DNA from: Haloplanus sp. XH21
GTDB lineage: Archaea; Halobacteriota; Halobacteria; Halobacteriales; Haloferacaceae
Direction of reading: 5' to 3'
DNA: 64,000 nucleotides
Assembly (NCBI RefSeq): GCF_023276355.1
Contig: NZ_JALLPL010000001.1
Span: forward strand, 1,488,001 to 1,552,000
This document shows, in pieces, positions 1 to 64,000 of this stretch; the stretch's first letter is position 1; each line of letters begins with the position of its first letter. The notes beneath the pieces were generated by a model, which was not told the origin of the DNA, did no database searches, and saw only the letters and a program-made list of their open reading frames with translations. Both the position numbers and the translations under genes were made by a program.

Positions 1-294
1 CGCATCGGCGCGCCGCCCATCGTCGCGCCCTGTTACATGGGTATCGACATGGCGAGCCGTGACGAACTCATCGCCGCCGATCAGAGCGTCGACGACATCC
101 GCGAGCACATCGGTGCCGACAGCCTCTCCTATCTCTCCATCGACGCCATCGCCGCCACCCTCGACCGCTCGCGCGGTGATCTCTGTCTCGGCTGTGTGAC
201 CGGCGAATACCCCTACGATATCGAGGGCGAACAGACCGATCGCGACGTGACCCGCCCTGCTGTCGGCGGCGAGTCCGCGCCCGCGGACGACTGA
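1..294 (+). CDS. purF: Amidophosphoribosyltransferase, C-terminal end (partial)
   Basis: The reading frame is already open at base 1 and continues to a TGA at 292-294, so only the last 97 codons are present. The peptide contains IGAPPIVAPCYMGIDM and ASRDELIAAD, which match the C-terminal part of PurF glutamine phosphoribosylpyrophosphate amidotransferase, the first committed step of purine synthesis. The following stretch (YLSIDAIAATL, then GDLCLGCVTGEYP) is also typical of the PurF tail. The catalytic N-terminal cysteine domain lies outside the window. A palindromic element begins at the base after the stop codon. Confidence 0.88.
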   Translation, partial: RIGAPPIVAPCYMGIDMASRDELIAADQSVDDIREHIGADSLSYLSIDAIAATLDRSRGDLCLGCVTGEYPYDIEGEQTDRDVTRPAVGGESAPADD

Positions 295-372
295 TACGGA
301 TTGCTGTCACTGTTTACCACACCGACTGCCAGACTGCGGGCGATCGGTGTGGAAATGACTCGTAGTAATCCA
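295..372. repeat. Stop-codon-abutting palindromic element, copy 1
   Basis: Starting right after the purF TGA, the left arm (tacggattgctgtcactg, then a run ending ccacaccgac) is complementary, with mismatches, to a right arm that begins gatcggtgtgg and ends with taatcca. The whole forms an imperfect hairpin of about 78 bp. It resembles the elements at 25753-25833, 31574-31655 and 63859-63936. A role as a terminator or as a small non-autonomous mobile palindrome is inference. Confidence 0.6.
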
Positions 373-427
373 CATGACGGATTCTCACGGGCAGAGAACG
401 GTTCTCAACTCCCGAGAATAGCCCGCG

Positions 428-437
428 ATTTTATTGA
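428..437 (+). promoter_or_regulatory. TATA box for the DoxX-like gene
   Basis: An AT-rich gattttattg motif is centred about 27 bases before the ATG at 459. That is the spacing expected for an archaeal TATA box driving a leaderless or near-leaderless transcript. No Shine-Dalgarno sequence precedes the ATG. Confidence 0.5.
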
Positions 438-458
438 ATCTGATAGTGTTGGTCGAGT

Positions 459-1025
459 ATGGCTAGAAATACGCTCGAATCAACGATCCTCGGACGCGAC
501 ATCGAGTTCGAATACGCCGAGCACTGGGTCGGTTACTCGCTGTTCTTGCTCCGCCTCGTGATGGGATGGACACTGTTCCAGGGCGGCATCACGAAAGTCG
601 TCACGTATCTGGACGCCGATCCGTCGAACAACTGGACTGCGGCGGGCTATCTCACCAACCTCCCCGAGGGCAACCCGTTCACGACGCTGTTCGCGAGCAT
701 GGCGGGCAACCCCCTCATCGACATGCTGAACATGTGGGGGCTGACGCTGACGGGCCTGGCGATCATCCTCGGCGCGTTCCTCCGCTGGAGCGCGTTCTGG
801 GGCGCCGTGATGATGCTGTTCTACTGGCTGGCGTCGCTACAGGGTGGCCTGCTCGCCGGCCTCCCCATCGCCCACGGCTGGGTCGTCGACGACCATCTCG
901 TCTACGTCATCCTCCTGTTCGGCCTCGGCGCGTTCGGGGCCGGGCGCATCCTCGGTGTCGACGCGGTGCTCGAAGACACGAGCGTCGTGCGGAACCACCC
1001 CTGGCTCAAATACCTCCTCGGGTAG
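459..1025 (+). CDS. DoxX/DoxD-family integral membrane protein
   Basis: This 188-residue protein has four hydrophobic segments, near residues 25-45, 85-105, 108-125 and 145-165. The first includes LLRLVMGWTLFQGGITKV, a typical DoxX-family N-terminal helix. The family includes subunits of thiosulfate:quinone oxidoreductase and many membrane proteins of unknown function. Nothing in this sequence proves a quinone or sulfur role, so the call stays at family level. It stands alone between purF and a HerA-like ATPase gene. The start was chosen because the ATG is well placed behind a TATA box. Confidence 0.75.
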   Translation: MARNTLESTILGRDIEFEYAEHWVGYSLFLLRLVMGWTLFQGGITKVVTYLDADPSNNWTAAGYLTNLPEGNPFTTLFASMAGNPLIDMLNMWGLTLTGLAIILGAFLRWSAFWGAVMMLFYWLASLQGGLLAGLPIAHGWVVDDHLVYVILLFGLGAFGAGRILGVDAVLEDTSVVRNHPWLKYLLG

Positions 1026-1066
1026 GCGCCGAAAGGGGTTTGGCCCCCATCCCCGTGGTAGTGGAC

Positions 1067-2836
1067 ATGTCCGACCTCGGCGATTTTACGGCGGTCGACC
1101 CCGACGACGCGGCGGGGGAGGGAGACGACGGTGACGACTTCGACGACCTGGAGGTCGCCCCGGCGGGGAGCGACCACGGTCTCGGTTCGATTTCCGTCTC
1201 CCAGGGCCTCCGCGTCGCGGAGGACGGCGACGACACGGCGCTCAAGGCCTTCGTCACGAGCGACAACCGCGAGTCCGTGCGCCTGGGCAAGTACGTTCTC
1301 GTGCCCTACCCCGACGACGAAGCCCTCTTCTGTCGCATCACCGCGCTGGAGTACGCCCAGGAGTTCGAGGCCGACGACGCGACGGAGATTCACGCCCGCC
1401 GGGCGATGCGTCGCGACGACTTCACCGAGCGCGACTACAAGTTCGTGGCGACGCTCGACCCCGTGGCCGTCCTGTTCGAAGACGGTGACGAGTTACAGCG
1501 GCGGATGACCGACCGCGTGCCGAAACCCGGGGCCGTCGTCGGCGAGGCGACCGACGCCGCGGAGATCAAGACGGGACTGGCCATCCCCGCCGACGGCGTC
1601 TTCCTCGGCCACCTCTCCGTCGGCGGCGAGACGGTACGCACCGCGGCGACGCCGCCGACCATCGACTACCGCCTGAAGGACGACTACGCCGACGGCGACC
1701 CCCTCGTCTTCCGGCACACCCTCGTCGCCGGCGGCACCGGGTCGGGGAAGACCCACGCCTCGAAGAACGTCCTCCGGCAGTATCTGGACTCGTCGTACGC
1801 GATGGACGACGGGCGCGAGGTACAAACGGCAGTGGTCCAGTTCGACCCCCAGGACGAGTACGCCCAGATGCACGACGACAACCCCGACCTCACCGACGAC
1901 GACCGGCGCCGCCTCGAGCGCGAGGGCATCGCCTACGGCGGCCACGACGACACCGTCGCCCTCGTGCCCGAAGTCGACGGCGCGTCCTACGGCGGTGGCG
2001 GCCACCGCGCCGAACAGGTGCCCTTCACCATTCCCTTCCGGATGGTCCGCCGCCGGCCGTGGCTGGTCGCGGGCGCCCGCCTCAACGACAACCAGTATCA
2101 GGCGCTCGACTACCTGCTCGGTCGCTTCTTCGACGACTACGGCCCCGACGCCACCTACGATGCGTTCACGACGTATCTCGACGACCCGGCGCTCCGCGAG
2201 GAACTCGACGAGTCGGGGCGGGTCCACGAGGCGACGTTCGACGCCGTGCGCCGGCGGGCGCTGGGGAGCGCGTTCAACCGCGTCTTCGATCAGGACGCCC
2301 GCTCCGTCACCGACCTCGTGCACGAACTCGTCCGGCCCGGCGGGTTGACCGTCGTGCCGACCTACCACGTCAACGACTCGCGGGCGACGGAACTGGTCGT
2401 CCTCGCCGTCGCCAGCCTGCTCGTCGACGAGAAACTGTCGAACGACCCGTCCCACGACCGCATCAAGGAGACGCCGCTGATTGTCGGCATGGACGAGGCC
2501 CACAACTTCCTGACGGACGCCGAGAGCGTCCAGGCCCGCAAGGTCATCGGCAAGTTCACCGAGGCGGCCAAGCAGGGCCGGAAGGAACGCCTCGGCCTCT
2601 TTCTCATCACGCAGGACCCGCAGGACATCGCGGATTCGGTGTTCAAGCAGGTGAACACGAAGCTCGTGCTCAACCTGGGCGACGAGGACGCCATCGGAAG
2701 CGTGAACATCCCGCCGGCGCTCGAAGATAAGGTGCCCTACATGAAACAGGGGCAGATGGTGGTCTACTCGCCGGACAACTCCGAACCGGTCGAACTCACG
2801 GGGCTGTCGACGTGTGTGACGCGGCACGGCGATTAA
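1067..2836 (+). CDS. HerA/VirB4-like ATPase (DUF87-type)
   Basis: The 589-residue protein begins with a very acidic segment and a beta-rich region, the HAS-barrel position of HerA proteins. A P-loop GGTGSGKT follows at about 222-229, with a Walker B region IVGMDEAHNF whose acidic pair is at 476-477. A TQDPQDI segment and the C-terminal half fit the HerA/FtsK superfamily. HerA hexamers translocate DNA and work with NurA in end resection, but no nurA gene is adjacent. The open frame extends upstream to 566. The ATG at 1067 is preferred because the upstream part overlaps the DoxX gene and reads as out-of-frame shadow. Confidence 0.8.
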   Translation: MSDLGDFTAVDPDDAAGEGDDGDDFDDLEVAPAGSDHGLGSISVSQGLRVAEDGDDTALKAFVTSDNRESVRLGKYVLVPYPDDEALFCRITALEYAQEFEADDATEIHARRAMRRDDFTERDYKFVATLDPVAVLFEDGDELQRRMTDRVPKPGAVVGEATDAAEIKTGLAIPADGVFLGHLSVGGETVRTAATPPTIDYRLKDDYADGDPLVFRHTLVAGGTGSGKTHASKNVLRQYLDSSYAMDDGREVQTAVVQFDPQDEYAQMHDDNPDLTDDDRRRLEREGIAYGGHDDTVALVPEVDGASYGGGGHRAEQVPFTIPFRMVRRRPWLVAGARLNDNQYQALDYLLGRFFDDYGPDATYDAFTTYLDDPALREELDESGRVHEATFDAVRRRALGSAFNRVFDQDARSVTDLVHELVRPGGLTVVPTYHVNDSRATELVVLAVASLLVDEKLSNDPSHDRIKETPLIVGMDEAHNFLTDAESVQARKVIGKFTEAAKQGRKERLGLFLITQDPQDIADSVFKQVNTKLVLNLGDEDAIGSVNIPPALEDKVPYMKQGQMVVYSPDNSEPVELTGLSTCVTRHGD

Positions 2837-2899
2837 GGGGATCGCTGTACAAGCCGGTGGACGACAACCCCTTTTGCGCACCCCACCCTACCGACAGCC

Positions 2900-3961
2900 A
2901 TGTCACTGCAACCGGAACGCCGGGACTTTCTGGACCGACTGCTGGAGACGCCGAGTCCGTCGGGCTTCGAGATCCGCGGGCAACGCGTGTGGCTGGACTA
3001 CGTCGAGGCGTTCGCCGACGACGTCTGGACCGACGACTACGGCAACGCCGTCGCGGTCCACGAGGGTGGGTCGACCGAACTCGCGCTGACGGGCCACGCC
3101 GACGAGGTCGGCTTCATCGTCCGCCGCATCGACGACGACGGCTACGTCCGCATCGGGTCCATCGGCGGCGCGGACCGCACCGTCTCGCAGGGCCAACACG
3201 TCACCATCCACGCCGCCGAGCCGGTGTCCGGCGTCATCGGACAGACGGCAATCCACCTGCGCGACACGGGCGACGAGGAGTACGCCGACATCGGCGAGCA
3301 GTACGTCGACGTGGGCGCGACCGACCGCGAGGAGGCCGAGTCGCTGGTGTCGGTCGGCGACCCCGTGACGTTCTCGACGACGGTCGAGGACCTCCACGGA
3401 ACGCGGGTGTCGGCCCGCGGGATGGACAACCGCATCGGCGTCTGGGCGGCCGCCGAGGGGTTGCGCCGCGCGGCCGAGAACGACGTCGACGCGACGGTGT
3501 ACGCCGTCAGCACGATTCAGGAGGAGGTCGGCCTGCAGGGCGCGCGGATGGTGGGATTCGACCTCGCGCCCGACGCCGTCGTCGCGGTTGACGTAACCCA
3601 CGCGACGGACTCGCCCGGGGTTCCCGACGAGAAGCGCGGCCCGGTCGAGCTCGGCGACGGACCGGTGGTGTCGCGGGGAAGCGCCAACCACCCAGTGCTG
3701 GTCGACCTGGCGCGGTCGGTGGCTAACGACGCCGACATCGACGTGCAGTTACAGGCCGCAGGGAGCCGGACGGGCACCGACGCCGACGCGTTCTACACGT
3801 CGAGCGGAGGGATCCCGTCGCTGAACGTCGGGTTGCCGAACCGCTATATGCATACGCCGGTCGAGGTCATCGACGAGAAGGATCTCGCAGCCCTCGCGAC
3901 GTTGCTGGCGCGGATGGCCGACCGAGCGGGGAGCGTCGACCGGTTCGCGGTCGACCTCTGA
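2900..3961 (+). CDS. M42-family metallo-aminopeptidase
   Basis: This 353-residue protein has the conserved M42/TET-peptidase ligands: a GHADEVGF motif (His near 66), RGMDNRIG (Asp near 176), the catalytic pair in TIQEEVGLQGA (near 207-208), VDVTHATDSPG (Asp near 230), and MHTPVEVID with a His near 318. The ETPSPSGFE segment near the N-terminus is also typical. Such enzymes form large cytosolic tetrahedral complexes that trim peptides released by the proteasome, usually with two divalent metals. The ATG was chosen because the family starts close to this point. Confidence 0.9.
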   Translation: MSLQPERRDFLDRLLETPSPSGFEIRGQRVWLDYVEAFADDVWTDDYGNAVAVHEGGSTELALTGHADEVGFIVRRIDDDGYVRIGSIGGADRTVSQGQHVTIHAAEPVSGVIGQTAIHLRDTGDEEYADIGEQYVDVGATDREEAESLVSVGDPVTFSTTVEDLHGTRVSARGMDNRIGVWAAAEGLRRAAENDVDATVYAVSTIQEEVGLQGARMVGFDLAPDAVVAVDVTHATDSPGVPDEKRGPVELGDGPVVSRGSANHPVLVDLARSVANDADIDVQLQAAGSRTGTDADAFYTSSGGIPSLNVGLPNRYMHTPVEVIDEKDLAALATLLARMADRAGSVDRFAVDL

Positions 3962-4035
3962 TCACGTCTGTGGTTGCGAGCCACACCGTGAACCGAAAGA
4001 AAACCGTTAAAAGTCGCCCCCGGGTGTGATGAGGT

Positions 4036-4524
4036 ATGGCTGGAACTATCGAAGTGCTCGTCCCCGGTGGCGAGGCCACGCCCGGACCGCCGCTCGGACC
4101 CGAACTGGGGCCGACGCCGGTGGACGTGCAGGCCGTCGTACAGGAGATCAACGAGGAGACCGCTGCGTTCGACGGCATGGAAGTCCCCGTCACCGTCGAC
4201 TACGATGACGACGGCTCGTTCAGCATCGAGGTCGGTGTCCCGCCGACGGCCGAACTCATCAAGGACGAGGCCGGCTTCGAGACGGGCAGCGGCGAACCCC
4301 AGGAGAACTTCGTCGCCGACCTCACCGTCGACCAGGTGAAGAAGATCGCGGAGCAGAAGCAGTCGGATCTGCTCGCGTACGACCTCAAGAACGCCGCGAA
4401 GGAAGTCGTCGGCACCTGCGTCACGCTCGGTGTCACCATCGAGGGGAACGACCCCCGCGACTTCAAAGAGCGGATCGACGCCGGCGAGTACGACGACCAG
4501 TTCGCGGACGAACTGGCGGCGTAA
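4036..4524 (+). CDS. rpl11: 50S ribosomal protein L11
   Basis: The 162-residue protein begins MAGTIEVLVPGGEATPGPPL, and the glycine/proline-rich TPGPPLGPELGPTPV segment is the L11 hallmark. Its C-terminal domain contains VKKIAEQKQSDLL and GTCVTLGVT. L11 binds the GTPase-associated region of 23S rRNA at the base of the L10-L12 stalk. A TATA-like gttaaaag lies about 27 bases before the ATG, suggesting a very short leader. The L1, L10 and L12 genes lie about 7 kb downstream on the same strand, whereas in many haloarchaea L11 sits next to them. Confidence 0.96.
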   Translation: MAGTIEVLVPGGEATPGPPLGPELGPTPVDVQAVVQEINEETAAFDGMEVPVTVDYDDDGSFSIEVGVPPTAELIKDEAGFETGSGEPQENFVADLTVDQVKKIAEQKQSDLLAYDLKNAAKEVVGTCVTLGVTIEGNDPRDFKERIDAGEYDDQFADELAA

Positions 4525-4605
4525 CGGGCGGTCTCTCTCTTTCGTGGCGGATTTCGAACACCCGCAAGCCGCGGGTTTCTTTTCCGTTCGCACCAGTTCC
4601 TCGGT

Positions 4606-5934
4606 ATGAACGACTCACTCGTCGTCCCCGAAGCAACCATCAGGAACACCGTCGGCGATGGCGCCGTTCCCCGCATGGGCGTCGTCGAACAGCGCTGGGA
4701 GACCGATCCGATTCCCGTCGAGGAGGTCGAATCGCGCGCCGTCTCGGCGACGTACGACCTCGATTTCTCCGACACGCCCAAAGGCGGCGAGGTAGCCATC
4801 GGCGCCGGTAGTCGCGGCATCGCCAACCTCGCGGCCATCGTTCGGGGGGTCGTCTCGGGCGTCCGCGAACAGGGCTACGATCCCTTCGTGTTCCCCGCGA
4901 TGGGGAGCCACGGCGGGGCGACTGCCGAGGGACAGCGCGACAAACTCAACACGCTCGGCGTCACGGAGGAGAGCGTCGGCTGTGAGATTCGGGCGACGAT
5001 GGAGGTCGAGACGGTGGGCGAGACGCCCGACCGCGGGGTGCCGGTCTTCGCCGACGCCAACGCCGTCGCCGCCGACGCCATCGTGATGGTGAACCGCATC
5101 AAACCTCACACCGACTTCAGCGGCGAGGTGGAGAGCGGCCTCTCGAAGATGCTCGTCATCGGCATGGGGAAACAGCGCGGCGCGAAGATGGCCCACGACT
5201 GGGCCGTCGACTGGAGCCTGCGGAACATGCTGCCCGAAATCGCCGAGTTGCTACTCGAACGGCTCCCGGTCGCCGGCGGCGTCGCCATCGTCGAGGACGA
5301 ACACGACGACACCACGCTCATCGAAGGCGTACCCGCCTCGGGCTTTCTGAAGCGCGAGCGCGAACTGCTGGAGATGGCCCACGACCGCATGCCGAAACTC
5401 CCCTTCGACGACCTGGACGTCCTCGTCGTCGATCAGATCGGCAAGGACATCAGCGGCCAGGGGATGGACACGAACGTCACGGGGCGGCGCCACTTCACGA
5501 TCAACGAACCCGAACCCGAGTCGCCGGAGGTGAAACGCATCTATCTCCGCGGCCTGACCGAGAAGACGAAGGGCAACGCGATGGGGATGGGGCAGGCGGA
5601 TTTCGTCCACCAGGACGTGAAGGCGAACCTGGACTGGCCGAAAGCGGTCATCAACGCCATCACGGCGAGCACCGTCCGTGGCGTTCGCCTGCCGCCAGTG
5701 GTCGAGAACGACCGCGCGGGACTGCTCGGCGCGCTCGGCACCATCGGCCCCGTCGCCGGCGACGAGGCGCGCGTCCTGCGGGTGACGGACACGATGCGCC
5801 TCGAACGGTGTTACGCGTCGGCGCCGCTGATCGAGGACGCACGGGAGCGCGACGACCTCCGCGTCGTGACCGAACCGGAGGAGCTGGAATTCGACGGTTC
5901 GGGCGAGTTCGCCGCGCCGTCGCCGGATCTGTAA
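4606..5934 (+). CDS. LarA-like (lactate racemase domain) protein
   Basis: This 442-residue protein contains FPAMGSHGGATAEGQRDKL (near 104-122) and MVNRIKPHTDFSGEVESGL, both characteristic of the DUF2088/LarA-like superfamily. Known members are racemases or epimerases that use a nickel-pincer nucleotide cofactor. The substrate cannot be read from the sequence. No larB, larC or larE cofactor genes are nearby, so the cofactor would have to be made elsewhere or the protein may have another role. The gene is convergent with the decayed hicAB pair. Confidence 0.7.
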   Translation: MNDSLVVPEATIRNTVGDGAVPRMGVVEQRWETDPIPVEEVESRAVSATYDLDFSDTPKGGEVAIGAGSRGIANLAAIVRGVVSGVREQGYDPFVFPAMGSHGGATAEGQRDKLNTLGVTEESVGCEIRATMEVETVGETPDRGVPVFADANAVAADAIVMVNRIKPHTDFSGEVESGLSKMLVIGMGKQRGAKMAHDWAVDWSLRNMLPEIAELLLERLPVAGGVAIVEDEHDDTTLIEGVPASGFLKRERELLEMAHDRMPKLPFDDLDVLVVDQIGKDISGQGMDTNVTGRRHFTINEPEPESPEVKRIYLRGLTEKTKGNAMGMGQADFVHQDVKANLDWPKAVINAITASTVRGVRLPPVVENDRAGLLGALGTIGPVAGDEARVLRVTDTMRLERCYASAPLIEDARERDDLRVVTEPEELEFDGSGEFAAPSPDL

Positions 5935-5935
5935 T

Positions 5936-6154
5936 TGGAGAGAACGTCGGCTCATTGAGACCAGTAGCAGCGGATATTTGCTGCCCTGTTGCGGCGACTA
6001 CAGCGGTCACCGTTCGGGTAGCGGTGCCCTCGTGGGACGCTGGTGGGTCCCATCGCAGAATCAGATGGTCACCCGTGGTCCGGACGTGCTGAAAGCCACC
6101 GATGTTCACCAGCACTTTGTATACGTCTTCACCCGAGAAGTCCCGCGCCACCAT
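5936..6154 (-). pseudogene. hicA: Decayed HicA-type toxin remnant
   Basis: Reading from the ATG at 6154, the first 48 or so residues look like a haloarchaeal HicA mRNA interferase. KVLVNIGGF is followed by TTGDHLILRW, which contains the conserved Gly-Asp-His carrying the catalytic histidine, then a proline-rich turn and RTVT. After that the expected HicA ending (a VP-x-HD turn and the IADxAG helix) is missing. The frame runs on antisense into the LarA-like gene. The extent given stops at the LarA-like stop codon. The likely explanation is loss of the 3' end, leaving an inactive toxin. Confidence 0.55.
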
Positions 6155-6156
6155 CG

Positions 6157-6440
6157 TTACTGCAGCACGTCGGGGAGCTCGTCGACTTGCGACCGCGCGC
6201 TCTCGGGATCGACACCGAGGTCACGAATCTCGTCGTCGGTTGGGGAGTGACCACCGTCGCTCTCCACCGCCTCGACGACAGCGTCGAGATTTTCGAGTGC
6301 AGCAGTGCGACTCTCGCCCTGTGCCGTCACCCCGACACGGAGATCACGAGCCGTCCACTGTCCGTCCGGATTCTTCAGCAATCGGATTTCCCTATCAGGA
6401 GCGTCTGAATCGCCCGGATCTGTCGTGCCATATAGGGAAA
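6157..6440 (-). pseudogene. hicB: HicB-type antitoxin remnant lacking a clear start
   Basis: The frame ending at 6157 encodes a HicB-like peptide (REIRLLKNPDGQWTARDL, then GVTAQGESRTAALENLD and PTDDEIRDLGVD), directly upstream of hicA with 2 bases between stop and ATG. No ATG or GTG lies in this frame near the expected start. An ATG at 6431 is in another frame and reads only 18 codons, so a small frameshift near the 5' end is likely. A TTG at 6381 could still allow a 74-residue protein. With the broken toxin this suggests a dying module. Confidence 0.6.
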
Positions 6441-6482
6441 CTATCGACCGCGAGCGAACGGAGTGAGCGAGCGGGCCAAGGA

Positions 6483-6545
6483 GGCCCCGAAGGGGCCGAC
6501 GCAGGCTTTTGATCGAGCGTTTGCCAGCGGGGAGCCGAAGGCTCC
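6483..6545. terminator. Two GC-rich hairpins beyond the oxidoreductase gene
   Basis: Two perfect stem-loops with GAA loops lie in this stretch: GGCCCC/GGGGCC at 6483-6497 and GGAGCC/GGCTCC at 6531-6545. They sit just past the 3' end of the minus-strand oxidoreductase gene and upstream of the hicB remnant. They are flanked by cgagcgaacggagtgagcga, a motif also seen around the tRNA-Arg genes. A terminator or 3'-end structure is the simplest reading. Confidence 0.4.
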
Positions 6546-6611
6546 GAGCGCAGCAAAAGGTCGATGCTCGTCGAATCGGTCCGGCAAGCATCGTCGCTGA
6601 CTGCCGATCGG

Positions 6612-7718
6612 TTAGAACGCGCGGTCGTACTGGACGGGCACCTCGATGCCCTCCGCGTCCATCCGGTCGAGTTTCCGGGCGGCGTGGAGCGCGAAGTAGG
6701 GGTCACGGAGATGCTCGCGGCCGACGATGGCGAGGTCGCCGCGGCCGTTACGGACGAGCGCATCGGCCTGTTCGGCGGTGGTGATGCCGCCGACGGTGCC
6801 GACGGCGATGGACTCCGCCGACTCCTGTCGCACCCGTCGCGCGTAGCGCTCCTGATACCCCGGGCCGGTCGAGGGGATCTGTTGATCGGGGTGGATCCCG
6901 CCGGCGCTCACGTCGATCAGATCGACGCCGAGGGGAGCGAGACGGTCGGCCAGGCGGACGGAGTCGTCGACGGTCCACGACTCGCGGTCGGGGAGCCAGT
7001 CGGTCGCCGAGATGCGCACGAACAGGGGGTCGTCCTCGGGCCACACGTCCCGGACGGCGGTGGCGACGTCGCGAAGCAGGCGGGTCCGGCCCTCGAAGTC
7101 GCCGCCGTAGTCGTCGGATCGCCCGTTGGTCACGGGCGAGAGGAACTCGTGGAGGAGGTAGCCGTGGGCGGCGTGGAGTTCGGCGACTTGGAAGCCGGCG
7201 TCGCGGGCGCGTTCGGCCGCAGCGACGAAGGCGTCGATCACGTCGTCGATGTCGTCCTGGGTCATTGCGCGCGTCGCCGTCTCGCCGTCCTGGTAGGGCC
7301 AGGGGTCGGCGCTGGGCGCGATTGTCTCCCAGCCGTCCTCGGCGTCGGCCGGAATGGGCTCGCTTCCCTCCCAGGGCCGGGTCTTGGAGGCCTTCCGCCC
7401 GGCGTGGGCGAGCTGGATGCCGGGGACGCTCCCCTGGTCGCGGATGGACTGCGTAATCCCGTCGAGCGCGTCGGCGTGGGCGTCGCTCCAGATGCCGAGG
7501 TCGTGGGGCGTGATGCGTCCCCGGGCCTCGACGGCCGTCGCCTCGGTCATGACGAGGCCCGCACCGCCGACGGCACGGCTGGCGAGGTGGGTGTGATGCC
7601 AGTCGGTCGGAAGGCCGTCCGTGTCCTCACAGGAGTACTGGCACATCGGGGAGACCATCACGCGGTTGGGAATCTCGGTGCCACGGAGTTCGAGTGGCGT
7701 AAACAGGTCGGCTGACAC
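6612..7718 (-). CDS. NADH:flavin oxidoreductase, old yellow enzyme (YqjM-like)
   Basis: The 368-residue protein has the OYE FMN-barrel signatures. SPMCQYSC near the N-terminus is the cysteine/tyrosine pair typical of the YqjM subgroup. Others are QLAHAGRKAS, then ELHAAHGYLLHEFLSP, which contains the substrate-binding histidines, and LAIVGREHLRDPYF near the C-terminus. Such FMN enzymes reduce activated C=C bonds using NAD(P)H. The open frame extends further upstream, but homology begins at the GTG codon at 7718 (VSADLFTPLEL), which was taken as start. It reads toward the hicAB remnant and is separated by 73 bp from the regulator gene behind it. Confidence 0.85.
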   Translation of the reverse strand: MSADLFTPLELRGTEIPNRVMVSPMCQYSCEDTDGLPTDWHHTHLASRAVGGAGLVMTEATAVEARGRITPHDLGIWSDAHADALDGITQSIRDQGSVPGIQLAHAGRKASKTRPWEGSEPIPADAEDGWETIAPSADPWPYQDGETATRAMTQDDIDDVIDAFVAAAERARDAGFQVAELHAAHGYLLHEFLSPVTNGRSDDYGGDFEGRTRLLRDVATAVRDVWPEDDPLFVRISATDWLPDRESWTVDDSVRLADRLAPLGVDLIDVSAGGIHPDQQIPSTGPGYQERYARRVRQESAESIAVGTVGGITTAEQADALVRNGRGDLAIVGREHLRDPYFALHAARKLDRMDAEGIEVPVQYDRAF

Positions 7719-7791
7719 GGGTTCGGATTCGACGCCGCGGGCGATACACCTGTCGGAACCGGCGGAGGAGTCGGGTTCCGACGGCGTGGGC

Positions 7792-8484
7792 CTACCGTGC
7801 CGCCGGCACACCCCGCGTGGCCGTTGCCTTGAACGACGCGACGACGGCCGTGCCGGGCCGGAGGTCCAGTTTCTCGACGCTGGCGTCGGTGACGAGAGCC
7901 GACAGCGACACACCACCGCCGATGTCGACGGTGACGAGTGCGACCGACTCGCCAGCGTCGATGTCGCTGACCGTCCCTTCGAGTCTGTTGCGGGCGCTGG
8001 TTCGGTCCGCACTGGGCGACTCCGTGGGTGACTGGAGCGTCACCGCGTCCGCCCGGAGCGTGAGCCGCACCGATTCACCGCCTTCGGGCACCAGCGCTCG
8101 CACGGTGCTGGCGGCCGTCTCGACGGTCGCGAGTTCCCCGTCGCGGTCGACGACCCGCCCCGACAGGACGGTTTCGGCCGTTTCGGCGACGCCGGTGAAC
8201 TCCGCGCGCAACCGGTCGTACTGCGAGAGGAGGGTGCGCGCTCGATCGGCCAACTGACTGCCGCCACCGCCGGACCCGCCGCGGGTGCGCGTGACCAGTT
8301 CACCGAACGCCGCCTCCAGTTCGACGATGCGCTGCTGGGCCCGTGAGTAGGACCGACCGAGCGCCGTCGCGGCGGCGTTGATCGATCCGTGGTCGTCGAT
8401 CGCCCGGAGCAGTTCCACGTCCCGTTCGGTGAGGGTCACGTCGCCGTGGCCGATACGGGCGTCGAACTCGGTCGAAAACTCCAT
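7792..8484 (-). CDS. ModE-like molybdate/tungstate-responsive regulator (HTH plus TOBE)
   Basis: The 230-residue protein has an N-terminal winged helix of the LysR/ModE kind (about 15-75: LLRAIDDHGSINAAATALG, then SYSRAQQRIVELE). A glycine-rich linker and C-terminal TOBE/MOP-like oxyanion-binding repeats follow (SARNRLEGTVSDI to VVASFKATA). This is the ModE architecture, in which oxyanion binding controls DNA binding. It is divergent from modA across 97 bp, and a palindrome lies over the modA promoter, so repression of modABC is the natural inference. The ATG at 8484 begins the first conserved block. Confidence 0.82.
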   Translation of the reverse strand: MEFSTEFDARIGHGDVTLTERDVELLRAIDDHGSINAAATALGRSYSRAQQRIVELEAAFGELVTRTRGGSGGGGSQLADRARTLLSQYDRLRAEFTGVAETAETVLSGRVVDRDGELATVETAASTVRALVPEGGESVRLTLRADAVTLQSPTESPSADRTSARNRLEGTVSDIDAGESVALVTVDIGGGVSLSALVTDASVEKLDLRPGTAVVASFKATATRGVPAAR

Positions 8485-8553
8485 GGGTGGCGTTGGATGG
8501 GCGGGACAAAAGGCGTTGTCGTGACGTCGGCCGAGACCCAAACCATTATGTCC

Positions 8554-8574
8554 TAAAAATAATAACGCCGTTAT
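8554..8574 (+). promoter_or_regulatory. modA TATA box and overlapping palindromic operator
   Basis: A TAAAAAT box at 8554-8560 lies about 25 bases before the ATG at 8582, so the transcript is probably leaderless. Immediately after it, 8562-8574 reads ATAACG-C-CGTTAT, a perfect 6+6 palindrome between TATA box and start site. Bacterial ModE operators use related CGTTAT/ATAACG half sites, though spaced much further apart. Binding here would block the polymerase, fitting a repressor role for the divergent ModE-like gene. This is inference from position and symmetry. Confidence 0.55.
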
Positions 8575-8581
8575 GCTCACC

Positions 8582-9652
8582 ATGAAACAACGCGCGCAGT
8601 ACGAGCACTGGCAGGACGTCGGTCGGAGCCGGTCACGACGAGACGTGCTGAAAGGAATCGGTGCGGCCGGCGCGGCCGGCATGGCTGGACTCGCTGGCTG
8701 CTCCGGTGCCGGTGGCAGTAGCGACGGGGGTTCTGGCGGGTCGGCAGGTGGGTCGATGACCATCTTCCACGCCGGGAGTCTCGCCCCGCCGTTCAGCGCG
8801 GCCGAACCCCCGTTCGAGGAGGAGACGGGCATCGACGTGAACCGCGAGCCGAAGGGCTCCGTCGCGTCGACACAGAAAATCACCCAGCAGGGCCGGTCGG
8901 CCGACGTGCTCGGTGTCTCCGACTTCCGGCTTATTCGTGACCGCGTAGTCCCCGACTACGGCGACTGGTACACCATCTTCACGACCAACTCGATGTCGAT
9001 TCAGTATCGCGAGGACTCGCCGGGCGCGGACGAGATCTCGAAGGACAACTGGTGGGAGATCCTGTCGCGCGACGACGTGACTATCGGCCACTCTGACCCG
9101 GCGGTCGACCCTGGTGGATACCGGGCCGTGATGACCCAGCAGTTGGGGAAGGAGAGCTTCGAAGGAAGCGCCCTCTACGACCAGGCCACCTACGAGAAGA
9201 TCCGCGAGAACTCGACGGTGCCGACGGGCACCGAGACGAAACTCAAAGGGCAACTGGAGTCCGGTGCGCTGGACTACGCCTTCTACTACCAGTCCATCTC
9301 CAGCACGTCGGATATGCCCTTCATCGACCTGCCGTCACAAGTCGACCTCTCGATGGCGACCAGCAAGTACGCCGAACATTACGCGAAGGCGGAAGTCGAA
9401 ACCAGCAGCGGCACGTTCACCGGCGCGCCCATCGCCTACGGGATGACCGTGCCGAGCGTCGCCGAGAACCCCGAGAACGGCGCCCGATGGGCCGAGTACT
9501 TCGGCTCCGATGCAGGTCGTCAGTTCCTCGAACAGAAGGGTCTCGTCCCGGTCGACCCCATCGTCGTCCCCCAGAGCGGACAGGACGCCGTGCCGGACAA
9601 CGTGATGGAAGTCGCCACCGCAAAGAGCAGTCTCGGCCCGCTCGAACTGTAA
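8582..9652 (+). CDS. modA: Molybdate/tungstate ABC transporter, substrate-binding lipoprotein
   Basis: The 356-residue protein has a twin-arginine signal (SRSRRDVLKGIG) followed by a hydrophobic stretch and the lipobox LAGC. It is therefore likely Tat-exported and lipid-anchored. Its mature part begins MTIFHAGSLAPPF and has SDPAVDPGGYRAVM and the WtpA/ModA-like substrate-binding fold motifs. WtpA-type proteins bind tungstate and molybdate, and the sequence does not separate the two. An in-frame ATG lies at 8573, but it overlaps the palindrome; 8582 fits the TATA spacing better. Confidence 0.88.
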   Translation: MKQRAQYEHWQDVGRSRSRRDVLKGIGAAGAAGMAGLAGCSGAGGSSDGGSGGSAGGSMTIFHAGSLAPPFSAAEPPFEEETGIDVNREPKGSVASTQKITQQGRSADVLGVSDFRLIRDRVVPDYGDWYTIFTTNSMSIQYREDSPGADEISKDNWWEILSRDDVTIGHSDPAVDPGGYRAVMTQQLGKESFEGSALYDQATYEKIRENSTVPTGTETKLKGQLESGALDYAFYYQSISSTSDMPFIDLPSQVDLSMATSKYAEHYAKAEVETSSGTFTGAPIAYGMTVPSVAENPENGARWAEYFGSDAGRQFLEQKGLVPVDPIVVPQSGQDAVPDNVMEVATAKSSLGPLEL

Positions 9653-9705
9653 CGGGGGCTGTTGCTCCGATACACCTATGTTTCTAAGAGGGAATAACGA
9701 TACCA

Positions 9706-10686
9706 ATGGCTACGAGTACTGAAACACGGTTCTCCCTGGACGGCTTCGGACGAGCGTCGCTAGCGGCGACGTTCATCGCCGTCCAGGTGCTCGCGTTCGC
9801 GGCGACGTACGCCATCGGGCGCCCGACCTGGTACGCCTTCTTCATGATCGGGAGTACGGCGGTCACGGCGTACGTCTTCGACGGCGACCGCTTCACCGTC
9901 GGCGTGGCGACGATGGGAAGCGTGCTGATGGTTGCGCTCGGACTCCCCCTGTTCCTGTTCGTCGCCCGCCAGCAGCCCTCGATCATCGTCAAGAAAGCGC
10001 TCAACCCCGATGTCCATCGGATGCTCTATCTCGGCATCTATGGTCCACTCCTGGCGGCCGTCGTCAGTTTGCTCTTCGGCGTCCCCCTTGCACATCTGTT
10101 CGCCGAAGGCTTCGCCGGCCAGCAGCTGGTCGAGAGTCTCGTTGACCTACCACTGGTTGTCCCGCACAGCGTCGCGGGCATCATCATCCTCTTCGGTTTC
10201 GGGGCCGGCGGCGCGTTTCCGAACGTCTCCGTCCTCGGGAGCATGATCGGGATGGTGCTGGCGATGACGTTCGTGAGCGCTCCCTACGCCGTCAACGCCA
10301 CGCGCGAGGCGTTCGAGTCCATCAACGACCGCCTCGAATACGCCTCGCGCATCCACGGTGCGAGTCGGTGGGACACGTTCCGCCGGGTGACTGCTCCGCT
10401 CGCGGTTCGGGGGATCGTCACCGGCGGTGTCCTCGCCTGGGCTCGCGCAGTCTCTGAGTTCGGCGCCGTCGCCGTCGTCGCCTACTCCGTCTCTTTCTTC
10501 TATCCGCCGGCAGGCGGCGAGGTGACTGCCCAGCACGCCCCCGTGTTCGTCTACGGCACGTACCTGCAGGGAGGACTCGCGGAGAGCGGTGCCGTCGCGT
10601 TCATCCTGCTTTCGGTGTCCGCTCTCATCTTCCTCCTCATCCGATATCTCACCAGCGGCAGTTCGACGACGGGTGGGATCGTATGA
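9706..10686 (+). CDS. modB: Molybdate/tungstate ABC transporter permease
   Basis: This 326-residue membrane protein has about eight hydrophobic segments. The EAA loop reads EYASRIHGASRWDTFRRV (near 209-226), where the permease contacts the ATPase. The PLVVPHSVAGI segment is typical of ModB/CysT-type permeases. The N-terminus carries two extra membrane helices before the standard core, as seen in archaeal WtpB-like permeases. It lies 53 bp after modA, and its end overlaps modC by 4 bases, implying translational coupling. Confidence 0.88.
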   Translation: MATSTETRFSLDGFGRASLAATFIAVQVLAFAATYAIGRPTWYAFFMIGSTAVTAYVFDGDRFTVGVATMGSVLMVALGLPLFLFVARQQPSIIVKKALNPDVHRMLYLGIYGPLLAAVVSLLFGVPLAHLFAEGFAGQQLVESLVDLPLVVPHSVAGIIILFGFGAGGAFPNVSVLGSMIGMVLAMTFVSAPYAVNATREAFESINDRLEYASRIHGASRWDTFRRVTAPLAVRGIVTGGVLAWARAVSEFGAVAVVAYSVSFFYPPAGGEVTAQHAPVFVYGTYLQGGLAESGAVAFILLSVSALIFLLIRYLTSGSSTTGGIV

Positions 10687-11666
10687 GCCTCCACGCCGAC
10701 GTGTCGGCGACGTTCACCGCCGACGGGACGGATTCATTCCACGTCGACGCCGAGTTCGAGGTGGAACGGGGCGAGAGTCTCGTCATCCTCGGCCCGAGCG
10801 GGAGCGGCAAGACGCTCCTGCTCGAAACCGTCGCGGGCTTTCACTCCCACGATGGTCCCGTCACACTCGACGGTCGGCGGGTGAGCGACACACCGCCCGA
10901 ACAGCGTAACTTCGGCTTCGTCTTTCAGGACTACGCGCTCTTCCCGCATATGACCGTCCGCGAGAACGTCGACTTCGGGAGTCGTTATCACGACGACACC
11001 CGCGACCCGGACGACCTGCTCGCGGAACTCGGTGTTAGTGACCTGGCCGACCGCTACCCGCCGACGCTCTCCGGCGGCGAGCAACAACGAGTCGCGCTCG
11101 CCCGTGCGCTGGCGATCCGCCCTGAGGTCATGCTGCTCGACGAACCGCTGGCGGCCCTCGACGTACCGACGCGACAGGCCCTCCGCGACGATCTGGCGGA
11201 CGTCTTGGCCGACGTGACGGCCGTCTACGTCACTCACAACCGGACGACGGCGCGCGCAATCGCGGATCGAATCGTGGTGATGAACGGGGGGCAGGTCGTT
11301 CAGGTAGGGACCCCTGAGGAGATATTCGAGCGCCCGTCGTCACGGATGGTAGCCCGTTTCACCGGGGCGAACTGTATCGGCCTGAGCGACGCCCCGTCGC
11401 TTCGGGACGCACTCGATATGTCCGGCACCGTCGCCATCCGCCCCGAAGCGGTTCGACTCGGCGACGACGGAGACGTGCGGGGCACTGTCGAGCGTATCGT
11501 CCGCGAGGACGCCACCAACCGCGTGACCGTCGCCGTCGACGACGTGCAAGTAGAGGTGTTCTCCGACCGCTCGCTCGTTGACGGCGACCCCGTGTGGCTC
11601 ACGATTCCCTCGGAGCAAGTCCACGTCTGTGACGCTGGCCAGACGGCGGAGCCACCCGCTACATGA
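10683..11666 (+). CDS. modC: Molybdate/tungstate ABC transporter ATPase
   Basis: This 327-residue ABC ATPase has Walker A GPSGSGKT (near 39-46), a Q-loop in FGFVFQDYALFPHMTV, signature LSGGEQQRVALARAL, Walker B VMLLDEPLAALD, and an H-loop in YVTHNR. The C-terminal third is a TOBE-like domain, seen in ModC and related importers, where bound oxyanion can inhibit transport. The ATG overlaps the modB stop. The gene completes the modABC operon controlled by the divergent regulator. Confidence 0.88.
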   Translation: MSLHADVSATFTADGTDSFHVDAEFEVERGESLVILGPSGSGKTLLLETVAGFHSHDGPVTLDGRRVSDTPPEQRNFGFVFQDYALFPHMTVRENVDFGSRYHDDTRDPDDLLAELGVSDLADRYPPTLSGGEQQRVALARALAIRPEVMLLDEPLAALDVPTRQALRDDLADVLADVTAVYVTHNRTTARAIADRIVVMNGGQVVQVGTPEEIFERPSSRMVARFTGANCIGLSDAPSLRDALDMSGTVAIRPEAVRLGDDGDVRGTVERIVREDATNRVTVAVDDVQVEVFSDRSLVDGDPVWLTIPSEQVHVCDAGQTAEPPAT

Positions 11667-11690
11667 CCCGTCTGTCGACGCTTCGACGGG

Positions 11691-11780
11691 TTTAAGTCCG
11701 ACATTCCCGTCGTTCCGGTGAGACAGGCCCACGCCTGTTTCACTGACCCGTAGGAGCGTTTACGCGTACTACGGAGGTGA
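11691..11780 (+). promoter_or_regulatory. Promoter and structured leader of the L1-L10-L12 operon
   Basis: A TATA-like tttaag at 11691 predicts transcription starting near 11717, leaving a leader of about 67 nt. The leader opens with a hairpin: GTGAGACAGG at 11718-11727 pairs fully (one G-U) with CCTGTTTCAC at 11734-11743 around a 6-nt loop. A strong Shine-Dalgarno (ggaggtga, 11773-11780) precedes the L1 ATG. In Halobacterium the L1-L10-L12 mRNA has a leader of similar length holding an L1-binding mimic that allows autoregulation. Assigning that role here is inference. Confidence 0.55.
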
Positions 11781-11783
11781 AAG

Positions 11784-12422
11784 ATGGCAGATACAATAGA
11801 AGAAGCAGTCTCTCGCGCACTCGACGAGGCACCGCCGCGGAACTTCCGCGAGACGGTCGACCTCGCCGTGAATCTGCGCGACTTAGATCTCAACGACCCG
11901 TCGAATCGCGTCGACGAGAGCGTCGTCCTGCCGGCCGGTACCGGCCAGGAAACGCAGATCGTCGTCTTTGCTACCGGTGAGACCGCCCTTCGTGCCGAAG
12001 ACGCCGCCGACGAGGTCCTCAGTCCCGACGAACTCGAGGAGCTCGGCGACGACGACGACGCCGCGAAGGATCTCGCCGACGAAACAGACTTCTTCATCGC
12101 CGAGGCGTCGATGATGCAGGATATCGGTCGCTATCTCGGGACCGTCCTCGGGCCGCGCGGCAAGATGCCGACGCCGCTCCAGCCCGACGACGACGTCGTC
12201 GAGACGGTGAACCGGATGAAAAACACGGTCCAGCTCCGAAGCCGTGACCGACGCACGTTCCACACGCGCGTCGGCGCGGAGGACATGTCCGCCGACGAAA
12301 TCTCGGACAACATCGACGTCATCATCCGCCGCCTCGAGGCCGCTCTGGAGAAGGGCCCGCTCAACATCGACTCCGTCTACGTCAAGACGACGATGGGGCC
12401 CTCCGTGGAGGTGGAGGCATGA
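11784..12422 (+). CDS. rpl1: 50S ribosomal protein L1
   Basis: The 212-residue protein has the L1 motifs [20 protein letters not shown] near the N-terminus, [11 protein letters not shown] (near 125-135) and MGPSVEVEA at the end. L1 binds the mobile side stalk of 23S rRNA at the E site and, in archaea and bacteria, can repress its own mRNA. It is the first gene of the L1-L10-L12 operon, has a canonical Shine-Dalgarno, and overlaps the L10 gene by 4 bases. Confidence 0.97.
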
Positions 12423-13462
12423 GCGAAAGCGAGAGCGTGCGACGCACCGAGACGATTCCGCAGTGGAAACAGGAGGAGGTCGACGAACTCGTCGACTTCA
12501 TCGAGAGCTACACGAGCGTCGGAATCGTCGGCGTCGCCGGCATTCCGAGCCGCCAGCTCCAGAACATGCGCCGCGACCTGCACGGCAGCGCCGACGTGCG
12601 GATGAGCCGCAACACGCTCCTCCGCCGCGCGCTGGACGAGGTCGACGAGGGCTACGAACAGCTCTCCGGCTACGTCTACAACCAGGTCGCGCTCATCGGG
12701 ACCAACGACAACCCGTTCGGACTCTTCCAGCAACTCGAGGCGTCGAAGACGCCGGCCCCCATCAACGCGGGCGAGGTTGCCCCGAACGACATCGTCATCC
12801 CCGAGGGCGACACGGGCGTCGACCCCGGTCCCTTCGTCGGCGAACTCCAGCAGGTGGGCGCGGAAGCCCGCATCATGGAGGGGTCGATCCAGGTCACCGC
12901 GGACTCGACGGTGCTCGAAGCCGGCGAAGCGGTCAGCACCGAACTCGCCAACGTGCTCGGCGAACTGGGTATCGAACCCAAGGAAGTCGGTCTCGACCTG
13001 CGCGCCGTCTTCTCCGAGGGCGTCCTGTTCGAACCCGACGAGCTCGCCATCGACGTCGACGAGTACCGCGCCGACATCGAGTCGGCCGCGGCCGCCGCGC
13101 GCAACCTCTCGGTCAACGCGTCCTACCCGACCGCCCGCACCGCGGGCACGCTGCTGGCCAAGGCGGCTGGCAACGCCAAGTCGGTCGGCCTCTTCGCGGC
13201 CATCGAGGACCCGGATCTGATGCCGGACCTCGTGTCCCAGGCCGACAGCCAGGTTCGCGCCCTCGCGGCACAGATCGACGACGACGAGGCGCTCCCGGAG
13301 GAACTGCGCGGCGTGGAAGCGCCCGCGGCGCCGGCCGAGGAGACCGAAGAGGAATCGAGCGACGAAGCGGAAGACACTGAGGCCGAACCCGACACCGACA
13401 CCGACGACGAGGACGACGACGACGGCGACGGTGCCGAGGGCCTCGGCCAGATGTTCGGCTAA
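12419..13462 (+). CDS. rpl10: 50S ribosomal protein L10 (P0)
   Basis: The 347-residue protein is the archaeal P0-type L10: an N-terminal rRNA-binding part ([15 protein letters not shown]), an insertion domain, long helices, then an acidic hinge and the GLGQMFG ending shared with archaeal P1/L12. L10 anchors the L12 dimers of the stalk that recruits translational GTPases. The long Asp/Glu-rich linker (near 310-338) is normal for haloarchaea. Its ATG overlaps the L1 stop, and L12 follows after 15 bp. Confidence 0.96.
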
Positions 13463-13477
13463 CGGAGACACAAGACA

Positions 13478-13819
13478 ATGGAATACGTTTACGCAGCACT
13501 CATCCTGAACGAGACGGACGAAGAGATCAACGAAGACAACGTGACCGCGGTGCTCGAAGCCGCCGGCGTCGACGTGGAGCAGTCCCGCGTCAAAGCGCTG
13601 GTCGCCGCCCTCGAGGATGTCGACATCGAGGACGCCATCGAGACGGCCGCCGCCGCACCCGCCGCGGGTGCCGCCGCCGGCGCTTCCGGTGGCGCCGACG
13701 AAGAGGCCGAGGAAGGCGCCGAGGAAGAGGAAGCCGCCGAAGAAGAGGAAGCCGCCGAGGAAGAAGAAGAAGAGGACGAAGAGGCCAGCGGCGAAGGCCT
13801 CGGCGAACTCTTCGGCTAA
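13478..13819 (+). CDS. rpl12: 50S ribosomal protein L12 (P1/P2 type)
   Basis: The 113-residue protein starts [20 protein letters not shown], the conserved archaeal L12 N-terminal dimerisation domain. It continues with an Ala/Gly hinge, a run of Glu-rich repeats and the ending GEGLGELFG. Several copies bind L10 to form the ribosomal stalk and stimulate factor-dependent GTP hydrolysis. It is the last gene of the operon, and a short T-rich stretch (ttttttc) follows near 13845, a plausible archaeal terminator. Confidence 0.95.
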
Positions 13820-13919
13820 TCGCGGTCCACCCACCACTCGACTTTTTTCGCCCCACTGCGCCGCCAGCGACGTGGCTCGCCCGAGGCTTCAAGCGTGGTG
13901 ACGCGGCCATCCCTGCGGG

Positions 13920-14056
13920 ATGCTCTCGACCGTCGGCGCGACGACGCTCGGCTACGCCGCCGTCGGCGTCGGTCTCGGCACGCTCAGCGGGCTGACGCCC
14001 GGTCTCCACGCAAACAACTTCGCCCTGTTGCTCGCGTCCGTCGTGCCGTCGCTGCC
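13920..14056 (+). pseudogene. TctA-like transporter, 5' fragment left of the integrated element
   Basis: The first 45 codons of a tricarboxylate-transporter-type permease (MLSTVGATTLGYAAVGVGLG, then SGLTPGLHANNF) end where the integrated element begins. After 14056 the frame runs into element DNA and loses similarity. Joining 13920-14056 to 23457-24528 restores an uninterrupted frame of 1209 bases (402 residues), which shows the original gene was cut here. The last 52 bases are the left copy of the direct repeat, duplicated at 23405-23456. Confidence 0.85.
14005..14056 (+). repeat. attL: 52-bp direct repeat
   Basis: This 52-base sequence (starting tccacgcaaacaacttcg and ending gtcgctgcc) is identical to 23405-23456, and the bases on either side differ between the copies. 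It lies in codons 29-46 of the transporter gene. A repeat of this length at both ends of an element with an integrase gene beside one end is the normal footprint of site-specific integration by a tyrosine recombinase. Confidence 0.88.
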
Positions 14057-14941
14057 GTCTGTCGATTTTGGAGGTATTGTTACCCCGAGTCGACAGTCAC
14101 ACATGGTGGCGAAGGTGGGTGGCCGCTGTCCGTCGGTTGGCAGTAACAACTTGCTCTGTGAAAAGAGTGATGACCATCCACACGCCTCGACAAGTAGTCA
14201 GTATCTCATCTCGTTAGGATCAGATACACACCTTAGCGGGGATATGCTGTTTCACGATTACGCTCCACGAGAGACCTACTATACTGAATTGAACACTGTG
14301 GAGTGGGGCGGAACCTCTCAGTATTCGCTCATATTGGAGTAACCTTATTGAGGTAGAGTTCTATGCCTAAGATAGAGGGTTTTCGAGGAAACCTACGAGG
14401 TACACTCGAACACGCAACCCTGTGGCAGAGGGCTTCGCCACAAGCGTATACTGCTGTACTTGTAGTGTAGTTCTCTACTTGTGAACCGCGGTCTCGTGTG
14501 GGGATAATGGGTGGTTTTGGAGATCGATTGGTCGCTACGTAGAGCATCCCCAGTGGAGTGAGAACCGTGTAGTGTCGTTTTCTATTCCCTTGAGCAATCT
14601 GTAAGGGGTATTGGTCGTCTTTGAATCCAATCTCTCTAAAAGTGCTATACTGGCATCTGTGTACACCTAACGACTACATTAATTCTACTACTTTGTGGCA
14701 AGATTTTAAGTAGTATGGGTGATAATAGTTGATCAAGACACGACTACGCCTGAGGAATCCATAGAAACCTACGTGATACTTCGTGGTTTCCTCAAAAGGG
14801 GGAGAAAGGTACACTGCTGACACAGTGTAGGGGATGGACCGTGGGGTTGGTCCTACTTATCATTTGTACCCCTTCTGTCATAAACCTTTCCTCCTGAAAA
14901 GGGTTCAAAGTGACGTTTGGCGGCGTCCCGTGTCTATATGA
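14057..14941. other. Left arm of the element, no convincing gene
   Basis: These 885 bases are AT-richer than the chromosome and hold no frame with recognisable protein features. Visible structures are a hairpin TGTGGC/GCCACA at 14421-14442, a 10-base direct repeat GAAACCTACG at 14388-14397 and 14764-14773, and an inverted GAAACC/GGTTTC pair at 14764-14790. A CCTTT/AAAGG stem lies near 14885. Lying just upstream of the Rep-like gene, this is where a replication origin would be expected, but no nick site can be named. Confidence 0.35.
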
Positions 14942-15512
14942 ATGAAATCGGACACGAGGGAGAACGATAGTGAGGGGCCGTTTACGATTGAACAAGCGAA
15001 GGAGGCCAAGCGACGGGCGGGAGTCGGGGATGACTATGCAGATTTTCAGAAAAAGAATTCCCCTTCTCAGTCAGAACCTGCCGACCCAGTCAAGATAGAT
15101 CACGAAACCCGACGAGATACACGGATAGCTCACCCATCCTACGACGCCAGGAAGTTGCCTAAGCCTCTCGTTGAATGTGGGTGTGGGGAGTGTCCCGATG
15201 CGGCGGATCCGTTGGCTGGTGAGAATGAGATATGGCGAGACTGTTTGTGGGCGGCCGAGCAGTGTCCAAATCCCCAACCGTTGACGGTGGAGCGAGCGGC
15301 TGAGGCATACGTCACATACCAGAAAGCCCTCTGGAACCATCCTAATAGAACAAGCCGCTACGAACGAATACGGACCCAACACGGACAGTTACTCGGCGGG
15401 GCACGGGATGTTTGGGAGCAGTACGATGACCCGACGATACTGTTTTGTTCGCTCCGTCTATCTCCGATAGAGATTCAAAACGGCCAACGTCGCTGGATTG
15501 AACCCATCAAAC
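14942..15512 (+). pseudogene. Rep-like replication initiator, 5' part (IS-interrupted)
   Basis: The first 190 codons of a gene interrupted by the insertion sequence at 15513. The N-terminal part is hydrophilic and has a cysteine cluster (ECGCGECPDAAD, then DCLWAAEQCPNP), possibly zinc-binding. With the insertion in place the frame ends three codons into the IS (IEPIKRLC). Removing the IS and one copy of the 8-bp duplication joins this to 16461-16990 in frame, giving a 366-residue protein. A short AT stretch (tctatatg) sits just before the ATG. Confidence 0.65.
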
Positions 15513-16452
15513 GGCTGTGTTGAATCGCCATACGGCAGCGAGGTAGGCCGCTAAATCAAAGGAGTTGAAGCGGGAGAGTTCCGTTGACCATGACGCAAAT
15601 CTCCCGCTTCATCGGGGAGGTTGTACCGGTTGCTCAAAGAGTTACTGGCGATGGAGGCGAATCCGCCGCCCCAGAAGGTGGCGGCGGATTCGCCGACTAT
15701 GCACTCGTTTCCCTTCACTGTCTGCGGATTTACCTCGATTCGTCGTACCGCATGACGATCGACCTGCTCAAAGAGATGCCACAAATAATCGGGGAGATCG
15801 GCCTCAACGCGGCCGATCTCCCCGCGCCGTCCACGTTGTGTAAGGCGTTCGACCGGATCAGTATGAGCGTCTGTCGAGTGCTGCTGCGCCAGTCGGCGCA
15901 GCTGCACGATCTCTCTGAACACGCCGCGATCGACGCCACGTTCTACGACCGCTCACCAGCCAGCCGCCACTACTGCCAGCGAATCAGCTACCGCGTTCAG
16001 AAGCTCAAAGTCACGAAACTCGTCGATACAGCGTCTCAAGCCGTCCTTGACGTCCACTGCTCTACAAATCGGAAAGGGAGCGACGCAGACCTTGCCGAGC
16101 AGATCGCCCGCCGAAATGCGGGCGATCTGCGGTCTCTTGCGGCCGATAAAGGCTATGACAAGCAATCGCTTCGTGAAGGATTACGCGACCTCGGGATCAG
16201 ACCGCTGATCAAACACCGCATCTTCGCAGCGTACGACCACGCACACAACGCCAGAATCGACGATAACCGCTACAATCAGCGCTCTATGACTGAAACTGTG
16301 AACTCGGCTGTGAAGCGCTCGCTCGGCTTCGCCGTGCGAGCGCGCTCATGGTTTCGTGAGTTCCGCGAAATCGCGCTGATGTGTGTCGTCTATAACATCA
16401 AGCGCTTCGTCAAACAGTGAATCTCTACGCCTTACAGCGATTCAACACAGCC
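15513..16452 (+). mobile_element. IS5-type insertion sequence, complete
   Basis: The element is 940 bp with 16-bp terminal inverted repeats (GGCTGTGTTGAATCGC and its complement). It is flanked by an 8-bp target duplication, CATCAAAC, at 15505-15512 and 16453-16460. It encodes a single DDE transposase in one frame. Intact ends and duplication indicate a fairly recent insertion by transposition. It interrupts the Rep-like gene of the integrated element. Confidence 0.92.
15590..16420 (+). CDS. IS5-family transposase
   Basis: This 276-residue transposase has the DDE arrangement. The first Asp is in AAIDATFYDRS, the second in AADKGYDKQSLREGL and the Glu in RSMTETVNSAVKRSLG, spaced as in IS5-family enzymes with the RNase-H fold. 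The C-terminal VVYNIKRFV is common in haloarchaeal IS5 transposases. It fills most of the 940-bp IS, and the ATG at 15590 is the first in frame inside it. The frame appears intact, so the element may be active. Confidence 0.9.
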   Translation: MTQISRFIGEVVPVAQRVTGDGGESAAPEGGGGFADYALVSLHCLRIYLDSSYRMTIDLLKEMPQIIGEIGLNAADLPAPSTLCKAFDRISMSVCRVLLRQSAQLHDLSEHAAIDATFYDRSPASRHYCQRISYRVQKLKVTKLVDTASQAVLDVHCSTNRKGSDADLAEQIARRNAGDLRSLAADKGYDKQSLREGLRDLGIRPLIKHRIFAAYDHAHNARIDDNRYNQRSMTETVNSAVKRSLGFAVRARSWFREFREIALMCVVYNIKRFVKQ

Positions 16453-16460
16453 CATCAAAC

Positions 16461-16990
16461 TCAATGAGCGGCTCCATGATTCATGGTCGAACGTGTACGG
16501 CACAATGAAGTACCAGCTTCAAGGCTACGACTACGAATACATCGCTATTACTGCATCGACTGACAGTGCAGCAACGCCTCACACTCATCTCTTGATATGG
16601 GCCGACGATCCCGACAACGAGGTGTCTATCGGCGTGGCCCACTCAATCGTTCAAAGCCATGTTAACAATACGAAGGGTGCGTATGAGAAGGACCATCCAG
16701 TGCAGAAAGGGCAGAAAGATGCAGGGGTGGTGTTCCATGACCCGCCACGAGTCCTGATTGACGACGAAACTGCCCTGGAGGTATTCAAAACGCGGGGCAG
16801 AGAGGGCTTCCCGCTTGTGTCACCGATGCTGAAATACATGGCCCACCAACGACCTCACTGGGTGCTTAGGAACGTCTTTGATGGAGAGAGTGATGTCCAC
16901 GCGGATTCTGTCGACGTTGAAGGTGCCGCGGTTGAGTGGGCCTGTAATCACCACTGGATCAAATCAAGCGACGCTATCGAACTATCGTAG
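16461..16990 (+). pseudogene. Rep-like replication initiator, 3' part (IS-interrupted)
   Basis: This continues the 366-residue protein cut by the IS. It contains TPHTHLLIWAD, whose two histidines (about 231 and 233 of the rejoined protein) fit the HUH metal motif of rolling-circle Rep proteins. MLKYMAHQRP follows, with a tyrosine near 316 that could be the nicking residue. An ATG at 16505 could express a C-terminal product of about 161 residues containing both motifs, so some function might persist. The Rep assignment rests on these motifs and context only. Confidence 0.6.
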
Positions 16991-17202
16991 TTATTCCGTT
17001 GAAGGGGTGATCCGAACTCCGCGCAGTTCACTATGGGAATATTCACAAAATCAGTGTGACAGGGTCATCACCCCACCCCTGACACACCTGATATATCAGC
17101 CAGTCTCTCGCATGGTACGTCCTCCCGTGCGGAAATTCAGGGAGAACCTGTATCGGGTAGGGGCGGCGACCCCCTGAACCCCATTACTCCGTCAAATGGG
17201 GA

Positions 17203-18498
17203 TTACGCCTCACTCTCCCAACTGTCTATGATGGTAATGTCGTCGTCTCCAACGTGGACACCGACGTTCAATTCAGTGGAGGACATCTCATCTCCAGTCC
17301 GAATCTTGTGGTGGACACGACTGACTTCGTAGGTGATCGACTCATCGGACGCTGACACTCGCTCGTTGCACGTAGGACGTGCTTCTACGGTGTCGAAGGG
17401 AGCAATAGGCCCTCGCAGTAGTGTTTGCATCGTCCCCTCAGTAGTGCCTTCTATGGCCTGTTTGAGCAGACTCTTGGCCTCATTCCCAACTTCCTCTTTG
17501 CTCAATGCACCTGTTTTCGTTTCGGTGTTAGCGTGTAGCTCTCGTTGACCTGCACGTCGGTACAGAGGTTTGTGACGTGCTTTTGCTGTCGTGAACGTAT
17601 CAGTAGGGGAGTTGATCTCCAGTGGTCCTACGGAGAACTGTGATTCCTTCGCACCGCCTTTGACGACCTTTGTGTTGACTGGGCGTAGTTCTACGAGGGC
17701 GTCGTTGTTGACGATCTGGGTATCGCCACCGAGATAGTGAGCCTCGTGGCGTTGTTTCGCCCCTCGTGCAACGACGAGTCCGACTCCCTCATCGGTTGGA
17801 GTAAGCCATATTTCCACGTTACTCTTGTCTTTCAGCCATGAGGCGACATCAGCCAAGGTGTCTCTGTTCGCTTGGAATGTGTGGGGAGTATGGATATTGT
17901 CCGTTAGTGAAGCAACGAGATCACTGAATATCCGCGCTATTGGAAACGCATAGTCAGACGGACTCGCGTCGTCATTCGCAGATTCGACGTTACGAACGGT
18001 GTCACCTTCCTGAACGACATCTTCCAAGGTTTCAAGGAATACAACAGGGAAGGGAAGTTTCTCGTTGAGGTTCTCTGTGATATATGTCGCTACGTCCGTG
18101 ATTGTGGCGTCAGTAAATCGCTTGCTCGCAGGGATGTTATCAAGAAGATGTCCAGGCCCTTGGGCACGGAATCGCCACCGTTGTTCAGGCTCGTTTGAAC
18201 TGTTCCCAACGCCTGTTACATAGCCGCGGAATACGGTGGTGTAACGCTCCGTCTCGTAATCCCGAACGTCGAGACGGACAACGTCGAAGCCGTCCTGGTC
18301 CTCGGGTGCTAACCCATTGAAGGCATCAGTATAGTTTCCCCCACGGAACGGTGAGGCAAATTCTCCTTCGACGTATCGGGTGAAATCCAGATTCCCTTCT
18401 TTGCGGAGGTGGCAATCGACGTTGCCCGCAGGGAGTCGTGTCCCATTCACGTAGATGCGGCTATCTGTTGGAGTATCGGGGGCGTGTGATTCGACCAT
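17203..18498 (-). CDS. Possible virion or tail-hub-like protein
   Basis: The 431-residue acidic protein has no signal peptide or membrane helix. It begins with a beta-rich domain (RIYVNGTRLPAGNVDC), then RGYVTGVGNS and an alternating pattern ending in TITDVATYITENL. This order resembles baseplate-hub (gpD/gp27-like) proteins of tailed viruses: a name-bearing strand, a y-v-t-g-v segment, then an i-x-dv-x-x-yi helix. No other tail or capsid gene was recognised in the element, so the call is tentative. It is the last and largest gene of a minus-strand cluster, directly after the 41-codon gene. Confidence 0.35.
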   Translation of the reverse strand: MVESHAPDTPTDSRIYVNGTRLPAGNVDCHLRKEGNLDFTRYVEGEFASPFRGGNYTDAFNGLAPEDQDGFDVVRLDVRDYETERYTTVFRGYVTGVGNSSNEPEQRWRFRAQGPGHLLDNIPASKRFTDATITDVATYITENLNEKLPFPVVFLETLEDVVQEGDTVRNVESANDDASPSDYAFPIARIFSDLVASLTDNIHTPHTFQANRDTLADVASWLKDKSNVEIWLTPTDEGVGLVVARGAKQRHEAHYLGGDTQIVNNDALVELRPVNTKVVKGGAKESQFSVGPLEINSPTDTFTTAKARHKPLYRRAGQRELHANTETKTGALSKEEVGNEAKSLLKQAIEGTTEGTMQTLLRGPIAPFDTVEARPTCNERVSASDESITYEVSRVHHKIRTGDEMSSTELNVGVHVGDDDITIIDSWESEA

Positions 18499-18624
18499 CT
18501 ATTCACCACCCTCCGTATTGATGCGTCCAATCACGCTACCGTCATCCCCTACGATTCGACCACACTGGAGAACGATTGAATCCTCGGAGACATCATCAGG
18601 GTCGATCAATTCGTCGTCCGTCAT
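18499..18624 (-). CDS. Small acidic element protein (41 aa)
   Basis: The ATG at 18624 opens a 41-residue acidic protein (MTDDELIDPDDVSEDSIVLQ at the start). Its stop codon is immediately followed by the ATG of the 431-residue gene, and its ATG overlaps the stop of the 72-residue gene upstream. This tight packing on one strand is the main evidence that it is a real gene. No function is recognised. Confidence 0.55.
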   Translation of the reverse strand: MTDDELIDPDDVSEDSIVLQCGRIVGDDGSVIGRINTEGGE

Positions 18625-18839
18625 TCCCGTCCCCCGACGTATTGGTATTGATGGTCAGCAACTTCCTCGAATAGATCCTTGTGCTGTTCGACGTACTCAG
18701 AAGCAAGGATCCGAACGACAACCGACTCTGGGTTCGGAATATCCTCATCGGCTTCATCCTCGATATGGCGTCCAATCTCTCGGACTGTGGAGGCAATACG
18801 ACTCGGAACGCGAAGGGAATTCATGTCTTTTGTCCGCAT
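18621..18839 (-). CDS. Small element protein (72 aa), unknown
   Basis: This 72-residue protein has a charged, helix-prone composition (SRIASTVREIGRHIEDEA, then EYVEQHKDLFEEVAD). Its TGA overlaps the next ATG by four bases. The start may be the ATG at 18839 or the one at 18824. It fits the cluster of small minus-strand genes leading to the 431-residue protein. No family was recognised. Confidence 0.55.
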   Translation of the reverse strand: MRTKDMNSLRVPSRIASTVREIGRHIEDEADEDIPNPESVVVRILASEYVEQHKDLFEEVADHQYQYVGGRE

Positions 18840-19015
18840 ATTGAAGTGTGTATTTTATTGGGTTATTGAAATGAACGACCACGGCACGAGGAATACCCCC
18901 GCGCCGTTTTGCACAGGTAGACTGATTCAACATGACTAACACCGATCCCACGACCAACCTCACTGGCCAACCAGTCGTCACGCCCACCCTCCCACGGTGC
19001 CAGTCAGTTAATCAC

Positions 19016-19273
19016 CTATTTTGTCTGCTCCCGAAGATCGTAGCGACCCTCATCACTCATTCCAGAATCCGTAAATTCGGCGTGTGAACGCTGATAGACA
19101 TCGGCAACCGCATAAGCGATTGCTCCGCCGTAGGCACCGTCATTAACGTCTTCAAACTGCTCTGAGAGCGTCTGCAATTGGTCCTCGAAAGCCTCCATCG
19201 GATCAACGCCTGCATCAGCAGCACCTTCAACCACCGAATCAGGAAGTTCGTGGGAGTGAATAACAAGACGCAT
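19016..19273 (-). CDS. Small element protein (85 aa), unknown
   Basis: This 85-residue acidic protein contains LPDSVVEGAADAGVDPMEAF and an alanine-rich helix (YGGAIAYAVADVYQ). Its ATG shares a base with the stop region of the 144-residue gene upstream, indicating coupling. The alanine-rich GGAIAYAVA stretch recurs in the 49-residue gene of the same cluster as VAYGATISML, so the two may be related. No function is assigned. Confidence 0.55.
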   Translation of the reverse strand: MRLVIHSHELPDSVVEGAADAGVDPMEAFEDQLQTLSEQFEDVNDGAYGGAIAYAVADVYQRSHAEFTDSGMSDEGRYDLREQTK

Positions 19274-19707
19274 TATTCCTCACCTCGGACCATTGCTTCG
19301 TGGGTCGGGAAGTCGCTGATGTCACCTTCTGCTGCGGCTTCCGCTGCCTCGATGATTTTCTCCTCCTCAGCAGCGTCAGCGTCCTCCAGCAACTCACTTA
19401 GTCGGTCGTTGGATTGCCGTTCACGCTCACTGGTTCGGGCAGCTTCGATTCCGACGACGTAGTCTCGCAGATCCTCTTTCCCTATTTCTTCGACTTCCTC
19501 GACAATCTCGTCGCCGTACTCGCTAATCAGATACGCGACTCCGTAGAACGGATCACGATGATTCGTACTAAGACGCTCAAAGAAATCCCCTAATTCCCTG
19601 TCTACGTGTGGGTTCCCCGTATCGACAGGGAAGTCAGCGTTGGCCCGAATCTTGGTATCCCCGCGCCGATTCGTCTCCGTGTATGCAAACTCCAATGTCT
19701 CAGACAT
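19273..19707 (-). CDS. Element protein (144 aa), unknown
   Basis: The 144-residue, strongly acidic protein has a predicted beta start (LEFAYTETNRRGDTKIRA) followed by long charged helices (VVGIEAARTSERERQSND, then EEEKIIEAAEAAAEGD) that could form a coiled coil. It begins 6 bases after the stop of a 49-codon gene and abuts the 85-residue gene. No recognisable family. Its place in an operon with a possible virion protein leaves a structural or regulatory role open. Confidence 0.55.
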   Translation of the reverse strand: MSETLEFAYTETNRRGDTKIRANADFPVDTGNPHVDRELGDFFERLSTNHRDPFYGVAYLISEYGDEIVEEVEEIGKEDLRDYVVGIEAARTSERERQSNDRLSELLEDADAAEEEKIIEAAEAAAEGDISDFPTHEAMVRGEE

Positions 19708-19713
19708 ATCGTT

Positions 19714-19863
19714 CTAATTATCTTCGCTCAGGTAGTTGTTAGTCAGCATTGAGATAGTCGCGCCATAGGCCACATCATCCGTACCAAATGCCTGTTTTGC
19801 GACCTGATTCAGTCGTTCCCGCTCTTCCTCTGAAACCGTAATCGTCCTATTTCGAGTTCCCAT
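19714..19863 (-). CDS. Small ribbon-helix-helix-like protein (49 aa)
   Basis: The ATG at 19863 gives 49 residues starting MGTRNRTITVSEEERERLNQ. The order of a short basic beta strand followed by a Glu/Arg-rich helix and a second helix (ATISMLTNNYL) resembles ribbon-helix-helix DNA-binding proteins. It is the first gene of the minus-strand cluster and could regulate it. The size is below that of most annotation cut-offs. Confidence 0.5.
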   Translation of the reverse strand: MGTRNRTITVSEEERERLNQVAKQAFGTDDVAYGATISMLTNNYLSEDN

Positions 19864-20079
19864 TCTCGTCTATTGTTACGTCCTGCTGTCATATAAATCT
19901 ATCGAACACTTTGGGTATATTTCTACTATATCTGACCGTAAATATCTGTGAATATAGGTGAAAATTCTCACTTAGATCACGTCCTCGAACGTAGATTCAG
20001 CCTCTACAATCGTGATATGGGGGACCACACCCCAATCTATATTGTTATTTGAATATCATATTAAGCAAAGGTTCCAATA

Positions 20080-20220
20080 ATGTTCGTTCAACTGGTCGCA
20101 GGGTTGGCGTTCTGTGGATTCTGTTTAGTCTTCCTCTCATTCTTTACCTTGTCTGAACGCACAATGGCGGGAGGTCTGGGACTGATATTTCTTTCAATAG
20201 CCTTGATGTGGGCTGCCTGA
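20080..20220 (+). CDS. Small membrane protein (46 aa)
   Basis: The ATG at 20080 opens 46 residues with two hydrophobic segments (LVAGLAFCGFCLVFLSFF and LGLIFLSIALMWAA) separated by a short polar turn. This is a plausible two-helix microprotein. It is divergent from the minus-strand cluster. AT-rich sequence upstream (gaatatcatattaa near 20051) could be its promoter. Function is unknown. Confidence 0.45.
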   Translation: MFVQLVAGLAFCGFCLVFLSFFTLSERTMAGGLGLIFLSIALMWAA

Positions 20221-20417
20221 TGCTGCATTACTATACTGGAACGCCTGGCGTCAATCTCGCAACGGGGACCCCCTCCCCCTATGTACCAGACAACGTATGT
20301 GTCTCTAATCGTGACGGTGGGGTATGTAGTGGCTCTACCCCTCTGTTCAGGTTGTCCCTTTGAAAAAGTATCAGTAAACGGACTACTAAGTGTGTGGCTG
20401 TCCTCGGTGCAATCGCA

Positions 20418-20777
20418 ATGTCCGAAGCAAGCCAGGACACGACTGGTGAACAGCTTTCGACTGTGGTCAGCGATATTGACGACGACAGTAAGCAACTGAT
20501 CCGCGAGAAAGCACGGTGCCTGCCCGTGGATGACGACGATAGGGTCATCGACAACACGGACGACATGGTCGACCTGTCGGACGCTGCCATGTCCTCGATG
20601 CTGTTCGACGCCGTCGTCGCGGATGTCCACGGGCTTTCTGACAGCACCATCGTCACGGTGGAGTTTCAGAAGGAAGTCGAGTTTCCCAAGGGTGATGGGT
20701 GGGTTAGTTTCTCCGTCAGGTTCGAGAAGCCGACCGAGACGGTCGAGACGATGACCGTCGAGGCTTCGCTCTACTAA
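20418..20777 (+). CDS. Hypothetical element protein (119 aa)
   Basis: This 119-residue acidic protein starts MSEASQDTTGEQLSTVVSDI and has a C-terminal beta-rich part (TVEFQKEVEFPKGDGWVSFS, then VRFEKPTETVETM). The base composition is closer to the chromosome than neighbouring element genes, and the codon choice supports coding. The ATG at 20418 was preferred over a GTG at 20394. No family was recognised. Confidence 0.55.
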   Translation: MSEASQDTTGEQLSTVVSDIDDDSKQLIREKARCLPVDDDDRVIDNTDDMVDLSDAAMSSMLFDAVVADVHGLSDSTIVTVEFQKEVEFPKGDGWVSFSVRFEKPTETVETMTVEASLY

Positions 20778-21131
20778 CTGACGGCTGTTTTCCTGATTCT
20801 ACTGTTTCAACCGTCGCCGTTAGAGTCTTGCTTACCACGGAGTGAATTGAGCGGAATTAGTAGGGCAACTGCTACTGCTTTGAGGCAATCTGCCGCTGAA
20901 ACAGTATAGAATCTGGTAGGTTCGACCCTCCATTTATAAAAAGCATCCTCGAAACGGGCGGATTCAGACCAAATCTGGCACCACACTCAGAGATAAATTT
21001 GTTTAGTTGTGCTACTGGGACTACCGCAGTCGTCTCAGATTGGGGGCACCTCAATAGCGAGGTTCAAGATGGTTTTCACTTTCACCCAACTCTGGTACAT
21101 TTTATTATTCACAACCCGCAATTCGGCCCTA
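20778..21131. other. Intergenic stretch before the Abi-like gene
   Basis: No coding frame was convincing in these 354 bases. The last 35 bases contain an AT-rich box (attttattattc near 21100) about 27 bases before the ATG of the next gene, a likely TATA box for it. The rest is AT-rich and unremarkable. Confidence 0.4.
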
Positions 21132-22049
21132 ATGAGCGACGATAGGTATACCCCCTTAATTGATCGACAAAGAGAACCTGAGTCTCGGATTCATGAAGAG
21201 CTAACACGCCCTGCGCGAGAACGGCTCGCACAGATCACTGAAAGCCGTGATAAGGATGATAGAGAACGCGCTTTCAAAGAGACGATGAAACTTATCGGAC
21301 GAACGCCTGTCCTCAAATGTCTCTCAGGAAATACAGGTACTCAATTGAGACTGACGAAGTCCCATCGTGAATTTATTTACAACGGAGAGACAGTCCCTGT
21401 GCTCACGTACATTGAACAACTGTATCTCTCATATAACCGATTCAAAAGAAAATCCGCAGATGCAATCCAGTCTGACAGAGGACCTGTGTCTGAATATTCT
21501 GTTTTCGAGGAGATTTGGCAGGTTCTTGTCACAGAAGGGTTACTATGGGAAATAGAATGGGCAGATAAGGGAGGTGTGATTCAATTTACTCCCCTGGCGT
21601 CTGAGGCGATGGCAGATATGGATTCCAAGATTCAGGCCCTTTCACAGAATGAGCCGTGGGAGGACGCACTTGAAGGGTATAACGCCGCTTTCGAGCGGTA
21701 TCTAAACGGTGACTTTGACGACACGTTAGTCACCAAGCTGTACAACAGCATAGAGGAGGTGTTACAGACGATCTGTGTAGACTTGGAGGATTGGACAGAC
21801 GACCGCGACAGGAGCCACGGCTACTATCTTGGCATCCTGAACGAGAAGGACGTGTACAACGCTAATGGTATTACTGCGCCCGAATTGAACGAATTACTCG
21901 GGGCGCTTGAAAAGATGGTCAGCAAGGTCGGTAATGATCGAAAACAGCGTCATGCTTATCACGACCGTGCATACTGTACTCTCCTAATCCACCAAGTCGG
22001 CGCGTACCTCTATTTCCTGATTAGCCGTTACGAGGATTTCAATAATTAG
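21132..22049 (+). CDS. Abi-like protein with possible HEPN-type C-terminus
   Basis: This 305-residue protein has an N-terminal charged region, a middle section with winged-helix character (SVFEEIWQVLVTEGLLWEIE) and a C-terminal helical domain (about 205-300). That domain carries TKLYNSIEEVLQTICVDLED and, near the end, RKQRHAYHDRAYC. The order resembles the abortive-infection C-terminal (Abi_C, HEPN-fold) domain, where an Arg-x(4-6)-His pair acts in RNA cleavage. The fit is suggestive, not conclusive. As a singly transcribed gene beside the integrase it has the position of an accessory cargo gene. Confidence 0.45.
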   Translation: MSDDRYTPLIDRQREPESRIHEELTRPARERLAQITESRDKDDRERAFKETMKLIGRTPVLKCLSGNTGTQLRLTKSHREFIYNGETVPVLTYIEQLYLSYNRFKRKSADAIQSDRGPVSEYSVFEEIWQVLVTEGLLWEIEWADKGGVIQFTPLASEAMADMDSKIQALSQNEPWEDALEGYNAAFERYLNGDFDDTLVTKLYNSIEEVLQTICVDLEDWTDDRDRSHGYYLGILNEKDVYNANGITAPELNELLGALEKMVSKVGNDRKQRHAYHDRAYCTLLIHQVGAYLYFLISRYEDFNN

Positions 22050-22153
22050 TATTTAAATCGTTATTCAGGGCCACAACGCCAATCCGACGGCACCTTATAC
22101 ACGCCATCTACCAAGTTCTCTCCCCCCCGAGATCGCGGTGGTGGACATGTCGT

Positions 22154-22222
22154 GTGCGTGGGTCGGCAGCGGAGGCTATCGTGTGGCCCTTGGCCACCGA
22201 TAGCCGAGAACCGACCCCGCAC
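22154..22222. terminator. Nested inverted repeat between convergent genes
   Basis: An outer stem pairs 22154-22166 (gtgcgtgggtcgg) with 22211-22222 (ccgaccccgcac) with one bulge. An inner hairpin at 22174-22205 pairs GGCTATCG with CGATAGCC and TGGCC with GGCCA. It lies between the ends of the Abi-like gene and the integrase gene, which face each other. A bidirectional terminator is likely. A structured replication or recombination site is an alternative. Confidence 0.5.
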
Positions 22223-22257
22223 CGACTGTCCATTTCATCCTTACACTCAGGTGTTCG

Positions 22258-23286
22258 CTACGTGAAGAAGTTTCTCCGCTGCTCTGCTTTCCCTGCCTCA
22301 CTCCGTTGGTCATAATGTGTGTCTAATATATCACCCGCGACATCGACGCGGTCGGAGACTGCCCGCTTGGGGACATCTTGGGAAAGTAAGTCTGTGATCC
22401 GTCCACGTCGAATATTGTGAGGCATCGTCGTTGAGGGACATTCATCACGTCCATAGACGCGCCGTTTTTCGCAACTGGCAATGTCCTCGTCGTGGGGACA
22501 AACGTTCCGTTGGTAGCACGGCAGCTGTGCGAGATACGCCCAGTTACGTAGCGTGGACTTGTCGGGGCGTCCATGTTCCGTCGTCAGTAGTGGCTCACGG
22601 CCATACTCGTCGGTGACGGGGATGCGGTGCAACTGAATGTACTGGTCGATAATCTCCAGTAACTGTTCCGTGACCGCAATGTAGCGTTCCCCGCGTTCTT
22701 CGTTTTTCAAGGTCGTCCCTTCGTCGGGGCGATGATGAAGTTCGATCCACTGGTTATCTTCATCAACGTCATCGATATCGAGGCTATGAACTCCTCCGAG
22801 ACGACACCCAGTCTGCCACAGCAATTCAAAGACGACGTGTGCTTTCTCCCCGTAACGGTTTGCACGGAGTGCATCGAGGGTGTCCTTGGCATCTTCGGAG
22901 TCGATGATTTCTTCTCTATACCGTTGCTCACGGTCGACTGTCGGAAGCACCATCCGCTCTGCTAAGGTTGGTTCGACGGCGTCTATCGAGGCGGCAAAGC
23001 GAAGAAAAACACGAACCGTACAGAGACGAGTACGGATCGTTAACGGACTCACGCCCTTGGAACCATCCTTCTGTGTATAGTGATCGCGTAGGAAGATACG
23101 GTACTCCTGGAGATGTTTCCCACCTAATTGATCCAGCGTCTCAACGCCGTTCTCATCACACCACTCTGCGAACCGTTCAAGGCGACATTTCTGTGACCGA
23201 TAGGTGCTATCGGCTAATTCGTTCGCACGAGTTTCTAAGTACAGTTCAACTGCGTCCGTCGGGGTGGTCGAGTCGTGTTCGCTCAT
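22258..23286 (-). CDS. Tyrosine recombinase/integrase
   Basis: The 342-residue protein has an N-terminal SAM-like core-binding domain (AVELYLETRANELADSTYRS) and a catalytic domain. The catalytic Arg is in LLWQTGCRLGGVHSLDI, the His-x-x-Arg box is PHNIRRGRITDLLS, and the nucleophile Tyr is in ILDTHYDQRSE close to the end. An insertion with CYQRNVCPHDEDIASCEKRR may bind zinc, as in other haloarchaeal integrases. The gene lies 118 bp inside the right direct repeat and most likely made the integration. The ATG at 23286 was chosen; one at 23307 is also possible. Confidence 0.92.
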   Translation of the reverse strand: MSEHDSTTPTDAVELYLETRANELADSTYRSQKCRLERFAEWCDENGVETLDQLGGKHLQEYRIFLRDHYTQKDGSKGVSPLTIRTRLCTVRVFLRFAASIDAVEPTLAERMVLPTVDREQRYREEIIDSEDAKDTLDALRANRYGEKAHVVFELLWQTGCRLGGVHSLDIDDVDEDNQWIELHHRPDEGTTLKNEERGERYIAVTEQLLEIIDQYIQLHRIPVTDEYGREPLLTTEHGRPDKSTLRNWAYLAQLPCYQRNVCPHDEDIASCEKRRVYGRDECPSTTMPHNIRRGRITDLLSQDVPKRAVSDRVDVAGDILDTHYDQRSEAGKAEQRRNFFT

Positions 23287-23385
23287 TGTGGCGGTGATGA
23301 CGGACATTTGGCACGCACACCCCACCTGTGAGGGAGGGAATCCCCCATCCACGGAGGTTCCCCATTCACAGGGACTCTCCCTGAG

Positions 23386-24528
23386 TTGGGGAAATCTCAA
23401 TCCTTCCACGCAAACAACTTCGCCCTGTTGCTCGCGTCCGTCGTGCCGTCGCTGCCCGGGCCGACGCTGGCGCTCGGCGCGGCGATGCTCGCCGCCGGCG
23501 TCGTCCACACCTTCCTCGATATCGTGCCCGCGCTCACGCTCGGCGTCCCCGACCCGGCGACGGCGGCGGTCACGCTTCCAGGTCACCGCCTCGTCCTCGA
23601 CGGCCGCGGACGGGAGGCGCTCCGCCTCTCGGCGCTCGGAAGCGGTCTCGCCGTCGTCGTCGCCCTCGCCGTCGCCCTGCCGATGACGAGCGTCATCGAG
23701 ACGGTCTACCCCACGCTGCGCCGACGGATGCCGCTCGTTCTCCTCGCCGTCGCCGTCGTCGTGGTGGCCACCGAACCGACCTGGCGGCGACGGATCGCGG
23801 CCGCGGCGACGCTGGCGGTCGCCGCTGGCTTCGGCTGGGTGGTGCTCGACCTCGATCCGACCGGTCCCGTGGCCGCGGGGGGCGTCCTGGCGCCGCTTTT
23901 CGCCGGCCTGTTCGGCGCGCCGGTGCTCGTCGAAGCCCTGGATGGGGAGGGCGTTCCGCCACAGGCCGACCCGACGGTGACGTTGGACCGACGCACGGTG
24001 CTCGGGACGGCGGGCGCGGGGGCCGGCGCGGGCGCACTCGTCGGCTACCTCCCGGGCGTCTCCGCCGCCGTCGGGACGGTGCTCGTGCTTCCGGCAGTGC
24101 CGGGACGGGCCGACGCGCGCGGATTTCTCGTCGCCTCGAGCGGCGCCAACACGGCCAATACGGTTTTCGCGCTCTTCGCGCTGCTGGCGCTCGGCACGCC
24201 GCGAACCGGGGTGATGGTCGCGATGGATCGGGTGGGTGTGCCCGATGCGACGGGCGTGCTCGTCGGGACGGTGTGTCTCGCGGCGGCGGTCGGGTTCGCG
24301 CTCGTGGTGACTATCGGCGACCGTTATCTCCGAACCGTCGGCCGTCTCGATTACACGCGCGTCTCGCTCGTCACGGGCGGTCTGCTGGTCGTCCTCGCGT
24401 ACCTCTTCGCGGGCGGAGTGGGAATCGCCATCTTCGCGCTGGCGGCCCTGATCGGTCTCGGACCGCCCGTTCTCGGCGTCCGGCGCGTCCACCTGATGGC
24501 CGTCCTCGCGCCGGCGGTGATCCGATAG
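23386..24528 (+). CDS. TctA-like (tripartite tricarboxylate-type) permease, 3' part with new start
   Basis: This 380-residue frame is the main body of a transporter of the TctA/DUF112 kind, with many hydrophobic segments and the [20 protein letters not shown] loop typical of the family. The first 28 codons of the original gene lie 9.4 kb upstream. Here a TTG at 23386 inside element DNA opens six foreign codons (reading M/L-GKSQSF) and then enters the duplicated repeat in the correct frame. A nearly full-length protein could therefore still be made if the TTG is used. Confidence 0.75.
23405..23456 (+). repeat. attR: 52-bp direct repeat
   Basis: Identical over 52 bases to 14005-14056; the next base downstream differs (c here, g at the left copy). 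Beyond this point the transporter coding sequence continues normally, so the chromosome resumes at 23457. The core crossover within the repeat cannot be located from sequence alone. Confidence 0.88.
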
Positions 24529-24596
24529 ACGAGACGCGTCGCCGGCGCGAACATCGAAAGACAACGATTAAAACCCGCGAGCGGGTTCGTGAGTGT

Positions 24597-24776
24597 ATGA
24601 GCCAGACGGAAGGAAAGCAGGAGCGACAGTGTGTCTCCTGTGGGATCAACATCTCCGGGATGAGTGCCGCATCGTTCAAATGCCCGGACTGCGGCCAACA
24701 GATCTACCGCTGTGCCAAGTGCCGCAAGCAGAGCAACCTCTACGAATGCCCGGACTGCGGATTCAGGGGGCCGTAA
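24597..24776 (+). CDS. Zinc-finger microprotein (HVO_2753-like)
   Basis: The 59-residue protein carries four Cys-x2-Cys knuckles (CVSC, CPDC, CAKC, CPDC), giving two zinc-binding sites. Length, motifs and position just before the aEF1B gene match the Haloferax volcanii HVO_2753 family of small zinc-finger proteins, which have been linked to motility and biofilm in that species. A TATA-like gattaaaac lies near 24567. One base separates its stop from the next ATG, so they are probably co-transcribed. Confidence 0.85.
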
Positions 24777-24777
24777 G

Positions 24778-25044
24778 ATGGGGAAAGTCGCTGCCAAGAT
24801 GAAGGTCATGCCCGAGAGTCCCGATATCGACCTCGATGATCTCCAGGAGAAACTCGAAGCGTCGCTCCCCGAGGGCGCCAAGATCAACGGGTTCGAGCGC
24901 GACGAAGTCGCGTTCGGCCTGGTGGCGCTCCTGCCGACCGTGATCGTCCCCGACGACGCGGGCGGTACCGAGGCCGTCGAAGAGGCGTTCACCGGCGTCG
25001 GCGGCGTCGAGAGCGTCGCCGTCGAGAACGTCGGCCGTATCTGA
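24778..25044 (+). CDS. ef1b: Translation elongation factor aEF-1beta
   Basis: The 88-residue protein ([20 protein letters not shown] at the start, [15 protein letters not shown] in the middle, [12 protein letters not shown] at the end) is the archaeal EF-1beta, the guanine-nucleotide exchange factor for aEF-1alpha. Archaeal versions consist only of the C-terminal exchange domain, as here. It follows the zinc-finger gene by one base and precedes the L21e gene. Confidence 0.94.
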
Positions 25045-25097
25045 CGGGCGCGGAACGCACCTTTTATAATCGCCACCGCAGTAAGGCCTGTACGATC

Positions 25098-25388
25098 ATG
25101 CCGAGTTCAAATGGGCCGCTGCAGGGGACGCGCGGCAAACTCTCGAACAACCCGCGAGACCGCGGCGCTTCCCCGCCTCAGCGCGCGATTCAGGAGTATG
25201 ACGACGGCCAGAAAGTGCATCTGAAACTCGACCCCAGCGTCTCCGAGGGTCGGTTCCACCCCCGCTTCAACGGGCACACCGGAACCGTCGTCGGGAAGCA
25301 GGGTCGTGCCTTCAAGGTCGAGATCAACGACGGCGGCAAGGACAAGACCCTCATCGTGCGTCCGGCACACCTCAAGGCCCAGCAGTAG
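25098..25388 (+). CDS. rpl21e: 50S ribosomal protein L21e
   Basis: The 96-residue protein begins [20 protein letters not shown] and contains [20 protein letters not shown], the conserved L21e SH3-like barrel. It has its own TATA-like box (ttttataatc near 25061) about 30 bases before the ATG. It is followed after 7 bp by the Rpb4 gene, an order conserved in haloarchaea. Confidence 0.95.
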
Positions 25389-25395
25389 TCGCGCG

Positions 25396-25752
25396 ATGAC
25401 TATCTTCAAGGAGAAACTCGACGAGGAGTACATCACGGTCTCCGAGGTCAAAGAGCGCCTCGAAGAGGTTGAGGCCGAACGCGCGGCCGACCCGGATCGC
25501 GAGATGCGCTACGAACTCGCGCGGGCCATCGAACACGCCAACACGTTCGCCGTGCTCGGTGCCGAGGAGTCCCGAGAGTTAGTCGAAGACCTGCTCGACC
25601 TCGAACAGGTCGACGAGAAGGCCGCGTTCAAGATCGCGGATCTGCTCCCACAGGACCGAGACGAGCTCCGGACGGTGTTCGCCCACGGTCGCTACTCGCT
25701 CGACGGCGAGGAACTCGACGAGATTCTGAACGTCGTCGCGAAGTACGCGTAG
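25396..25752 (+). CDS. rpoF: DNA-directed RNA polymerase subunit Rpb4 (RpoF)
   Basis: This 118-residue protein contains ITVSEVKERLEEVEAERAAD and the helical-bundle core ELARAIEHANTFAVL, ending EILNVVAKYA. It is the archaeal Rpb4 homologue, which pairs with Rpb7 (RpoE) to form the polymerase stalk. The longer open frame starts inside L21e; the ATG at 25396 is the conserved start. The stop codon is directly followed by a palindromic element. Confidence 0.92.
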   Translation: MTIFKEKLDEEYITVSEVKERLEEVEAERAADPDREMRYELARAIEHANTFAVLGAEESRELVEDLLDLEQVDEKAAFKIADLLPQDRDELRTVFAHGRYSLDGEELDEILNVVAKYA

Positions 25753-25833
25753 TACGGTTTATTGTCAGTCAGTACCGGAGAATCGCCGACCCGTCTTGGC
25801 GACTCACCGGAAGGCGGTTACAATAATCCGTAT
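25753..25833. repeat. Stop-codon-abutting palindromic element, copy 2
   Basis: Directly after the rpoF TAG, tacggtttattgtcagtcag and accgg at the left are mirrored by caccgg, gttacaataatccgtat at the right, around a GC-rich centre with a second short stem (tcgcc/ggcga). Both ends match the element beyond the PglX-like gene closely. Confidence 0.7.
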
Positions 25834-25944
25834 AAGTCGGGCCCCCGACACGGCTCGCACGACTTTTTCGTCGGCCGCCTCGACGCCGCCAGCGACGCTT
25901 CGGGACCCGCGGCACTCATTACGGTGGCCCCGTGAACGGAGGGT

Positions 25945-27609
25945 ATGATCGCTGTCCCGGACGCCGCCACCCTCTCGCGGCTGGCGGTGGCACTCGCCGT
26001 TCTTGCTGCGGCCGTCGCCGTCGTCGTCCTTGACCGTCCCCGCGGGCGGTGGGGTGCGCAGTTGCGGTCGCGGTTCGTCCTCGGCGTACCCTGGGGGACG
26101 CTCGTTTCCGTCGGGGGCGTCCTCGCCGTGTACCTGTTCGTCCAGGGCGGGTGGCACCACTGGAACGCGCCGGTGACCATCCCCTTCCGGGCGTGGTCGT
26201 ACTTCTCCCCGCTAGGGATGGTGACGGCGGCGTTCGCTCACTCCGGATCGGGGCATCTCGTCGGAAACCTCGTCGGGACGCTCGCGCTGGCGCCCCTGGC
26301 GGAGTACGCGTGGGGACATTTCCCCCGCGAGCGCGGTACCCAGACGTTCACCTCGCCGCTGACGAACCCCTACGTTCGCGGGTTCGTGGCGTTTCCCGCC
26401 GCCGTGCTCGCCGTCGGGCTGTTCACCGCGGTGGTCGCGATCGGGCCGGTGATCGGCTTCTCGGGCGTCGTCTTCGCGTTCGCCGGGTTCGCCCTCGTGC
26501 GCTATCCGATCGCGACGGTGATCGCCATCGCCGTCAGCGACGCGCTCCGGACGCTCTACGGCGCGCTCCGGCAACCCATCGTCTCCGCGAGCGCGGGCCC
26601 CTCGTACTCGTCGCCGTGGTGGGCGGACATCGCCATCCAGGGGCACGCGATCGGCCTACTCGCCGGCGTCCTCCTCGGGGTATGGCTCGCTCGTGTCCGC
26701 GGCGACGACCGCCCCTCCGCGGTGCGGGTCGCGGTCGGCGTGACGCTGTTCGGCATCGCGCAGTCGCTGTGGGCGGTCTACTGGTATCGCGGGAGCGAGA
26801 CGTACGTGCTCTTTCGTGCGGGCGGTCTCGCACTGGTGGTGGCTCTCGCCGTCCTCGTCGCGTCGACTGTCGCCGCGTCGGATCGGCCGCTCATGCCCGT
26901 CGACGACGCCGTGGCGTCCCTTCGGTCGGTCCCCCGGTGGCGCGTCGGCGCGACGGTGCTCCTCCTCTGTACGGCGGCCATCGGCGGCCCGGCCGTGCCC
27001 GTCAACCTGATGACGGCCGCCGAGGGCGACCTGCCCGGCGACGGACGACCGATTTCGGTGCAGGGGTACGAGGTGACCTACGCCGAGAACGTCGAGAACG
27101 GCATGGTGTCGGTCATCGATGTCGAGGCGTTCGGCGAGACGACCAGCGTCAACACCTCGGGGGTGATCGTCCGGAACCGCGACCGGGGCATCTGGATGAC
27201 CGCGGTGTCGAAAGGCCGACTCGCCTTCACGGGATCGACGACCGTCCGCGTCGGCGGCGTCGGCTGGCGGGAGTCGGTCCGCGTCCAGCGACAGGGCTGG
27301 AGCGCCGTCGGCGGCGGCACGGCATACCGGGTTCGGCTCTCGTACGGCGACCAGCGGGTGACGGCGTACACCTCACCACCCGCGCGTGCCGATCCCGTGG
27401 TGGCCGGGCGGAACATCTCCCTCGAAGCCACGTCCGACGCGTTCCGCGTCAACGTCTCCACGACGAACCGTTCGGCCACCGTGTCGGTTCCCGAGCGCAA
27501 CCAGACGGTGTCCGTCGGCGGACTGGAGATCACCAACGTCGAGGGGTCCCTCTACGCCATCGACGGGGGAACACGGGTACGGGTCGCCACGACCGAACGT
27601 TACGACTGA
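25945..27609 (+). CDS. Rhomboid-family intramembrane protease with extracellular C-terminal domain
   Basis: The 554-residue protein has an N-terminal membrane part with about eight helices. It carries the rhomboid signs AHSGSGHLVGNLVG (near 93-106), GFSGVVFAFAGF (catalytic Ser in the GxSG box near 173-176) and IQGHAIGLLAGVLLG (catalytic His). A second half of about 200 residues is beta-rich and hydrophilic, with several Asn-x-Ser/Thr sites, and would lie outside the cell. Rhomboids cleave membrane proteins within the bilayer; the substrate is unknown. Its stop overlaps that of the convergent methyltransferase gene by ten bases. Confidence 0.82.
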   Translation: MIAVPDAATLSRLAVALAVLAAAVAVVVLDRPRGRWGAQLRSRFVLGVPWGTLVSVGGVLAVYLFVQGGWHHWNAPVTIPFRAWSYFSPLGMVTAAFAHSGSGHLVGNLVGTLALAPLAEYAWGHFPRERGTQTFTSPLTNPYVRGFVAFPAAVLAVGLFTAVVAIGPVIGFSGVVFAFAGFALVRYPIATVIAIAVSDALRTLYGALRQPIVSASAGPSYSSPWWADIAIQGHAIGLLAGVLLGVWLARVRGDDRPSAVRVAVGVTLFGIAQSLWAVYWYRGSETYVLFRAGGLALVVALAVLVASTVAASDRPLMPVDDAVASLRSVPRWRVGATVLLLCTAAIGGPAVPVNLMTAAEGDLPGDGRPISVQGYEVTYAENVENGMVSVIDVEAFGETTSVNTSGVIVRNRDRGIWMTAVSKGRLAFTGSTTVRVGGVGWRESVRVQRQGWSAVGGGTAYRVRLSYGDQRVTAYTSPPARADPVVAGRNISLEATSDAFRVNVSTTNRSATVSVPERNQTVSVGGLEITNVEGSLYAIDGGTRVRVATTERYD

Positions 27610-28229
27610 TCCCACTCGATGCGGTACACTTCGGTGTCGATCTCGTGGCGATCGGCGGCGTGGTGATCGAACTGTCGTTCGAGATCGAACTCCGCGGCGA
27701 AGGCGTGGGTCACCTCGCCGTCGTTGTCGGCGGCGAAGGACTCGACGAACTCCTGGCTCCCGGCGTTGTGCACGGAGTACGACACGTCGGCCACGTCGGC
27801 GGCCGTCGCAAGAAACGCGCGATCGGCGTGTTCGTTGCCGGCCTGTGCCCCGAATGGAGGGTTCATCACGACCGTCGTCGGCCCGTCGGGGCATAGCGGG
27901 AGACGCGTCGCGTCGGCCTGGACCCAGTGGATCGGGGTCCGGGTGCCCACCCGTCGCTGGTTCTCGCGGGCGATCCGGAGCGCGCTCCGGTCGATTTCGA
28001 CGCCGACGACCCGATCGGGGCCTCGGAGAGCCGCCCCGAGGGCGAACATGCCGGTGCCGGCGCCGAGATCGAGGACCGTTCGTCCCTCGATGTCGCCGTT
28101 CAGATCGGCGACGTGGACGACGTGCGCCGCCAACTCCGGCGGCGTCGGATACTGTTCGAGGGCCGCCTGTGGGTTCTCGAACCCGGCGACGACGGCCAAC
28201 TGCCCCGCGAGGCCGGCTTTGGTCGCCAT
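27600..28229 (-). CDS. METTL5-like SAM-dependent methyltransferase
   Basis: The 209-residue protein has a class-I methyltransferase core: YPTPPELAAHV, the SAM-binding loop VLDLGAGTGMFALGA (near 52-66), VVGVEIDRSALRIA and the catalytic NPPFGAQAGNEHADRAFL, an N6-adenine type NPPF motif. The arrangement matches archaeal METTL5/RlmG-like RNA methyltransferases. The expected target is a structured RNA such as 16S rRNA adenine, but this is inference. Start ATG 28229 matches the family; eight extra codons upstream are unlikely. Confidence 0.78.
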   Translation of the reverse strand: MATKAGLAGQLAVVAGFENPQAALEQYPTPPELAAHVVHVADLNGDIEGRTVLDLGAGTGMFALGAALRGPDRVVGVEIDRSALRIARENQRRVGTRTPIHWVQADATRLPLCPDGPTTVVMNPPFGAQAGNEHADRAFLATAADVADVSYSVHNAGSQEFVESFAADNDGEVTHAFAAEFDLERQFDHHAADRHEIDTEVYRIEWDQS

Positions 28230-28366
28230 CAGCAACTCACCGCCTCGACCCACGGCGTCCGTCCACGCGCCGCCTCGTCGCAGGACCGTGTGGGTGTCAT
28301 ATGCGTCGTGACATATTCTTTGGTTATACTAAAGTCTTTGTGAATGTTCAACAGTAATCACTCGGC

Positions 28367-28930
28367 TCACGCTGCACACGACCAGACGCCGCGCCCGTTC
28401 GCTCGGGCCGTGCGTTCGAGCGACGCGTAGCGGTCGCGCTCCTGGAACGACGAGTCGTAGAGGCGGGCGTGGCCGCGTTCGAGCAGCGCCGCGTTGAACT
28501 GCTCGCCGTCGATGACGACGTACGCGAGCAGTCGCCCGTAGCCACCGCGTCGGTCCGCGAGGGGGTCGAATCGGAGCGTGACCTGCTCTCCGGCGAGCGT
28601 CTCGACGGCGAACTCGCTCGCGCGCTCACCCTGACGTCGCAGGCAGTCGCGTCCCGCTTCCGTGTCGGGGACGCCTTCGAACTCCGCGGGGGCGTTCTCG
28701 GCCTGGACCTCCGGGGTGTCGACGCCGAGCAGTCGTATCGTGTCCGTCGATCCGTTCGCGAGGCGCACGTCGACGGTGTCGCCGTCGACTACGTCTATCA
28801 CGCGAGCGGTCGTTTCGCTGGCGGTCGCCGTCGACTGCGCGCCGTCGGGTGCGGGCGGCGAATCCGGGATGCCGCCACACCCGGCGGTCACCAGCAGGCA
28901 CAGCGAGAGGAGGGCGACCCATCGGCGCAC
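28367..28930 (-). CDS. Staphylococcal-nuclease-like (SNase) lipoprotein
   Basis: The protein has a signal peptide with lipobox (LCLLVTAGCGG) and then a nuclease fold: ARVIDVVDGDTVDVRL, IRLLGVDTPEV and, later, GYGRLLAYVVIDG and ERGHARLYD. The acidic and arginine residues match the SNase active site (Asp, Asp, Arg, Glu and Arg). It is probably an exported, Ca-dependent nuclease attached to the outer face of the membrane. The frame reaches back to a GTG at 28972, right after the argS stop. A second GTG at 28930 gives a normal lipoprotein signal and was chosen. Confidence 0.82.
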   Translation of the reverse strand: MRRWVALLSLCLLVTAGCGGIPDSPPAPDGAQSTATASETTARVIDVVDGDTVDVRLANGSTDTIRLLGVDTPEVQAENAPAEFEGVPDTEAGRDCLRRQGERASEFAVETLAGEQVTLRFDPLADRRGGYGRLLAYVVIDGEQFNAALLERGHARLYDSSFQERDRYASLERTARANGRGVWSCAA

Positions 28931-28972
28931 GTCTCCGTCATCGGTCCGGTGGCGGATAAACGCCGCGGGCAC

Positions 28973-30871
28973 TCACATCTCCTCGAGCGTGTCGATGCCG
29001 AGGAGGCCGAGACCGTTCTCGAACACCTGTTTCGTGGCCTCTGTGAGGACGAGGCGTTCGTCGGCGGCCGACTCCGAATCAAGCACCCGGTTCTTGTGAT
29101 AGAAGGAGTTGAACACGTGCGCTAGGTCGAGGAGGTAGCGCGCGAGCGGTGCGGCGTCGTACCGCTCCTCGCACTGGTCGAGGACGAGCGGATAGCGACC
29201 GAGATGGTAGATCAGGTCGTGGTCCGTGGCGTTGAATGCCGCGGGGTCGATGGTCTCTACGTCCGGGATTCCCGGCGCCGAATCGAGGATGCTGTACGCT
29301 CGGGTCGTCGCGTACTGGACGTACGGTCCCGTATCGCCTTCGAGCGAGACGGCTTCGTCGATATCGAACGTGATGTCCTTCCCGCGATTCGAGGCTACCA
29401 TCCCGTATTTGACCGTCGCGAGCGCGATCTTGCGCGCGATGGCCTCGACTTCCCCCTCGTCGACGTTCCGCCCCTTCTCCTCGACGATGTCGCGGGCGCG
29501 CTCGCGGGCCTGGTCGATCACTTCGCGAACGGTGATGATCTGCCCGCCCCGCGTCGACATGCTCCCCTCGGGGAGGCTGATCATCCCGTAGTTGATGTGT
29601 TTCAGGCGAATGTCCATGTAGCCCATCTTCCGCGCGGCGACGAACAACTGCCGGAAGTAGCGGTCCTGCTCGCTCGCGACGACGTACACCGACTGGTCGG
29701 CGTCGAACTCCTGGATGCGGTATTCGATGGTCGCGAGGTCGCGAGTGCCGTAGATGGTAGACCCGTCGGATTTGACGATGTAGAACGGGTCGAAGCCGGC
29801 GTCCTCGATGCTCTCGGCCTCCTCAAGCATCTCACGAGCACGATCGAGCGACGGGTCGACATTGGCTTCCTCGGGATCGCCGGCGCCCTCGATGTCGTCC
29901 GGATAGATCGGAATGAACACCGAGTCGTCCGGGCCGCGCATCGCCACGTCGTTCTCCAGCGCCGTCTCGATGACCACGTCGTTCCACCCCTCCCGGGCGT
30001 AGAAACTCTCGCCGATCCAGAGGTCGAAGTCGACGCCGAGTTCGGCGTAGATGGACTCGAAGCGCTCGATGCTCGCCTCGCGGAACCGCTCCCAGCGCTC
30101 GACGGCCGTCTCGTCGCCCTGCTCGAGGCGGGCGAACCACTCCTTGCCCGCCTCGGTGTGGTAGGTTCGCTCGTCGTCGACGGCTTGTTCGAACTCGTCG
30201 GTGAGCGCGCCGAACTCCTCGACGTCTTCGAGCATCGAATCCCGCTGTTCGAACTGCTGGTACAGTTCGAGCAGGTGTGAAATAGGATCGGATTCGAAGG
30301 CGTCCTCGTCGCCGTACTCGACGTATTCGTGGAGCAGGTTGCCGAACTGGACGCCCCAGTCCCCGAGGTGGTTGTCGCGGGTCACGTCGTGGCCGCGCTC
30401 CTCCAAGATGTTCATCAGCGCGTCGCTGAGGATGGTGTTGCGCAGGTGGCCGACGTGGAGCGGCTTGGCGATGTTCGGCGAGGAGACATCCGCGAGGATC
30501 CGGTCGGGATCGGCCACTTCCTGTGCGCCATAGCCCGACGCTTCCGAATCGATCTGAGTGAGCGTCCGGCGAGCCATGCGCTCGACGTCGAGGTGGTAGT
30601 TGATGTGGCCGTTTTCGACGGTGACCGCGCGGACGCTGTCGGGCAGGCCGTGGTTCCGGTGGGCCGCGGCGATGTCGTCGGCGACGGCCATCGGGTTCAC
30701 GCCCTCGTCGGCCGCGATGGCAAACGAGATGGCCGACGAGAACTCCCCTTTCTCCTCGTCGTCGAAGTCTTCGAGTTCGAGGGCGGACGCGTCGACGTCG
30801 CGGTCGTACCCTTCCTCGGCGACCGCCGCGCGGAGGCCGTCGACCAACTCCTGTCTAATAGAGCGAAGCAT
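28973..30871 (-). CDS. argS: Arginyl-tRNA synthetase
   Basis: This 632-residue class-I synthetase has the N-terminal Add1 domain, the HIGH-type box SSPNIAKPLHVGHLRNT, DNHLGDWGVQFG, and MSTRGGQIITV at the KMSKS position, where archaeal ArgRS sequences deviate from the canonical motif. A C-terminal DALR anticodon-binding domain includes LAHVFNSFYHKNRVL. It charges tRNA-Arg; two tRNA-Arg genes lie just upstream of it. The ATG at 30871 (MLRSIRQEL) is preferred over the one at 30889. Confidence 0.95.
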   Translation of the reverse strand: MLRSIRQELVDGLRAAVAEEGYDRDVDASALELEDFDDEEKGEFSSAISFAIAADEGVNPMAVADDIAAAHRNHGLPDSVRAVTVENGHINYHLDVERMARRTLTQIDSEASGYGAQEVADPDRILADVSSPNIAKPLHVGHLRNTILSDALMNILEERGHDVTRDNHLGDWGVQFGNLLHEYVEYGDEDAFESDPISHLLELYQQFEQRDSMLEDVEEFGALTDEFEQAVDDERTYHTEAGKEWFARLEQGDETAVERWERFREASIERFESIYAELGVDFDLWIGESFYAREGWNDVVIETALENDVAMRGPDDSVFIPIYPDDIEGAGDPEEANVDPSLDRAREMLEEAESIEDAGFDPFYIVKSDGSTIYGTRDLATIEYRIQEFDADQSVYVVASEQDRYFRQLFVAARKMGYMDIRLKHINYGMISLPEGSMSTRGGQIITVREVIDQARERARDIVEEKGRNVDEGEVEAIARKIALATVKYGMVASNRGKDITFDIDEAVSLEGDTGPYVQYATTRAYSILDSAPGIPDVETIDPAAFNATDHDLIYHLGRYPLVLDQCEERYDAAPLARYLLDLAHVFNSFYHKNRVLDSESAADERLVLTEATKQVFENGLGLLGIDTLEEM

Positions 30872-30979
30872 TCGTTGGGGATTGCTCACCCCTACGCCCG
30901 CATAAATCTCACTACCTGGCCGTGAGAACGGCGTCCACGTCGGGTGACCGAGTCGCGGCGCTCGTCGTCGTTGCGTCGG

Positions 30980-31446
30980 CGTCCCGACGGAGTCTCACGC
31001 GAGCGTTAGCGAGCGTGAGGCACGTCAGATCGCGAATAAAATGAGCGTCCTGACGGAGTCCGTGCGAGTTTCACGAGCACGGGCGCACTAGAGCGGAGCG
31101 TAGCTCTTGAAGAAGAAGTCAGATTGTGAACGGAGCGAGACCGAAGGTCCCCTCTGTCGCCGTTGGTCAGCAAAACGTCCCGACGGAGTTCCACGCGAGC
31201 GTCAGCGAGCGTGGAGCACGTCGGGGCGCGAATGAAATGAGCGTCCCGACGGAGATTTGAACTCACTCACTTCGCTTCGTTCGTTCGCTGCTCAAATCTC
31301 CGTGTCTCCGTTCTTGCCGATGCGGACGACTCGCTACGCTCGTCGTCATTGCGTCGACATCCCGACGGAGTTCCACGCGAGCGTCAGCGAGCGTGGAGCA
31401 CGTCGGGGCGTGAATGAAATGAGCGTCCCGACGGAGATTTGAACTC
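30980..31446. repeat. Tandem imperfect repeats containing tRNA-Arg 3'-end copies
   Basis: An 89-bp unit occurs at 31176-31264 and 31358-31446 with only three differences. A more diverged copy lies at 30980-31068. Each near-identical unit ends with gtcccgacggagatttgaactc, the 3' end (acceptor and T arm) of the tRNA-Arg(CCG) gene, and the last unit ends inside the real tRNA. The units also contain the inverted cacgcgagcg/cgagcgtg motif. The region 30872-31423 contains no convincing gene. Confidence 0.7.
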
Positions 31447-31495
31447 CGGTCCCTGGCTCCGGAAGCCAAGAGGATATCCACTACCCTATCGGGAC
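31424..31495 (-). tRNA. tRNA-Arg (anticodon CCG)
   Basis: On the minus strand the gene begins GTCCCGATAGGGTAGTGG and ends in TCGGGAC plus G discriminator; the two 7-base acceptor arms pair fully. The anticodon arm is TTGGC-TTCCGGA-GCCAG, giving anticodon CCG, read as arginine. The T arm has the GTTCAAATC loop. No intron is seen, and CCA is not encoded. Its 3' end is duplicated at 31242-31264. Confidence 0.93.
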
Positions 31496-31573
31496 TCGGG
31501 TCCAGATTCGCCTGAGCGACCTATATACCTATTGATCGCAAATGATTCGGCAGCGTGCGAGTGTCGCCGGTTC

Positions 31574-31655
31574 ATACGGTGTATTGTGAGTCAGTGCCGG
31601 TGGTTCGCGGAAACAGTCCGGCGAACCACCGGCACACAGTGACAATAATCCGTAT
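31574..31655. repeat. Stop-codon-abutting palindromic element, copy 3
   Basis: An 82-bp near-perfect palindrome. The left arm (atacggtgtattgtgagtca, then gtgccggtggttcgc) pairs with the right arm (gcgaaccaccggcac, then gacaataatccgtat) around a centre with gaaacagtcc. Its right end overlaps the stop codon of the PglX-like gene by one base. Read in the direction of that gene, the sequence after the stop (tacggattattgtcactgt) is almost the same as after purF. Confidence 0.78.
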
Positions 31656-34600
31656 CAGAGAACGTCCTCGTCGACGAGTTTCGGCACGATTTCGGCGTCG
31701 GCCAGCGGCGTGATGTTGATCGCGACGCCGTGGTTTGGGATCGGATGGTACCCTTGCGTCGTGATCTCGGCGAGCGCGCGATCACGCCACGTCGACGGGA
31801 GCGCCGACGCGAGCGTCTCGCAGTGATCGCTGATCCCCTCCGCGAGTGCGGTGTACTCGTCGAATCCGGTCGCGAGCGCCGCGAGTCGGGTCGCCGCGCC
31901 GTCCTGCAAGCCGTCCATCGGATCGCCGTCCGCGTCCAGGAACGCCGTCCCCTCGCGCCCGTAGTAGTAGGCCATGAAGAGGATCCCGTTGCTCGCGTAG
32001 TGCGTGGATCCGACGAGGTCGTCGTAGTACTCGAAGAGATCGTAGTGATGGGCTTCGACGGGCTCCTCGGGTGGCTTCGCGTACGCCTCACAGGCGCGTT
32101 CGAGGGCGACGAGCGCGTCGATCCATTCCGCCCGTTCCGACGCGACCTGCTCCCAGAACGTCGGCGAGAAGTTGTCCGCGAACCACTCGTCGGACTGCCG
32201 GTCGCGGAGGTCGTCGAGGACGCCGAGTCGTTTCTCGGTCGCGTCTCGGAACGACGCGACCATCGACGCGAGGTCGGCGGCGAGCGCGCGGTGATCCGCG
32301 TCGATATCGCGCGGCGTCGTCGCGCTGAGGTCGTGTAGTACGTCCTCGAAGACCGCGATCTGTTCGAGCGCACTCGCGTAGCGATCGGCGGCGTCGGCGG
32401 CGTCGCCCCGCTCGCTCGCGCTCAGTGATTCGTCGCGCCGGCGACGGTCCGCGGCCGACCGTCGCTCCCGAAGGGCCGCGTTCCGCGGTTCGAGATACCG
32501 GTTCGTCAGGCGGTCGAACAGTCCGCTGTCGAGGCCGTGGTAGTCGACGAGACACGCGAATCCGACGCCTTTGGCGTCGGGGACGAGCCGTTCGGTCGTG
32601 AGACGCCAGACGATCGGCGTCTTCTCCATCGTCTCGACGTGGTACTGGAAGAAGTCCTCGGCTAGCCACGCCCGGAGGTTCGGATAGGCCTCGTCGGTGG
32701 CGGACTCGGCACCGAGGATGTCGTCGACTTCGATCAGGCGCTCGTCCGCAAACTCGCCGTAGGCGTCGTGGAATCGGTCGACGACGCGGTCGAGGATCGT
32801 CGTCTGGTCGGTCGCCGTCTCCTGAATGGGGACGATACCGTCGTCCGCAGCACGGACGGCAGCCATCGCGAAGTGATGGACGAGGCGTTTCACGTCGGAG
32901 TCGAGCGTCGCCGGTGGTTCGGGAACGTCGTCCGGATCCGGCACCGTTCGGTCGGCCGGGTCCTCCGCGGTCCGGAGGAAGATTTCGGCCTTCACGCGGT
33001 CGTTGATCCCGTCCGGTAGCCCGAGCGCGTCCGCGACGATCGAATCGGCGTGGTCGGACAGCCGTTCGAGTTCCCGGGTCTGCTCGCGGCGGCGGCGTTC
33101 GACCGCTCGTGCAGCCTCGCTGATCGACCACGCCGGGTCGATGTCCGCTCTGTCCACGTCGGGGATTTCGACCGGTGTCCGACCGCCAGAATCGTCGTAG
33201 AACTGATCCGCGGCCGGGTTCGGAACGAGCGCCGGGCCGACGTAGCCTGGATACCGCGGATCGCTCGCCTTCTCGCTCGCGACGAGCGCGTACTGCTGTT
33301 TCGCGATCGCTTCGAGGTCGTCTCTCTCGGTCAACGCGTCGTGCCACGGGATGCGCCCGACGACTTCGATCTGCCAGTCGCGCTCCGGCGTGAGCGAGAG
33401 AAAGAGTCCGTGGTACACGGTCGAATTGAGCACGCACAGCAACAGCCAGGGCGAGTACCCCTCGGTCGGGAACAGCATCGACCCCGTCACGTCGAACACG
33501 GCACCGGGGACGTAGCCGAACCGACGGCCCGTTCGCTTGATGTACGACCAGGTGAGGCCGTCCCGCATGTAGAACTCGTCGTTCCGGATGACGGAGTTGG
33601 GGTAGCGAGCGAGCCGTTTCCCGTCTTCCGACCAGTCGATGGTTGTCGTCTGTTCGGGGAGCATCCAGGCATCCGTGCCGCCCTTCGCGAACGGCTGGAA
33701 CGCCTCGCCCCGGGACTCCCAGTGTGCGCGAACGAATCGGCGGTTGTTCCCCGTCTGGAGCCCCGTTTTGATTTCTGCGACCCGCTCCCCGTCGATGTCC
33801 GCGATGTCCGGGCCGAGTTTTAGCGCGCTCTCGTGGAGGGATCGAATCTCCGGTGGCGTCGAGTAGGTGAGCGGCGTGCCGGGGACGGTCGCGAACTCGT
33901 CCAGTTCGACGGTGTAGTATCGCTGTACCGCACACTCCGCGCCGGCCACGACGCTCGCAAAGACGGACTCTTTCTGTCCGCGGTCCACGTCGTGCAGACG
34001 GATGAACTCGCCGCGCATGTCCGGCGACGTCGTCTCCGCCGACGTTCGCACCACCGTCCCGACGGTTCCGACTGTCGCGTTGTCGAGGATGCCGTACCCG
34101 TATTCGGCGAGGAAGTCGAAACCACCCTTCGAGCCGACGAAATCCTCGCGGAACTCCTGAAACGAGCGTTTGAACAGCAAGGTCCACGGCACCAGCATCC
34201 CGATGCGGCCGTTCTCTTTCACGAGCGCGTCACACGCCTCGAAGAAGGCGATGTAGAACTCGGGGTAGTACCGGTATCGCTCTTCGAGATACTGGCGGAT
34301 GGTCTCGGGCATCCGCTTGCCGCTCCCGTAGGGCGGGTTCATCAGCGCCACGTCGTAGTCCTGTGCCAACACGTCGAGCAAGCGAACGAAACTCCGCAGG
34401 TCCTTCGCCAGGAAGGAGTCCTCGTCTCGGTGCGCCGAAATCGCGTCGCGAAGGCTGTGGAGCACGCTCTGCAGCGAGCGGTCAGCGGTGAAGTCTTCGG
34501 CGAACGTCAACTGCGTCCCGTCATCGCCGTCGAACAGTTCGTCGAGCGTGCCTCGAACGTCGAGCAAGCTCCCGAGGCCGTGGACCTCCTCGAACGCACT

Positions 34601-35878
34601 GAGAACGTCCGCGAGCGTCTCCGCCACGTCGTCTCGGCCGTCGCTGACTTCCTCGAACACGGCGTCGACGCCGTCCAAGTCGGCGATCCGTGCGTCGGCA
34701 CAGACGATCCCTGGCGACGGGAGTTCGAAGTCCTCGCCGCCGGCAGCGCGCGCTCTGGACCGCGCCTTGAGGTAGAGATTGAACGTGGCGAGTTGGCACG
34801 CGCGCATATCGAGATCGACACCGTAGAGGTTCTGCTCCAGGATCCGGCGGGGGATCGTCGCGGGATCGAGATCCGTCTCGCGGCGCCAGATGCGTTCGAG
34901 CACGTCGAAGGCGTAGAGCAGGAAATGCCCGCTGCCACAGGCCGGATCGATGACCCGGAGCTCCGAGGGATGGTCGAACGCCGTCGGGTCGCCCGTCTCC
35001 TCTGACGGGACCAGGTAGGTGCAGAAATCGGCTATCTCGGGCGCGTCATCCATCGACGCCGGACGGGTTCGCCGCTCGCGTGCCGACAGCTCCGCCTGGG
35101 TTGCGACGACATCTTCGACCTCCCCTTTTCCTTCGAGATAGAGTTTGCCGAGGGCGTTGTCGGTGAGCATGCGCACGACCCAGTGGGGCGTGTAAAACTG
35201 GTTCGCGACGCCGAGGTCGCTCGTTCGGATCCCCCCGGATCGCGTTCGCTCGCGGACGCTCCCGAGGACGTCGAGGTTGTAGTATTCGTAGACCCAGCCG
35301 AGGACGTCGTCGGCACGCCACACGGGGTCGGGGACCTCGTCCAGCAGCCTGCAGAGCGCTTCGAACGTATCCTCGTCGGGGTCGATCAGGCTGTAGGCCG
35401 TGGCGCGGTCGAAGAGCAACTCCAGTTCCTCGGCGAGGTCGTCGCACGCGTTTCGGTAGGCTTCGAGGACAGCCTCCCCTTCCAGCATGAACTCCTCGGT
35501 GACGAGCGTCTCGGCGGCCGGCGTCAGTCCGTCGTCTCGGAACACCGTCACCTCCTCGTCGACGAAGCCACGGACCTCCATACACCGGAGCGCAGCCAGG
35601 CGGTTGACGACCGTGTAGCCGACGCCGGCGACGTACTGTGCGACCGCCTCGTCCCAGTCTGCCCCATCGACGGCTTCGAGTTCGATGGCGTCGACCACCT
35701 GCTGTGCGTCGTCGTCGACGGCCGACAGTTCGGCCGGTTCGTCGTCCAGCCCTAACTGCGAGAGCTGATAAGTGACGTTGGCCTCGACACGCTCTCGCAT
35801 CTCCGTGACGACGTCTTCGAGATGTTCGCGTTCCGACTCGCCGAGCTGCACCTTTCGCGGGGAGGACGATCCCGTCAT
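31655..35878 (-). CDS. pglX: Orphan PglX-like adenine-specific DNA methyltransferase
   Basis: The 1407-residue protein has a helical N-terminal region, FYTPHWVVRMLTDN, the SAM motif IDPACGSGHFLLYAFDVLE (Asp near 310), and the N6-adenine motif ALMNPPYGSGKRMP (Asn near 514). A long C-terminal part with target-recognition-like TWSYIKRTGRRFGYVPGA follows. Size and order match PglX of BREX systems, especially haloarchaeal type-5 loci, and the Eco57I-type methylase family. In BREX, PglX methylates a non-palindromic site and works with BrxC, PglZ and BrxB. None of these is in this window, so it stands alone between two tRNA-Arg genes. No nuclease motif was recognised. Confidence 0.75.
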   Translation of the reverse strand: MTGSSSPRKVQLGESEREHLEDVVTEMRERVEANVTYQLSQLGLDDEPAELSAVDDDAQQVVDAIELEAVDGADWDEAVAQYVAGVGYTVVNRLAALRCMEVRGFVDEEVTVFRDDGLTPAAETLVTEEFMLEGEAVLEAYRNACDDLAEELELLFDRATAYSLIDPDEDTFEALCRLLDEVPDPVWRADDVLGWVYEYYNLDVLGSVRERTRSGGIRTSDLGVANQFYTPHWVVRMLTDNALGKLYLEGKGEVEDVVATQAELSARERRTRPASMDDAPEIADFCTYLVPSEETGDPTAFDHPSELRVIDPACGSGHFLLYAFDVLERIWRRETDLDPATIPRRILEQNLYGVDLDMRACQLATFNLYLKARSRARAAGGEDFELPSPGIVCADARIADLDGVDAVFEEVSDGRDDVAETLADVLSAFEEVHGLGSLLDVRGTLDELFDGDDGTQLTFAEDFTADRSLQSVLHSLRDAISAHRDEDSFLAKDLRSFVRLLDVLAQDYDVALMNPPYGSGKRMPETIRQYLEERYRYYPEFYIAFFEACDALVKENGRIGMLVPWTLLFKRSFQEFREDFVGSKGGFDFLAEYGYGILDNATVGTVGTVVRTSAETTSPDMRGEFIRLHDVDRGQKESVFASVVAGAECAVQRYYTVELDEFATVPGTPLTYSTPPEIRSLHESALKLGPDIADIDGERVAEIKTGLQTGNNRRFVRAHWESRGEAFQPFAKGGTDAWMLPEQTTTIDWSEDGKRLARYPNSVIRNDEFYMRDGLTWSYIKRTGRRFGYVPGAVFDVTGSMLFPTEGYSPWLLLCVLNSTVYHGLFLSLTPERDWQIEVVGRIPWHDALTERDDLEAIAKQQYALVASEKASDPRYPGYVGPALVPNPAADQFYDDSGGRTPVEIPDVDRADIDPAWSISEAARAVERRRREQTRELERLSDHADSIVADALGLPDGINDRVKAEIFLRTAEDPADRTVPDPDDVPEPPATLDSDVKRLVHHFAMAAVRAADDGIVPIQETATDQTTILDRVVDRFHDAYGEFADERLIEVDDILGAESATDEAYPNLRAWLAEDFFQYHVETMEKTPIVWRLTTERLVPDAKGVGFACLVDYHGLDSGLFDRLTNRYLEPRNAALRERRSAADRRRRDESLSASERGDAADAADRYASALEQIAVFEDVLHDLSATTPRDIDADHRALAADLASMVASFRDATEKRLGVLDDLRDRQSDEWFADNFSPTFWEQVASERAEWIDALVALERACEAYAKPPEEPVEAHHYDLFEYYDDLVGSTHYASNGILFMAYYYGREGTAFLDADGDPMDGLQDGAATRLAALATGFDEYTALAEGISDHCETLASALPSTWRDRALAEITTQGYHPIPNHGVAINITPLADAEIVPKLVDEDVL

Positions 35879-36326
35879 CGAGTTAGGTCCGTGTCATCGC
35901 GGTGAACGTCTCGACGTTGGCTCTCCCCTGAAAGCACCGAGCGGTCGGCCGCCGCCGAGACCGAACCCGCGGGACCGACTCGGCCGAGACGCTGTTGTCC
36001 GTGTCGTCGCGGGTGGGTAGTCGGCGGCTCTTGCCGTCCGAGTTGGCGATCATACGACGGGGGAGTCTACCGATCTACTTTACTGTTCGTCATCGGTGTG
36101 CGCTCTCCGAGCGGTCTCTATTGCAGGCTTGTCGGTTGCCGCGGGAACGGCCGTACGACGATCAGGCGATTCCGGGCGGGGACATACGGGTGTGGCGGTG
36201 CGGTGCGATTCGAACCGGACCGAGACTCGCTTCGCTCGGTCGGAAAACGGGCGTGGCGGGAGTCCCGCGAGCGAACGAAGTGAGCGAGGGGGACTAAGCC
36301 ACGCGCGTCGAACGAACGTAGTGAGA
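35879..36326. other. Gene-free region with tRNA-like fragments
   Basis: No real gene was found in these 448 bases upstream of the PglX-like gene. The right part contains pieces resembling the 3' end of the neighbouring tRNA-Arg(CCT): cgggcgtggcggga at 36247-36260 repeats the first 14 bases of that gene as read on the plus strand (36327-36340), and gattcgaacc near 36209 resembles a T-arm. Between them lie gagcgaacgaagtgagcgag-type motifs. The left part presumably holds the promoter of the PglX-like gene, but no clear TATA box stands out. Confidence 0.5.
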
Positions 36327-36399
36327 CGGGCGTGGCGGGATTCGAACCCGCGATCGAGAGGTTAGGAACCTCTCGCCCTGTCCGCTAGGCCACACGCCC
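36327..36399 (-). tRNA. tRNA-Arg (anticodon CCT)
   Basis: On the minus strand the gene begins GGGCGTGTGGCCTAGCGG and ends CACGCCC plus G. The acceptor arms pair over seven bases. The anticodon arm AGAGG-TTCCTAA-CCTCT gives anticodon CCT for arginine. The T arm is CGGGTTCGAATCCCG. No intron. A 14-base copy of its 3' end lies about 80 bp beyond. Confidence 0.94.
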
Positions 36400-36499
36400 T
36401 GTGGCGATCGTAGAGGGGTCGGAGACAAAAAGGTCGGTATAGCGATTCGGAGACGGTGTGGCCGTGTTTTTATTCAACTGGAAATCATAAGGGACGTAC

Positions 36500-36895
36500 A
36501 TGAGCGATAAGCTGGCGGAGACTGAACGACGCCGACTCCTCGCACTGGTTGGTAGCGGCCTCGCGACCGGACTGGCTGGCTGTGGCGGAGGTGGTGGCGG
36601 CGCGACGGCGACATCGACGGCAACCGCCACTGCGACGCCGACGGCCAGCGACGGAGGTGTCCCGGCGGCCTACGAGACGGCGACGAGTCTGGACGGCACT
36701 CAGCGCGATCCCGACGCGCTCTCCTCGAAGGATGCAGTGAACTACCAGGCGGAACCGAGCGACGGCCAGCAGTGTTCCGACTGCCGGTTTTACATCGAGG
36801 ACAAGAACGGCGACGGGATGGGTGCGTGCGCCATCGTCGCGGGCACCATCGATCCCGAGGGGTACTGCGTGAGCTACGCGGAGTACCAGGGCTAA
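36500..36895 (+). CDS. High-potential iron-sulfur protein (HiPIP)-like Tat lipoprotein
   Basis: The 131-residue protein has a Tat-like signal (ETERRRLLALVGSGLATGLA) with lipobox LAGC and then a Gly/Thr/Ala-rich linker. The C-terminal domain has CSDC, then GACAIVAGTIDPEGYC: four cysteines spaced as in HiPIP electron carriers, which hold a 4Fe-4S cluster at high potential. It probably acts outside the membrane in electron transfer. No partner oxidase lies next to it. Confidence 0.78.
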   Translation: MSDKLAETERRRLLALVGSGLATGLAGCGGGGGGATATSTATATATPTASDGGVPAAYETATSLDGTQRDPDALSSKDAVNYQAEPSDGQQCSDCRFYIEDKNGDGMGACAIVAGTIDPEGYCVSYAEYQG

Positions 36896-36997
36896 CCGGC
36901 AGTGGTGTCTCGGATACAAGCGACCGACGGTTCGGCGTCGCCACCGCGTGTTGGAGCCACGGCGCCACGCCGATATCGGTGCCTCGTCGAGCGCCGA

Positions 36998-37375
36998 CTA
37001 CTCCTCTTCCGACACGAACACGACGTTGCAGTCGGCGTTCAGCAAGACGAGTTGTGAGACGCTCCCCATCAACGCCTTCCCGATGGGCGTTTTCTTCCGT
37101 GGACCGAGGACGATGTACCGGGATCCGCGCTCCTCGCTCTCGTGGAGGATTCGGGAGGACGGATCACCGAGCGCGCCGGCCACGCTGACGTTCTCCGGAT
37201 CGTCCAGTGCCAGACGGACCGCATCCGAGGCGATCTCTTCGGCATCGTCGATGGTCTCTGTCTCGGGCAGCACGTGGAATACGACCAGTTCCTCGTCGAA
37301 CGCCTGGGCTAGTTCATACCCCTGCTGCACCACCTTGGTACTGTCCTCGTCGTCGACTGCAGCCAGAATTGACAT
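36998..37375 (-). CDS. Universal stress protein (UspA family)
   Basis: The 125-residue single-domain Usp starts MSILAAVDDEDSTKVVQQGY and has the alternating beta/alpha pattern and a glycine-rich C-terminal strand (RYIVLGPRKKTPIGKALMGS). In ATP-binding members the loop is G-x2-G-x9-G-S/T. Here it is altered (GPRKKTPIGKALMGS), so ATP binding is uncertain. It is convergent with the HiPIP gene. Confidence 0.8.
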   Translation of the reverse strand: MSILAAVDDEDSTKVVQQGYELAQAFDEELVVFHVLPETETIDDAEEIASDAVRLALDDPENVSVAGALGDPSSRILHESEERGSRYIVLGPRKKTPIGKALMGSVSQLVLLNADCNVVFVSEEE

Positions 37376-37626
37376 GGCGTTCTGTTGTCCTATCGGGATT
37401 CAAATAAATGTTTGTGTCACACACAGGCGTGGAGGTATGCCCCCGGTAAAACGACCGTTGCGACCGAGAAACACTCCGCTACTGATGAATACCGTTCCAC
37501 CGAGTACGTGTCAAACGTCCGGAACTCGCGGCGATAGCGTCGTCTACGCGTAGCACACAGGCAGCGACGGACCCTGGATCGGATCGCGGAAACGTTGACC
37601 ACCCCGACGCAGCGGGGACGACCACG

Positions 37627-38064
37627 ATGACGGACTCTGTCCTCGTTCCGGTCGACGGATCGCCGCTCGCGTCGACGGCGCTTCGGCACGCACTGACGAT
37701 GTTTCCGGACGCGACGGTCACCGCTTTGCACGTCGTCGACCTCTTCGATCCCGGCGACGGCGACCTGGCCGACACCACGTACGAACCCATGATCGGATCC
37801 GAAGCGTGGTACGACCGGGCCGAGACGCTCACGGAACGGGTGCTCGACGACGCCCGGGAACTGGCCGCGACGTACGACCGCGACATCGACACGGCGTCGG
37901 ACATCGGTGATCCGAAACGGGTCATCGTCGACTCCGCCGACGAGACCGGGATCGATCACGTCGTCGGTGCGCACGGCGGGCCGACCGGGGAGGTGGCACC
38001 CCTCGGTAGCGTCGCGACCGTCGTCGCTCGCCGCGTGGGCGTGCCTGTGACCCTGGTCCGCTGA
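37627..38064 (+). CDS. Universal stress protein (UspA family)
   Basis: This 145-residue protein starts MTDSVLVPVDGSPLASTALR, the standard Usp beginning, and ends with VGAHGGPTGEVAPLGSVATVVARRVGVPVTLVR. The G-x2-G-x9-G pattern is only partly kept. The 250 bases before it contain nothing recognisable beyond promoter DNA. It is one of three Usp proteins within 6 kb, together with the single-domain one at 36998 and the tandem one at 41343. Confidence 0.85.
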   Translation: MTDSVLVPVDGSPLASTALRHALTMFPDATVTALHVVDLFDPGDGDLADTTYEPMIGSEAWYDRAETLTERVLDDARELAATYDRDIDTASDIGDPKRVIVDSADETGIDHVVGAHGGPTGEVAPLGSVATVVARRVGVPVTLVR

Positions 38065-38098
38065 TCTGCCCCAACTAGTTGTCCTCCCGCCAAGAATT

Positions 38099-38314
38099 AT
38101 GCTCGTCGAGCGCCATAGGCCCGATATGCTCCGTGGTGCCCTGCTGCTCGTGATCGGCGTCCTCGAGGCGATCTACCCCCACCGCGTCGTCGACTTCTGG
38201 CTATCTCTCGCGCTCGATGACGACGGTGAGCCTCGACGGTGGGTGTACACCGCGGCCCGGATCGAGGGGGTTCTCATCGTCCTGTGGACCGTGCGGCGGT
38301 GGCGGGCAGACTGA
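38099..38314 (+). CDS. Small conserved-looking membrane-associated protein (71 aa)
   Basis: The 71-residue protein has a hydrophobic N-terminal segment (MLRGALLLVIGVLEAIYP, from an internal ATG at 38126) and a second near the C-terminus (IEGVLIVLWTVRRW). It lies 34 bp after a Usp gene on the same strand. The codon use fits the host. Function is unknown. The true start could be either ATG. Confidence 0.5.
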   Translation: MLVERHRPDMLRGALLLVIGVLEAIYPHRVVDFWLSLALDDDGEPRRWVYTAARIEGVLIVLWTVRRWRAD

Positions 38315-38377
38315 CGGCGGCGGGATCAGCGATGACGATTACGTCGTGACGGTCGTCCGCCGACCGCGCTCTGGCAG

Positions 38378-38779
38378 TCAGTTCCGCCCGGCCGCGATCA
38401 GGGGCGCGTTCGGTTCGGCGTCCTCACACCGAGTGACGGTGAGTTCGAAGCCACCGTCGACATCCGCCTCGGCGGAGAGGTGGATGTCGTCGATGATGCG
38501 GATATACTCGCTTGCATGCTTGCCGTCCCGTGAGATCCGGGTCCGTTCGTGGAGCAGTCCGAGGTCGGTGAGCGCGTCGAGTTTCCGGTACGTCGTCGAG
38601 AGCGGGAGATCACAGCAGTCGGAGAGTTCGCTCGCGGACTTCGGTCGCTCGCTCGTGGCGTCCAGGACGGCCCGACAGTCCGCATCCTGGAGCACGTCGA
38701 GCATCGCCTGAACCTCGTCGGTATCGACGATCGTCTCCTCGGTCGCACACGTCCGCGGGAAAGGGGTTGCGGTAGCCAT
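38378..38779 (-). CDS. Winged-helix transcriptional regulator (ArsR-like)
   Basis: The 133-residue protein has a winged helix: AMLDVLQDADCRAVLDATSE, then PKSASELSDCCDLPLSTTYR as the recognition helix pair, and a wing (GLLHERTRISRDG). The C-terminal part is beta-rich (FELTVTRCEDAEP). It is divergent from the HTH_10 gene across about 130 bp. The ligand is unknown. The ATG at 38779 gives a normal start before the HTH; fourteen extra upstream codons look like noise. Confidence 0.75.
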   Translation of the reverse strand: MATATPFPRTCATEETIVDTDEVQAMLDVLQDADCRAVLDATSERPKSASELSDCCDLPLSTTYRKLDALTDLGLLHERTRISRDGKHASEYIRIIDDIHLSAEADVDGGFELTVTRCEDAEPNAPLIAAGRN

Positions 38780-38916
38780 CGTACACGTTCTCCAATGGCC
38801 TCCATTCCCACCAGCGGGCACCCACGATATCGCGGTGGTTTATAAGCTCCTGCCGTCCGTCCCCGGGTCAGCCCGGAGAGACAGGCTTAGGATGATCGAC
38901 GGCAAAGATGGTGGTA

Positions 38917-39573
38917 ATGGGCTCCGGCATCCGCGCGGAACTAAAAGTCGACGCCGACGGGACGTGCCCCGTCACCCAGGCTGCGGCGTCTGCCGGGTCA
39001 CCGACGTTTTCGGTCTCTCGAAGCACCGATCCCAGCGGGTCGGGCGAAATCACCGAGGAGTTCATGCTCGAAGACGCGGCGCTCGACGGGGCTCCCGAGG
39101 TCGACACGGAGTTGGAGACGGTGTTCACGTACGGCTCGAAGACCGTCTACCGCTTCAGTCGGCCACGAGGGCAGTCCTGCCCCTGTGACTGTATCGAACA
39201 GTTCGACTGCCCCGTCGTCGACGTCCACACCCGGGACGGACTGCTGTATCTCGTCTTTCACGCCGCGGACATGGCCGAACTCCAGGGCGTCATCACGTCG
39301 CTTCGCGAGCAGTATTCGTCGGTCGACATCCAGCGTCTGCTTCGGTCGCGTGGCGACAGCGCCGACCACGACCTGGTGTTCGTCGACCGAGGCCATCTCA
39401 CCGACCGACAGCGGGAGGTGCTGGAGACGGCCCACCGGATGGGCTATTTCGAACGCCCGAAAGGCGCGAACGCGGGCGATGTCGCCGACGAACTCGGTAT
39501 CTCGCCGTCGACGTTCGCGGAACACCTGTCGGCGGCACAGTCGAAGCTCCTCGACGCCATCCTCGAAGACTGA
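38917..39573 (+). CDS. HTH_10 (Bat-like) transcriptional regulator
   Basis: The 218-residue protein has a sensor-like N-terminal half with a cysteine cluster (QSCPCDCIEQFDCPVVDV) that might bind metal or sense redox. The C-terminal half carries the HTH_10 domain: LTDRQREVLETAHRMGYFER, then DVADELGISPSTFAEHLS and AQSKLLDAIL. HTH_10 proteins are common haloarchaeal activators of the bacterio-opsin-activator kind. The start may also be the ATG at 38908. Confidence 0.8.
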   Translation: MGSGIRAELKVDADGTCPVTQAAASAGSPTFSVSRSTDPSGSGEITEEFMLEDAALDGAPEVDTELETVFTYGSKTVYRFSRPRGQSCPCDCIEQFDCPVVDVHTRDGLLYLVFHAADMAELQGVITSLREQYSSVDIQRLLRSRGDSADHDLVFVDRGHLTDRQREVLETAHRMGYFERPKGANAGDVADELGISPSTFAEHLSAAQSKLLDAILED

Positions 39574-39630
39574 GGCGGACCGCCGCACGGTAGTTCGGGC
39601 GACCGATACCCAGACGCGACGATCCGTTGC

Positions 39631-40077
39631 TTAGCGGTTGACATCGATCCGGCGCCCGGTCAGTTCGTCCGGATCGAGCTCGTACAGGTCGATGTCTAGG
39701 TCCGCTTTCGGCTCGGACCAGATTTCGAACAGCGGGCGCTTTGCGGCGCCGTACCGCTCGATGTGGTCGGGCGTGAGTTCGTCCTTTGGGACGGCTTCTA
39801 GCCGCCCCTTGGCGATGGCACTCCGATAGGTCGCTTCGCCTTCCTCGTAGACGACGAATCGAACGCGCGGCGAGTCGGAGAGAAAGCGACGCTTCTCGGC
39901 GTCGGGTGTCGAGACGAGTCGCATACAGAACTGACAGCTCTCGGCGTCGTAGCCGTACGAAATCGGAATCGCGTACGGATCGTCCGACCGAGCGAGGGCG
40001 AGGACGCCCGTCTCACGTCGCTCCAGCAGGGCGTCGGTTTCGTCCCCCGTCATCACGGTCTCTTGCTCCACGGTCAT
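39631..40077 (-). CDS. Pyridoxamine 5'-phosphate oxidase-family flavoprotein
   Basis: The 148-residue protein contains ETGVLALARSDDPYAIPISY and VRFVVYEEGEATYRSAIAKG, the split-barrel pattern of the PNPOx-like FMN-binding family. Haloarchaea carry many copies, most without known substrates; no pyridoxine role can be claimed. The ATG at 40077 is the first after a run of shadow frame. Confidence 0.78.
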   Translation of the reverse strand: MTVEQETVMTGDETDALLERRETGVLALARSDDPYAIPISYGYDAESCQFCMRLVSTPDAEKRRFLSDSPRVRFVVYEEGEATYRSAIAKGRLEAVPKDELTPDHIERYGAAKRPLFEIWSEPKADLDIDLYELDPDELTGRRIDVNR

Positions 40078-40202
40078 GCGTGTTGTCGGGCCGAGAAAAG
40101 GGAGGGGGCCGTTTATATTTATGCACCTCGCGGCGCGAGTCGGACGGGTCGGTGACACGGTGTCTCGGCGGGCCATCCCGGCGAGACGCTCCGATACCCC
40201 TA

Positions 40203-40367
40203 TCAGTCACTGTCATCCGCAGTGTCGGGGGAGAACGCGGCCGGCGAGAGCGACGTTCCACAGACGACACAGCCGTGCTCGAGGAGCGCCTCCCGCATCG
40301 GCGGATTCACCGCCATGCGCTCCTCGCACTCCGGGCAGTGAAACGTCAGCTCCGTTCCCCCGTTCAT
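40203..40367 (-). CDS. Zinc-ribbon microprotein (54 aa)
   Basis: The ATG at 40367 opens 54 residues containing FHCPECEERMAVN and HGCVVCGTSLSPAAF: two Cys-x2-Cys knuckles about 26 residues apart, a small zinc ribbon of the kind abundant in haloarchaea (possibly DUF7560-like). The acidic tail and codon use support a real gene. Function is unknown. Confidence 0.7.
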   Translation of the reverse strand: MNGGTELTFHCPECEERMAVNPPMREALLEHGCVVCGTSLSPAAFSPDTADDSD

Positions 40368-40437
40368 CACTGACACGATAGGAGGGCCGACGATATATGA
40401 ACCTCCCTCTTTCCAGCGCGATGAAAATGACGGCCGA

Positions 40438-41265
40438 TCAGCCGAGCGCGATATCGAGATAGAGCATCACGATGACCCCGAGGATCGTCCCGAGGGTCGC
40501 GATGCGCTCGTAGCCTCTGGCGTGGGTCTCCGGAACGATTTCGTCGCTGATGACGAAGAGCATGGCCCCGGCCGCAAAGCCCATCGCGTAGGGCAACAGC
40601 GCCGTCATCGACTGGACAGCGTACGCGCCCAGAATCGCTATCGGAATCTCGACCACGCCGGAGCGGATGCCAGCGATCACCGCGTAGAAGCGTCGGCTCA
40701 GACCGGCGTTGACCGCCGCCACCGACACGGCGAATCCCTCCGGGATGTTCTGGATCCCGATGGCGAGCATCAGCGGTATCGCGGTTTCGAGGTCGCCGCT
40801 CCCGAATCCGACGCCGACGGCGAGCCCCTCCGGGATGTTGTGGATGGTGATCGCGAGGACGAACAGAACGACCCCCGCCAACCGGTCGTTCTCGATGGGG
40901 AGGGCGCCGTCCCGACTGGCGGCGTCGCTCCGCTGCCGTCCAGTGACGAGATAGTGAGCGTGTGGCACCAACACGTCGGACCGGTCGAGAAAGAGCGCGC
41001 CGAGGGCCACGCCCACTAGGACGGGAATCGGATTCCCCCCGGAGTACGTCTCGATGCCGGGCACGATCAGACTGGTAAAGCTCGCCGCCAGCATCACGCC
41101 CGCAGCGAAGCCGAGCGCGCCGTCCATCGCTCGTTCGGAGGGGTCACGCCAGACGAACACCAGCGCCGCCCCGAAGAGGTTGAGCACCGCGATGACAACG
41201 CCGCCCACCAGGCCATGGATGATGGGATCGGTCCCGAACAGTTGCGTGAAGGTGTCGATGATCAC
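40438..41265 (-). CDS. ZIP-family metal transporter
   Basis: This 275-residue membrane protein has eight hydrophobic segments. It carries the two ZIP signatures TIHNIPEGLAVGVGFG (helix 4) and AIGIQNIPEGFAVSVA (helix 5), which form the binuclear metal site. A variable loop (TGRQRSDAASRDG) lies between helices 3 and 4. This is the GufA-like subgroup. It probably imports Zn or another divalent metal; the direction and metal cannot be read. It stands alone. Confidence 0.9.
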   Translation of the reverse strand: MIIDTFTQLFGTDPIIHGLVGGVVIAVLNLFGAALVFVWRDPSERAMDGALGFAAGVMLAASFTSLIVPGIETYSGGNPIPVLVGVALGALFLDRSDVLVPHAHYLVTGRQRSDAASRDGALPIENDRLAGVVLFVLAITIHNIPEGLAVGVGFGSGDLETAIPLMLAIGIQNIPEGFAVSVAAVNAGLSRRFYAVIAGIRSGVVEIPIAILGAYAVQSMTALLPYAMGFAAGAMLFVISDEIVPETHARGYERIATLGTILGVIVMLYLDIALG

Positions 41266-41342
41266 AGTGGCACATCCTCAGTGAGGTCGCGTAGCGGCAC
41301 GTTGGGTCGCGTTGTTCGGCGGGGGTATTGAAGCTACGCCTG

Positions 41343-42218
41343 TCAGGACTCCGCCGCCGAACGCACGGTCAGGACGGGGACCGGCGACGTACGGATGAGC
41401 CGATCCGCCACGCTGCCGAGGACGTACCGGTCCAGGCCAGTGCGGCCGTGGGTACCGGTCACCACGAGGTCGATGTCGTGGTCGTCGACGTACGACCGGA
41501 CGGTGCGAGCGACCGACGTTCCGAACTCGACATCGGTCGTCGCGTCGACGCCAGCGTCGGCCGCCGTCGACGCCGCTTCCTCGACGATTTCGGTCGCGTC
41601 TTCTTCGAGCGTGTCCGCCAGTACGTCGGCGCGAACGTCGACGCCGAGGGTCGTCACGTCGACGACGGAGAGGATGTGGAGCGATGTCGCGTCCTCCTTC
41701 GTCACGATATCGAGCGCCAGGGAGAGCGCATCCGCCGCGCAGTCGCTCCCGTCGGTCGGCACGAGCACGTTCCGATACGGGTAGCGGACGGTCGCGTCGT
41801 CGGGGCGGATCGTGAGTACGGGCGCTTCGGATCGTCTGACGACGCGTTCGGTCGTGCTGCCGAGGAGGACGCGTTCGAGTCCGCGCCGCCCGTGGGTCGG
41901 CATGACCACGAGGTCGACGTCTCGGCTCTCGGCGTAGTCGACGATAGTGCGGTGCGGTTCGCCCTGGAGGACATCGGTGACGGTCTCGACCCCGCGGTCG
42001 GCGGCGCGGTCGGCCGCCTCCTGGGCGATCCGTCGTCCCTCCTGTTCGAGGGTGTCCACCACTTCGCCACGGATCTGCGTGACGCTGTCCCGGGTCGTGT
42101 CCGCGACGTTGATGACGTGGACCGTCGCCCCGGTCGCGGCTGCCATATCGAGGACGTGATCGAAGACGGCCGTCGCCCCCTCGCTTCCGTCAGTCGGGAA
42201 GAGGAGTGTATCGAACAC
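41343..42218 (-). CDS. Tandem universal stress protein (two Usp domains)
   Basis: The 291-residue protein has two Usp domains. The first begins MFDTLLFPTDGSEGATAVFD (GTG start) and has MPTHGRRGLERVLLGSTTER. The second begins near 146 (RNVLVPTDGSDCAADAL) and has VTGTHGRTGLDRYVLGSVAD. Both keep the G-x2-G-x9-G-S/T ATP-binding loop, unlike the two single-domain paralogues nearby. The start was placed at GTG 42218 because the Usp fold begins there. Confidence 0.88.
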   Translation of the reverse strand: MFDTLLFPTDGSEGATAVFDHVLDMAAATGATVHVINVADTTRDSVTQIRGEVVDTLEQEGRRIAQEAADRAADRGVETVTDVLQGEPHRTIVDYAESRDVDLVVMPTHGRRGLERVLLGSTTERVVRRSEAPVLTIRPDDATVRYPYRNVLVPTDGSDCAADALSLALDIVTKEDATSLHILSVVDVTTLGVDVRADVLADTLEEDATEIVEEAASTAADAGVDATTDVEFGTSVARTVRSYVDDHDIDLVVTGTHGRTGLDRYVLGSVADRLIRTSPVPVLTVRSAAES

Positions 42219-42342
42219 GTGTCGGCGTTCACGGGCCAGCACCAAAAACAGGGGCGGCCAGCCGGGTCGGCGCCGTCGTACTGGTGACCGGCCAGAATGG
42301 TAGACAAGAGTTAACACGTATCGGTGCCAAGACGGTGGCATC

Positions 42343-42498
42343 ATGCCGACCGTCACGGACCCTGCCCCGTGTGATCCGGACGAAAAGTTGTACGAATGCA
42401 CGGCGTGTGGTCACCGGCTCTGTACCGCGGATACGCCGACGGGCTGCCCGGAGTGCGACGGCGTCCTGCAGAACCTCAGTACCCCGCGGCCGCAGTAG
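42343..42498 (+). CDS. Rubrerythrin-like zinc-ribbon microprotein (51 aa)
   Basis: The ATG at 42343 opens 51 residues containing YECTACGHRLC and GCPECDGVLQNLS: two Cys-x2-Cys pairs forming a rubredoxin/rubrerythrin-like knuckle. Such tiny proteins are common in haloarchaea. It may bind zinc or iron. The stop is TAG at 42496-42498. Confidence 0.7.
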   Translation: MPTVTDPAPCDPDEKLYECTACGHRLCTADTPTGCPECDGVLQNLSTPRPQ

Positions 42499-42652
42499 CA
42501 CCGCCGAGAACGGCGTTCGTCACACTTGCGGCAGTGATGTCTCTTCCGTTCAGGCAGTCACAGCGCCGGGACGCTGCCGGCGATAACGCGAACCGTCGGT
42601 TGGATCGGTTGCAGGAGCGGTTTCGGTTCGCATCGACGGCCAGCCGACAGTC

Positions 42653-42832
42653 TCACTCGAACTGCTGGACCAGTTCTAGGTCGCGTTCGGTCCGCATGAA
42701 CTCCGCGAGCCGTCGTGTCGCGTGACAGGAGGGACAACTGAAGTTCTTCCGGTGACCGGGAAGGTCGGTCGGGGTCTCTTCCCAGTCTTTGCCACATTCG
42801 GGACACTGCAGTCTGACGAACGCTTCGACCAT
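42653..42832 (-). CDS. Zinc-binding microprotein (59 aa)
   Basis: The 59-residue protein has VRLQCPECGKDWEETP and FSCPSCHATRRLAEFMR, two Cys-x2-Cys knuckles, and ends in a charged helix. The ATG at 42832 is the natural start, and the longer frame upstream has no matching character. It is divergent from the ABC exporter. Function is unknown. Confidence 0.72.
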   Translation of the reverse strand: MVEAFVRLQCPECGKDWEETPTDLPGHRKNFSCPSCHATRRLAEFMRTERDLELVQQFE

Positions 42833-42940
42833 ACGCTCCTTGTCTCGCGACTCCGCATTAAATGTTCGGCGGAGCCGGACCGAGACGTTTTGGTCACCCG
42901 TTCCGTTCGTCGATGCGTGCGCGACGAAGACGTTCTGGAC

Positions 42941-44809
42941 GTGGCACATGGCGACGGCGACGGAGCACCCCTCCGCCGGGTGCTGGTGACACACGGACGC
43001 ACGCACCTCCCCGTGTTCGTCCTCGGTGGCGTCGCCAGCGCCCTCTCTATCGGCCTCGAACTGCTTCCCTCCTATCTCCTCGGCGTCGCCATCGACGTGT
43101 TCTTCATGAACGAGCGGCCGTTCTCGCTGCCGCTGATTCCGACGGCGTGGCTGCCGTCCGACGTTCGCTCACAGTTCGTCCTGCTCACCGGCCTCGTCTT
43201 CGGTCTCTATCTCGTCTCTGCAGCCCTCGCCTGGGTCAACAGTTGGGCGTGGAACCACTTCGCCCAGCATCTCCAACACGAGGTGCGGACGGCCACCTAC
43301 CGGACGATTCAGAACCTCGAACTCGACTTCTTTGAGGGGACACAGACGGGCGAAGTGATGAGCGTCCTCAACAACGACACCAACCAGCTCGAGGAGTTCC
43401 TGACGACCAGTCTCCACAACGCGATGCGAATCGGCACTCGCGTCGTCGTCATCGGCGCCATCATGCTGTGGCTGAACTGGCAACTCGCTATCGTGGCGCT
43501 GCTGGTCGTTCCCGCGCTCACCGCCGTTTCGGTGGCGTTCGTCCGGCGCATCCAACCCAAATACGGCGAGGTCCGCGAGCAGGTCGGAACGCTCAACGCG
43601 CGTCTGGAGAACAACCTCGGCGGCATCGAGACGGTGAAAGCGTACACGAACGAGGACTTCGAGAACGACCGCGTCGCACGGGCGTCACGCGGCTATCTCG
43701 ACCGACAGTGGGAGGCCATCGCTACCCGCATCGCCTTTTTCCCGACGCTTCGCGTTCTCACCGCGACGGGGTATGCGGCGACGTTCCTGCTCGGTGGCTG
43801 GTGGGTCCTCTTTGGCCCACCCTCGGTCTTCACGCTCCCGCTTTCGGCGGGCGTGCTGGTCACCTTCCTCCTCTACAGTCGGCGCTTCCGGTATCCGATG
43901 CGGCGCTTCGGCGAGGTGCTCAACGACTACCAGTACGCCCGCGCCGCCGCGGCCCGCATCGTCAGCGTGCAGGACCGCCGCGCGCGACTGCCGGAAGCCG
44001 AGGATGCGATTGACCTCGTCGACCCCGAGGGACGGGTCACGTACCGAAACGTCAGCTTTCGCTACCCCGACGAGGACGATTCCGTGCTCGACGGCGTGAG
44101 TTTCACCGCCGAGCCGGGCGAGTTCGTCGGCGTCGTCGGTCCCACGGGAGCCGGGAAGACGACGCTCCTGAAACTCCTCCTCCGGTTCTACGACGTCGAC
44201 TCGGGGCGTGTCGCAGTCGACGGACACGACGTGCGCGACCTGACGCGCACCAGTCTCCGCGACGCCATCGGGTACGTGAGTCAGGAGCCGTACCTGTTCC
44301 AGGGCACCGTCGAAGAAAACGTCAGATACGGCCGCGAGGACGCCGACAGAGACGCGGTCGTCGCGGCGGCACGCCGCGCGGGCGCCCACGAGTTCATCCG
44401 TGACCTCCCCGACGGCTACGAGACGGTCGTCGGCGAACGCGGCGTGAAGCTCTCGGGCGGCCAGCGCCAACGCGTCGCCATCGCCCGCGCGCTGCTGACC
44501 GATCCGGAACTGTTCGTCCTCGACGAGGCGACCAGCCACGTCGACAACGAGACGGAGACGGTCATCCGGCAGCAACTCGCGGAGCTAACCGCCGACCGCA
44601 CCACCTTCGCCATCGCCCATCGGCTTTCGACCGTCCGCGACGCCGACACCATCCTCGTCCTCGACGACGGTCAGCTCGTCGAACAGGGGACCCACGAGGA
44701 ACTGCTCGCGATGGACGGTCTCTACGCCGACCTCTGGGCGGTGCAGGTCGGCGACGTAGACGACCTGCCCGAACGGTTCGTCGAGCGCGCGGCGACTCCC
44801 GACGACTGA
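42941..44809 (+). CDS. ABC-type exporter, fused membrane and ATPase domains
   Basis: The roughly 622-residue half-transporter has six membrane helices in the first half (GLELLPSYLLGVAIDVFF, LVFGLYLVSAALAWVNSW and others). The ATPase carries Walker A VGPTGAGKTTLLKLLLRF, the Q-loop in YVSQEPYLFQG, signature LSGGQRQRVAIARAL, Walker B LFVLDEATSHVD and H-loop AHRLSTV. It would work as a homodimer; the substrate is unknown, and lipid or drug export is typical. The upstream start is uncertain. The GTG at 42941 was chosen because the protein reads normally from there; TTG or GTG codons a little further up are possible. Confidence 0.88.
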   Translation: MAHGDGDGAPLRRVLVTHGRTHLPVFVLGGVASALSIGLELLPSYLLGVAIDVFFMNERPFSLPLIPTAWLPSDVRSQFVLLTGLVFGLYLVSAALAWVNSWAWNHFAQHLQHEVRTATYRTIQNLELDFFEGTQTGEVMSVLNNDTNQLEEFLTTSLHNAMRIGTRVVVIGAIMLWLNWQLAIVALLVVPALTAVSVAFVRRIQPKYGEVREQVGTLNARLENNLGGIETVKAYTNEDFENDRVARASRGYLDRQWEAIATRIAFFPTLRVLTATGYAATFLLGGWWVLFGPPSVFTLPLSAGVLVTFLLYSRRFRYPMRRFGEVLNDYQYARAAAARIVSVQDRRARLPEAEDAIDLVDPEGRVTYRNVSFRYPDEDDSVLDGVSFTAEPGEFVGVVGPTGAGKTTLLKLLLRFYDVDSGRVAVDGHDVRDLTRTSLRDAIGYVSQEPYLFQGTVEENVRYGREDADRDAVVAAARRAGAHEFIRDLPDGYETVVGERGVKLSGGQRQRVAIARALLTDPELFVLDEATSHVDNETETVIRQQLAELTADRTTFAIAHRLSTVRDADTILVLDDGQLVEQGTHEELLAMDGLYADLWAVQVGDVDDLPERFVERAATPDD

Positions 44810-44862
44810 CCCGGCGTCCCGATGTCAAAACCCTTAACGCCGTCTCCCGAATAGTGGCTGGT

Positions 44863-44937
44863 AGCGGGATGGGATAGCCAGGAGATTCCGCCGGGCTCAT
44901 AACCCGGAGATCGGTAGTTCAAATCTACCTCCCGCTA
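44863..44937 (+). tRNA. Initiator tRNA-Met (anticodon CAT)
   Basis: The gene begins AGCGGGATGGGATAGCC and ends TCCCGCT plus A. The first base A pairs with U72, and the anticodon stem has three G-C pairs (CCGGG-CTCATAA-CCCGG). Both are the marks of an archaeal initiator tRNA, not an elongator. The T arm is GTAGTTCAAATCTAC. No intron. TATA-like ttaacg lies near 44834. Confidence 0.95.
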
Positions 44938-45005
44938 CTGTTCCCACACCCACTACCCCACACGCGTCAGGAACCCCTTTACTTCTCCCTCCCGTAACGT
45001 GGTGC

Positions 45006-45701
45006 ATGCCATCCGCACTGTTCGTCGTCAGCGAGGAAGGGTACTGGGGAGAGGAGTGTATCGAGCCGCTCACGACGCTCGATGCGGTCGACGTGGACGT
45101 CACCGTCGCGACGCCCACGGGCGGGAAACCAGTCATCGACGAGCGGTCGATCGATCCGGCGAACGTCGGCGAGGAACTCGCCACCCAGGTCGAGGAGGTC
45201 CACGAGACCGATCCGCGACTCGCCGACCCCGAGCTACTGACCGAGGTCGACGCCGCCGACCACGACGCGGTCGTGTTCCCGGGCGGCCACGGGACCGAGT
45301 GGGACATCAACCAGGACCGTCACGCGCGGGCGCTCCTCCGCGACGCCGTCGAGCGCGAGGACACGAAGGCGCTCGTCGTCTGTCACGCCGTCGGCATCCT
45401 GGCGTTCACCCGCGATTCGGACGGCGGCTTCCTCGTCGCCGGTCGGAGCGTCACGGGGTTCCCGAACGCCTGGGAAGAAGGGATCGTCGACGAGCAGGAT
45501 CTGATGCCAGACGGACGAAAACTGCCGTACTGGGTCGAAGACGAGGTGATTGCTGCGGGCGCCAACTGGGACGCCGAACTCGGCGCCGACGTGTCGGTCA
45601 CGGTTGACGGCGACCTCATCACTGCCCGCGGGCCGGCGTCGTCGTCCGCGGCTGCGCGAACGTTACTGGCGGAACTCGGTGTCGAGACACCCGAGGCGTA
45701 A
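45006..45701 (+). CDS. DJ-1/PfpI-family protein (class I glutamine amidotransferase-like)
   Basis: The 231-residue protein has the DJ-1/HSP31-like fold: ALFVVSEEGYWGEECIEPL at the start, VVFPGGHGTEWDINQD, and the nucleophile elbow ALVVCHAVGILAF (Cys near 125). A Glu near 17 could support it. Members act as glyoxalases, deglycases or chaperones. The precise activity is not evident. It follows the initiator tRNA gene. Confidence 0.82.
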   Translation: MPSALFVVSEEGYWGEECIEPLTTLDAVDVDVTVATPTGGKPVIDERSIDPANVGEELATQVEEVHETDPRLADPELLTEVDAADHDAVVFPGGHGTEWDINQDRHARALLRDAVEREDTKALVVCHAVGILAFTRDSDGGFLVAGRSVTGFPNAWEEGIVDEQDLMPDGRKLPYWVEDEVIAAGANWDAELGADVSVTVDGDLITARGPASSSAAARTLLAELGVETPEA

Positions 45702-45730
45702 CTGTCCCGTCGGAGCGGCGACGCCGACGC

Positions 45731-45874
45731 TCAGGACTCCTGTTCGGTCCGTCCGAGGTAGGCATAGCAGTTCGGACACTGGACCGGCCGCGCACCGTAC
45801 TGATCCCGTTCGCCGAGAAACTGCGTGTGTGAGTAGCCACGGCCACACTCCTCACAGGTCACGATGACGACCAC
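45731..45874 (-). CDS. Zinc-ribbon microprotein (about 47 aa)
   Basis: From a GTG at 45874 the product begins MVVIVTCEECGRGYSHTQFL and contains a second knuckle (VQCPNCYAYLG), forming a two-knuckle zinc ribbon. The frame is open further up to 45937, but there is no sign of conserved sequence before VVVIVTC. Function is unknown. It is convergent with the DJ-1 gene and lies 34 bp downstream of the membrane protein gene. Confidence 0.6.
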   Translation of the reverse strand: MVVIVTCEECGRGYSHTQFLGERDQYGARPVQCPNCYAYLGRTEQES

Positions 45875-45908
45875 ATCCGAGCCAGTCGCTCCGTCCTTTT
45901 GGAGGTGT

Positions 45909-46676
45909 CTATCCCGAATCGCCGTCCGCCTCGGCATCGTCGGCCGACGGCCGCACGAGGTTGGCGAGCGTTACGAGAATGCCGAACCCCCACCCCACCG
46001 GCACGGCCAGCCCACCCCACATGGCGACGTACGCGAAGCCGACGAGTTCGAACCGCTGCCGCAACAGGGTGTTCAGCCCGCCGTAGGCGAGGATCGAATC
46101 CAGCAACCAGACTGCGAGCGTCTCGCTCCGGGGGAAGACGACGCTCGCGAGCGTCGGTGAGTAGAGCGCGGCGACCACCGGCGGGAGGAACACGGCGATG
46201 ACGGCGAACGGGTAGGCGACGAAGACGGTAGTGCCGCGCCCGCCGATCCGTCCGAAGAGGAGGGCGAGCACCGTCGCGAGAACCGCAACCGATCCCGCGG
46301 CGGCGACGGCGAGAAAGCCCTCCGGCGAGAATCGGACCCGCGCGAGTACCGTCAGCGCCCCCCAGGCGACGATGGCCAGGAGGACGGTGCCAAGCGCACC
46401 GAGTCGCGTCGTCGTGCGGTCGACACGCCGGACGTGGAACCGGATCAGGAGACCTAACACGGCCAGCGGATAGCCGACGAGAAGCCCCAGAACGCCGAGG
46501 ATGGCCCACGCGCGGTACGCCAGTCGCTCGCCGGTCGTTTGGGGCTGCCACCGGTTCATGACCGGGTGTGACTCGCGGAGTTTGGGGAACGCAAGCGCCA
46601 TCCAGAGACCGTGAAGTCGCCGCAGGTCGTACTGTATGTCGGCGACGATACTCGTCAGGACTACGCCCATCGTCAC
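45909..46676 (-). CDS. Haloarchaeal multi-pass membrane protein
   Basis: The 255-residue protein has a short amphipathic start (DIQYDLRRLHGLWMALAFPK), then about six hydrophobic helices (AWAILGVLGLLVGYPLAVL, AIVAWGALTVLARV, GSVAVLATVLALLFGRI, VAYPFAVIAVFLPPVVAAL and two more near the end) and an acidic tail. Its family was not recognised. It may start at 46676 or 46670. It marks the edge before the low-GC island. Confidence 0.65.
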   Translation of the reverse strand: MTMGVVLTSIVADIQYDLRRLHGLWMALAFPKLRESHPVMNRWQPQTTGERLAYRAWAILGVLGLLVGYPLAVLGLLIRFHVRRVDRTTTRLGALGTVLLAIVAWGALTVLARVRFSPEGFLAVAAAGSVAVLATVLALLFGRIGGRGTTVFVAYPFAVIAVFLPPVVAALYSPTLASVVFPRSETLAVWLLDSILAYGGLNTLLRQRFELVGFAYVAMWGGLAVPVGWGFGILVTLANLVRPSADDAEADGDSG

Positions 46677-47036
46677 GTCGGTTCGAGCGGACGGGGTTAA
46701 CGGTTTGGAGTTCTGACGCGAGAAACGGAGCGGCGCGGGAAACGGATCACCGGGAAGCTGCTTCGGGTGCGATTCGGCATGTCGCTGGTTGTGTGTGGAC
46801 GATAGACTCCGTCATCACCTCACATTATGGTATGGTGTCACACACCAAGAAAGTTGCGGCCGGATCGGATCTTGATTTGGATGAATCTCGTCCGCTTGGA
46901 ACTCTACCGCCGTCCCGAGACGGGCACTCCGTTGAAGAAGAAAGAGAAGGGCGAGCGCCACGTCGGCATCATGAGGAATCAGTCTGAGCGCAGATAGTGT
47001 ATAATTGTGAGAATCAAGCAGGGGGTAACGCAGCAA
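46677..47036. other. Boundary of the low-GC island, no gene recognised
   Basis: These 360 bases change from GC-rich to AT-rich sequence. A plus-strand frame around 46864-46990 encodes a charged, lysine-rich stretch but has no start or family signal and may be a remnant of another gene. No direct repeat of the nearby tRNA-Ile 3' end was found here by eye. Confidence 0.35.
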
Positions 47037-47570
47037 TCAGCTTTCTAATGTCTTACTTTTCACCAACAGTTGTGATTCCTCCTCTTTCGCATCACTTTCG
47101 TTCTCAAATCCAGTAAATAGTACCTTACCGCTTGAAAAAATGAGGATCACACCGTTAGATCCCTCAGTTCGGTAAATTAATCCGGGAAACTGTTCTGGTT
47201 CATACTCTACATTCTCCAATCCAAGTTCAACTGCAAGAGTCTGTAAATCAATATGACTCTCAAAATCAGACATAAACACCATATATTTGACCGAAAAGGA
47301 GTGTTCTGAGAGAGCGCCGTTCGAAACCTCAGACAAATAGTCCGTGAATTTTTCACGAACACGATATAGCTGGTCGAAGGAGGTTGCACCCGGAATAGTG
47401 TAACTTCCAGCCGGATAGACCATTATAAGTGGGGTCTCAGAATCAAAGCGTAAATCTAATTGACCGGGTTTTAATTGGCAAATATCCGTTCCGAGATCGT
47501 GATGGAGTTGTTCTATATCGAGTTCGTCAAAATTCAACTCGCCTGTTGCCACGATATTGACTATCTCCAT
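47037..47570 (-). CDS. Divergent TATA-binding-protein (TBP)-like protein
   Basis: The 177-residue protein has the length and two-repeat design of archaeal TBP. The second repeat is well kept: LENVEYEPEQFPGLIYR (118-134) and VILIFSSGKVLFTGFENESD (141-160), including the intercalating phenylalanine and the SSGK turn. The first repeat keeps MEIVNIVATGELNFDELDI but has CQLKPGQLDLRF and MVYPAGSYTIPGA in place of the QFPG and FSSGK blocks. It therefore looks like a specialised TBP, not a housekeeping copy. It follows the type IIG enzyme by 10 bases on the same strand and would be co-transcribed. Confidence 0.82.
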   Translation of the reverse strand: MEIVNIVATGELNFDELDIEQLHHDLGTDICQLKPGQLDLRFDSETPLIMVYPAGSYTIPGATSFDQLYRVREKFTDYLSEVSNGALSEHSFSVKYMVFMSDFESHIDLQTLAVELGLENVEYEPEQFPGLIYRTEGSNGVILIFSSGKVLFTGFENESDAKEEESQLLVKSKTLES

Positions 47571-47580
47571 CCTACGTCGT

Positions 47581-50500
47581 TCACCACGTTTCTAAGAAGT
47601 CATTTAGGACAGAGACATCTTGTTCGTTAAGATCATACACATCCTGCAAGACCGCTTCATCCAACTCTGACTGCAAGTTTTCGGCTTCCTCCTCAAGTCT
47701 TCCAATACGCTCTTCATCGGATTCATATTCGGTCATCAGAGCCAGAACATCTTCTTTTGTAGGCACTGCCATATTCATAACCTCGGGACGACCGAGACGC
47801 TTGTCCTGCGCTTTGAGGAGCTTGAATACGAAGTCTCGAACCTGTTCGTCTCCGAAGTTTATCGTGTGCCCACGCTTCATCACGACCTGATAGATTCTCT
47901 CAGAGTTCACCTCCATCTTATCGTTAGTCCGAATTGGATCTTGACGGTAGTCGTCATCCGAGAGGTCAACAGATTTAGCGAGGTTAAGGATAGTCCACTC
48001 TCGCTCGTAGGATGGTAGATAGTTGAAAATGTCTTCTATCTTCACCTGCAGTTCTGTTATCGCCTCTATGGTGTTCCGAATGTCCTTCGCAAGCGTTGAA
48101 ATCCGCTCCTCATCTTTCGGAAGAACAACGGGGAGCGGTTCCAAGAACGTCTTCCCATACGAGTAGAACTTGCTGTTGAAAATAAAGCTGATATGCTTAT
48201 GATAGAATTCGGTAACACGCGAGTTCAGAAGTCCTCCGAAATACAGCGTATCGGAAGCTGCTGGTGCATACTCATCACGTAGACGAAGACCGTACCCACC
48301 CGCTGTGCCGCCCCCGACGAAATAATAGGTCCCATCGGTATCTGGGACGAACGACGGTTCTTGACGGAGGACACCGAGCATGATTTTGTCGGATTCGAAT
48401 TTCTCAATATTCTGTTTCCGACCGAAGGCCCACCATTGCTCTACATTTCGCCAACTACCTCCGTCTCGCTCTTTGAGCCTATCTTCGTGGTCTGAGAAGA
48501 ACTTCCATGCCAGAGGGAATTCATCCCGAAGGGTCTCCTTTGGTAGCAATTCAGCTTCTTCGCCATGAATTTCGTAGGGGAATACCACCCAGAGATTCTG
48601 CCAATCAAACTTCCATCGATGAATCTCATCACCTTTCAGCACTCGTCGAAGAATCCCTTTCTCGATTTTTCTGAATTCATCTGATCCGCCGGGTTTGAAC
48701 TCTACAATACCCTCCTCCTCGGCTTCCCGGACTGTCCCGATGTAGACGCTGTCAGCGCTTGTTTGCATTCCGACAAAGATGTCCTTCGACACATCATTCA
48801 GACGCAAATCTGCCGCTCGTTCTATTTTATCGAAGACTTCCCTTTCGTCCGCCGGCATCGGCTTCCAGATCGCCGGAGTACCTTCGTTGTCTTTGGCTAA
48901 CTGGGATTGTGAGTATTCAAATAACTCATAGTCTTCTGCATTTTCAGGTGTTCTCCACCTATCTAGATGCCGGATATCTTCCAAGACATCGTCGTTCTTG
49001 TCGGAAAACCGGGCACACCGAACAGAGTTGTCTTCTACCGTTCCCTCCCGGTCAATGGTGAAGATACACGGATAGGGAGTTGGAACATCGAAGATATCTG
49101 CTTCCTTGAAATCAATTAGGTTGGTGATCGGCTCTTCAACCAGCTGGTCTCGAATTTCCTTGGCGTAATCTGCCATTACCAACCGATCGGGACAGATGTA
49201 CGCCAGCTTCCCGTCATCGGTTAGCCAATCAACCCCTCGCTCAATGAACGGAACATAAATGTCGAAATTTTTGATGGCGCTCGCATAGTGGGTAGAATAG
49301 GTTTCCTTCATACCGCTAAGGTTTTGGATCCGGACGTATGGCGGGTTTGCTACCACTACGTCAAACTCCACATCGTCCTTAATTCGGTCTACGGCGTTTC
49401 GGTCTTCAATGAAGGCTTTCGCACGACCGTTGTAGTCCGCGAATTGTTCAAGACCCGACTGCATCGTATTCGCATCGGAACTCCCCGACTTCTGCTCTCG
49501 GAGGGTCGGTGTGAGCGTGTCCGCAACGTGAACCTCAAACCCATCCATCGTGTAGTACGGGTCTTTCTCGGTGACTTTGTCGTAGAGGTCGATAGTCCGG
49601 AACAGCAGATTGATTTGCGTAATGTGTGCCGCGAAGGGATTGATGTCAATACCATAGACGTTCTCTTCTATTCGTTCGAGAATAGTGCGAGCTTCATCGG
49701 CATCCAATCCATGGACGCTAGTCTTGTTGAACTTCCGAAGAAAATGCTGGATAAGGCGCTCGGTGACTTCCGTGAGGAAAGTTCCACTCCCGCAGGCCGG
49801 GTCAAGAACCTTCTTCCGTCCGATTCCTTCATTTGGACGGTAGTCTATCGAATCGAGCATGAACTGTACGACTTCGAGCGGGGTGTAGTACTCCCCCAGT
49901 TCCTTGCGTTCCTGCTTTGGAAGGTAGTCCTCGTAGACGTGACCGAGAATATCCCGATTGACGTACTCGAAGTTGAAACGGTTGAGTCGCTTGAGGACTT
50001 GCCTCAGCGAGTAGTTAAGATCGTCCTCGAGATCACGCTGTTTTCGCCTCTCAGTTTTCGAGAACTGCCCACGCTTGTCCTTGGCGACCCACCACCAGTC
50101 GAAGATACCGAGTTCGTAGAGGTCGGGATAGTGGTCGTCAATGCGGTCGTAGGTATCCACGAGTGCGTCGAGATACGGGCGAGCTTTGTCACGTTCCAGT
50201 TCATCTGCCATCCCCCGAGAGGAGAGCCGAGTATGGTCTACGATTTCCTTGTCTTCGGCAATTCGGGCAAACAGCGATCGATTCAGGATGATGTATGCGG
50301 TTTCTCGACAGAACACCTCTTTCGCATTGTCGCTCCGTCCGGTGTACTCTCGCCACTCTTTCCAATCGGGGAACGTGGATTCTAAGAATTCCTTCGGATA
50401 TGAGTCATCCTCGCGGTTCCGGTAATCCTCGAAGAATTCTTTGAGAACGCTGGTAAGTTCGTCAAGCGAGTCCTTGATAGCATCCAAGAATAGTTCGTAC

Positions 50501-51078
50501 CCTTCGTCATCTGTGCCCGGTTGGTACTGAACGGGCACCTCTTGGTGCGTCTCACGGAAGTACTCGGCGTCATCGAAGTCCACGTACCGACTGCGATGGA
50601 GGTGTTCGAGTTGGTTGAGGGCGTTTTGCTGTCCCGTAGATAGGTTCTCGAAGTCAGCCGTTGCTACTGTATCTACGTCGAACCCGCCGATACTGCTAAT
50701 CGTGCTGTCTTCGGAGATGTACTCGTAGAGTCGGAGGTCGTGTCCGTTTGTGAGAATTCCGTATTTCGCGCTTCCGACGCCGTTCATGTACGTCTCTAAC
50801 TGTTCTACGTCATCGAGGTCGAGGTTGTGGGAGGGGCGTTTCGTCTCGCAAACGATGACAGGGAATGGCGGTTCGCTGTCGTCGTAGAACAGCAGGTCTT
50901 TTCGGTCGTCCTCGAAGTTGATGTGTCCCTCGCCTTCTGTCCGAGACCAATCCAGCGCGTCGGTAAACAGGTGATCTACCAGCGAATATCGGAAGTCGAA
51001 TTCGCTTCCCTCTTGACGAATCTCGTCGTGGATCGCTGTAATTGCTTGATGAAGGTCACGGAGGGACGCATCGGACAT
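47581..51078 (-). CDS. Type IIG-like restriction-modification enzyme (Eco57I-type methylase)
   Basis: The 1165-residue protein joins several parts. An N-terminal nuclease-like domain contains PFPVIVCETKRP, with a Glu-x-Lys pair at 78 and 80 and upstream acidic residues, a PD-(D/E)xK layout. An N6-adenine methylase core follows with LDPACGSGTFLTEV near 426, GIDINPFAAHI and VVANPPYVRIQNL near 577. Last comes a C-terminal target-recognition region of the TaqI/Eco57I kind. Such single-chain enzymes both methylate and cut DNA. It starts leaderlessly from a TATA box 25 bases upstream and leads an operon with the TBP-like gene. Its codon use is less GC-biased than the host's. Confidence 0.85.
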   Translation of the reverse strand: MSDASLRDLHQAITAIHDEIRQEGSEFDFRYSLVDHLFTDALDWSRTEGEGHINFEDDRKDLLFYDDSEPPFPVIVCETKRPSHNLDLDDVEQLETYMNGVGSAKYGILTNGHDLRLYEYISEDSTISSIGGFDVDTVATADFENLSTGQQNALNQLEHLHRSRYVDFDDAEYFRETHQEVPVQYQPGTDDEGYELFLDAIKDSLDELTSVLKEFFEDYRNREDDSYPKEFLESTFPDWKEWREYTGRSDNAKEVFCRETAYIILNRSLFARIAEDKEIVDHTRLSSRGMADELERDKARPYLDALVDTYDRIDDHYPDLYELGIFDWWWVAKDKRGQFSKTERRKQRDLEDDLNYSLRQVLKRLNRFNFEYVNRDILGHVYEDYLPKQERKELGEYYTPLEVVQFMLDSIDYRPNEGIGRKKVLDPACGSGTFLTEVTERLIQHFLRKFNKTSVHGLDADEARTILERIEENVYGIDINPFAAHITQINLLFRTIDLYDKVTEKDPYYTMDGFEVHVADTLTPTLREQKSGSSDANTMQSGLEQFADYNGRAKAFIEDRNAVDRIKDDVEFDVVVANPPYVRIQNLSGMKETYSTHYASAIKNFDIYVPFIERGVDWLTDDGKLAYICPDRLVMADYAKEIRDQLVEEPITNLIDFKEADIFDVPTPYPCIFTIDREGTVEDNSVRCARFSDKNDDVLEDIRHLDRWRTPENAEDYELFEYSQSQLAKDNEGTPAIWKPMPADEREVFDKIERAADLRLNDVSKDIFVGMQTSADSVYIGTVREAEEEGIVEFKPGGSDEFRKIEKGILRRVLKGDEIHRWKFDWQNLWVVFPYEIHGEEAELLPKETLRDEFPLAWKFFSDHEDRLKERDGGSWRNVEQWWAFGRKQNIEKFESDKIMLGVLRQEPSFVPDTDGTYYFVGGGTAGGYGLRLRDEYAPAASDTLYFGGLLNSRVTEFYHKHISFIFNSKFYSYGKTFLEPLPVVLPKDEERISTLAKDIRNTIEAITELQVKIEDIFNYLPSYEREWTILNLAKSVDLSDDDYRQDPIRTNDKMEVNSERIYQVVMKRGHTINFGDEQVRDFVFKLLKAQDKRLGRPEVMNMAVPTKEDVLALMTEYESDEERIGRLEEEAENLQSELDEAVLQDVYDLNEQDVSVLNDFLETW

Positions 51079-51100
51079 GGATACGGATTCTGTTCAGCAT

Positions 51101-51110
51101 GATATAAAGA
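51101..51110 (-). promoter_or_regulatory. TATA box of the restriction-modification operon
   Basis: On the minus strand the sequence tctttatatc is centred about 27 bases before the ATG at 51078. This is the spacing for an archaeal leaderless mRNA. It is a consensus-like TATA box, which is of interest because the operon also encodes a TBP homologue. Confidence 0.6.
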
Positions 51111-51230
51111 TTCATCCACCGGAAGGAGTCATCGAAGCCGTATACCCCGTACTTGTATCGTGTTTTTGTCCCGGCAGTTTTGAAACGAGTTACTCACCGT
51201 AGGCATCGACAAATCACAACAGAGTCCATT

Positions 51231-51443
51231 CTACCACGTTACTTGTGTGCTCAGTAGATGGAGCAGCTCAACCATGATAACAGACGTAGAGATGAATAGG
51301 ATTGTTTGAGAAGTAGAGGAGGTAATCACAGTCGCTATCGAAGCGGCAGAGGTGGCAATACATGAGATAATCGTAGCTAACTTGCATACGCGAGTCAAGC
51401 GTTGGTTAGTGTCGCCACTCCCCGAGGAGTCGTTGGCTGGCAT
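51231..51443 (-). CDS. Small hydrophobic protein (70 aa), unknown
   Basis: This 70-residue frame has a polar N-terminus (MPANDSSGSGDTNQRLTRVC) followed by a Ser/Thr/Ile-rich hydrophobic region with two possible membrane helices (ATIISCIATSAASIATVI and ILFISTSVIMVELLHLL). It lies 152 bp upstream of the restriction-modification gene, same strand. No family is recognised; it could be a chance frame in AT-rich DNA. Confidence 0.35.
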   Translation of the reverse strand: MPANDSSGSGDTNQRLTRVCKLATIISCIATSAASIATVITSSTSQTILFISTSVIMVELLHLLSTQVTW

Positions 51444-51781
51444 ATTTTGATTGGCAGCGCTTCCTGCTGCTTGGGCCGTTAGCGCCTTCCATACGGCATT
51501 TCTCAGGATAGTGTGATAAACGAAATCCCACGGAGGGTGGTTAGCACTAACGAACGGTTAGGTGAGATAAGAATGATCGTTTTACCCCGGTCAGGAGATG
51601 GATTTCGAGAGGTATAATAAAGATATGGGCAAACGATATCTCATCGCCCCTCTTTTCGACATAATAAGTTCAATTCAACCGCGACACTCGCCTCTATTCA
51701 GGATACTTCCGAACGAAGTTAGGTGGCTGGGGAGTTCTCAGCCCCTAATGCGCCACGGCAAGAAACCGTGAGCGCTGTGGA
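51444..51781. other. AT-rich stretch between small ORF and tRNA-Ile
   Basis: These 338 bases hold no convincing gene. They include the region just past the 3' end of tRNA-Ile, where island integration is common. A stem, cacggcaagaaaccgtg, lies near 51754-51770 and could form a hairpin (cacgg/ccgtg). No complete copy of the tRNA end was seen. Confidence 0.35.
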
Positions 51782-51855
51782 TGGGCCAACACGGATTTGA
51801 ACCGTGGACCTCCCGGTTATCAGCCGAGCGCTCAACCTGACTGAGCTATTGGCCC
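51782..51855 (-). tRNA. tRNA-Ile (anticodon GAT)
   Basis: On the minus strand the gene begins GGGCCAATAGCTCAGTCAGG and ends TTGGCCC plus A, with paired 7-base acceptor arms. The anticodon arm CTCGG-CTGATAA-CCGGG gives anticodon GAT. The T arm is CACGGTTCAAATCCGTG. No intron. The low-GC restriction-modification island lies directly beyond its 3' end. Confidence 0.95.
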
Positions 51856-51912
51856 AGGTGAGCGCATCAAATGCTTGCGTGGTCGGTTGTTTAAGCGTTT
51901 CCGTTCGGCCCG

Positions 51913-52398
51913 TTACTCATCATCGACGCGATAGGACCCGCCGTCGACGTCGTACACGTCGTCGTCAGTGTCCTCGTTGGGGAATCCGCCGGTGTAGACG
52001 CGGCCGGTGACGAAGCCATCGCTTTTGGCGTCGATGTATGGGCCGACGACGAACCGACTGAGCACGGCCCGGATCGGTGCCCGCGTCAGCGGGATGCCGA
52101 GGAGGAACCCGATGGCGTCGGTGACGAGCCCCGGTGTGAGCAGGAAGGCGCCGGCCGCGATGAGCAGGCCGCCGTCCATGAGCTCCTTCGTCGGCACCTC
52201 GCCGGTCGCGAGACGCCGCTGGAGGCTCTGGATCGTGTGTCGCCCCTCGGCGCGCACCAGCAACATGCCGATGAGTCCGGTGAGGACGACGAGCGCGACG
52301 GTGACCGGTGCGCCGACGGCGTCGGCGACGAAGACCAGCAAGAGCGCGTCGGCGAGCGGGATGAGCAACAGGAGTGCGAACACCCAGCGCAGGCGCAT
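51913..52398 (-). CDS. fxsA: FxsA-family membrane protein
   Basis: The 161-residue protein starts MRLRWVFALLLLIPLADALL and has ALVVLTGLIGMLLVRAEG, DGGLLIAAGAFLLTPGLVTD and GFLLGIPLTRAPIR, the FxsA/DUF family pattern. FxsA in E. coli relieves F-plasmid exclusion of phage T7; in archaea the role is unknown. The C-terminal tail is acidic. The start ATG at 52398 gives a normal N-terminal helix. Confidence 0.85.
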   Translation of the reverse strand: MRLRWVFALLLLIPLADALLLVFVADAVGAPVTVALVVLTGLIGMLLVRAEGRHTIQSLQRRLATGEVPTKELMDGGLLIAAGAFLLTPGLVTDAIGFLLGIPLTRAPIRAVLSRFVVGPYIDAKSDGFVTGRVYTGGFPNEDTDDDVYDVDGGSYRVDDE

Positions 52399-52526
52399 AC
52401 CCCATCTCTCTCGTGGCGACGCATAGCCCTTTTGACCCGCGCGTGGCGTCGAGCGGCGGGGAGCCACCGACCGGTTCCGCACGGCGACGACGAAGCCCTT
52501 AGGCCCGCCCACCGCGGAAAGGGGGT

Positions 52527-54125
52527 ATGACTGATGGGACGCGCGTCGAGTGGCGACCGTGGGGCGACGAGGCGTTCGCCGAGGCCCGCGAGCGGGGCGC
52601 CCCCGTGTTGCTCGCGCTGACGGCGACCTGGTGTGGAGACTGTCACGAGATGGACGCCCGAACGTACGGCGAGCCACGGATCGCGGCGAACTTGAACGAC
52701 GGGTTCGTCCCGGTCCGGGTCGACGTGGACCGGCATCCCCGCGTCCGCGAGCGGTACAACGTCGGTGGCTTTCCGTCGACCGTGTTCTGCACGCCCGACG
52801 GCGAGCGAATCGCCGGCGCGGGCTTTCTCGGCCCCGACGGCATGCGACAGGTGATCGACCGAGTGCGCGAGCGCTGGGACGCAAGCGGCGTCGAGGCGGG
52901 CCGCGTGCCCCGGTCGCTCGCCGGCGATCACCCGCCCGACGGCCCGGTCATCGACCGCATCGAGGAACACATCGCGGGACAGATCGACACCGCCTTCGAC
53001 GCGAAGTTCGGCGGCTGGGGCGACGCGCCGAAGTTCCCCCTGCCGCGAACGGTCGAGTTCGCGCTGAAACGCGACCGCGCCAAGGCCCGCCAGACCCTCG
53101 ACGCCATCACGCGAGGGCTGTTCGACGAGGACGACGGCGGCTTCTACCGCTACGCCCGCTCGCGGGACTGGAGCGATCCGGACCGGGCGAAACTCCTCGC
53201 GGACAACGCGGCGCTGGTCCGGGCGTTCGCCAACGCCTACTGCTACACGGGCGAGGAGGCGTACCGCCGGCCAGCCGACCGGACCGTCGCGTATCTCGTC
53301 GACGATCTCTGGAACGGGTCGGCGTTCGGCGGCAGCCAGGGACCGGGCGACGGCGCCGACGGGGACATCGGCCCACGGACCGATCTGACGGCCTTTGCCG
53401 GGGCGAACGCCCTCGCGGTCGACGCGCTGCTCGTTCTCGCGGCCTACACCGACGCCGAGCGGCCCCGGGAGTACGCACAGCGAGCGTTCGCGACCCTGCA
53501 GTCGACGTTGATCGACGACGACGGCACCGTCCGCCACCACGCGGCCGACGATGCCCCGACGCTGCTTCTGGCCGACCAGGCCCGCACCGTCGCGGCCGGC
53601 GTCCGCGCCGTCCAGGTCCTTGGCGACGACGACGCCCTCGACGACGCCCGCCGCGTCGCCGATCGGACGATCGAGACGCTGTCCGATGGCGGTGCGTTCC
53701 GCGATGGACCGACCGAGGGAACGGGACTACTCGACCGCCCGCTCTATCCGCTCGATGGCAACGTCGAGATCGCGGACGCCCTGCTCGACCTGGCCGTCCT
53801 GACGGACGAGAGTCGCTATCGCGCGGTCGCACACGACGCCATCGGCGCCTTCGCCGGGGCGTGGGACCGATTCGGCGTGCAGGTCGCGGGCTACGGCGCC
53901 GTGGCCGCCCGTCTCTGTGGCGACCCGCTGGTGATCGACGTGGCGACCGACGCCGGGACCGACCTCCACCGCGCCGCCCTCCGCGTCGCCGACCACGAGA
54001 AAGTCGTTCGCCCGGCGGCCGCCGATCCGGACCCCGGAACTGCCGTCGTCCGGATCGGGGATCGGTCGCGGACGGCGTCGACGCCGGCGGAACTCGCGGA
54101 TCGCGTCGCCGAACTCGCCGAATAA
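52527..54125 (+). CDS. Thioredoxin-domain protein of the YyaL/DUF255 family
   Basis: The 532-residue protein has an N-terminal thioredoxin-like domain with the TATWCGDCHEMD site (Cys-Gly-Asp-Cys) and GGFPSTVFCTPDGERIAG. The remainder is a six-hairpin-like alpha barrel (GGWGDAPKFPLPRTVEF, DGGFYRYARSRDWSDPDRAK and LADNAALVRAFANAY). This is the family of spermatogenesis-associated protein 20. The usual family length is near 650-720, so this one is compact. Its function is not established. Confidence 0.85.
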   Translation: MTDGTRVEWRPWGDEAFAEARERGAPVLLALTATWCGDCHEMDARTYGEPRIAANLNDGFVPVRVDVDRHPRVRERYNVGGFPSTVFCTPDGERIAGAGFLGPDGMRQVIDRVRERWDASGVEAGRVPRSLAGDHPPDGPVIDRIEEHIAGQIDTAFDAKFGGWGDAPKFPLPRTVEFALKRDRAKARQTLDAITRGLFDEDDGGFYRYARSRDWSDPDRAKLLADNAALVRAFANAYCYTGEEAYRRPADRTVAYLVDDLWNGSAFGGSQGPGDGADGDIGPRTDLTAFAGANALAVDALLVLAAYTDAERPREYAQRAFATLQSTLIDDDGTVRHHAADDAPTLLLADQARTVAAGVRAVQVLGDDDALDDARRVADRTIETLSDGGAFRDGPTEGTGLLDRPLYPLDGNVEIADALLDLAVLTDESRYRAVAHDAIGAFAGAWDRFGVQVAGYGAVAARLCGDPLVIDVATDAGTDLHRAALRVADHEKVVRPAAADPDPGTAVVRIGDRSRTASTPAELADRVAELAE

Positions 54126-54166
54126 ACGACCGCTCCGTTTTTGTGCGTCGGTGTCCAGGTCCGGAC

Positions 54167-54973
54167 ATGGCGACGTTGCGCGATCTCGGCCTCTCGGAGT
54201 ATGAATCTCGGGCGTACCGTGGACTCCTCGATACCGGACCGGCAACCGCCAAGGAGTTGTCGTCCGGGAGTGACGTACCGATGGGGCGGATATACGACGT
54301 GTTGAACGGACTGGAGGGGAACGGTCTGGTGCGGAGTCAGGCGGCCAGTCGCCCGAAGAAGTACATCGCGGTCGAACCCGACACCGCGCTGGAACGGCTC
54401 GTGGAGGCCCGAAAGCGGGAACTCGAACAGCAGGCCGAACGGTACGAGGCGGTTGCCGACGAGTTGAGCGACGAACTCGACGCCGCGGGACCCATCGAGG
54501 GGCAGTTCTGGACCGCGGCTGTCGGCCCGGACGAGACGGTCGACCTGCTCATCGAACGCGTCGCGGCGGCCGACGAGCGGATCCATCACGTCGCCGGCCT
54601 CCCGTCCGCACAGGTCGACATCGGTGCGGTGGGCCAGCGCGTTCTGGAGGCCTTCGAAGCGGCGCTCTCACGGGGCGTGTCGGTGTCGATCCTCATCCAC
54701 CCTGGCCTCGTCGACACCGTGTCGGACGACCTTCGCGCGGCGTACGCCGACCGCCTCGGCGACGACGAGAACTACGAGATCCGCACGTCGACGGCCATCG
54801 ACGGCACCTTCACGCTCATCGACGGCGAGGAAGTGTGTATCGAGGTGCCGAACCCGCTCGACTCCGGCGAGGCGTTCGCCATGATCGATTTCAAGGACGC
54901 CGCCTTCGCCGACGATGTACGGACCGTCTTCGACGAACAGTGGACGGCGTCGACGCCGCCAGAGCGTCTCTAA
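54167..54973 (+). CDS. TrmB-family transcriptional regulator
   Basis: The 268-residue protein has the TrmB winged helix at the N-terminus ([20 protein letters not shown], then [20 protein letters not shown] and [17 protein letters not shown]). A coiled-coil linker ([19 protein letters not shown]) and an effector domain of the phospholipase-D-like type follow. TrmB proteins sense sugars or metabolites and control transport and metabolism genes. The ligand here is unknown. Its stop overlaps that of mptA, and they are convergent. The start ATG at 54167 follows a spacer of 41 bp after the thioredoxin gene. Confidence 0.85.
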
Positions 54974-55902
54974 GACTGGGCGCCGACTTCTTCGCGCAGT
55001 GCCTGCAGGGTGAGTTCCCGCTCCGCGTGGGCGTTGTGCTGGTGGATGGATTCGTCGTTCGACTGCTTCATGTGGACGACCGTCTCGTCGTCGAGGTGGT
55101 CGAACTCCTCGACGACGGACTCGGCCAGCGACCGCACGCAGTCCTCGACGAACTTGGCGTTCGCGTGGGCGTGGTAGGTCATGTGGTCCTCGTCCGGCCG
55201 CTTCGCGAGATTGTAGATGCGCGCGCTCATGGCGTCGCGGGCGACGTCGATGATGTCCCGGAGGTCGATGTCGGACGCGCCCTCGCTCGTGAGCGTGAGC
55301 GTGGCGTGGCCACGCTGGGAGTGACCCGGCTGGGGCACTTCGTCGAGGAAGGCGTCGACCGTCTCCTCGTCGACACCAAGGCTGTCGAGCGTCTCGCGGG
55401 CCCGGGATTCGGACATGCCCTGCGAACACGGACAGACGGTCATGCCGGTGACGCGGGCGCCGATCTCCTCTTTCGTTCCCTCCTCGGTGGCGACCGCACC
55501 CGCGATGATAGTCGCGGTGTTCTGTGTCGCGAGCCCCGAGGCCGGCGTCTCCTCTCGGGTCACGTAGTCGGCTTCCATCCGCACCTCCGCCGTGGAGGTG
55601 TAGTCGTGTTTCTCGAGCAGTCGTTCGGCCACGTCGCCACAGACCTCCTCGACCCGGTAGGAGGGTTCGGAAACGGCCGTCTCCAGCGTCTCGTCGATCA
55701 CCTGCATGTTTCGGCTCATGTCGATGCCCTTCCGCCCGCTGGGCAGGTCGACGAACACTTCGAACTCCGCCATCAGAACGATCGGTCGCTTCCCGTTCCG
55801 GTCGAGTTTGAGGAGTTTCTCGACCCCGGTGACTCCGACCTGACTGAGCCCGACGGTCACGTCGGGCTGGCTTGCCTGTACGTCAGGCAACTGGTGACTC
55901 AT
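54970..55902 (-). CDS. mptA: GTP cyclohydrolase MptA (FolE2-like)
   Basis: The 310-residue protein contains [35 protein letters not shown] (the conserved CPC metal/catalytic cysteine), [15 protein letters not shown], and [20 protein letters not shown]. These are the marks of archaeal MptA, the Fe(II)-dependent GTP cyclohydrolase that makes a 2',3'-cyclic phosphate precursor for tetrahydromethanopterin or folate biosynthesis. The length is normal. Confidence 0.93.
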
Positions 55903-55946
55903 CGCCTATCTGCACGGACGCGCTGCGATTATGGCTTTCGGTCCGG

Positions 55947-56363
55947 CTATGGCCAGTCGTCGCGCGTCTCCGCCTCGAAGGGGTCGTCCGCCGTCTCGTC
56001 GCCCAGATCCCACGCCGCGAACTCCGCCGCCTCCTCGATGGAAAGATACTCCCAGCTCATCTCCTCGGCGACTTCCCGATCCTCCTCGGTCGTCCCGATG
56101 AAGACGTGGCGGTCGGTGTCGAACTGGTCGGCCACGTTGTCGAGGCTCTCGCGCACGCCACGCGGCCCCGAGAAGAAGTCCTGCCGGAGGCGTCGCTTGC
56201 GCGTGAAGTTAGTGACGACGTACGTCGGTTGGTCGCTGAGGACGCCCACGTACTCGGTCCACTGTCGGGCGTCGTCGAACACCGCGTTCGGGTCGGCGAG
56301 CGCCTTGAGTGCCTCGAGTTCGAACGCGAGCGTCATCGTCCCGCCGCTTTCCATACTCGACAT
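55947..56363 (-). CDS. Haloarchaeal conserved protein (DUF7124-like)
   Basis: The 138-residue acidic protein has MTLAFELEALKALADPNAVF near the start, WTEYVGVLSDQPTYVVTNFT, then RVFIG-like DRHVFIGTTEEDREVAEEM and an acidic tail. This pattern is typical of a haloarchaeal family of unknown function; the DUF name is from memory. Start candidates at 56363, 56354 and 56336 exist; the first was taken. Confidence 0.6.
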   Translation of the reverse strand: MSSMESGGTMTLAFELEALKALADPNAVFDDARQWTEYVGVLSDQPTYVVTNFTRKRRLRQDFFSGPRGVRESLDNVADQFDTDRHVFIGTTEEDREVAEEMSWEYLSIEEAAEFAAWDLGDETADDPFEAETRDDWP

Positions 56364-56410
56364 ACCGCCGTCGGCGGGCAAAACGGCTTCGATACGACCG
56401 GGCCACGACG

Positions 56411-56623
56411 CTACTGGATGTGGTAGTAGTCCGTGAACACGACGATGTCGCCCTCGCTGAGCCCCGGAAGCGTCGCCGGATCGCGCGGCGACACGCCCTC
56501 GGCGACGCCGACGAAAAACTCCTGGGCCGCGTCGTCGAGTTCGTCGAAATCGCGCACTCGGGCGGTTTCGGGCACCGTCTCCGTCCGGCGGACGCTCTTC
56601 TCCGAGTCGATAGCCCGTGTCAT
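56411..56623 (-). CDS. Small haloarchaeal protein (70 aa), unknown
   Basis: The 70-residue protein starts MTRAIDSEKSVRRTETVPET and ends GLSEGDIVVFTDYYHIQ. The ATG at 56623 is preceded by an AT-rich stretch (atgttgtatgttatcgc on the minus strand), fitting a leaderless promoter. Composition and codon use are host-like. It sits between the transhydrogenase operon and the 138-residue gene, all on the minus strand. Function is unknown. Confidence 0.6.
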   Translation of the reverse strand: MTRAIDSEKSVRRTETVPETARVRDFDELDDAAQEFFVGVAEGVSPRDPATLPGLSEGDIVVFTDYYHIQ

Positions 56624-56739
56624 GCGATAACATACAACACTAACGATCATAAACGTTTCGTCCAGCGAGGGACCCGTCTCAGACGGACTGTCGTCGGTCG
56701 GCTCCGGCAGCAACTGCCGAAAAAACACGGCAGTACGTC

Positions 56740-58179
56740 TCAGCGGTTCTCCTTGTAGGCGTTCACCAGTTCCTGCATCGACTCCTTGGCGTCACCGAAG
56801 AGCATGTTCGTGTTGTCCTGGGCGAACAGCGGGTTGGGGATCCCGGAGAAACCGGGGCTGAGGCTTCGCTTATTGACGACGACGGTGCGGGCATCGCCGA
56901 CGTTGAGAACCGGCATCCCCGCGATGGGGCTGGAGTCGTCGGTGTTCGCCATCGGGTTGACCACATCGTTGGCGCCCGTCACGATCACCACGTCGGTCTG
57001 TGAGAACGTGGGGTTCACGTCCTCCAGTTCCCGCATCTTCTCGTATGGTACGTCGGCCTCGGCCAGCAGGGCGTTCATGTGCCCCGGCATTCGGCCGGCC
57101 ACGGGATGAATGCCGAACTCGACGTCGACGCCGTCCGCTTCGAGCAGTTCGGCCAGTTCGGCCACCGCGTGCTGGGCCTGGGCCACCGCCATCCCGTACC
57201 CGGGGACGATGACCACGCGCTGGGCCACGTCCAGCAGCATCTCGACCTCTTCGGGCGAGGTTTCCGTGATATTGCCTTCGTAGATGTCGGGCATGTCCTC
57301 GGTGTCGCTGTCCTCGCCGAGGCCGCCGAAGAGCACGTTGACCAGCGACCGATTCATCGACTCGCACATGATGATCGTCAGGATCAGTCCCGAGGCGCCG
57401 ACCAGCGTCCCGGCGATGATGAGGACGGTGTTGTTCAGCACGAACCCCGTCGTCGCCGCCGCCAACCCCGAGTAGGAGTTGAGCAGGGCGATGACGACCG
57501 GCATATCCGCCCCACCGATGGGGACGACCAGAAACACCCCGAGTATCGACGCGGCCGCGACCAGGAACCAGTAGGACGGCACCACCGACGCGAGGCCCGA
57601 CTCGCTGATTGCGGCCGGCTGCGCAACGAGTGCGGCGCCACCCGCGAGCGCCGCCAGCAGGCAGACGACCTTGATCCCGTGGCCGACGTTGCGGCTCACG
57701 GGCGAGCCGCCGACCAGTCCGTGAAGCTTGCCGGCGGCGACGAGGCTGCCCCAGAACGTCACCGAGCCGATGAGGCCCGCGAGGGCCGCCGTCGTCGTCA
57801 GACCGAGCGGGAGACCGCCCCCTGTCGCGCTGATGTCGACCAGCTCCGCCCCGGCGACGAGCGCGGAGGCGCCGCCCCCGAAGCCGTTGAACAGCCCGAC
57901 GAGCTGTGGCATCTCGGTCGTCTCCACCGTTACTGCCAGCCAGACGCCGATGGCGCCGCCGACGAGCAGCGCCGCGCCGAGAACCAGCGGCGACAGGATT
58001 TCGAACCAGAGAATGGTGCTGACGACGGCGAGCGCCATCCCCAGCGACGAGATCTGGTTCCCGCGGGTCGCGGTCCGCGGATGGGTCATATCGCGCAGGC
58101 CCTGGATGAACAACACCCCGGCGACGAGGTAGGCGAACTGCAGCACCGAGTCCGGGAGCCCCCCGAGGACGCCGGCCAT
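56740..58179 (-). CDS. pntB: NAD(P) transhydrogenase subunit beta
   Basis: The 479-residue protein has eight or nine N-terminal helices (GLRDMTHPRTATRGNQISSL, GATIG-like GGAIGVWLAV). It ends with the NADP-binding dIII domain: VVIVPGYGMAVAQAQHAVAE, FGIHPVAGRMPGHMNALLAE, VNPMANTDDSSPIAGMPVLN. PntB forms the proton channel and the NADP(H) site of the membrane transhydrogenase, which uses the proton gradient to reduce NADP+ with NADH. It is the last gene of the three-gene operon. Confidence 0.94.
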   Translation of the reverse strand: MAGVLGGLPDSVLQFAYLVAGVLFIQGLRDMTHPRTATRGNQISSLGMALAVVSTILWFEILSPLVLGAALLVGGAIGVWLAVTVETTEMPQLVGLFNGFGGGASALVAGAELVDISATGGGLPLGLTTTAALAGLIGSVTFWGSLVAAGKLHGLVGGSPVSRNVGHGIKVVCLLAALAGGAALVAQPAAISESGLASVVPSYWFLVAAASILGVFLVVPIGGADMPVVIALLNSYSGLAAATTGFVLNNTVLIIAGTLVGASGLILTIIMCESMNRSLVNVLFGGLGEDSDTEDMPDIYEGNITETSPEEVEMLLDVAQRVVIVPGYGMAVAQAQHAVAELAELLEADGVDVEFGIHPVAGRMPGHMNALLAEADVPYEKMRELEDVNPTFSQTDVVIVTGANDVVNPMANTDDSSPIAGMPVLNVGDARTVVVNKRSLSPGFSGIPNPLFAQDNTNMLFGDAKESMQELVNAYKENR

Positions 58180-58180
58180 C

Positions 58181-58462
58181 TTAGCGCCCCCGCTGACTGA
58201 ACTGGTCGAGCATGAAGTGGCTCACGAGATAGCCGCCGACGACGTTGATGGTGGCCATGACGACCGCCAGGAAGCCGAGCGCCGTCGCGAGCGTCGTCGA
58301 TCCGGAACCGGCGACGACGACCGACCCGAGGAGCGTGATCCCGGAGATGGCGTTCGCCCCCGACATCAGCGGCGTGTGGAGGTTCGTCGGGATCTTCGTG
58401 ATGATCTCGTAGCCGACGAACGCCGAGAGCACGAACAGCGTCAGGTTCTGGACGAACGTCAT
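58181..58462 (-). CDS. NAD(P) transhydrogenase subunit alpha, membrane part
   Basis: The 93-residue protein has about three membrane helices (LTLFVLSAFVGYEIITKI, ISGITLLGSVVVAGSG, LGFLAVVMATINVVGGYLVS) and the HTPLMSGANAISG loop. It is the separate dII part of the alpha subunit (PntA2/PntAB), split from dI as in many archaea and in Rhodospirillum. It lies 6 bases after the dI gene, and its stop is adjacent to the pntB ATG. Confidence 0.9.
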   Translation of the reverse strand: MTFVQNLTLFVLSAFVGYEIITKIPTNLHTPLMSGANAISGITLLGSVVVAGSGSTTLATALGFLAVVMATINVVGGYLVSHFMLDQFSQRGR

Positions 58463-58468
58463 CGGCGA

Positions 58469-59647
58469 TCACTCCGCATCGGTCTCGCCTCCGTCGTCGG
58501 TCTCGTTGCCGTCGTCACTGTCCTCGTGGGGTCGTCGTATCGTGCCATCGTGTGTGAGTAGGGTCGAATCGATGATCTCGTCGTCCGTGTCGATGACGAG
58601 TTCGCCGTCGTCGAGCAGATGCGTCAGGAAGTTGCGCAGGTTGTTGGCGAACAGTTGGCTCGCCGTGCCGGGGACGGTCGCCGGGAGGTTCGTCGGGCCG
58701 AAGACGGTGACGCCCTCGAACTCGACGGTTTCGTCGGCCACCGTCGGGTCGCAGTTGCCGCCGTCCGCAGCCGCCAGGTCGACGATGACCGATCCGTCGT
58801 CCATCTCGGCGATCATCTCCTCGCTGACGAGTTCGGGCGCGGGCGCGCCCGGGATGGCCGCCGTCGTGATGACGACGTCCGACTCCGGGACGACCCGCCC
58901 CAACTCCTTGCGCTGCTGGCGGTAGAACTCCTCGTCCATCTCCCTGGCGTACCCCTCGTCGTCGCCCGACCCTTCGGTCTCCAGGTCGAGTTCGACGAAA
59001 TCCGCGCCGAGGCTCTCCACCTCCTGTTTGACTTCCAGACGGATGTCGTAGCCCCGCACCGACGCGCCGAGGCGCTCGGCGGTCGAAATCGCCTTGAGTC
59101 CCGCGACGCCCGCCCCGATGACGAACACCTCCGCCGGCTGAACCGTGCCGGCGGCGGTCATTTCGAGCGGGAACAGTTTGGGGAGCCGTTCCGCCGCGAC
59201 CAGCGTCGCCTTGTAGCCGCCGACGCTGGCCATCGACGACAGCACGTCCATGCTCTGTGCGCGGCTGATGCGCGGCATGAACTCGAGCGCGAACGCGCTG
59301 ACTCGCCGATCGGCGAGTTCGTCGTACGTCTCGTCGTCGAGGTCGTAGGGACCGAGGGTGCCGACGACGACCTGTCCCTCCCGGTACGGATCCATCGGTT
59401 CGTCGGCGTTCGCCGCCAGGCCCCGAACCTGGCAGACGACATCGGCGCGTTCGAACACCTCGTCCCGGTCCGTGACCACCTCGCACCCGGCCTCGCGGTA
59501 CGCCGCGTCGGCCCAGTCCGATCCCTCGCCCGCGCCGCTGGCGACACAGACGTCGAGTCCGTCGTCGACGAGTCGTTCCGTGACTGGCGGCGTGAGCGAG
59601 ACCCGCGTCTCGTCTGCCGCCGTCTCGCCGGGGACACCGACGATCAT
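58469..59647 (-). CDS. pntA: NAD(P) transhydrogenase subunit alpha, NAD-binding part
   Basis: The 392-residue protein has the alanine-dehydrogenase-like dI domain: MIVGVPGETAADETRVSLTP, SMASVGGYKATLVAAERLPK, a Rossmann loop VFVIGAGVAGLKAISTAERL, and VVITTAAIPGAPAPELV. The acidic tail (DSDDGNETDDGGETDAE) is a haloarchaeal feature. It binds NAD(H) on the cytoplasmic side and passes hydride to PntB. Its ATG overlaps the stop of a 26-codon upstream frame. Confidence 0.93.
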   Translation of the reverse strand: MIVGVPGETAADETRVSLTPPVTERLVDDGLDVCVASGAGEGSDWADAAYREAGCEVVTDRDEVFERADVVCQVRGLAANADEPMDPYREGQVVVGTLGPYDLDDETYDELADRRVSAFALEFMPRISRAQSMDVLSSMASVGGYKATLVAAERLPKLFPLEMTAAGTVQPAEVFVIGAGVAGLKAISTAERLGASVRGYDIRLEVKQEVESLGADFVELDLETEGSGDDEGYAREMDEEFYRQQRKELGRVVPESDVVITTAAIPGAPAPELVSEEMIAEMDDGSVIVDLAAADGGNCDPTVADETVEFEGVTVFGPTNLPATVPGTASQLFANNLRNFLTHLLDDGELVIDTDDEIIDSTLLTHDGTIRRPHEDSDDGNETDDGGETDAE

Positions 59648-59724
59648 CGCCGTGCCTCCCGACTCGCGATCCCTCGTGCCCCGAGTGCCGTCTCACTGTC
59701 CGTCCGCGTTCGGTTACATTGCAT
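59644..59724 (-). CDS. 26-codon upstream ORF overlapping the pntA start
   Basis: From the ATG at 59724 a frame of 26 codons (MQCNRTRTDSETALGARGIA at the start) ends in a TGA that overlaps the pntA ATG as ATGA. A GGAGG motif precedes its ATG by about nine bases, and another GGAGG precedes the pntA ATG. It lies inside the likely transcript from the TATA box near 59784. It may be a translationally coupled leader peptide or a coincidental frame. Confidence 0.4.
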   Translation of the reverse strand: MQCNRTRTDSETALGARGIASREARR

Positions 59725-59777
59725 CGTCGCACGCCTCCGTGTGTAGCGGTGCCACACTACGTACGCATTCCGGACAG

Positions 59778-59789
59778 ATTATATAAATT
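59778..59789 (-). promoter_or_regulatory. Promoter of the transhydrogenase operon
   Basis: On the minus strand the sequence aatttatataat is a near-consensus archaeal TATA box. Transcription would begin about 25 bases downstream, near 59757, leaving roughly 110 nt before the pntA ATG. The 26-codon ORF lies in that leader. Confidence 0.65.
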
Positions 59790-59896
59790 CACTGGACAGT
59801 TCGGGAGCGGATCATGTCCGCACGCAGCGGGCAGCAGCGAAACGCGGAGAGACGTACCTGCGCGGCGAGCAAAGCGGAAAAAACGACGGGCGGTCC

Positions 59897-61135
59897 TTAC
59901 TGTTCCTGGGTCGGCGCGAGTTCGTCGAGGTCGACGGATTTCTCGAGGAGCACGTCCTTCTGATCCGCGACGACGCGTTCCTGTTCCATCAGTTGCTTGT
60001 AGGCGCTCTGGGGCGACAGATCGCCGATGAGGACGCCACCGACGATTTTGCCGTCCTTGAACGCCAGCCGCCGCCACTCGGTGTCCGAGTACTTGCGTTC
60101 GCATTCGTCGTCGCCGAGGGTCGGGTGGCCAAAGGAGAGGAAGGGGAAGTCGAAGTGGGTGATGGAGTACGAGGAGACGAAGCGGAAGGCCTCGGACTCG
60201 TCTTCGAGCATGTTCTTCGCCGCGATGGTGCCCTGGGCCTTGGCGCTGTCCCACGACCCGTTCTGGGTCCGTTCGCCGATGATGGTGTCGTAGTAGCGGG
60301 TGATGTCGCCCGCCGCGTAGATGTCGTCGACGTTCGTCCGCATGTACTCGTCGACGAAGATGCCGCCGTCGCGTTCGACGCCCGTCCCCTGGAGGAACTC
60401 GGTGTTGTACGTCAGGCCGATGGCGATGCCGACGAAGTCGCCGTCGTAGCGGTCGCCGTTGGGGTCGACGGCCGCAGTGACGTGGCCGCCGTCGTCGGTT
60501 TCGAAGTGGTCGACGCCACTCTGGAAGACGGGTTCGACGCCGCGTTCGCGCATGGCGTCGTGGAGGATTTCGGCGCCCTCCGTCGAGAGCGCGTAGCGCC
60601 ACCAGCAGTCGCCACGCATCAGGTAGTGGGCGTCAACGTCCTGCTCGCCACAGATGGCCGCGAGGTCGATGCCCAGCAGGCCCGCGCCGACGACGATTCC
60701 CGTCTCCGCCTCTTCGGCGTGTTCGCGGATCGCTCGGGCGTCCTGAAACGTCCAGAAGTGGTGGATGCCGTCGGCGTCGCTGTTGTCGACCGGCAGCTGT
60801 GTCGGCGTCCCGCCCGTGGCGATGAGGAGGTTGTCGTAGTCGATGGTGTCGCCCTCGTGGGTCCGGAGGCGGTGGGCGTCGGGGTCGATATCCGTAATCA
60901 GCGTGTTGAGTCGCAGATCGATGTCACGGTCCTCGTACCACGACGGCTCGTGGATGGACACCGGCATCTCGGGGAGTTTCCCCTTGGCAAACTCCTTGAT
61001 GAGGATGCGGTTATAGAGCGCTTCCCCCTCGTCCGTGATGACGGTGATCTCGGCGTCCGGCGACTCGTCGCGCAACGTCTCGGCGGCGGAGCTCCCGGCG
61101 ATCCCGTCGCCGATGATTACATACGACTTGGTCAT
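59897..61135 (-). CDS. NAD(P)/FAD-dependent oxidoreductase (NirB/rubredoxin-reductase-like)
   Basis: The 412-residue protein has a FAD Rossmann loop (MTKSYVIIGDGIAGSSAAET), a second NAD(P) loop (GIVVGAGLLGIDLAAICGE near 143-161), and the FAD-closing motif VDDIYAAGDITRYYD. LATGGTP-like LLIATGGTPTQLP is also typical. It belongs to the pyridine-nucleotide-disulfide oxidoreductase fold without the redox disulfide, as in ferredoxin/rubredoxin or nitrite reductase FAD subunits. The partner is unknown. It is divergent from the DUF6149-like gene. Confidence 0.85.
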   Translation of the reverse strand: MTKSYVIIGDGIAGSSAAETLRDESPDAEITVITDEGEALYNRILIKEFAKGKLPEMPVSIHEPSWYEDRDIDLRLNTLITDIDPDAHRLRTHEGDTIDYDNLLIATGGTPTQLPVDNSDADGIHHFWTFQDARAIREHAEEAETGIVVGAGLLGIDLAAICGEQDVDAHYLMRGDCWWRYALSTEGAEILHDAMRERGVEPVFQSGVDHFETDDGGHVTAAVDPNGDRYDGDFVGIAIGLTYNTEFLQGTGVERDGGIFVDEYMRTNVDDIYAAGDITRYYDTIIGERTQNGSWDSAKAQGTIAAKNMLEDESEAFRFVSSYSITHFDFPFLSFGHPTLGDDECERKYSDTEWRRLAFKDGKIVGGVLIGDLSPQSAYKQLMEQERVVADQKDVLLEKSVDLDELAPTQEQ

Positions 61136-61245
61136 ACGCCGACGTTTGGGGGGACGGGTTAATGTCGATTGCTATCCGCGAAATTCGCCTCAATCGGAGT
61201 CGGAGAGCCGCTGGGTTGAAGGCCCAACGACCCCAACCCACGCCG

Positions 61246-61821
61246 ATGAAACTCCGCCAGAACGTCCGACACTTCGCCGCCAAACAGGCGCTCACGATGC
61301 CCGTCGTCGGCGACATGGTGCGCGAGAAACTCGTCGACCTACACGTCGATGTCTTCGGCGAGAAAGCCGCCGAGGGCCATCGGGAAGAGCGGGAAGCCCA
61401 CCTCGAGGCCTTCTTCGACCGTACCTTCGACACCTACGTGGACGCCCTCGACGCGGGCTACTCCGAGGCCGAGGCCCGCGAAATCACGCATATCCAGGGC
61501 AACTTCGAGTTCTACAACCACGGCTGGACCGAGATGATGGAGTTCCCGGCCGACGAACTACAGGCCCACTACGACCGCTACAGCGACTTCTTCGAGCGCC
61601 ACGGCATCACCATCGCCGACCCCCTCGGCGAGTACGGCGGGGACCTGCCCGAGGCGCCGTCGACGCCCGAACGCCTCGACGACCCCGAACACCCACACGC
61701 CGAGGGCGGGTTCGCCGATGACGTCTACGTCGAGGACGGCGAGGGCAACCTCGTCGTCGGCGGCGCGGACGAACCCGCCGATGTCGACGTGACGGCCGCG
61801 CCCGGCGTCGACGAGAAGTGA
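61246..61821 (+). CDS. Haloarchaeal conserved protein (DUF6149-like)
   Basis: The 191-residue protein starts MKLRQNVRHFAAKQALTMPV, has a helical middle (REEREAHLEAFFDRTFDTYV, NFEFYNHGWTEMMEFPAD) and an acidic C-terminus. It fits a haloarchaeal family of unknown function; the DUF number is from memory. The frame reaches to 61162, but similarity to an ordinary protein begins at the ATG at 61246. It is convergent with the next oxidoreductase, whose stop is 3 bases away. Confidence 0.65.
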   Translation: MKLRQNVRHFAAKQALTMPVVGDMVREKLVDLHVDVFGEKAAEGHREEREAHLEAFFDRTFDTYVDALDAGYSEAEAREITHIQGNFEFYNHGWTEMMEFPADELQAHYDRYSDFFERHGITIADPLGEYGGDLPEAPSTPERLDDPEHPHAEGGFADDVYVEDGEGNLVVGGADEPADVDVTAAPGVDEK

Positions 61822-61824
61822 CGG

Positions 61825-63135
61825 TTACTCGTCGGCGATGCGGTCCGCACACTCGAATCCCGCGACGACGCCGCCGTTGAGGCTCCGCTCGGGGTACTGC
61901 GCGCGACTCGCCATCCCCGCGTAGTAGACGCCGTCGGCGACGGCTTCGCCCAGGTCGTACGGCACGATCAGGTCGAGATACCCCCGTTCGTAGACGGGTG
62001 CCGCACGCGGATTTCGCGCGACGCGGAACTCGCTGACGCTCGCCCGAGCGAAGTCCGGGAACATCTCTTCGACGTGGCCGAGCCACGTCTCTCGCAGTTC
62101 CTCGTCGTCCATCTGCCAGACGGCCTCGGACTCGTCCTGGACGTAACTGGCGATGTAGAGCAGGTGGTCGCCGCCGTAGCGCTCGGTCGGGACGAAGTTC
62201 GTGTGCTCGATGAGCGCGCCGAAGGGCGCGTCGTGGGCGATGTTGAGCCAGTACGTGTCGGTGAGCGACTCGTCCATCGTCACGACGGCACACACCGCGC
62301 CCTGGAAGTCGATGTCGCAGGCGTAGCCCGTCAGGGATTCGAGCACGTTCGGCATCGTCGCGACGACGACGCCGTCGGTCGACTGGATCTCGGCCCGCTC
62401 GTCCGTCTCGACGGTGACCGATTCGACCTGTCCGTCGGCCGTCGCGATGTCCGTCGCCCGCGCGCCGGTGACGATGTTCTCGCGACCCACCGCGTCGACG
62501 AGGGCGTCGATCAGGACCGCGAACCCGCCCTCGAAGTAGCCGAGGATCTCGCCCCGCCGCAGGTCGCGTTCGCCGCGGAACTTGATGCGCCCGAGCAGCC
62601 ACGCCGCGCTCACGTCGTCCTTGCGGTCGCCGAACTTGGCGTCCAGCAGGGGTTCGAAGAAGTTCTCGTAGACGCCGCGCGTGGTGTGTTCGAGCAGGAA
62701 CTGTTTGATCGGGACGCCCTCGAAGTCCGCCAGGTCGTCGTAGGTGTCGAACCGCGGAACCCCGCCCCGAACGTCGATTTCGAGGGTCAACAGTCCGAGG
62801 CGGAGGGTGTCGTAGAGGCTGAGATGCGGGTAGGCCGCGATCTGTGGCAGAGTGTCCAGTGGATGGACGACGCCGTCGACGTAGTAGGCGTTCTTGCCGA
62901 CCAACCACTCCACCCGGTCGCCGAGGCCGAGGTCCGTCGCGAGGTCGACGATGGTCTCCTCGGACTTCGAGAGGTGGTGGTAGAACTTCTCGACGTCGTC
63001 GCCGGCCGTGGCGTAGGTGGCCGCCAGACCGCCGAGGTCGTCGCTCGCCTCCAGCACCGTCGCTTCGTAGCCGTGCTGCTGGAGTCGGTAGGCGGCGGCC
63101 AGGCCCGCGATGCCCCCGCCGACGACGTGAATCAT
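61825..63135 (-). CDS. NAD(P)/FAD-dependent amine-oxidase-like oxidoreductase
   Basis: The 436-residue protein starts MIHVVGGGIAGLAAAYRLQQ with the FAD dinucleotide-binding loop. It continues with VLEASDDLGGLAAT, VDGVVHPLDTLPQIA and near the C-terminus GVYYAGMASRAQYPERSLNG. This is the protoporphyrinogen oxidase / UDP-galactopyranose mutase-like amine oxidase superfamily. The YPERSLNGGVVAG ending is the FAD-closing segment. The substrate is unknown, and a role in heme, carotenoid or glycan metabolism cannot be chosen from sequence alone. Confidence 0.82.
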   Translation of the reverse strand: MIHVVGGGIAGLAAAYRLQQHGYEATVLEASDDLGGLAATYATAGDDVEKFYHHLSKSEETIVDLATDLGLGDRVEWLVGKNAYYVDGVVHPLDTLPQIAAYPHLSLYDTLRLGLLTLEIDVRGGVPRFDTYDDLADFEGVPIKQFLLEHTTRGVYENFFEPLLDAKFGDRKDDVSAAWLLGRIKFRGERDLRRGEILGYFEGGFAVLIDALVDAVGRENIVTGARATDIATADGQVESVTVETDERAEIQSTDGVVVATMPNVLESLTGYACDIDFQGAVCAVVTMDESLTDTYWLNIAHDAPFGALIEHTNFVPTERYGGDHLLYIASYVQDESEAVWQMDDEELRETWLGHVEEMFPDFARASVSEFRVARNPRAAPVYERGYLDLIVPYDLGEAVADGVYYAGMASRAQYPERSLNGGVVAGFECADRIADE

Positions 63136-63243
63136 ACGCGTTCTCCGACGGGTACGGGTAAGTGGATTGTGGATCGGCAGCCGGTCGCAGGTTACTACGC
63201 CTGATAACTGGTTACGAACTGGTATATGGACCGATGCTGATCC

Positions 63244-63852
63244 ATGCGCATGGAGATGGATCGGCGGGGGGTTCTCACCGGGCTTGCGGCGAGCAGCGTC
63301 CTTCCGCTCGCGGGCTGTACGGGTGACTCGACATCGGCCGACGACGGCGGCGGGGAGCCCACCCCGGACGAGATGTCAGAGACGCCGGTCGGCGCCAGCG
63401 CGCGCCCGCAACACGACCTCGGCGACCCGTTCACCGTCGGGACGGGCGTGCGGTCGATCCGCTACGTCGTCGAGACCGTCAGTGTGGCCGAACGGATCGG
63501 CACCGAATCGTTCACGACCACCGCGGACGGGCTGTTTCTCGTCGTCGGTCTCACGATGGAGAACGTGGGCGACGAATCCATCGACATCACGTCCCGGCAC
63601 CTCCAGGTGGTCGACAGTCAGGGCCGGACGTTCGACGCCGACGACGAGGCGACCACGTATCTCAGCCAGGACGCGCGGTTCGGGACGGAAGGCATCACGT
63701 TCGAACAGCTCCAGCCAGGGCTCCGACAGACCAGAGCGGTCGCGTTCGACATCGTCTCCGAGGAGTCGTACGCGTTCAAGGTGTCGCCGGCAGGAATCTT
63801 CTCGGACGCGGTTCCGCACTACGTGGCGCTTGGAACCGTCCCGGAGCCGTAG
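63244..63852 (+). CDS. Tat lipoprotein with DUF4352-type domain
   Basis: The 202-residue protein has an N-terminal signal (MEMDRRGVLTGLAASSVLPL) with lipobox LAGC, followed by an acidic linker and an immunoglobulin-like domain (FLVVGLTMENVGDESIDITS, TYLSQDARF, QPGLRQTRAVAFDI). This matches DUF4352 (telomeric repeat-binding factor 2-like) lipoproteins widespread in archaea and Gram-positive bacteria. It is likely anchored outside the cell. The stop is six bases before a palindromic element. The start could be the ATG at 63244 or 63250. Confidence 0.82.
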   Translation: MRMEMDRRGVLTGLAASSVLPLAGCTGDSTSADDGGGEPTPDEMSETPVGASARPQHDLGDPFTVGTGVRSIRYVVETVSVAERIGTESFTTTADGLFLVVGLTMENVGDESIDITSRHLQVVDSQGRTFDADDEATTYLSQDARFGTEGITFEQLQPGLRQTRAVAFDIVSEESYAFKVSPAGIFSDAVPHYVALGTVPEP

Positions 63853-63858
63853 CTGTCG

Positions 63859-63936
63859 TACGGTTTTACTGGAAGTCAGGACCGGGGGTTCGGCGGACCG
63901 TCTCGGCGAACCACGGAATACAGTTCCATCGATCCG
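63859..63936. repeat. Stop-codon-adjacent palindromic element, copy 4
   Basis: Six bases after the lipoprotein stop, tacggttttactggaagtca and gggttcggcg at the left are partly complementary to cggcgaacc, acagttccatcgatccg at the right. It is the most diverged copy. The rest of the window (63937-64000) shows nothing recognisable. Confidence 0.5.
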
Positions 63937-64000
63937 CTTCAGGTCCAGGGGACGGACCGCGACTGCAGTTCGCCCGCTAGCGATCGCCGCATCGCGTCGG

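What the first reader, a model, noticed from the sequence alone, without database searches (positions are those of the whole stretch)
47037..51078. A TATA-binding-protein homologue encoded in an operon with a type IIG-like restriction-modification enzyme
Seen directly: a 177-residue frame with a clear second TBP repeat (EPEQFPGLIYR and LIFSSGKVLFTG) and a degraded first repeat starts 10 bases after a 1165-residue nuclease-methylase fusion. Both are on the same strand in a lower-GC island next to tRNA-Ile. Known: haloarchaea have many TBP copies, but as transcription factors. Inference: this TBP-like protein may be a working part of a defence system. It could be a DNA-bending specificity helper for the enzyme, a dedicated controller of the operon (the role C proteins play in bacterial systems), or a sensor or decoy for virus-encoded TBP or promoters. 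Co-transcription with a restriction enzyme would be a new use of the TBP fold.
Basis: partly seen in the sequence, partly recalled or inferred. Interest (0 to 1): 0.87.

Follow-up and report, generated by a model that had tools for sequence, protein, structure and literature searches.

The report
Defence-linked TATA-binding proteins in haloarchaea
Salt-loving archaea carry a separate branch of TATA-binding proteins, normally core transcription factors, almost all of whose genes sit beside many different DNA-methylating antiviral systems, so they are probably system-specific expression switches, a control role not described before in the papers I could search.

Summary
P0001 (177 aa) is a real TBP fold, 10 nt behind a type IIG-like enzyme (1165 aa). 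It belongs to a haloarchaeal TBP lineage separate from canonical TBPs (bootstrap/SH-aLRT 100/99.9). Of 144 such genes, 126 have a restriction or BREX gene within 2 kb, against 0 of 34 canonical-TBP and TFB controls. In ten genomes searched exhaustively, 28 of 36 lie within 6 kb of a DNA-methylase domain, against 0 of 15 canonical TBPs (random expectation 1.4%). Partners are unrelated: type IIG, type I, methylase-helicase operons, BREX, type II, even viral R-M. The first repeat is re-specialised (F/L/F to Y/T/Y), not merely degraded; the second repeat, with its TFB-contact stirrup, is nearly invariant. That favours a dedicated transcription factor, like bacterial C proteins but with a TBP fold, over an enzyme subunit. 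Limits: only 3 of 17 orthologues of this enzyme carry the TBP; a TBP-less orthologue keeps the same promoter; no regulation was shown. A "TbpC-like" clade with this Phe loss was described in 2014 without a role; the NRC-1 gene with that signature ends a methylase-helicase operon broken by an insertion element. The defence link appears new.

The parts
47037..47570 (-). TBP-like protein P0001, 177 aa, defence-linked (TbpC-like) lineage
   Evidence: Pfam PF00352 E 7e-32; AF2 pLDDT 95.6, Foldseek hits only TBPs at E<1e-9; tree
47181..47207 (-). second-repeat stirrup EYEPEQFPG (aa 122-130): TFB-contact and intercalating Phe
   Evidence: for the sequence; E131/E133/F135 conserved in 109/110/106 of 112 relatives
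47581..51078 (-). type IIG-like restriction-modification enzyme P0002, 1165 aa
   Evidence: Pfam Eco57I 1.9e-31, N6_Mtase 6e-24, HSDR_N_2 2.8e-6; PADLOC REase_MTase_IIG 4.7e-74
50704..50916 (-). N-terminal nuclease-like domain (HSDR_N_2, aa 55-125; PD-(D/E)xK-like D61...E78-T-K80)
49777..49803 (-). methylase motif I DPACGSGTF (aa 426-434)
49336..49347 (-). methylase motif IV NPPY (aa 578-581)
48127..48642 (-). possible TaqI_C-like specificity domain (aa 813-984, 20.0 bits, below Pfam's cut-off of 26.5)
51098..51116 (-). probable core promoter GATGAATCTTTATATCATG (TATA 24 nt before the ATG; leaderless geometry), shared with orthologues in G308 and G076

Best explanation
P0001 is a member of a distinct, defence-dedicated lineage of haloarchaeal TBPs. 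It most likely works as a system-specific basal transcription factor. It keeps the half of TBP that recruits TFB and grips the upstream half of a TATA box, and it carries a re-specialised other half, so it would load TFB/RNA polymerase on (or keep them off) the promoters of the restriction or modification system it travels with. That would make it the TBP-fold counterpart of bacterial C proteins. SHOWN HERE: the gene pair; the TBP fold; a separate clade; the strong recurrent linkage to many unrelated modification-based defence systems; co-diversification with partners; a conserved signature (first-repeat F/L/F to Y/T/Y, TFB stirrup intact). INFERRED: binding to TFB; altered promoter choice; regulation of the adjacent operon; direction of the effect (activation or repression); benefit (expression in a new host, timing of methylation before restriction, or expression during infection).
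For: Linkage: 126/144 non-canonical TBPs have a restriction/BREX gene within 2 kb and 103 are directly adjacent; 0/9 canonical TBPs and 0/25 TFB genes do within 5 kb by the same profiles; other genes of like size in the same loci, more than 4 kb from a TBP, are adjacent in 26/260. Exhaustive ten-genome census: 28/36 against 0/15 canonical within 6 kb of a methylase domain; 7/7 HsdM-like genes have such a TBP. In the window's own genome all four non-canonical TBPs are in defence operons and both canonical ones are not. Separate clade 100/99.9; partner type clusters on the tree, 41 changes against 84.7 shuffled, 0/200. Co-diversification: TBP-helicase Mantel r 0.78, TBP-HsdM r 0.75. TFB-contact positions E131 109/112, E133 110/112, Q134 108/112; second-repeat Phe 106 and 104/112; first repeat F59Y 90/112, L57T 81/112, F42Y 59/112; 91/112 have 0 Phe in the first and 2 in the second repeat, canonical 12/12 have 2+2. 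Positions vary (last gene with 4-nt overlap, first gene, or divergent), as expected of a regulator. The methylase-helicase-TBP operon has a private core promoter AAGTAAAGACTATA, present in only 19 of 391 genomes: 12 places directly at such an operon, 4 more in genomes where the operon is split over contigs. P0002 family members are paired with two different TBP subclades (window/G308 and G228).
Against: No binding or expression data. Only 3 of 17 P0002 orthologues have the TBP, so the enzyme does not need it. The extended promoter of P0002 is identical in pattern in TBP-less G076 (78% identical enzyme), so that promoter does not require the cis-encoded TBP. The methylase-helicase operon also starts with a conserved 63-aa gene that may be its regulator, and its promoter overlaps an inverted repeat. 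The private 14-mer has no other recurrent genomic sites, so no wider regulon was seen.
Confidence: 0.6

Rival explanations
1. Decoy or dominant-negative TBP: it pairs with TFB on viral (or host) TATA boxes but gives poor initiation complexes, so it shuts down invader transcription or senses viral TBP; the adjacent enzyme is a separate layer of the same island.
For: A half-altered TBP that keeps TFB contacts could compete for TFB. Some haloviruses encode TBPs of this lineage beside their own R-M genes.
Against: Subclades track the enzyme type, which an autonomous decoy need not do. Viruses carry the same TBP/R-M pairing themselves. Non-canonical TBPs without an R-M neighbour are rare.
Confidence: 0.15
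2. Structural partner: a DNA-bending or specificity subunit of the restriction enzyme.
For: Tight operon linkage, including 4-nt overlaps, and co-diversification.
Against: Partners are unrelated enzymes (type I, IIG, BREX PglX, type II, SNF2 helicase). 14 of 17 P0002 orthologues lack it. TFB-contact residues, useless for this role, are nearly invariant. No TBP-nuclease or TBP-methylase fusion was seen among the proteins called.
Confidence: 0.08
3. Independent cargo: TBP genes serve mobile islands or plasmids in general and sit next to R-M genes because both live in such islands.
For: Many loci are on plasmids or low-GC islands, and the pairing is facultative in the P0002 family.
Against: Direct adjacency is 72% for TBPs against 10% for other genes of like size in the same loci. 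TBP subclade follows partner type. Start-stop overlap with helicase or methylase genes is common.
Confidence: 0.1
4. Decaying, non-functional TBP copies.
For: Loss of the first-repeat Phe pair; PMC4230888 offers 'nonfunctional' as one option for TbpC.
Against: The changes are the same across genera (F59Y 90/112, L57T 81/112, position 64 I/V to Y or F 111/112) and the second repeat is nearly invariant; frames are intact in nearly all matches listed.
Confidence: 0.03

Closest known systems
TbpC-like clade of haloarchaeal TBPs (Becker et al. 2014, PMC4230888)
   Same: Loss of the N-terminal intercalating Phe pair with retention of the C-terminal pair; dispensable; multi-copy in haloarchaea. The NRC-1 TBP with this signature (VNG_RS11040) is the last gene of a methylase-helicase operon.
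   Different: That paper reports 21 homologues, does not mention restriction genes, and leaves the role open ('nonfunctional or very specialised'). Here the genes are shown to be linked to defence systems.
C (controller) proteins of bacterial type II R-M systems (own knowledge)
   Same: Small regulator gene, facultative, encoded beside restriction/modification genes.
   Different: C proteins are small helix-turn-helix proteins; this is a TBP fold, and it also accompanies type I, BREX and methylase-helicase systems.
TOTE and TALON conflict systems with TBP components (Aravind 2022 as cited in PMC12458937)
   Same: A TBP-family protein encoded in an antiviral operon.
   Different: TALON is bacterial (largely Chloroflexota) and both are built around a TPR-OB/CSD protein; neither TPR-OB/CSD nor YprA helicase is in this operon. 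TALON is not described with type IIG, type I or BREX.
Type IIG restriction-modification enzymes (Eco57I-like)
   Same: Nuclease-like N-terminus fused to an N6-adenine methylase with a weak match to a TaqI_C-like specificity domain.
   Different: An extra TBP gene behind the enzyme.
BREX type 5 of haloarchaea
   Same: Relatives of P0001 sit beside pglX, pglZ and brxC/brxB there.
   Different: The window has no PglZ, BrxC or BrxB; no PADLOC model hits P0001.

Membership tests
TBP (PF00352) | two TBP repeats forming a saddle | tested here: met
   Pfam two stretches; AF2 pLDDT 95.6 and Foldseek to 1ais, 1cdw and others, TM 0.78-0.88
TBP (PF00352) | four intercalating phenylalanines | tested here: not met
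   first pair lost, second kept; this separates it from canonical TBPs, not from the fold family
TBP (PF00352) | TFB-contact Glu residues of the second stirrup | tested here: met
   EYEPEQF present; 109-110 of 112 relatives
canonical haloarchaeal TBP (TbpE type) | groups with canonical TBPs | tested here: not met
   other side of a 100/99.9 branch
TbpC-like clade (Becker 2014) | N-terminal Phe pair lost, C-terminal pair kept | tested here: met
TbpC-like clade (Becker 2014) | groups with Halobacterium TbpC in a tree | tested here: inconclusive
   The NRC-1 protein P0003 has the signature and operon of the helicase subclade, but it was not put into my tree, and its name TbpC is inferred from the signature
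Type IIG R-M enzyme | nuclease and methylase in one chain with specificity region | tested here: met
   HSDR_N_2, Eco57I/N6_Mtase, DPACGSGTF, NPPY, ETK; TaqI_C only below cut-off
Type IIG R-M enzyme | cleavage and methylation activity | not testable with these tools
   needs biochemistry or methylome
R-M C protein | helix-turn-helix fold | tested here: not met
   TBP fold; it may work like a C protein, it is not one
R-M C protein | binds and regulates the R-M promoter | not testable with these tools
   only indirect promoter evidence
TOTE/TALON | TPR-OB/CSD gene and effector in the operon | tested here: not met
   the low-GC island holds only P0002 and P0001 among called genes above 100 aa
BREX | PglZ, BrxC and PglX set | tested here: not met
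   absent beside P0001 in the window; present beside some relatives

The most novel reading that the evidence does not exclude
Haloarchaea, their plasmids and some of their viruses run a second, defence-only branch of the basal transcription machinery: a TBP lineage with one re-specialised half, split into subfamilies each matched to one kind of restriction, methylation or BREX system, sometimes with two complementary half-altered TBPs per operon, which decides when modification and restriction genes are expressed.
Probability: 0.45. Interest if true: 0.92.

Novelty: new variant of a known kind. Interest (0 to 1): 0.86.

Why it matters
It gives a concrete, testable role to a TBP clade whose function was left open in 2014. 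It suggests why haloarchaea have so many TBPs: in the ten-genome census, 28 of 36 non-canonical copies lie close to a methylase. It offers a marker gene for finding uncatalogued archaeal defence systems. If the mechanism holds, a general transcription factor has been turned into a dedicated switch for defence genes, and archaea solve the 'methylate before you restrict' problem with a TBP.

Tried and rejected
Chance pairing: rejected by the census and controls. Ordinary TBP paralogue: rejected by tree and signature. Enzyme subunit: disfavoured by unrelated partners and 14/17 TBP-less orthologues. Promoter specific to TBP-carrying P0002 loci: tested and not supported, because G076 has it without a TBP. 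Integration at tRNA-Ile by att repeats: no repeat found. The 63-aa first gene of the methylase-helicase operon looked AbrB-like by eye, but neither Pfam nor AF2 (pLDDT 52.9) supports that. The N-terminal extension of two 274-277 aa TBPs looks winged-helix-like by eye; Pfam finds no domain. Prior report of the linkage: nine literature searches and reading of R-M surveys, a defence-system preprint, halovirus and TBP papers found none. Weaknesses: the defence profiles were built from recurrent TBP neighbours (applied equally to controls), and the ten census genomes were chosen for being TBP-rich.
Full report
WHAT IS THERE. The window holds two co-directional genes on the minus strand in a 44-53% GC island within 66% GC DNA. 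The first is a 1165-residue protein (47581-51078) with an HSDR_N_2 nuclease-like N-terminus, an Eco57I/N6 methylase core (DPACGSGTF, NPPY) and a sub-threshold TaqI_C match; PADLOC calls it type IIG. Ten nucleotides later a 177-residue TBP-like protein starts (47037-47570). Its AlphaFold2 model has pLDDT 95.6, and its 44 best PDB matches are all TBPs, including the archaeal TBP of the TBP-TFB-DNA complex 1ais. The first-repeat stirrup is shortened and both first-repeat phenylalanines are gone; the second repeat is intact.

THE LINKAGE IS GENERAL. A search of 391 Halobacteria genomes gave, besides the canonical TBPs, well over a hundred better matches to P0001. I fetched 120 of these loci, called genes, clustered TBP neighbours and identified cluster representatives with Pfam and PADLOC. 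The recurrent neighbours are an Eco57I/type IIG-type methylase, a BrxHII-type SNF2 helicase, HsdM, HsdS, HsdR, BrxC, PglX, PglZ, BrxB, BrxL, GmrSD and a MADS mad8-like protein. Of 144 TBPs, 126 have one of these within 2 kb and 103 have one as direct neighbour. Under the same profiles no canonical TBP (0/9) and no TFB gene (0/25) has one within 5 kb. Genes of similar size elsewhere in the same loci are adjacent to one in 26/260 cases. Most exceptions inside the clade also have R-M neighbours that my profiles missed: type II N6/N4 methylases, a mad2-like methylase, a NotI-like nuclease, a DUF1156/McrBC locus and viral N4-cytosine methylase plus Eco29kI.

A SECOND, LESS CIRCULAR COUNT. In ten genomes I listed all matches to the TBP, Eco57I, N6_Mtase, PglZ and TFIIB families by coordinates. 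28 of 36 non-canonical TBPs lie within 6 kb of a methylase domain, 0 of 15 canonical ones do, and chance would give about 1.4% each. Conversely, 7 of 7 HsdM-like and 14 of 36 Eco57I-domain genes have such a TBP. In the window's own genome there are six TBPs. The two canonical ones are alone; the four others belong to this type IIG pair, a methylase-TBP-helicase-TBP operon (C1:244550-253271) and a type I operon TBP-hsdM-hsdS-hsdR-mad8 (around C1:953500).

A SEPARATE LINEAGE. In a 137-row tree the defence-linked TBPs lie on one side of a branch from canonical and other archaeal TBPs (SH-aLRT 89). With long branches removed and a random 42 taken, the split has support 100/99.9. Partner type is strongly clustered (41 changes, 84.7 when shuffled). 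TBP distances follow those of the helicase (r 0.78, p 0.0002, n 21), HsdM (r 0.75, p 0.01, n 9) and, more weakly, the Eco57I-type enzymes (r 0.38, p 0.0002, n 36). P0001 pairs with the TBP of G308 (Natrarchaeobius chitinivorans by identical contig coordinates; 64% identical), whose enzyme is 77% identical.

WHAT THE RESIDUES SAY. Across 112 defence-linked TBPs the second repeat keeps EYEPEQFPG almost without exception (E131 109, E133 110, Q134 108, F135 106; F152 104). In TBP-TFIIB/TFB complexes this stirrup holds the B factor (established knowledge; yeast E186, E188 and F190 equivalents). In the first repeat the DNA-contacting F42, L57 and F59 become, consistently, Y (59), T (81) and Y (90). 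91 of 112 have no first-repeat Phe and both second-repeat Phe; canonical TBPs have all four in 12 of 12. This is re-specialisation of one half with the TFB-recruiting half kept. An enzyme subunit would not need to keep it.

PROMOTERS. The methylase-helicase-TBP operon starts with a 63-aa conserved gene preceded by AAGTAAAGACTATA, at core-promoter distance from its start, once in each of 15 of the 16 loci that include the operon start (0-3 mismatches over 17 nt; the exception, L159, has a broken helicase gene). Genome-wide the exact 14-mer occurs in 19 of 391 genomes. Twelve places are directly at these operons and four more lie in genomes where the operon is split over contigs; three are unexplained, and the reversed control pattern gives about four hits. 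So this core promoter is private to an operon that encodes its own TBP. The evidence is weaker for P0002: GATGAANNTTTATRTCATG stands in front of the enzyme in the window's genome and in G308, but also in G076, whose enzyme is 78% identical and has no TBP; it is absent from more distant orthologues. Only three of 17 P0002 orthologues carry a neighbouring TBP, and the one in G228 belongs to a different TBP subclade and is convergent. The enzyme therefore does not need a TBP, and the pairing arose more than once.

MECHANISM. The best reading is a dedicated transcription factor for the neighbouring system: what C proteins do for bacterial R-M, done with the TBP fold. It explains unrelated enzymes with one common need (controlled expression of modification against restriction), variable gene position, facultative presence, kept TFB contacts and private promoters. 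Direction of control and the need for it are not known. Decoy, enzyme-subunit, hitch-hiking and decay readings are weighed in the rivals.

WHAT IS KNOWN. PMC4230888 (2014) described a TbpC-like clade that lost the N-terminal Phe pair, is easily deleted and was not transcribed in Halobacterium, and left it as nonfunctional or very specialised; PMC2121645 deleted tbpC without apparent phenotype. I find that the NRC-1 TBP with this signature on pNRC200 (VNG_RS11040) is the last gene of the same operon type (63-aa-like gene, methylase, BrxHII helicase, TBP). Its methylase is split by ISH27-2, and the conserved promoter is missing there. That would explain the missing transcript; that this gene is tbpC is inferred from the signature. 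Bacterial TOTE and TALON systems contain TBPs but with other partners (PMC12458937). Surveys of archaeal R-M and defence in the held library (PMC10609329, PMC6471742, PMC12988326) do not mention TBP, and PADLOC has no model that hits P0001. Subscription papers were not searchable, so novelty is claimed only against what was held.

VERDICT. Observation confirmed. The linkage is real and general (I put it above 0.95). A transcriptional-controller role is likely but unproven (0.6). The specificity-helper role is unlikely.

Noticed in passing
L291 (pNRC200 102993-121487): 484-9540: In Halobacterium NRC-1 the TBP with the TbpC signature ends a 63-aa-like gene / methylase / helicase / TBP operon whose methylase is split by ISH27-2 and whose conserved promoter is missing; a likely reason why tbpC was reported as not transcribed.
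   Followed up: partly
L176 7580-8128 and 11091-11648; L179 2821-3369 and 6310-6858: Two TBPs in one operon with complementary losses: TBP1 keeps the first-repeat Phe pair and lost the second, TBP2 the reverse. 22 of 120 loci carry two TBPs.
   Followed up: partly
L141 8121-8945 (+); L165 10479-11312 (-): TBPs of 274-277 aa with an N-terminal extension that looks winged-helix-like by eye (not confirmed by Pfam), each beside a second TBP.
   Followed up: partly
L133 about 13990-14014 and 14 further loci: Strictly conserved promoter AGTCTAAGTAAAGACTATAT, mostly an inverted repeat over the BRE/TATA region, before a conserved 63-aa gene of unknown family; L154 loses a palindrome arm and L148 has a mismatch in it, but both keep the TATA side.
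   Followed up: partly
L099 1235-5531 (HRTV-9); L100 4965-8242 (HJTV-2): Haloviruses carry TBPs of this lineage next to their own R-M genes (type IIG 16 nt upstream; N4-cytosine methylase and Eco29kI).
   Followed up: partly
window about 34136-34834 (-): A second Eco57I-domain (PglX-like size, 1412-aa open frame) methylase in the window, without a TBP within 6 kb and in normal-GC DNA.
   Followed up: no
window 14000-23000: Another low-GC stretch (48-57% GC) not examined.
   Followed up: no
L096 1-13151: DUF1156/DUF499 system, TBP and McrBC genes in one plasmid stretch: a possible uncatalogued defence cluster marked by a TBP.
   Followed up: no
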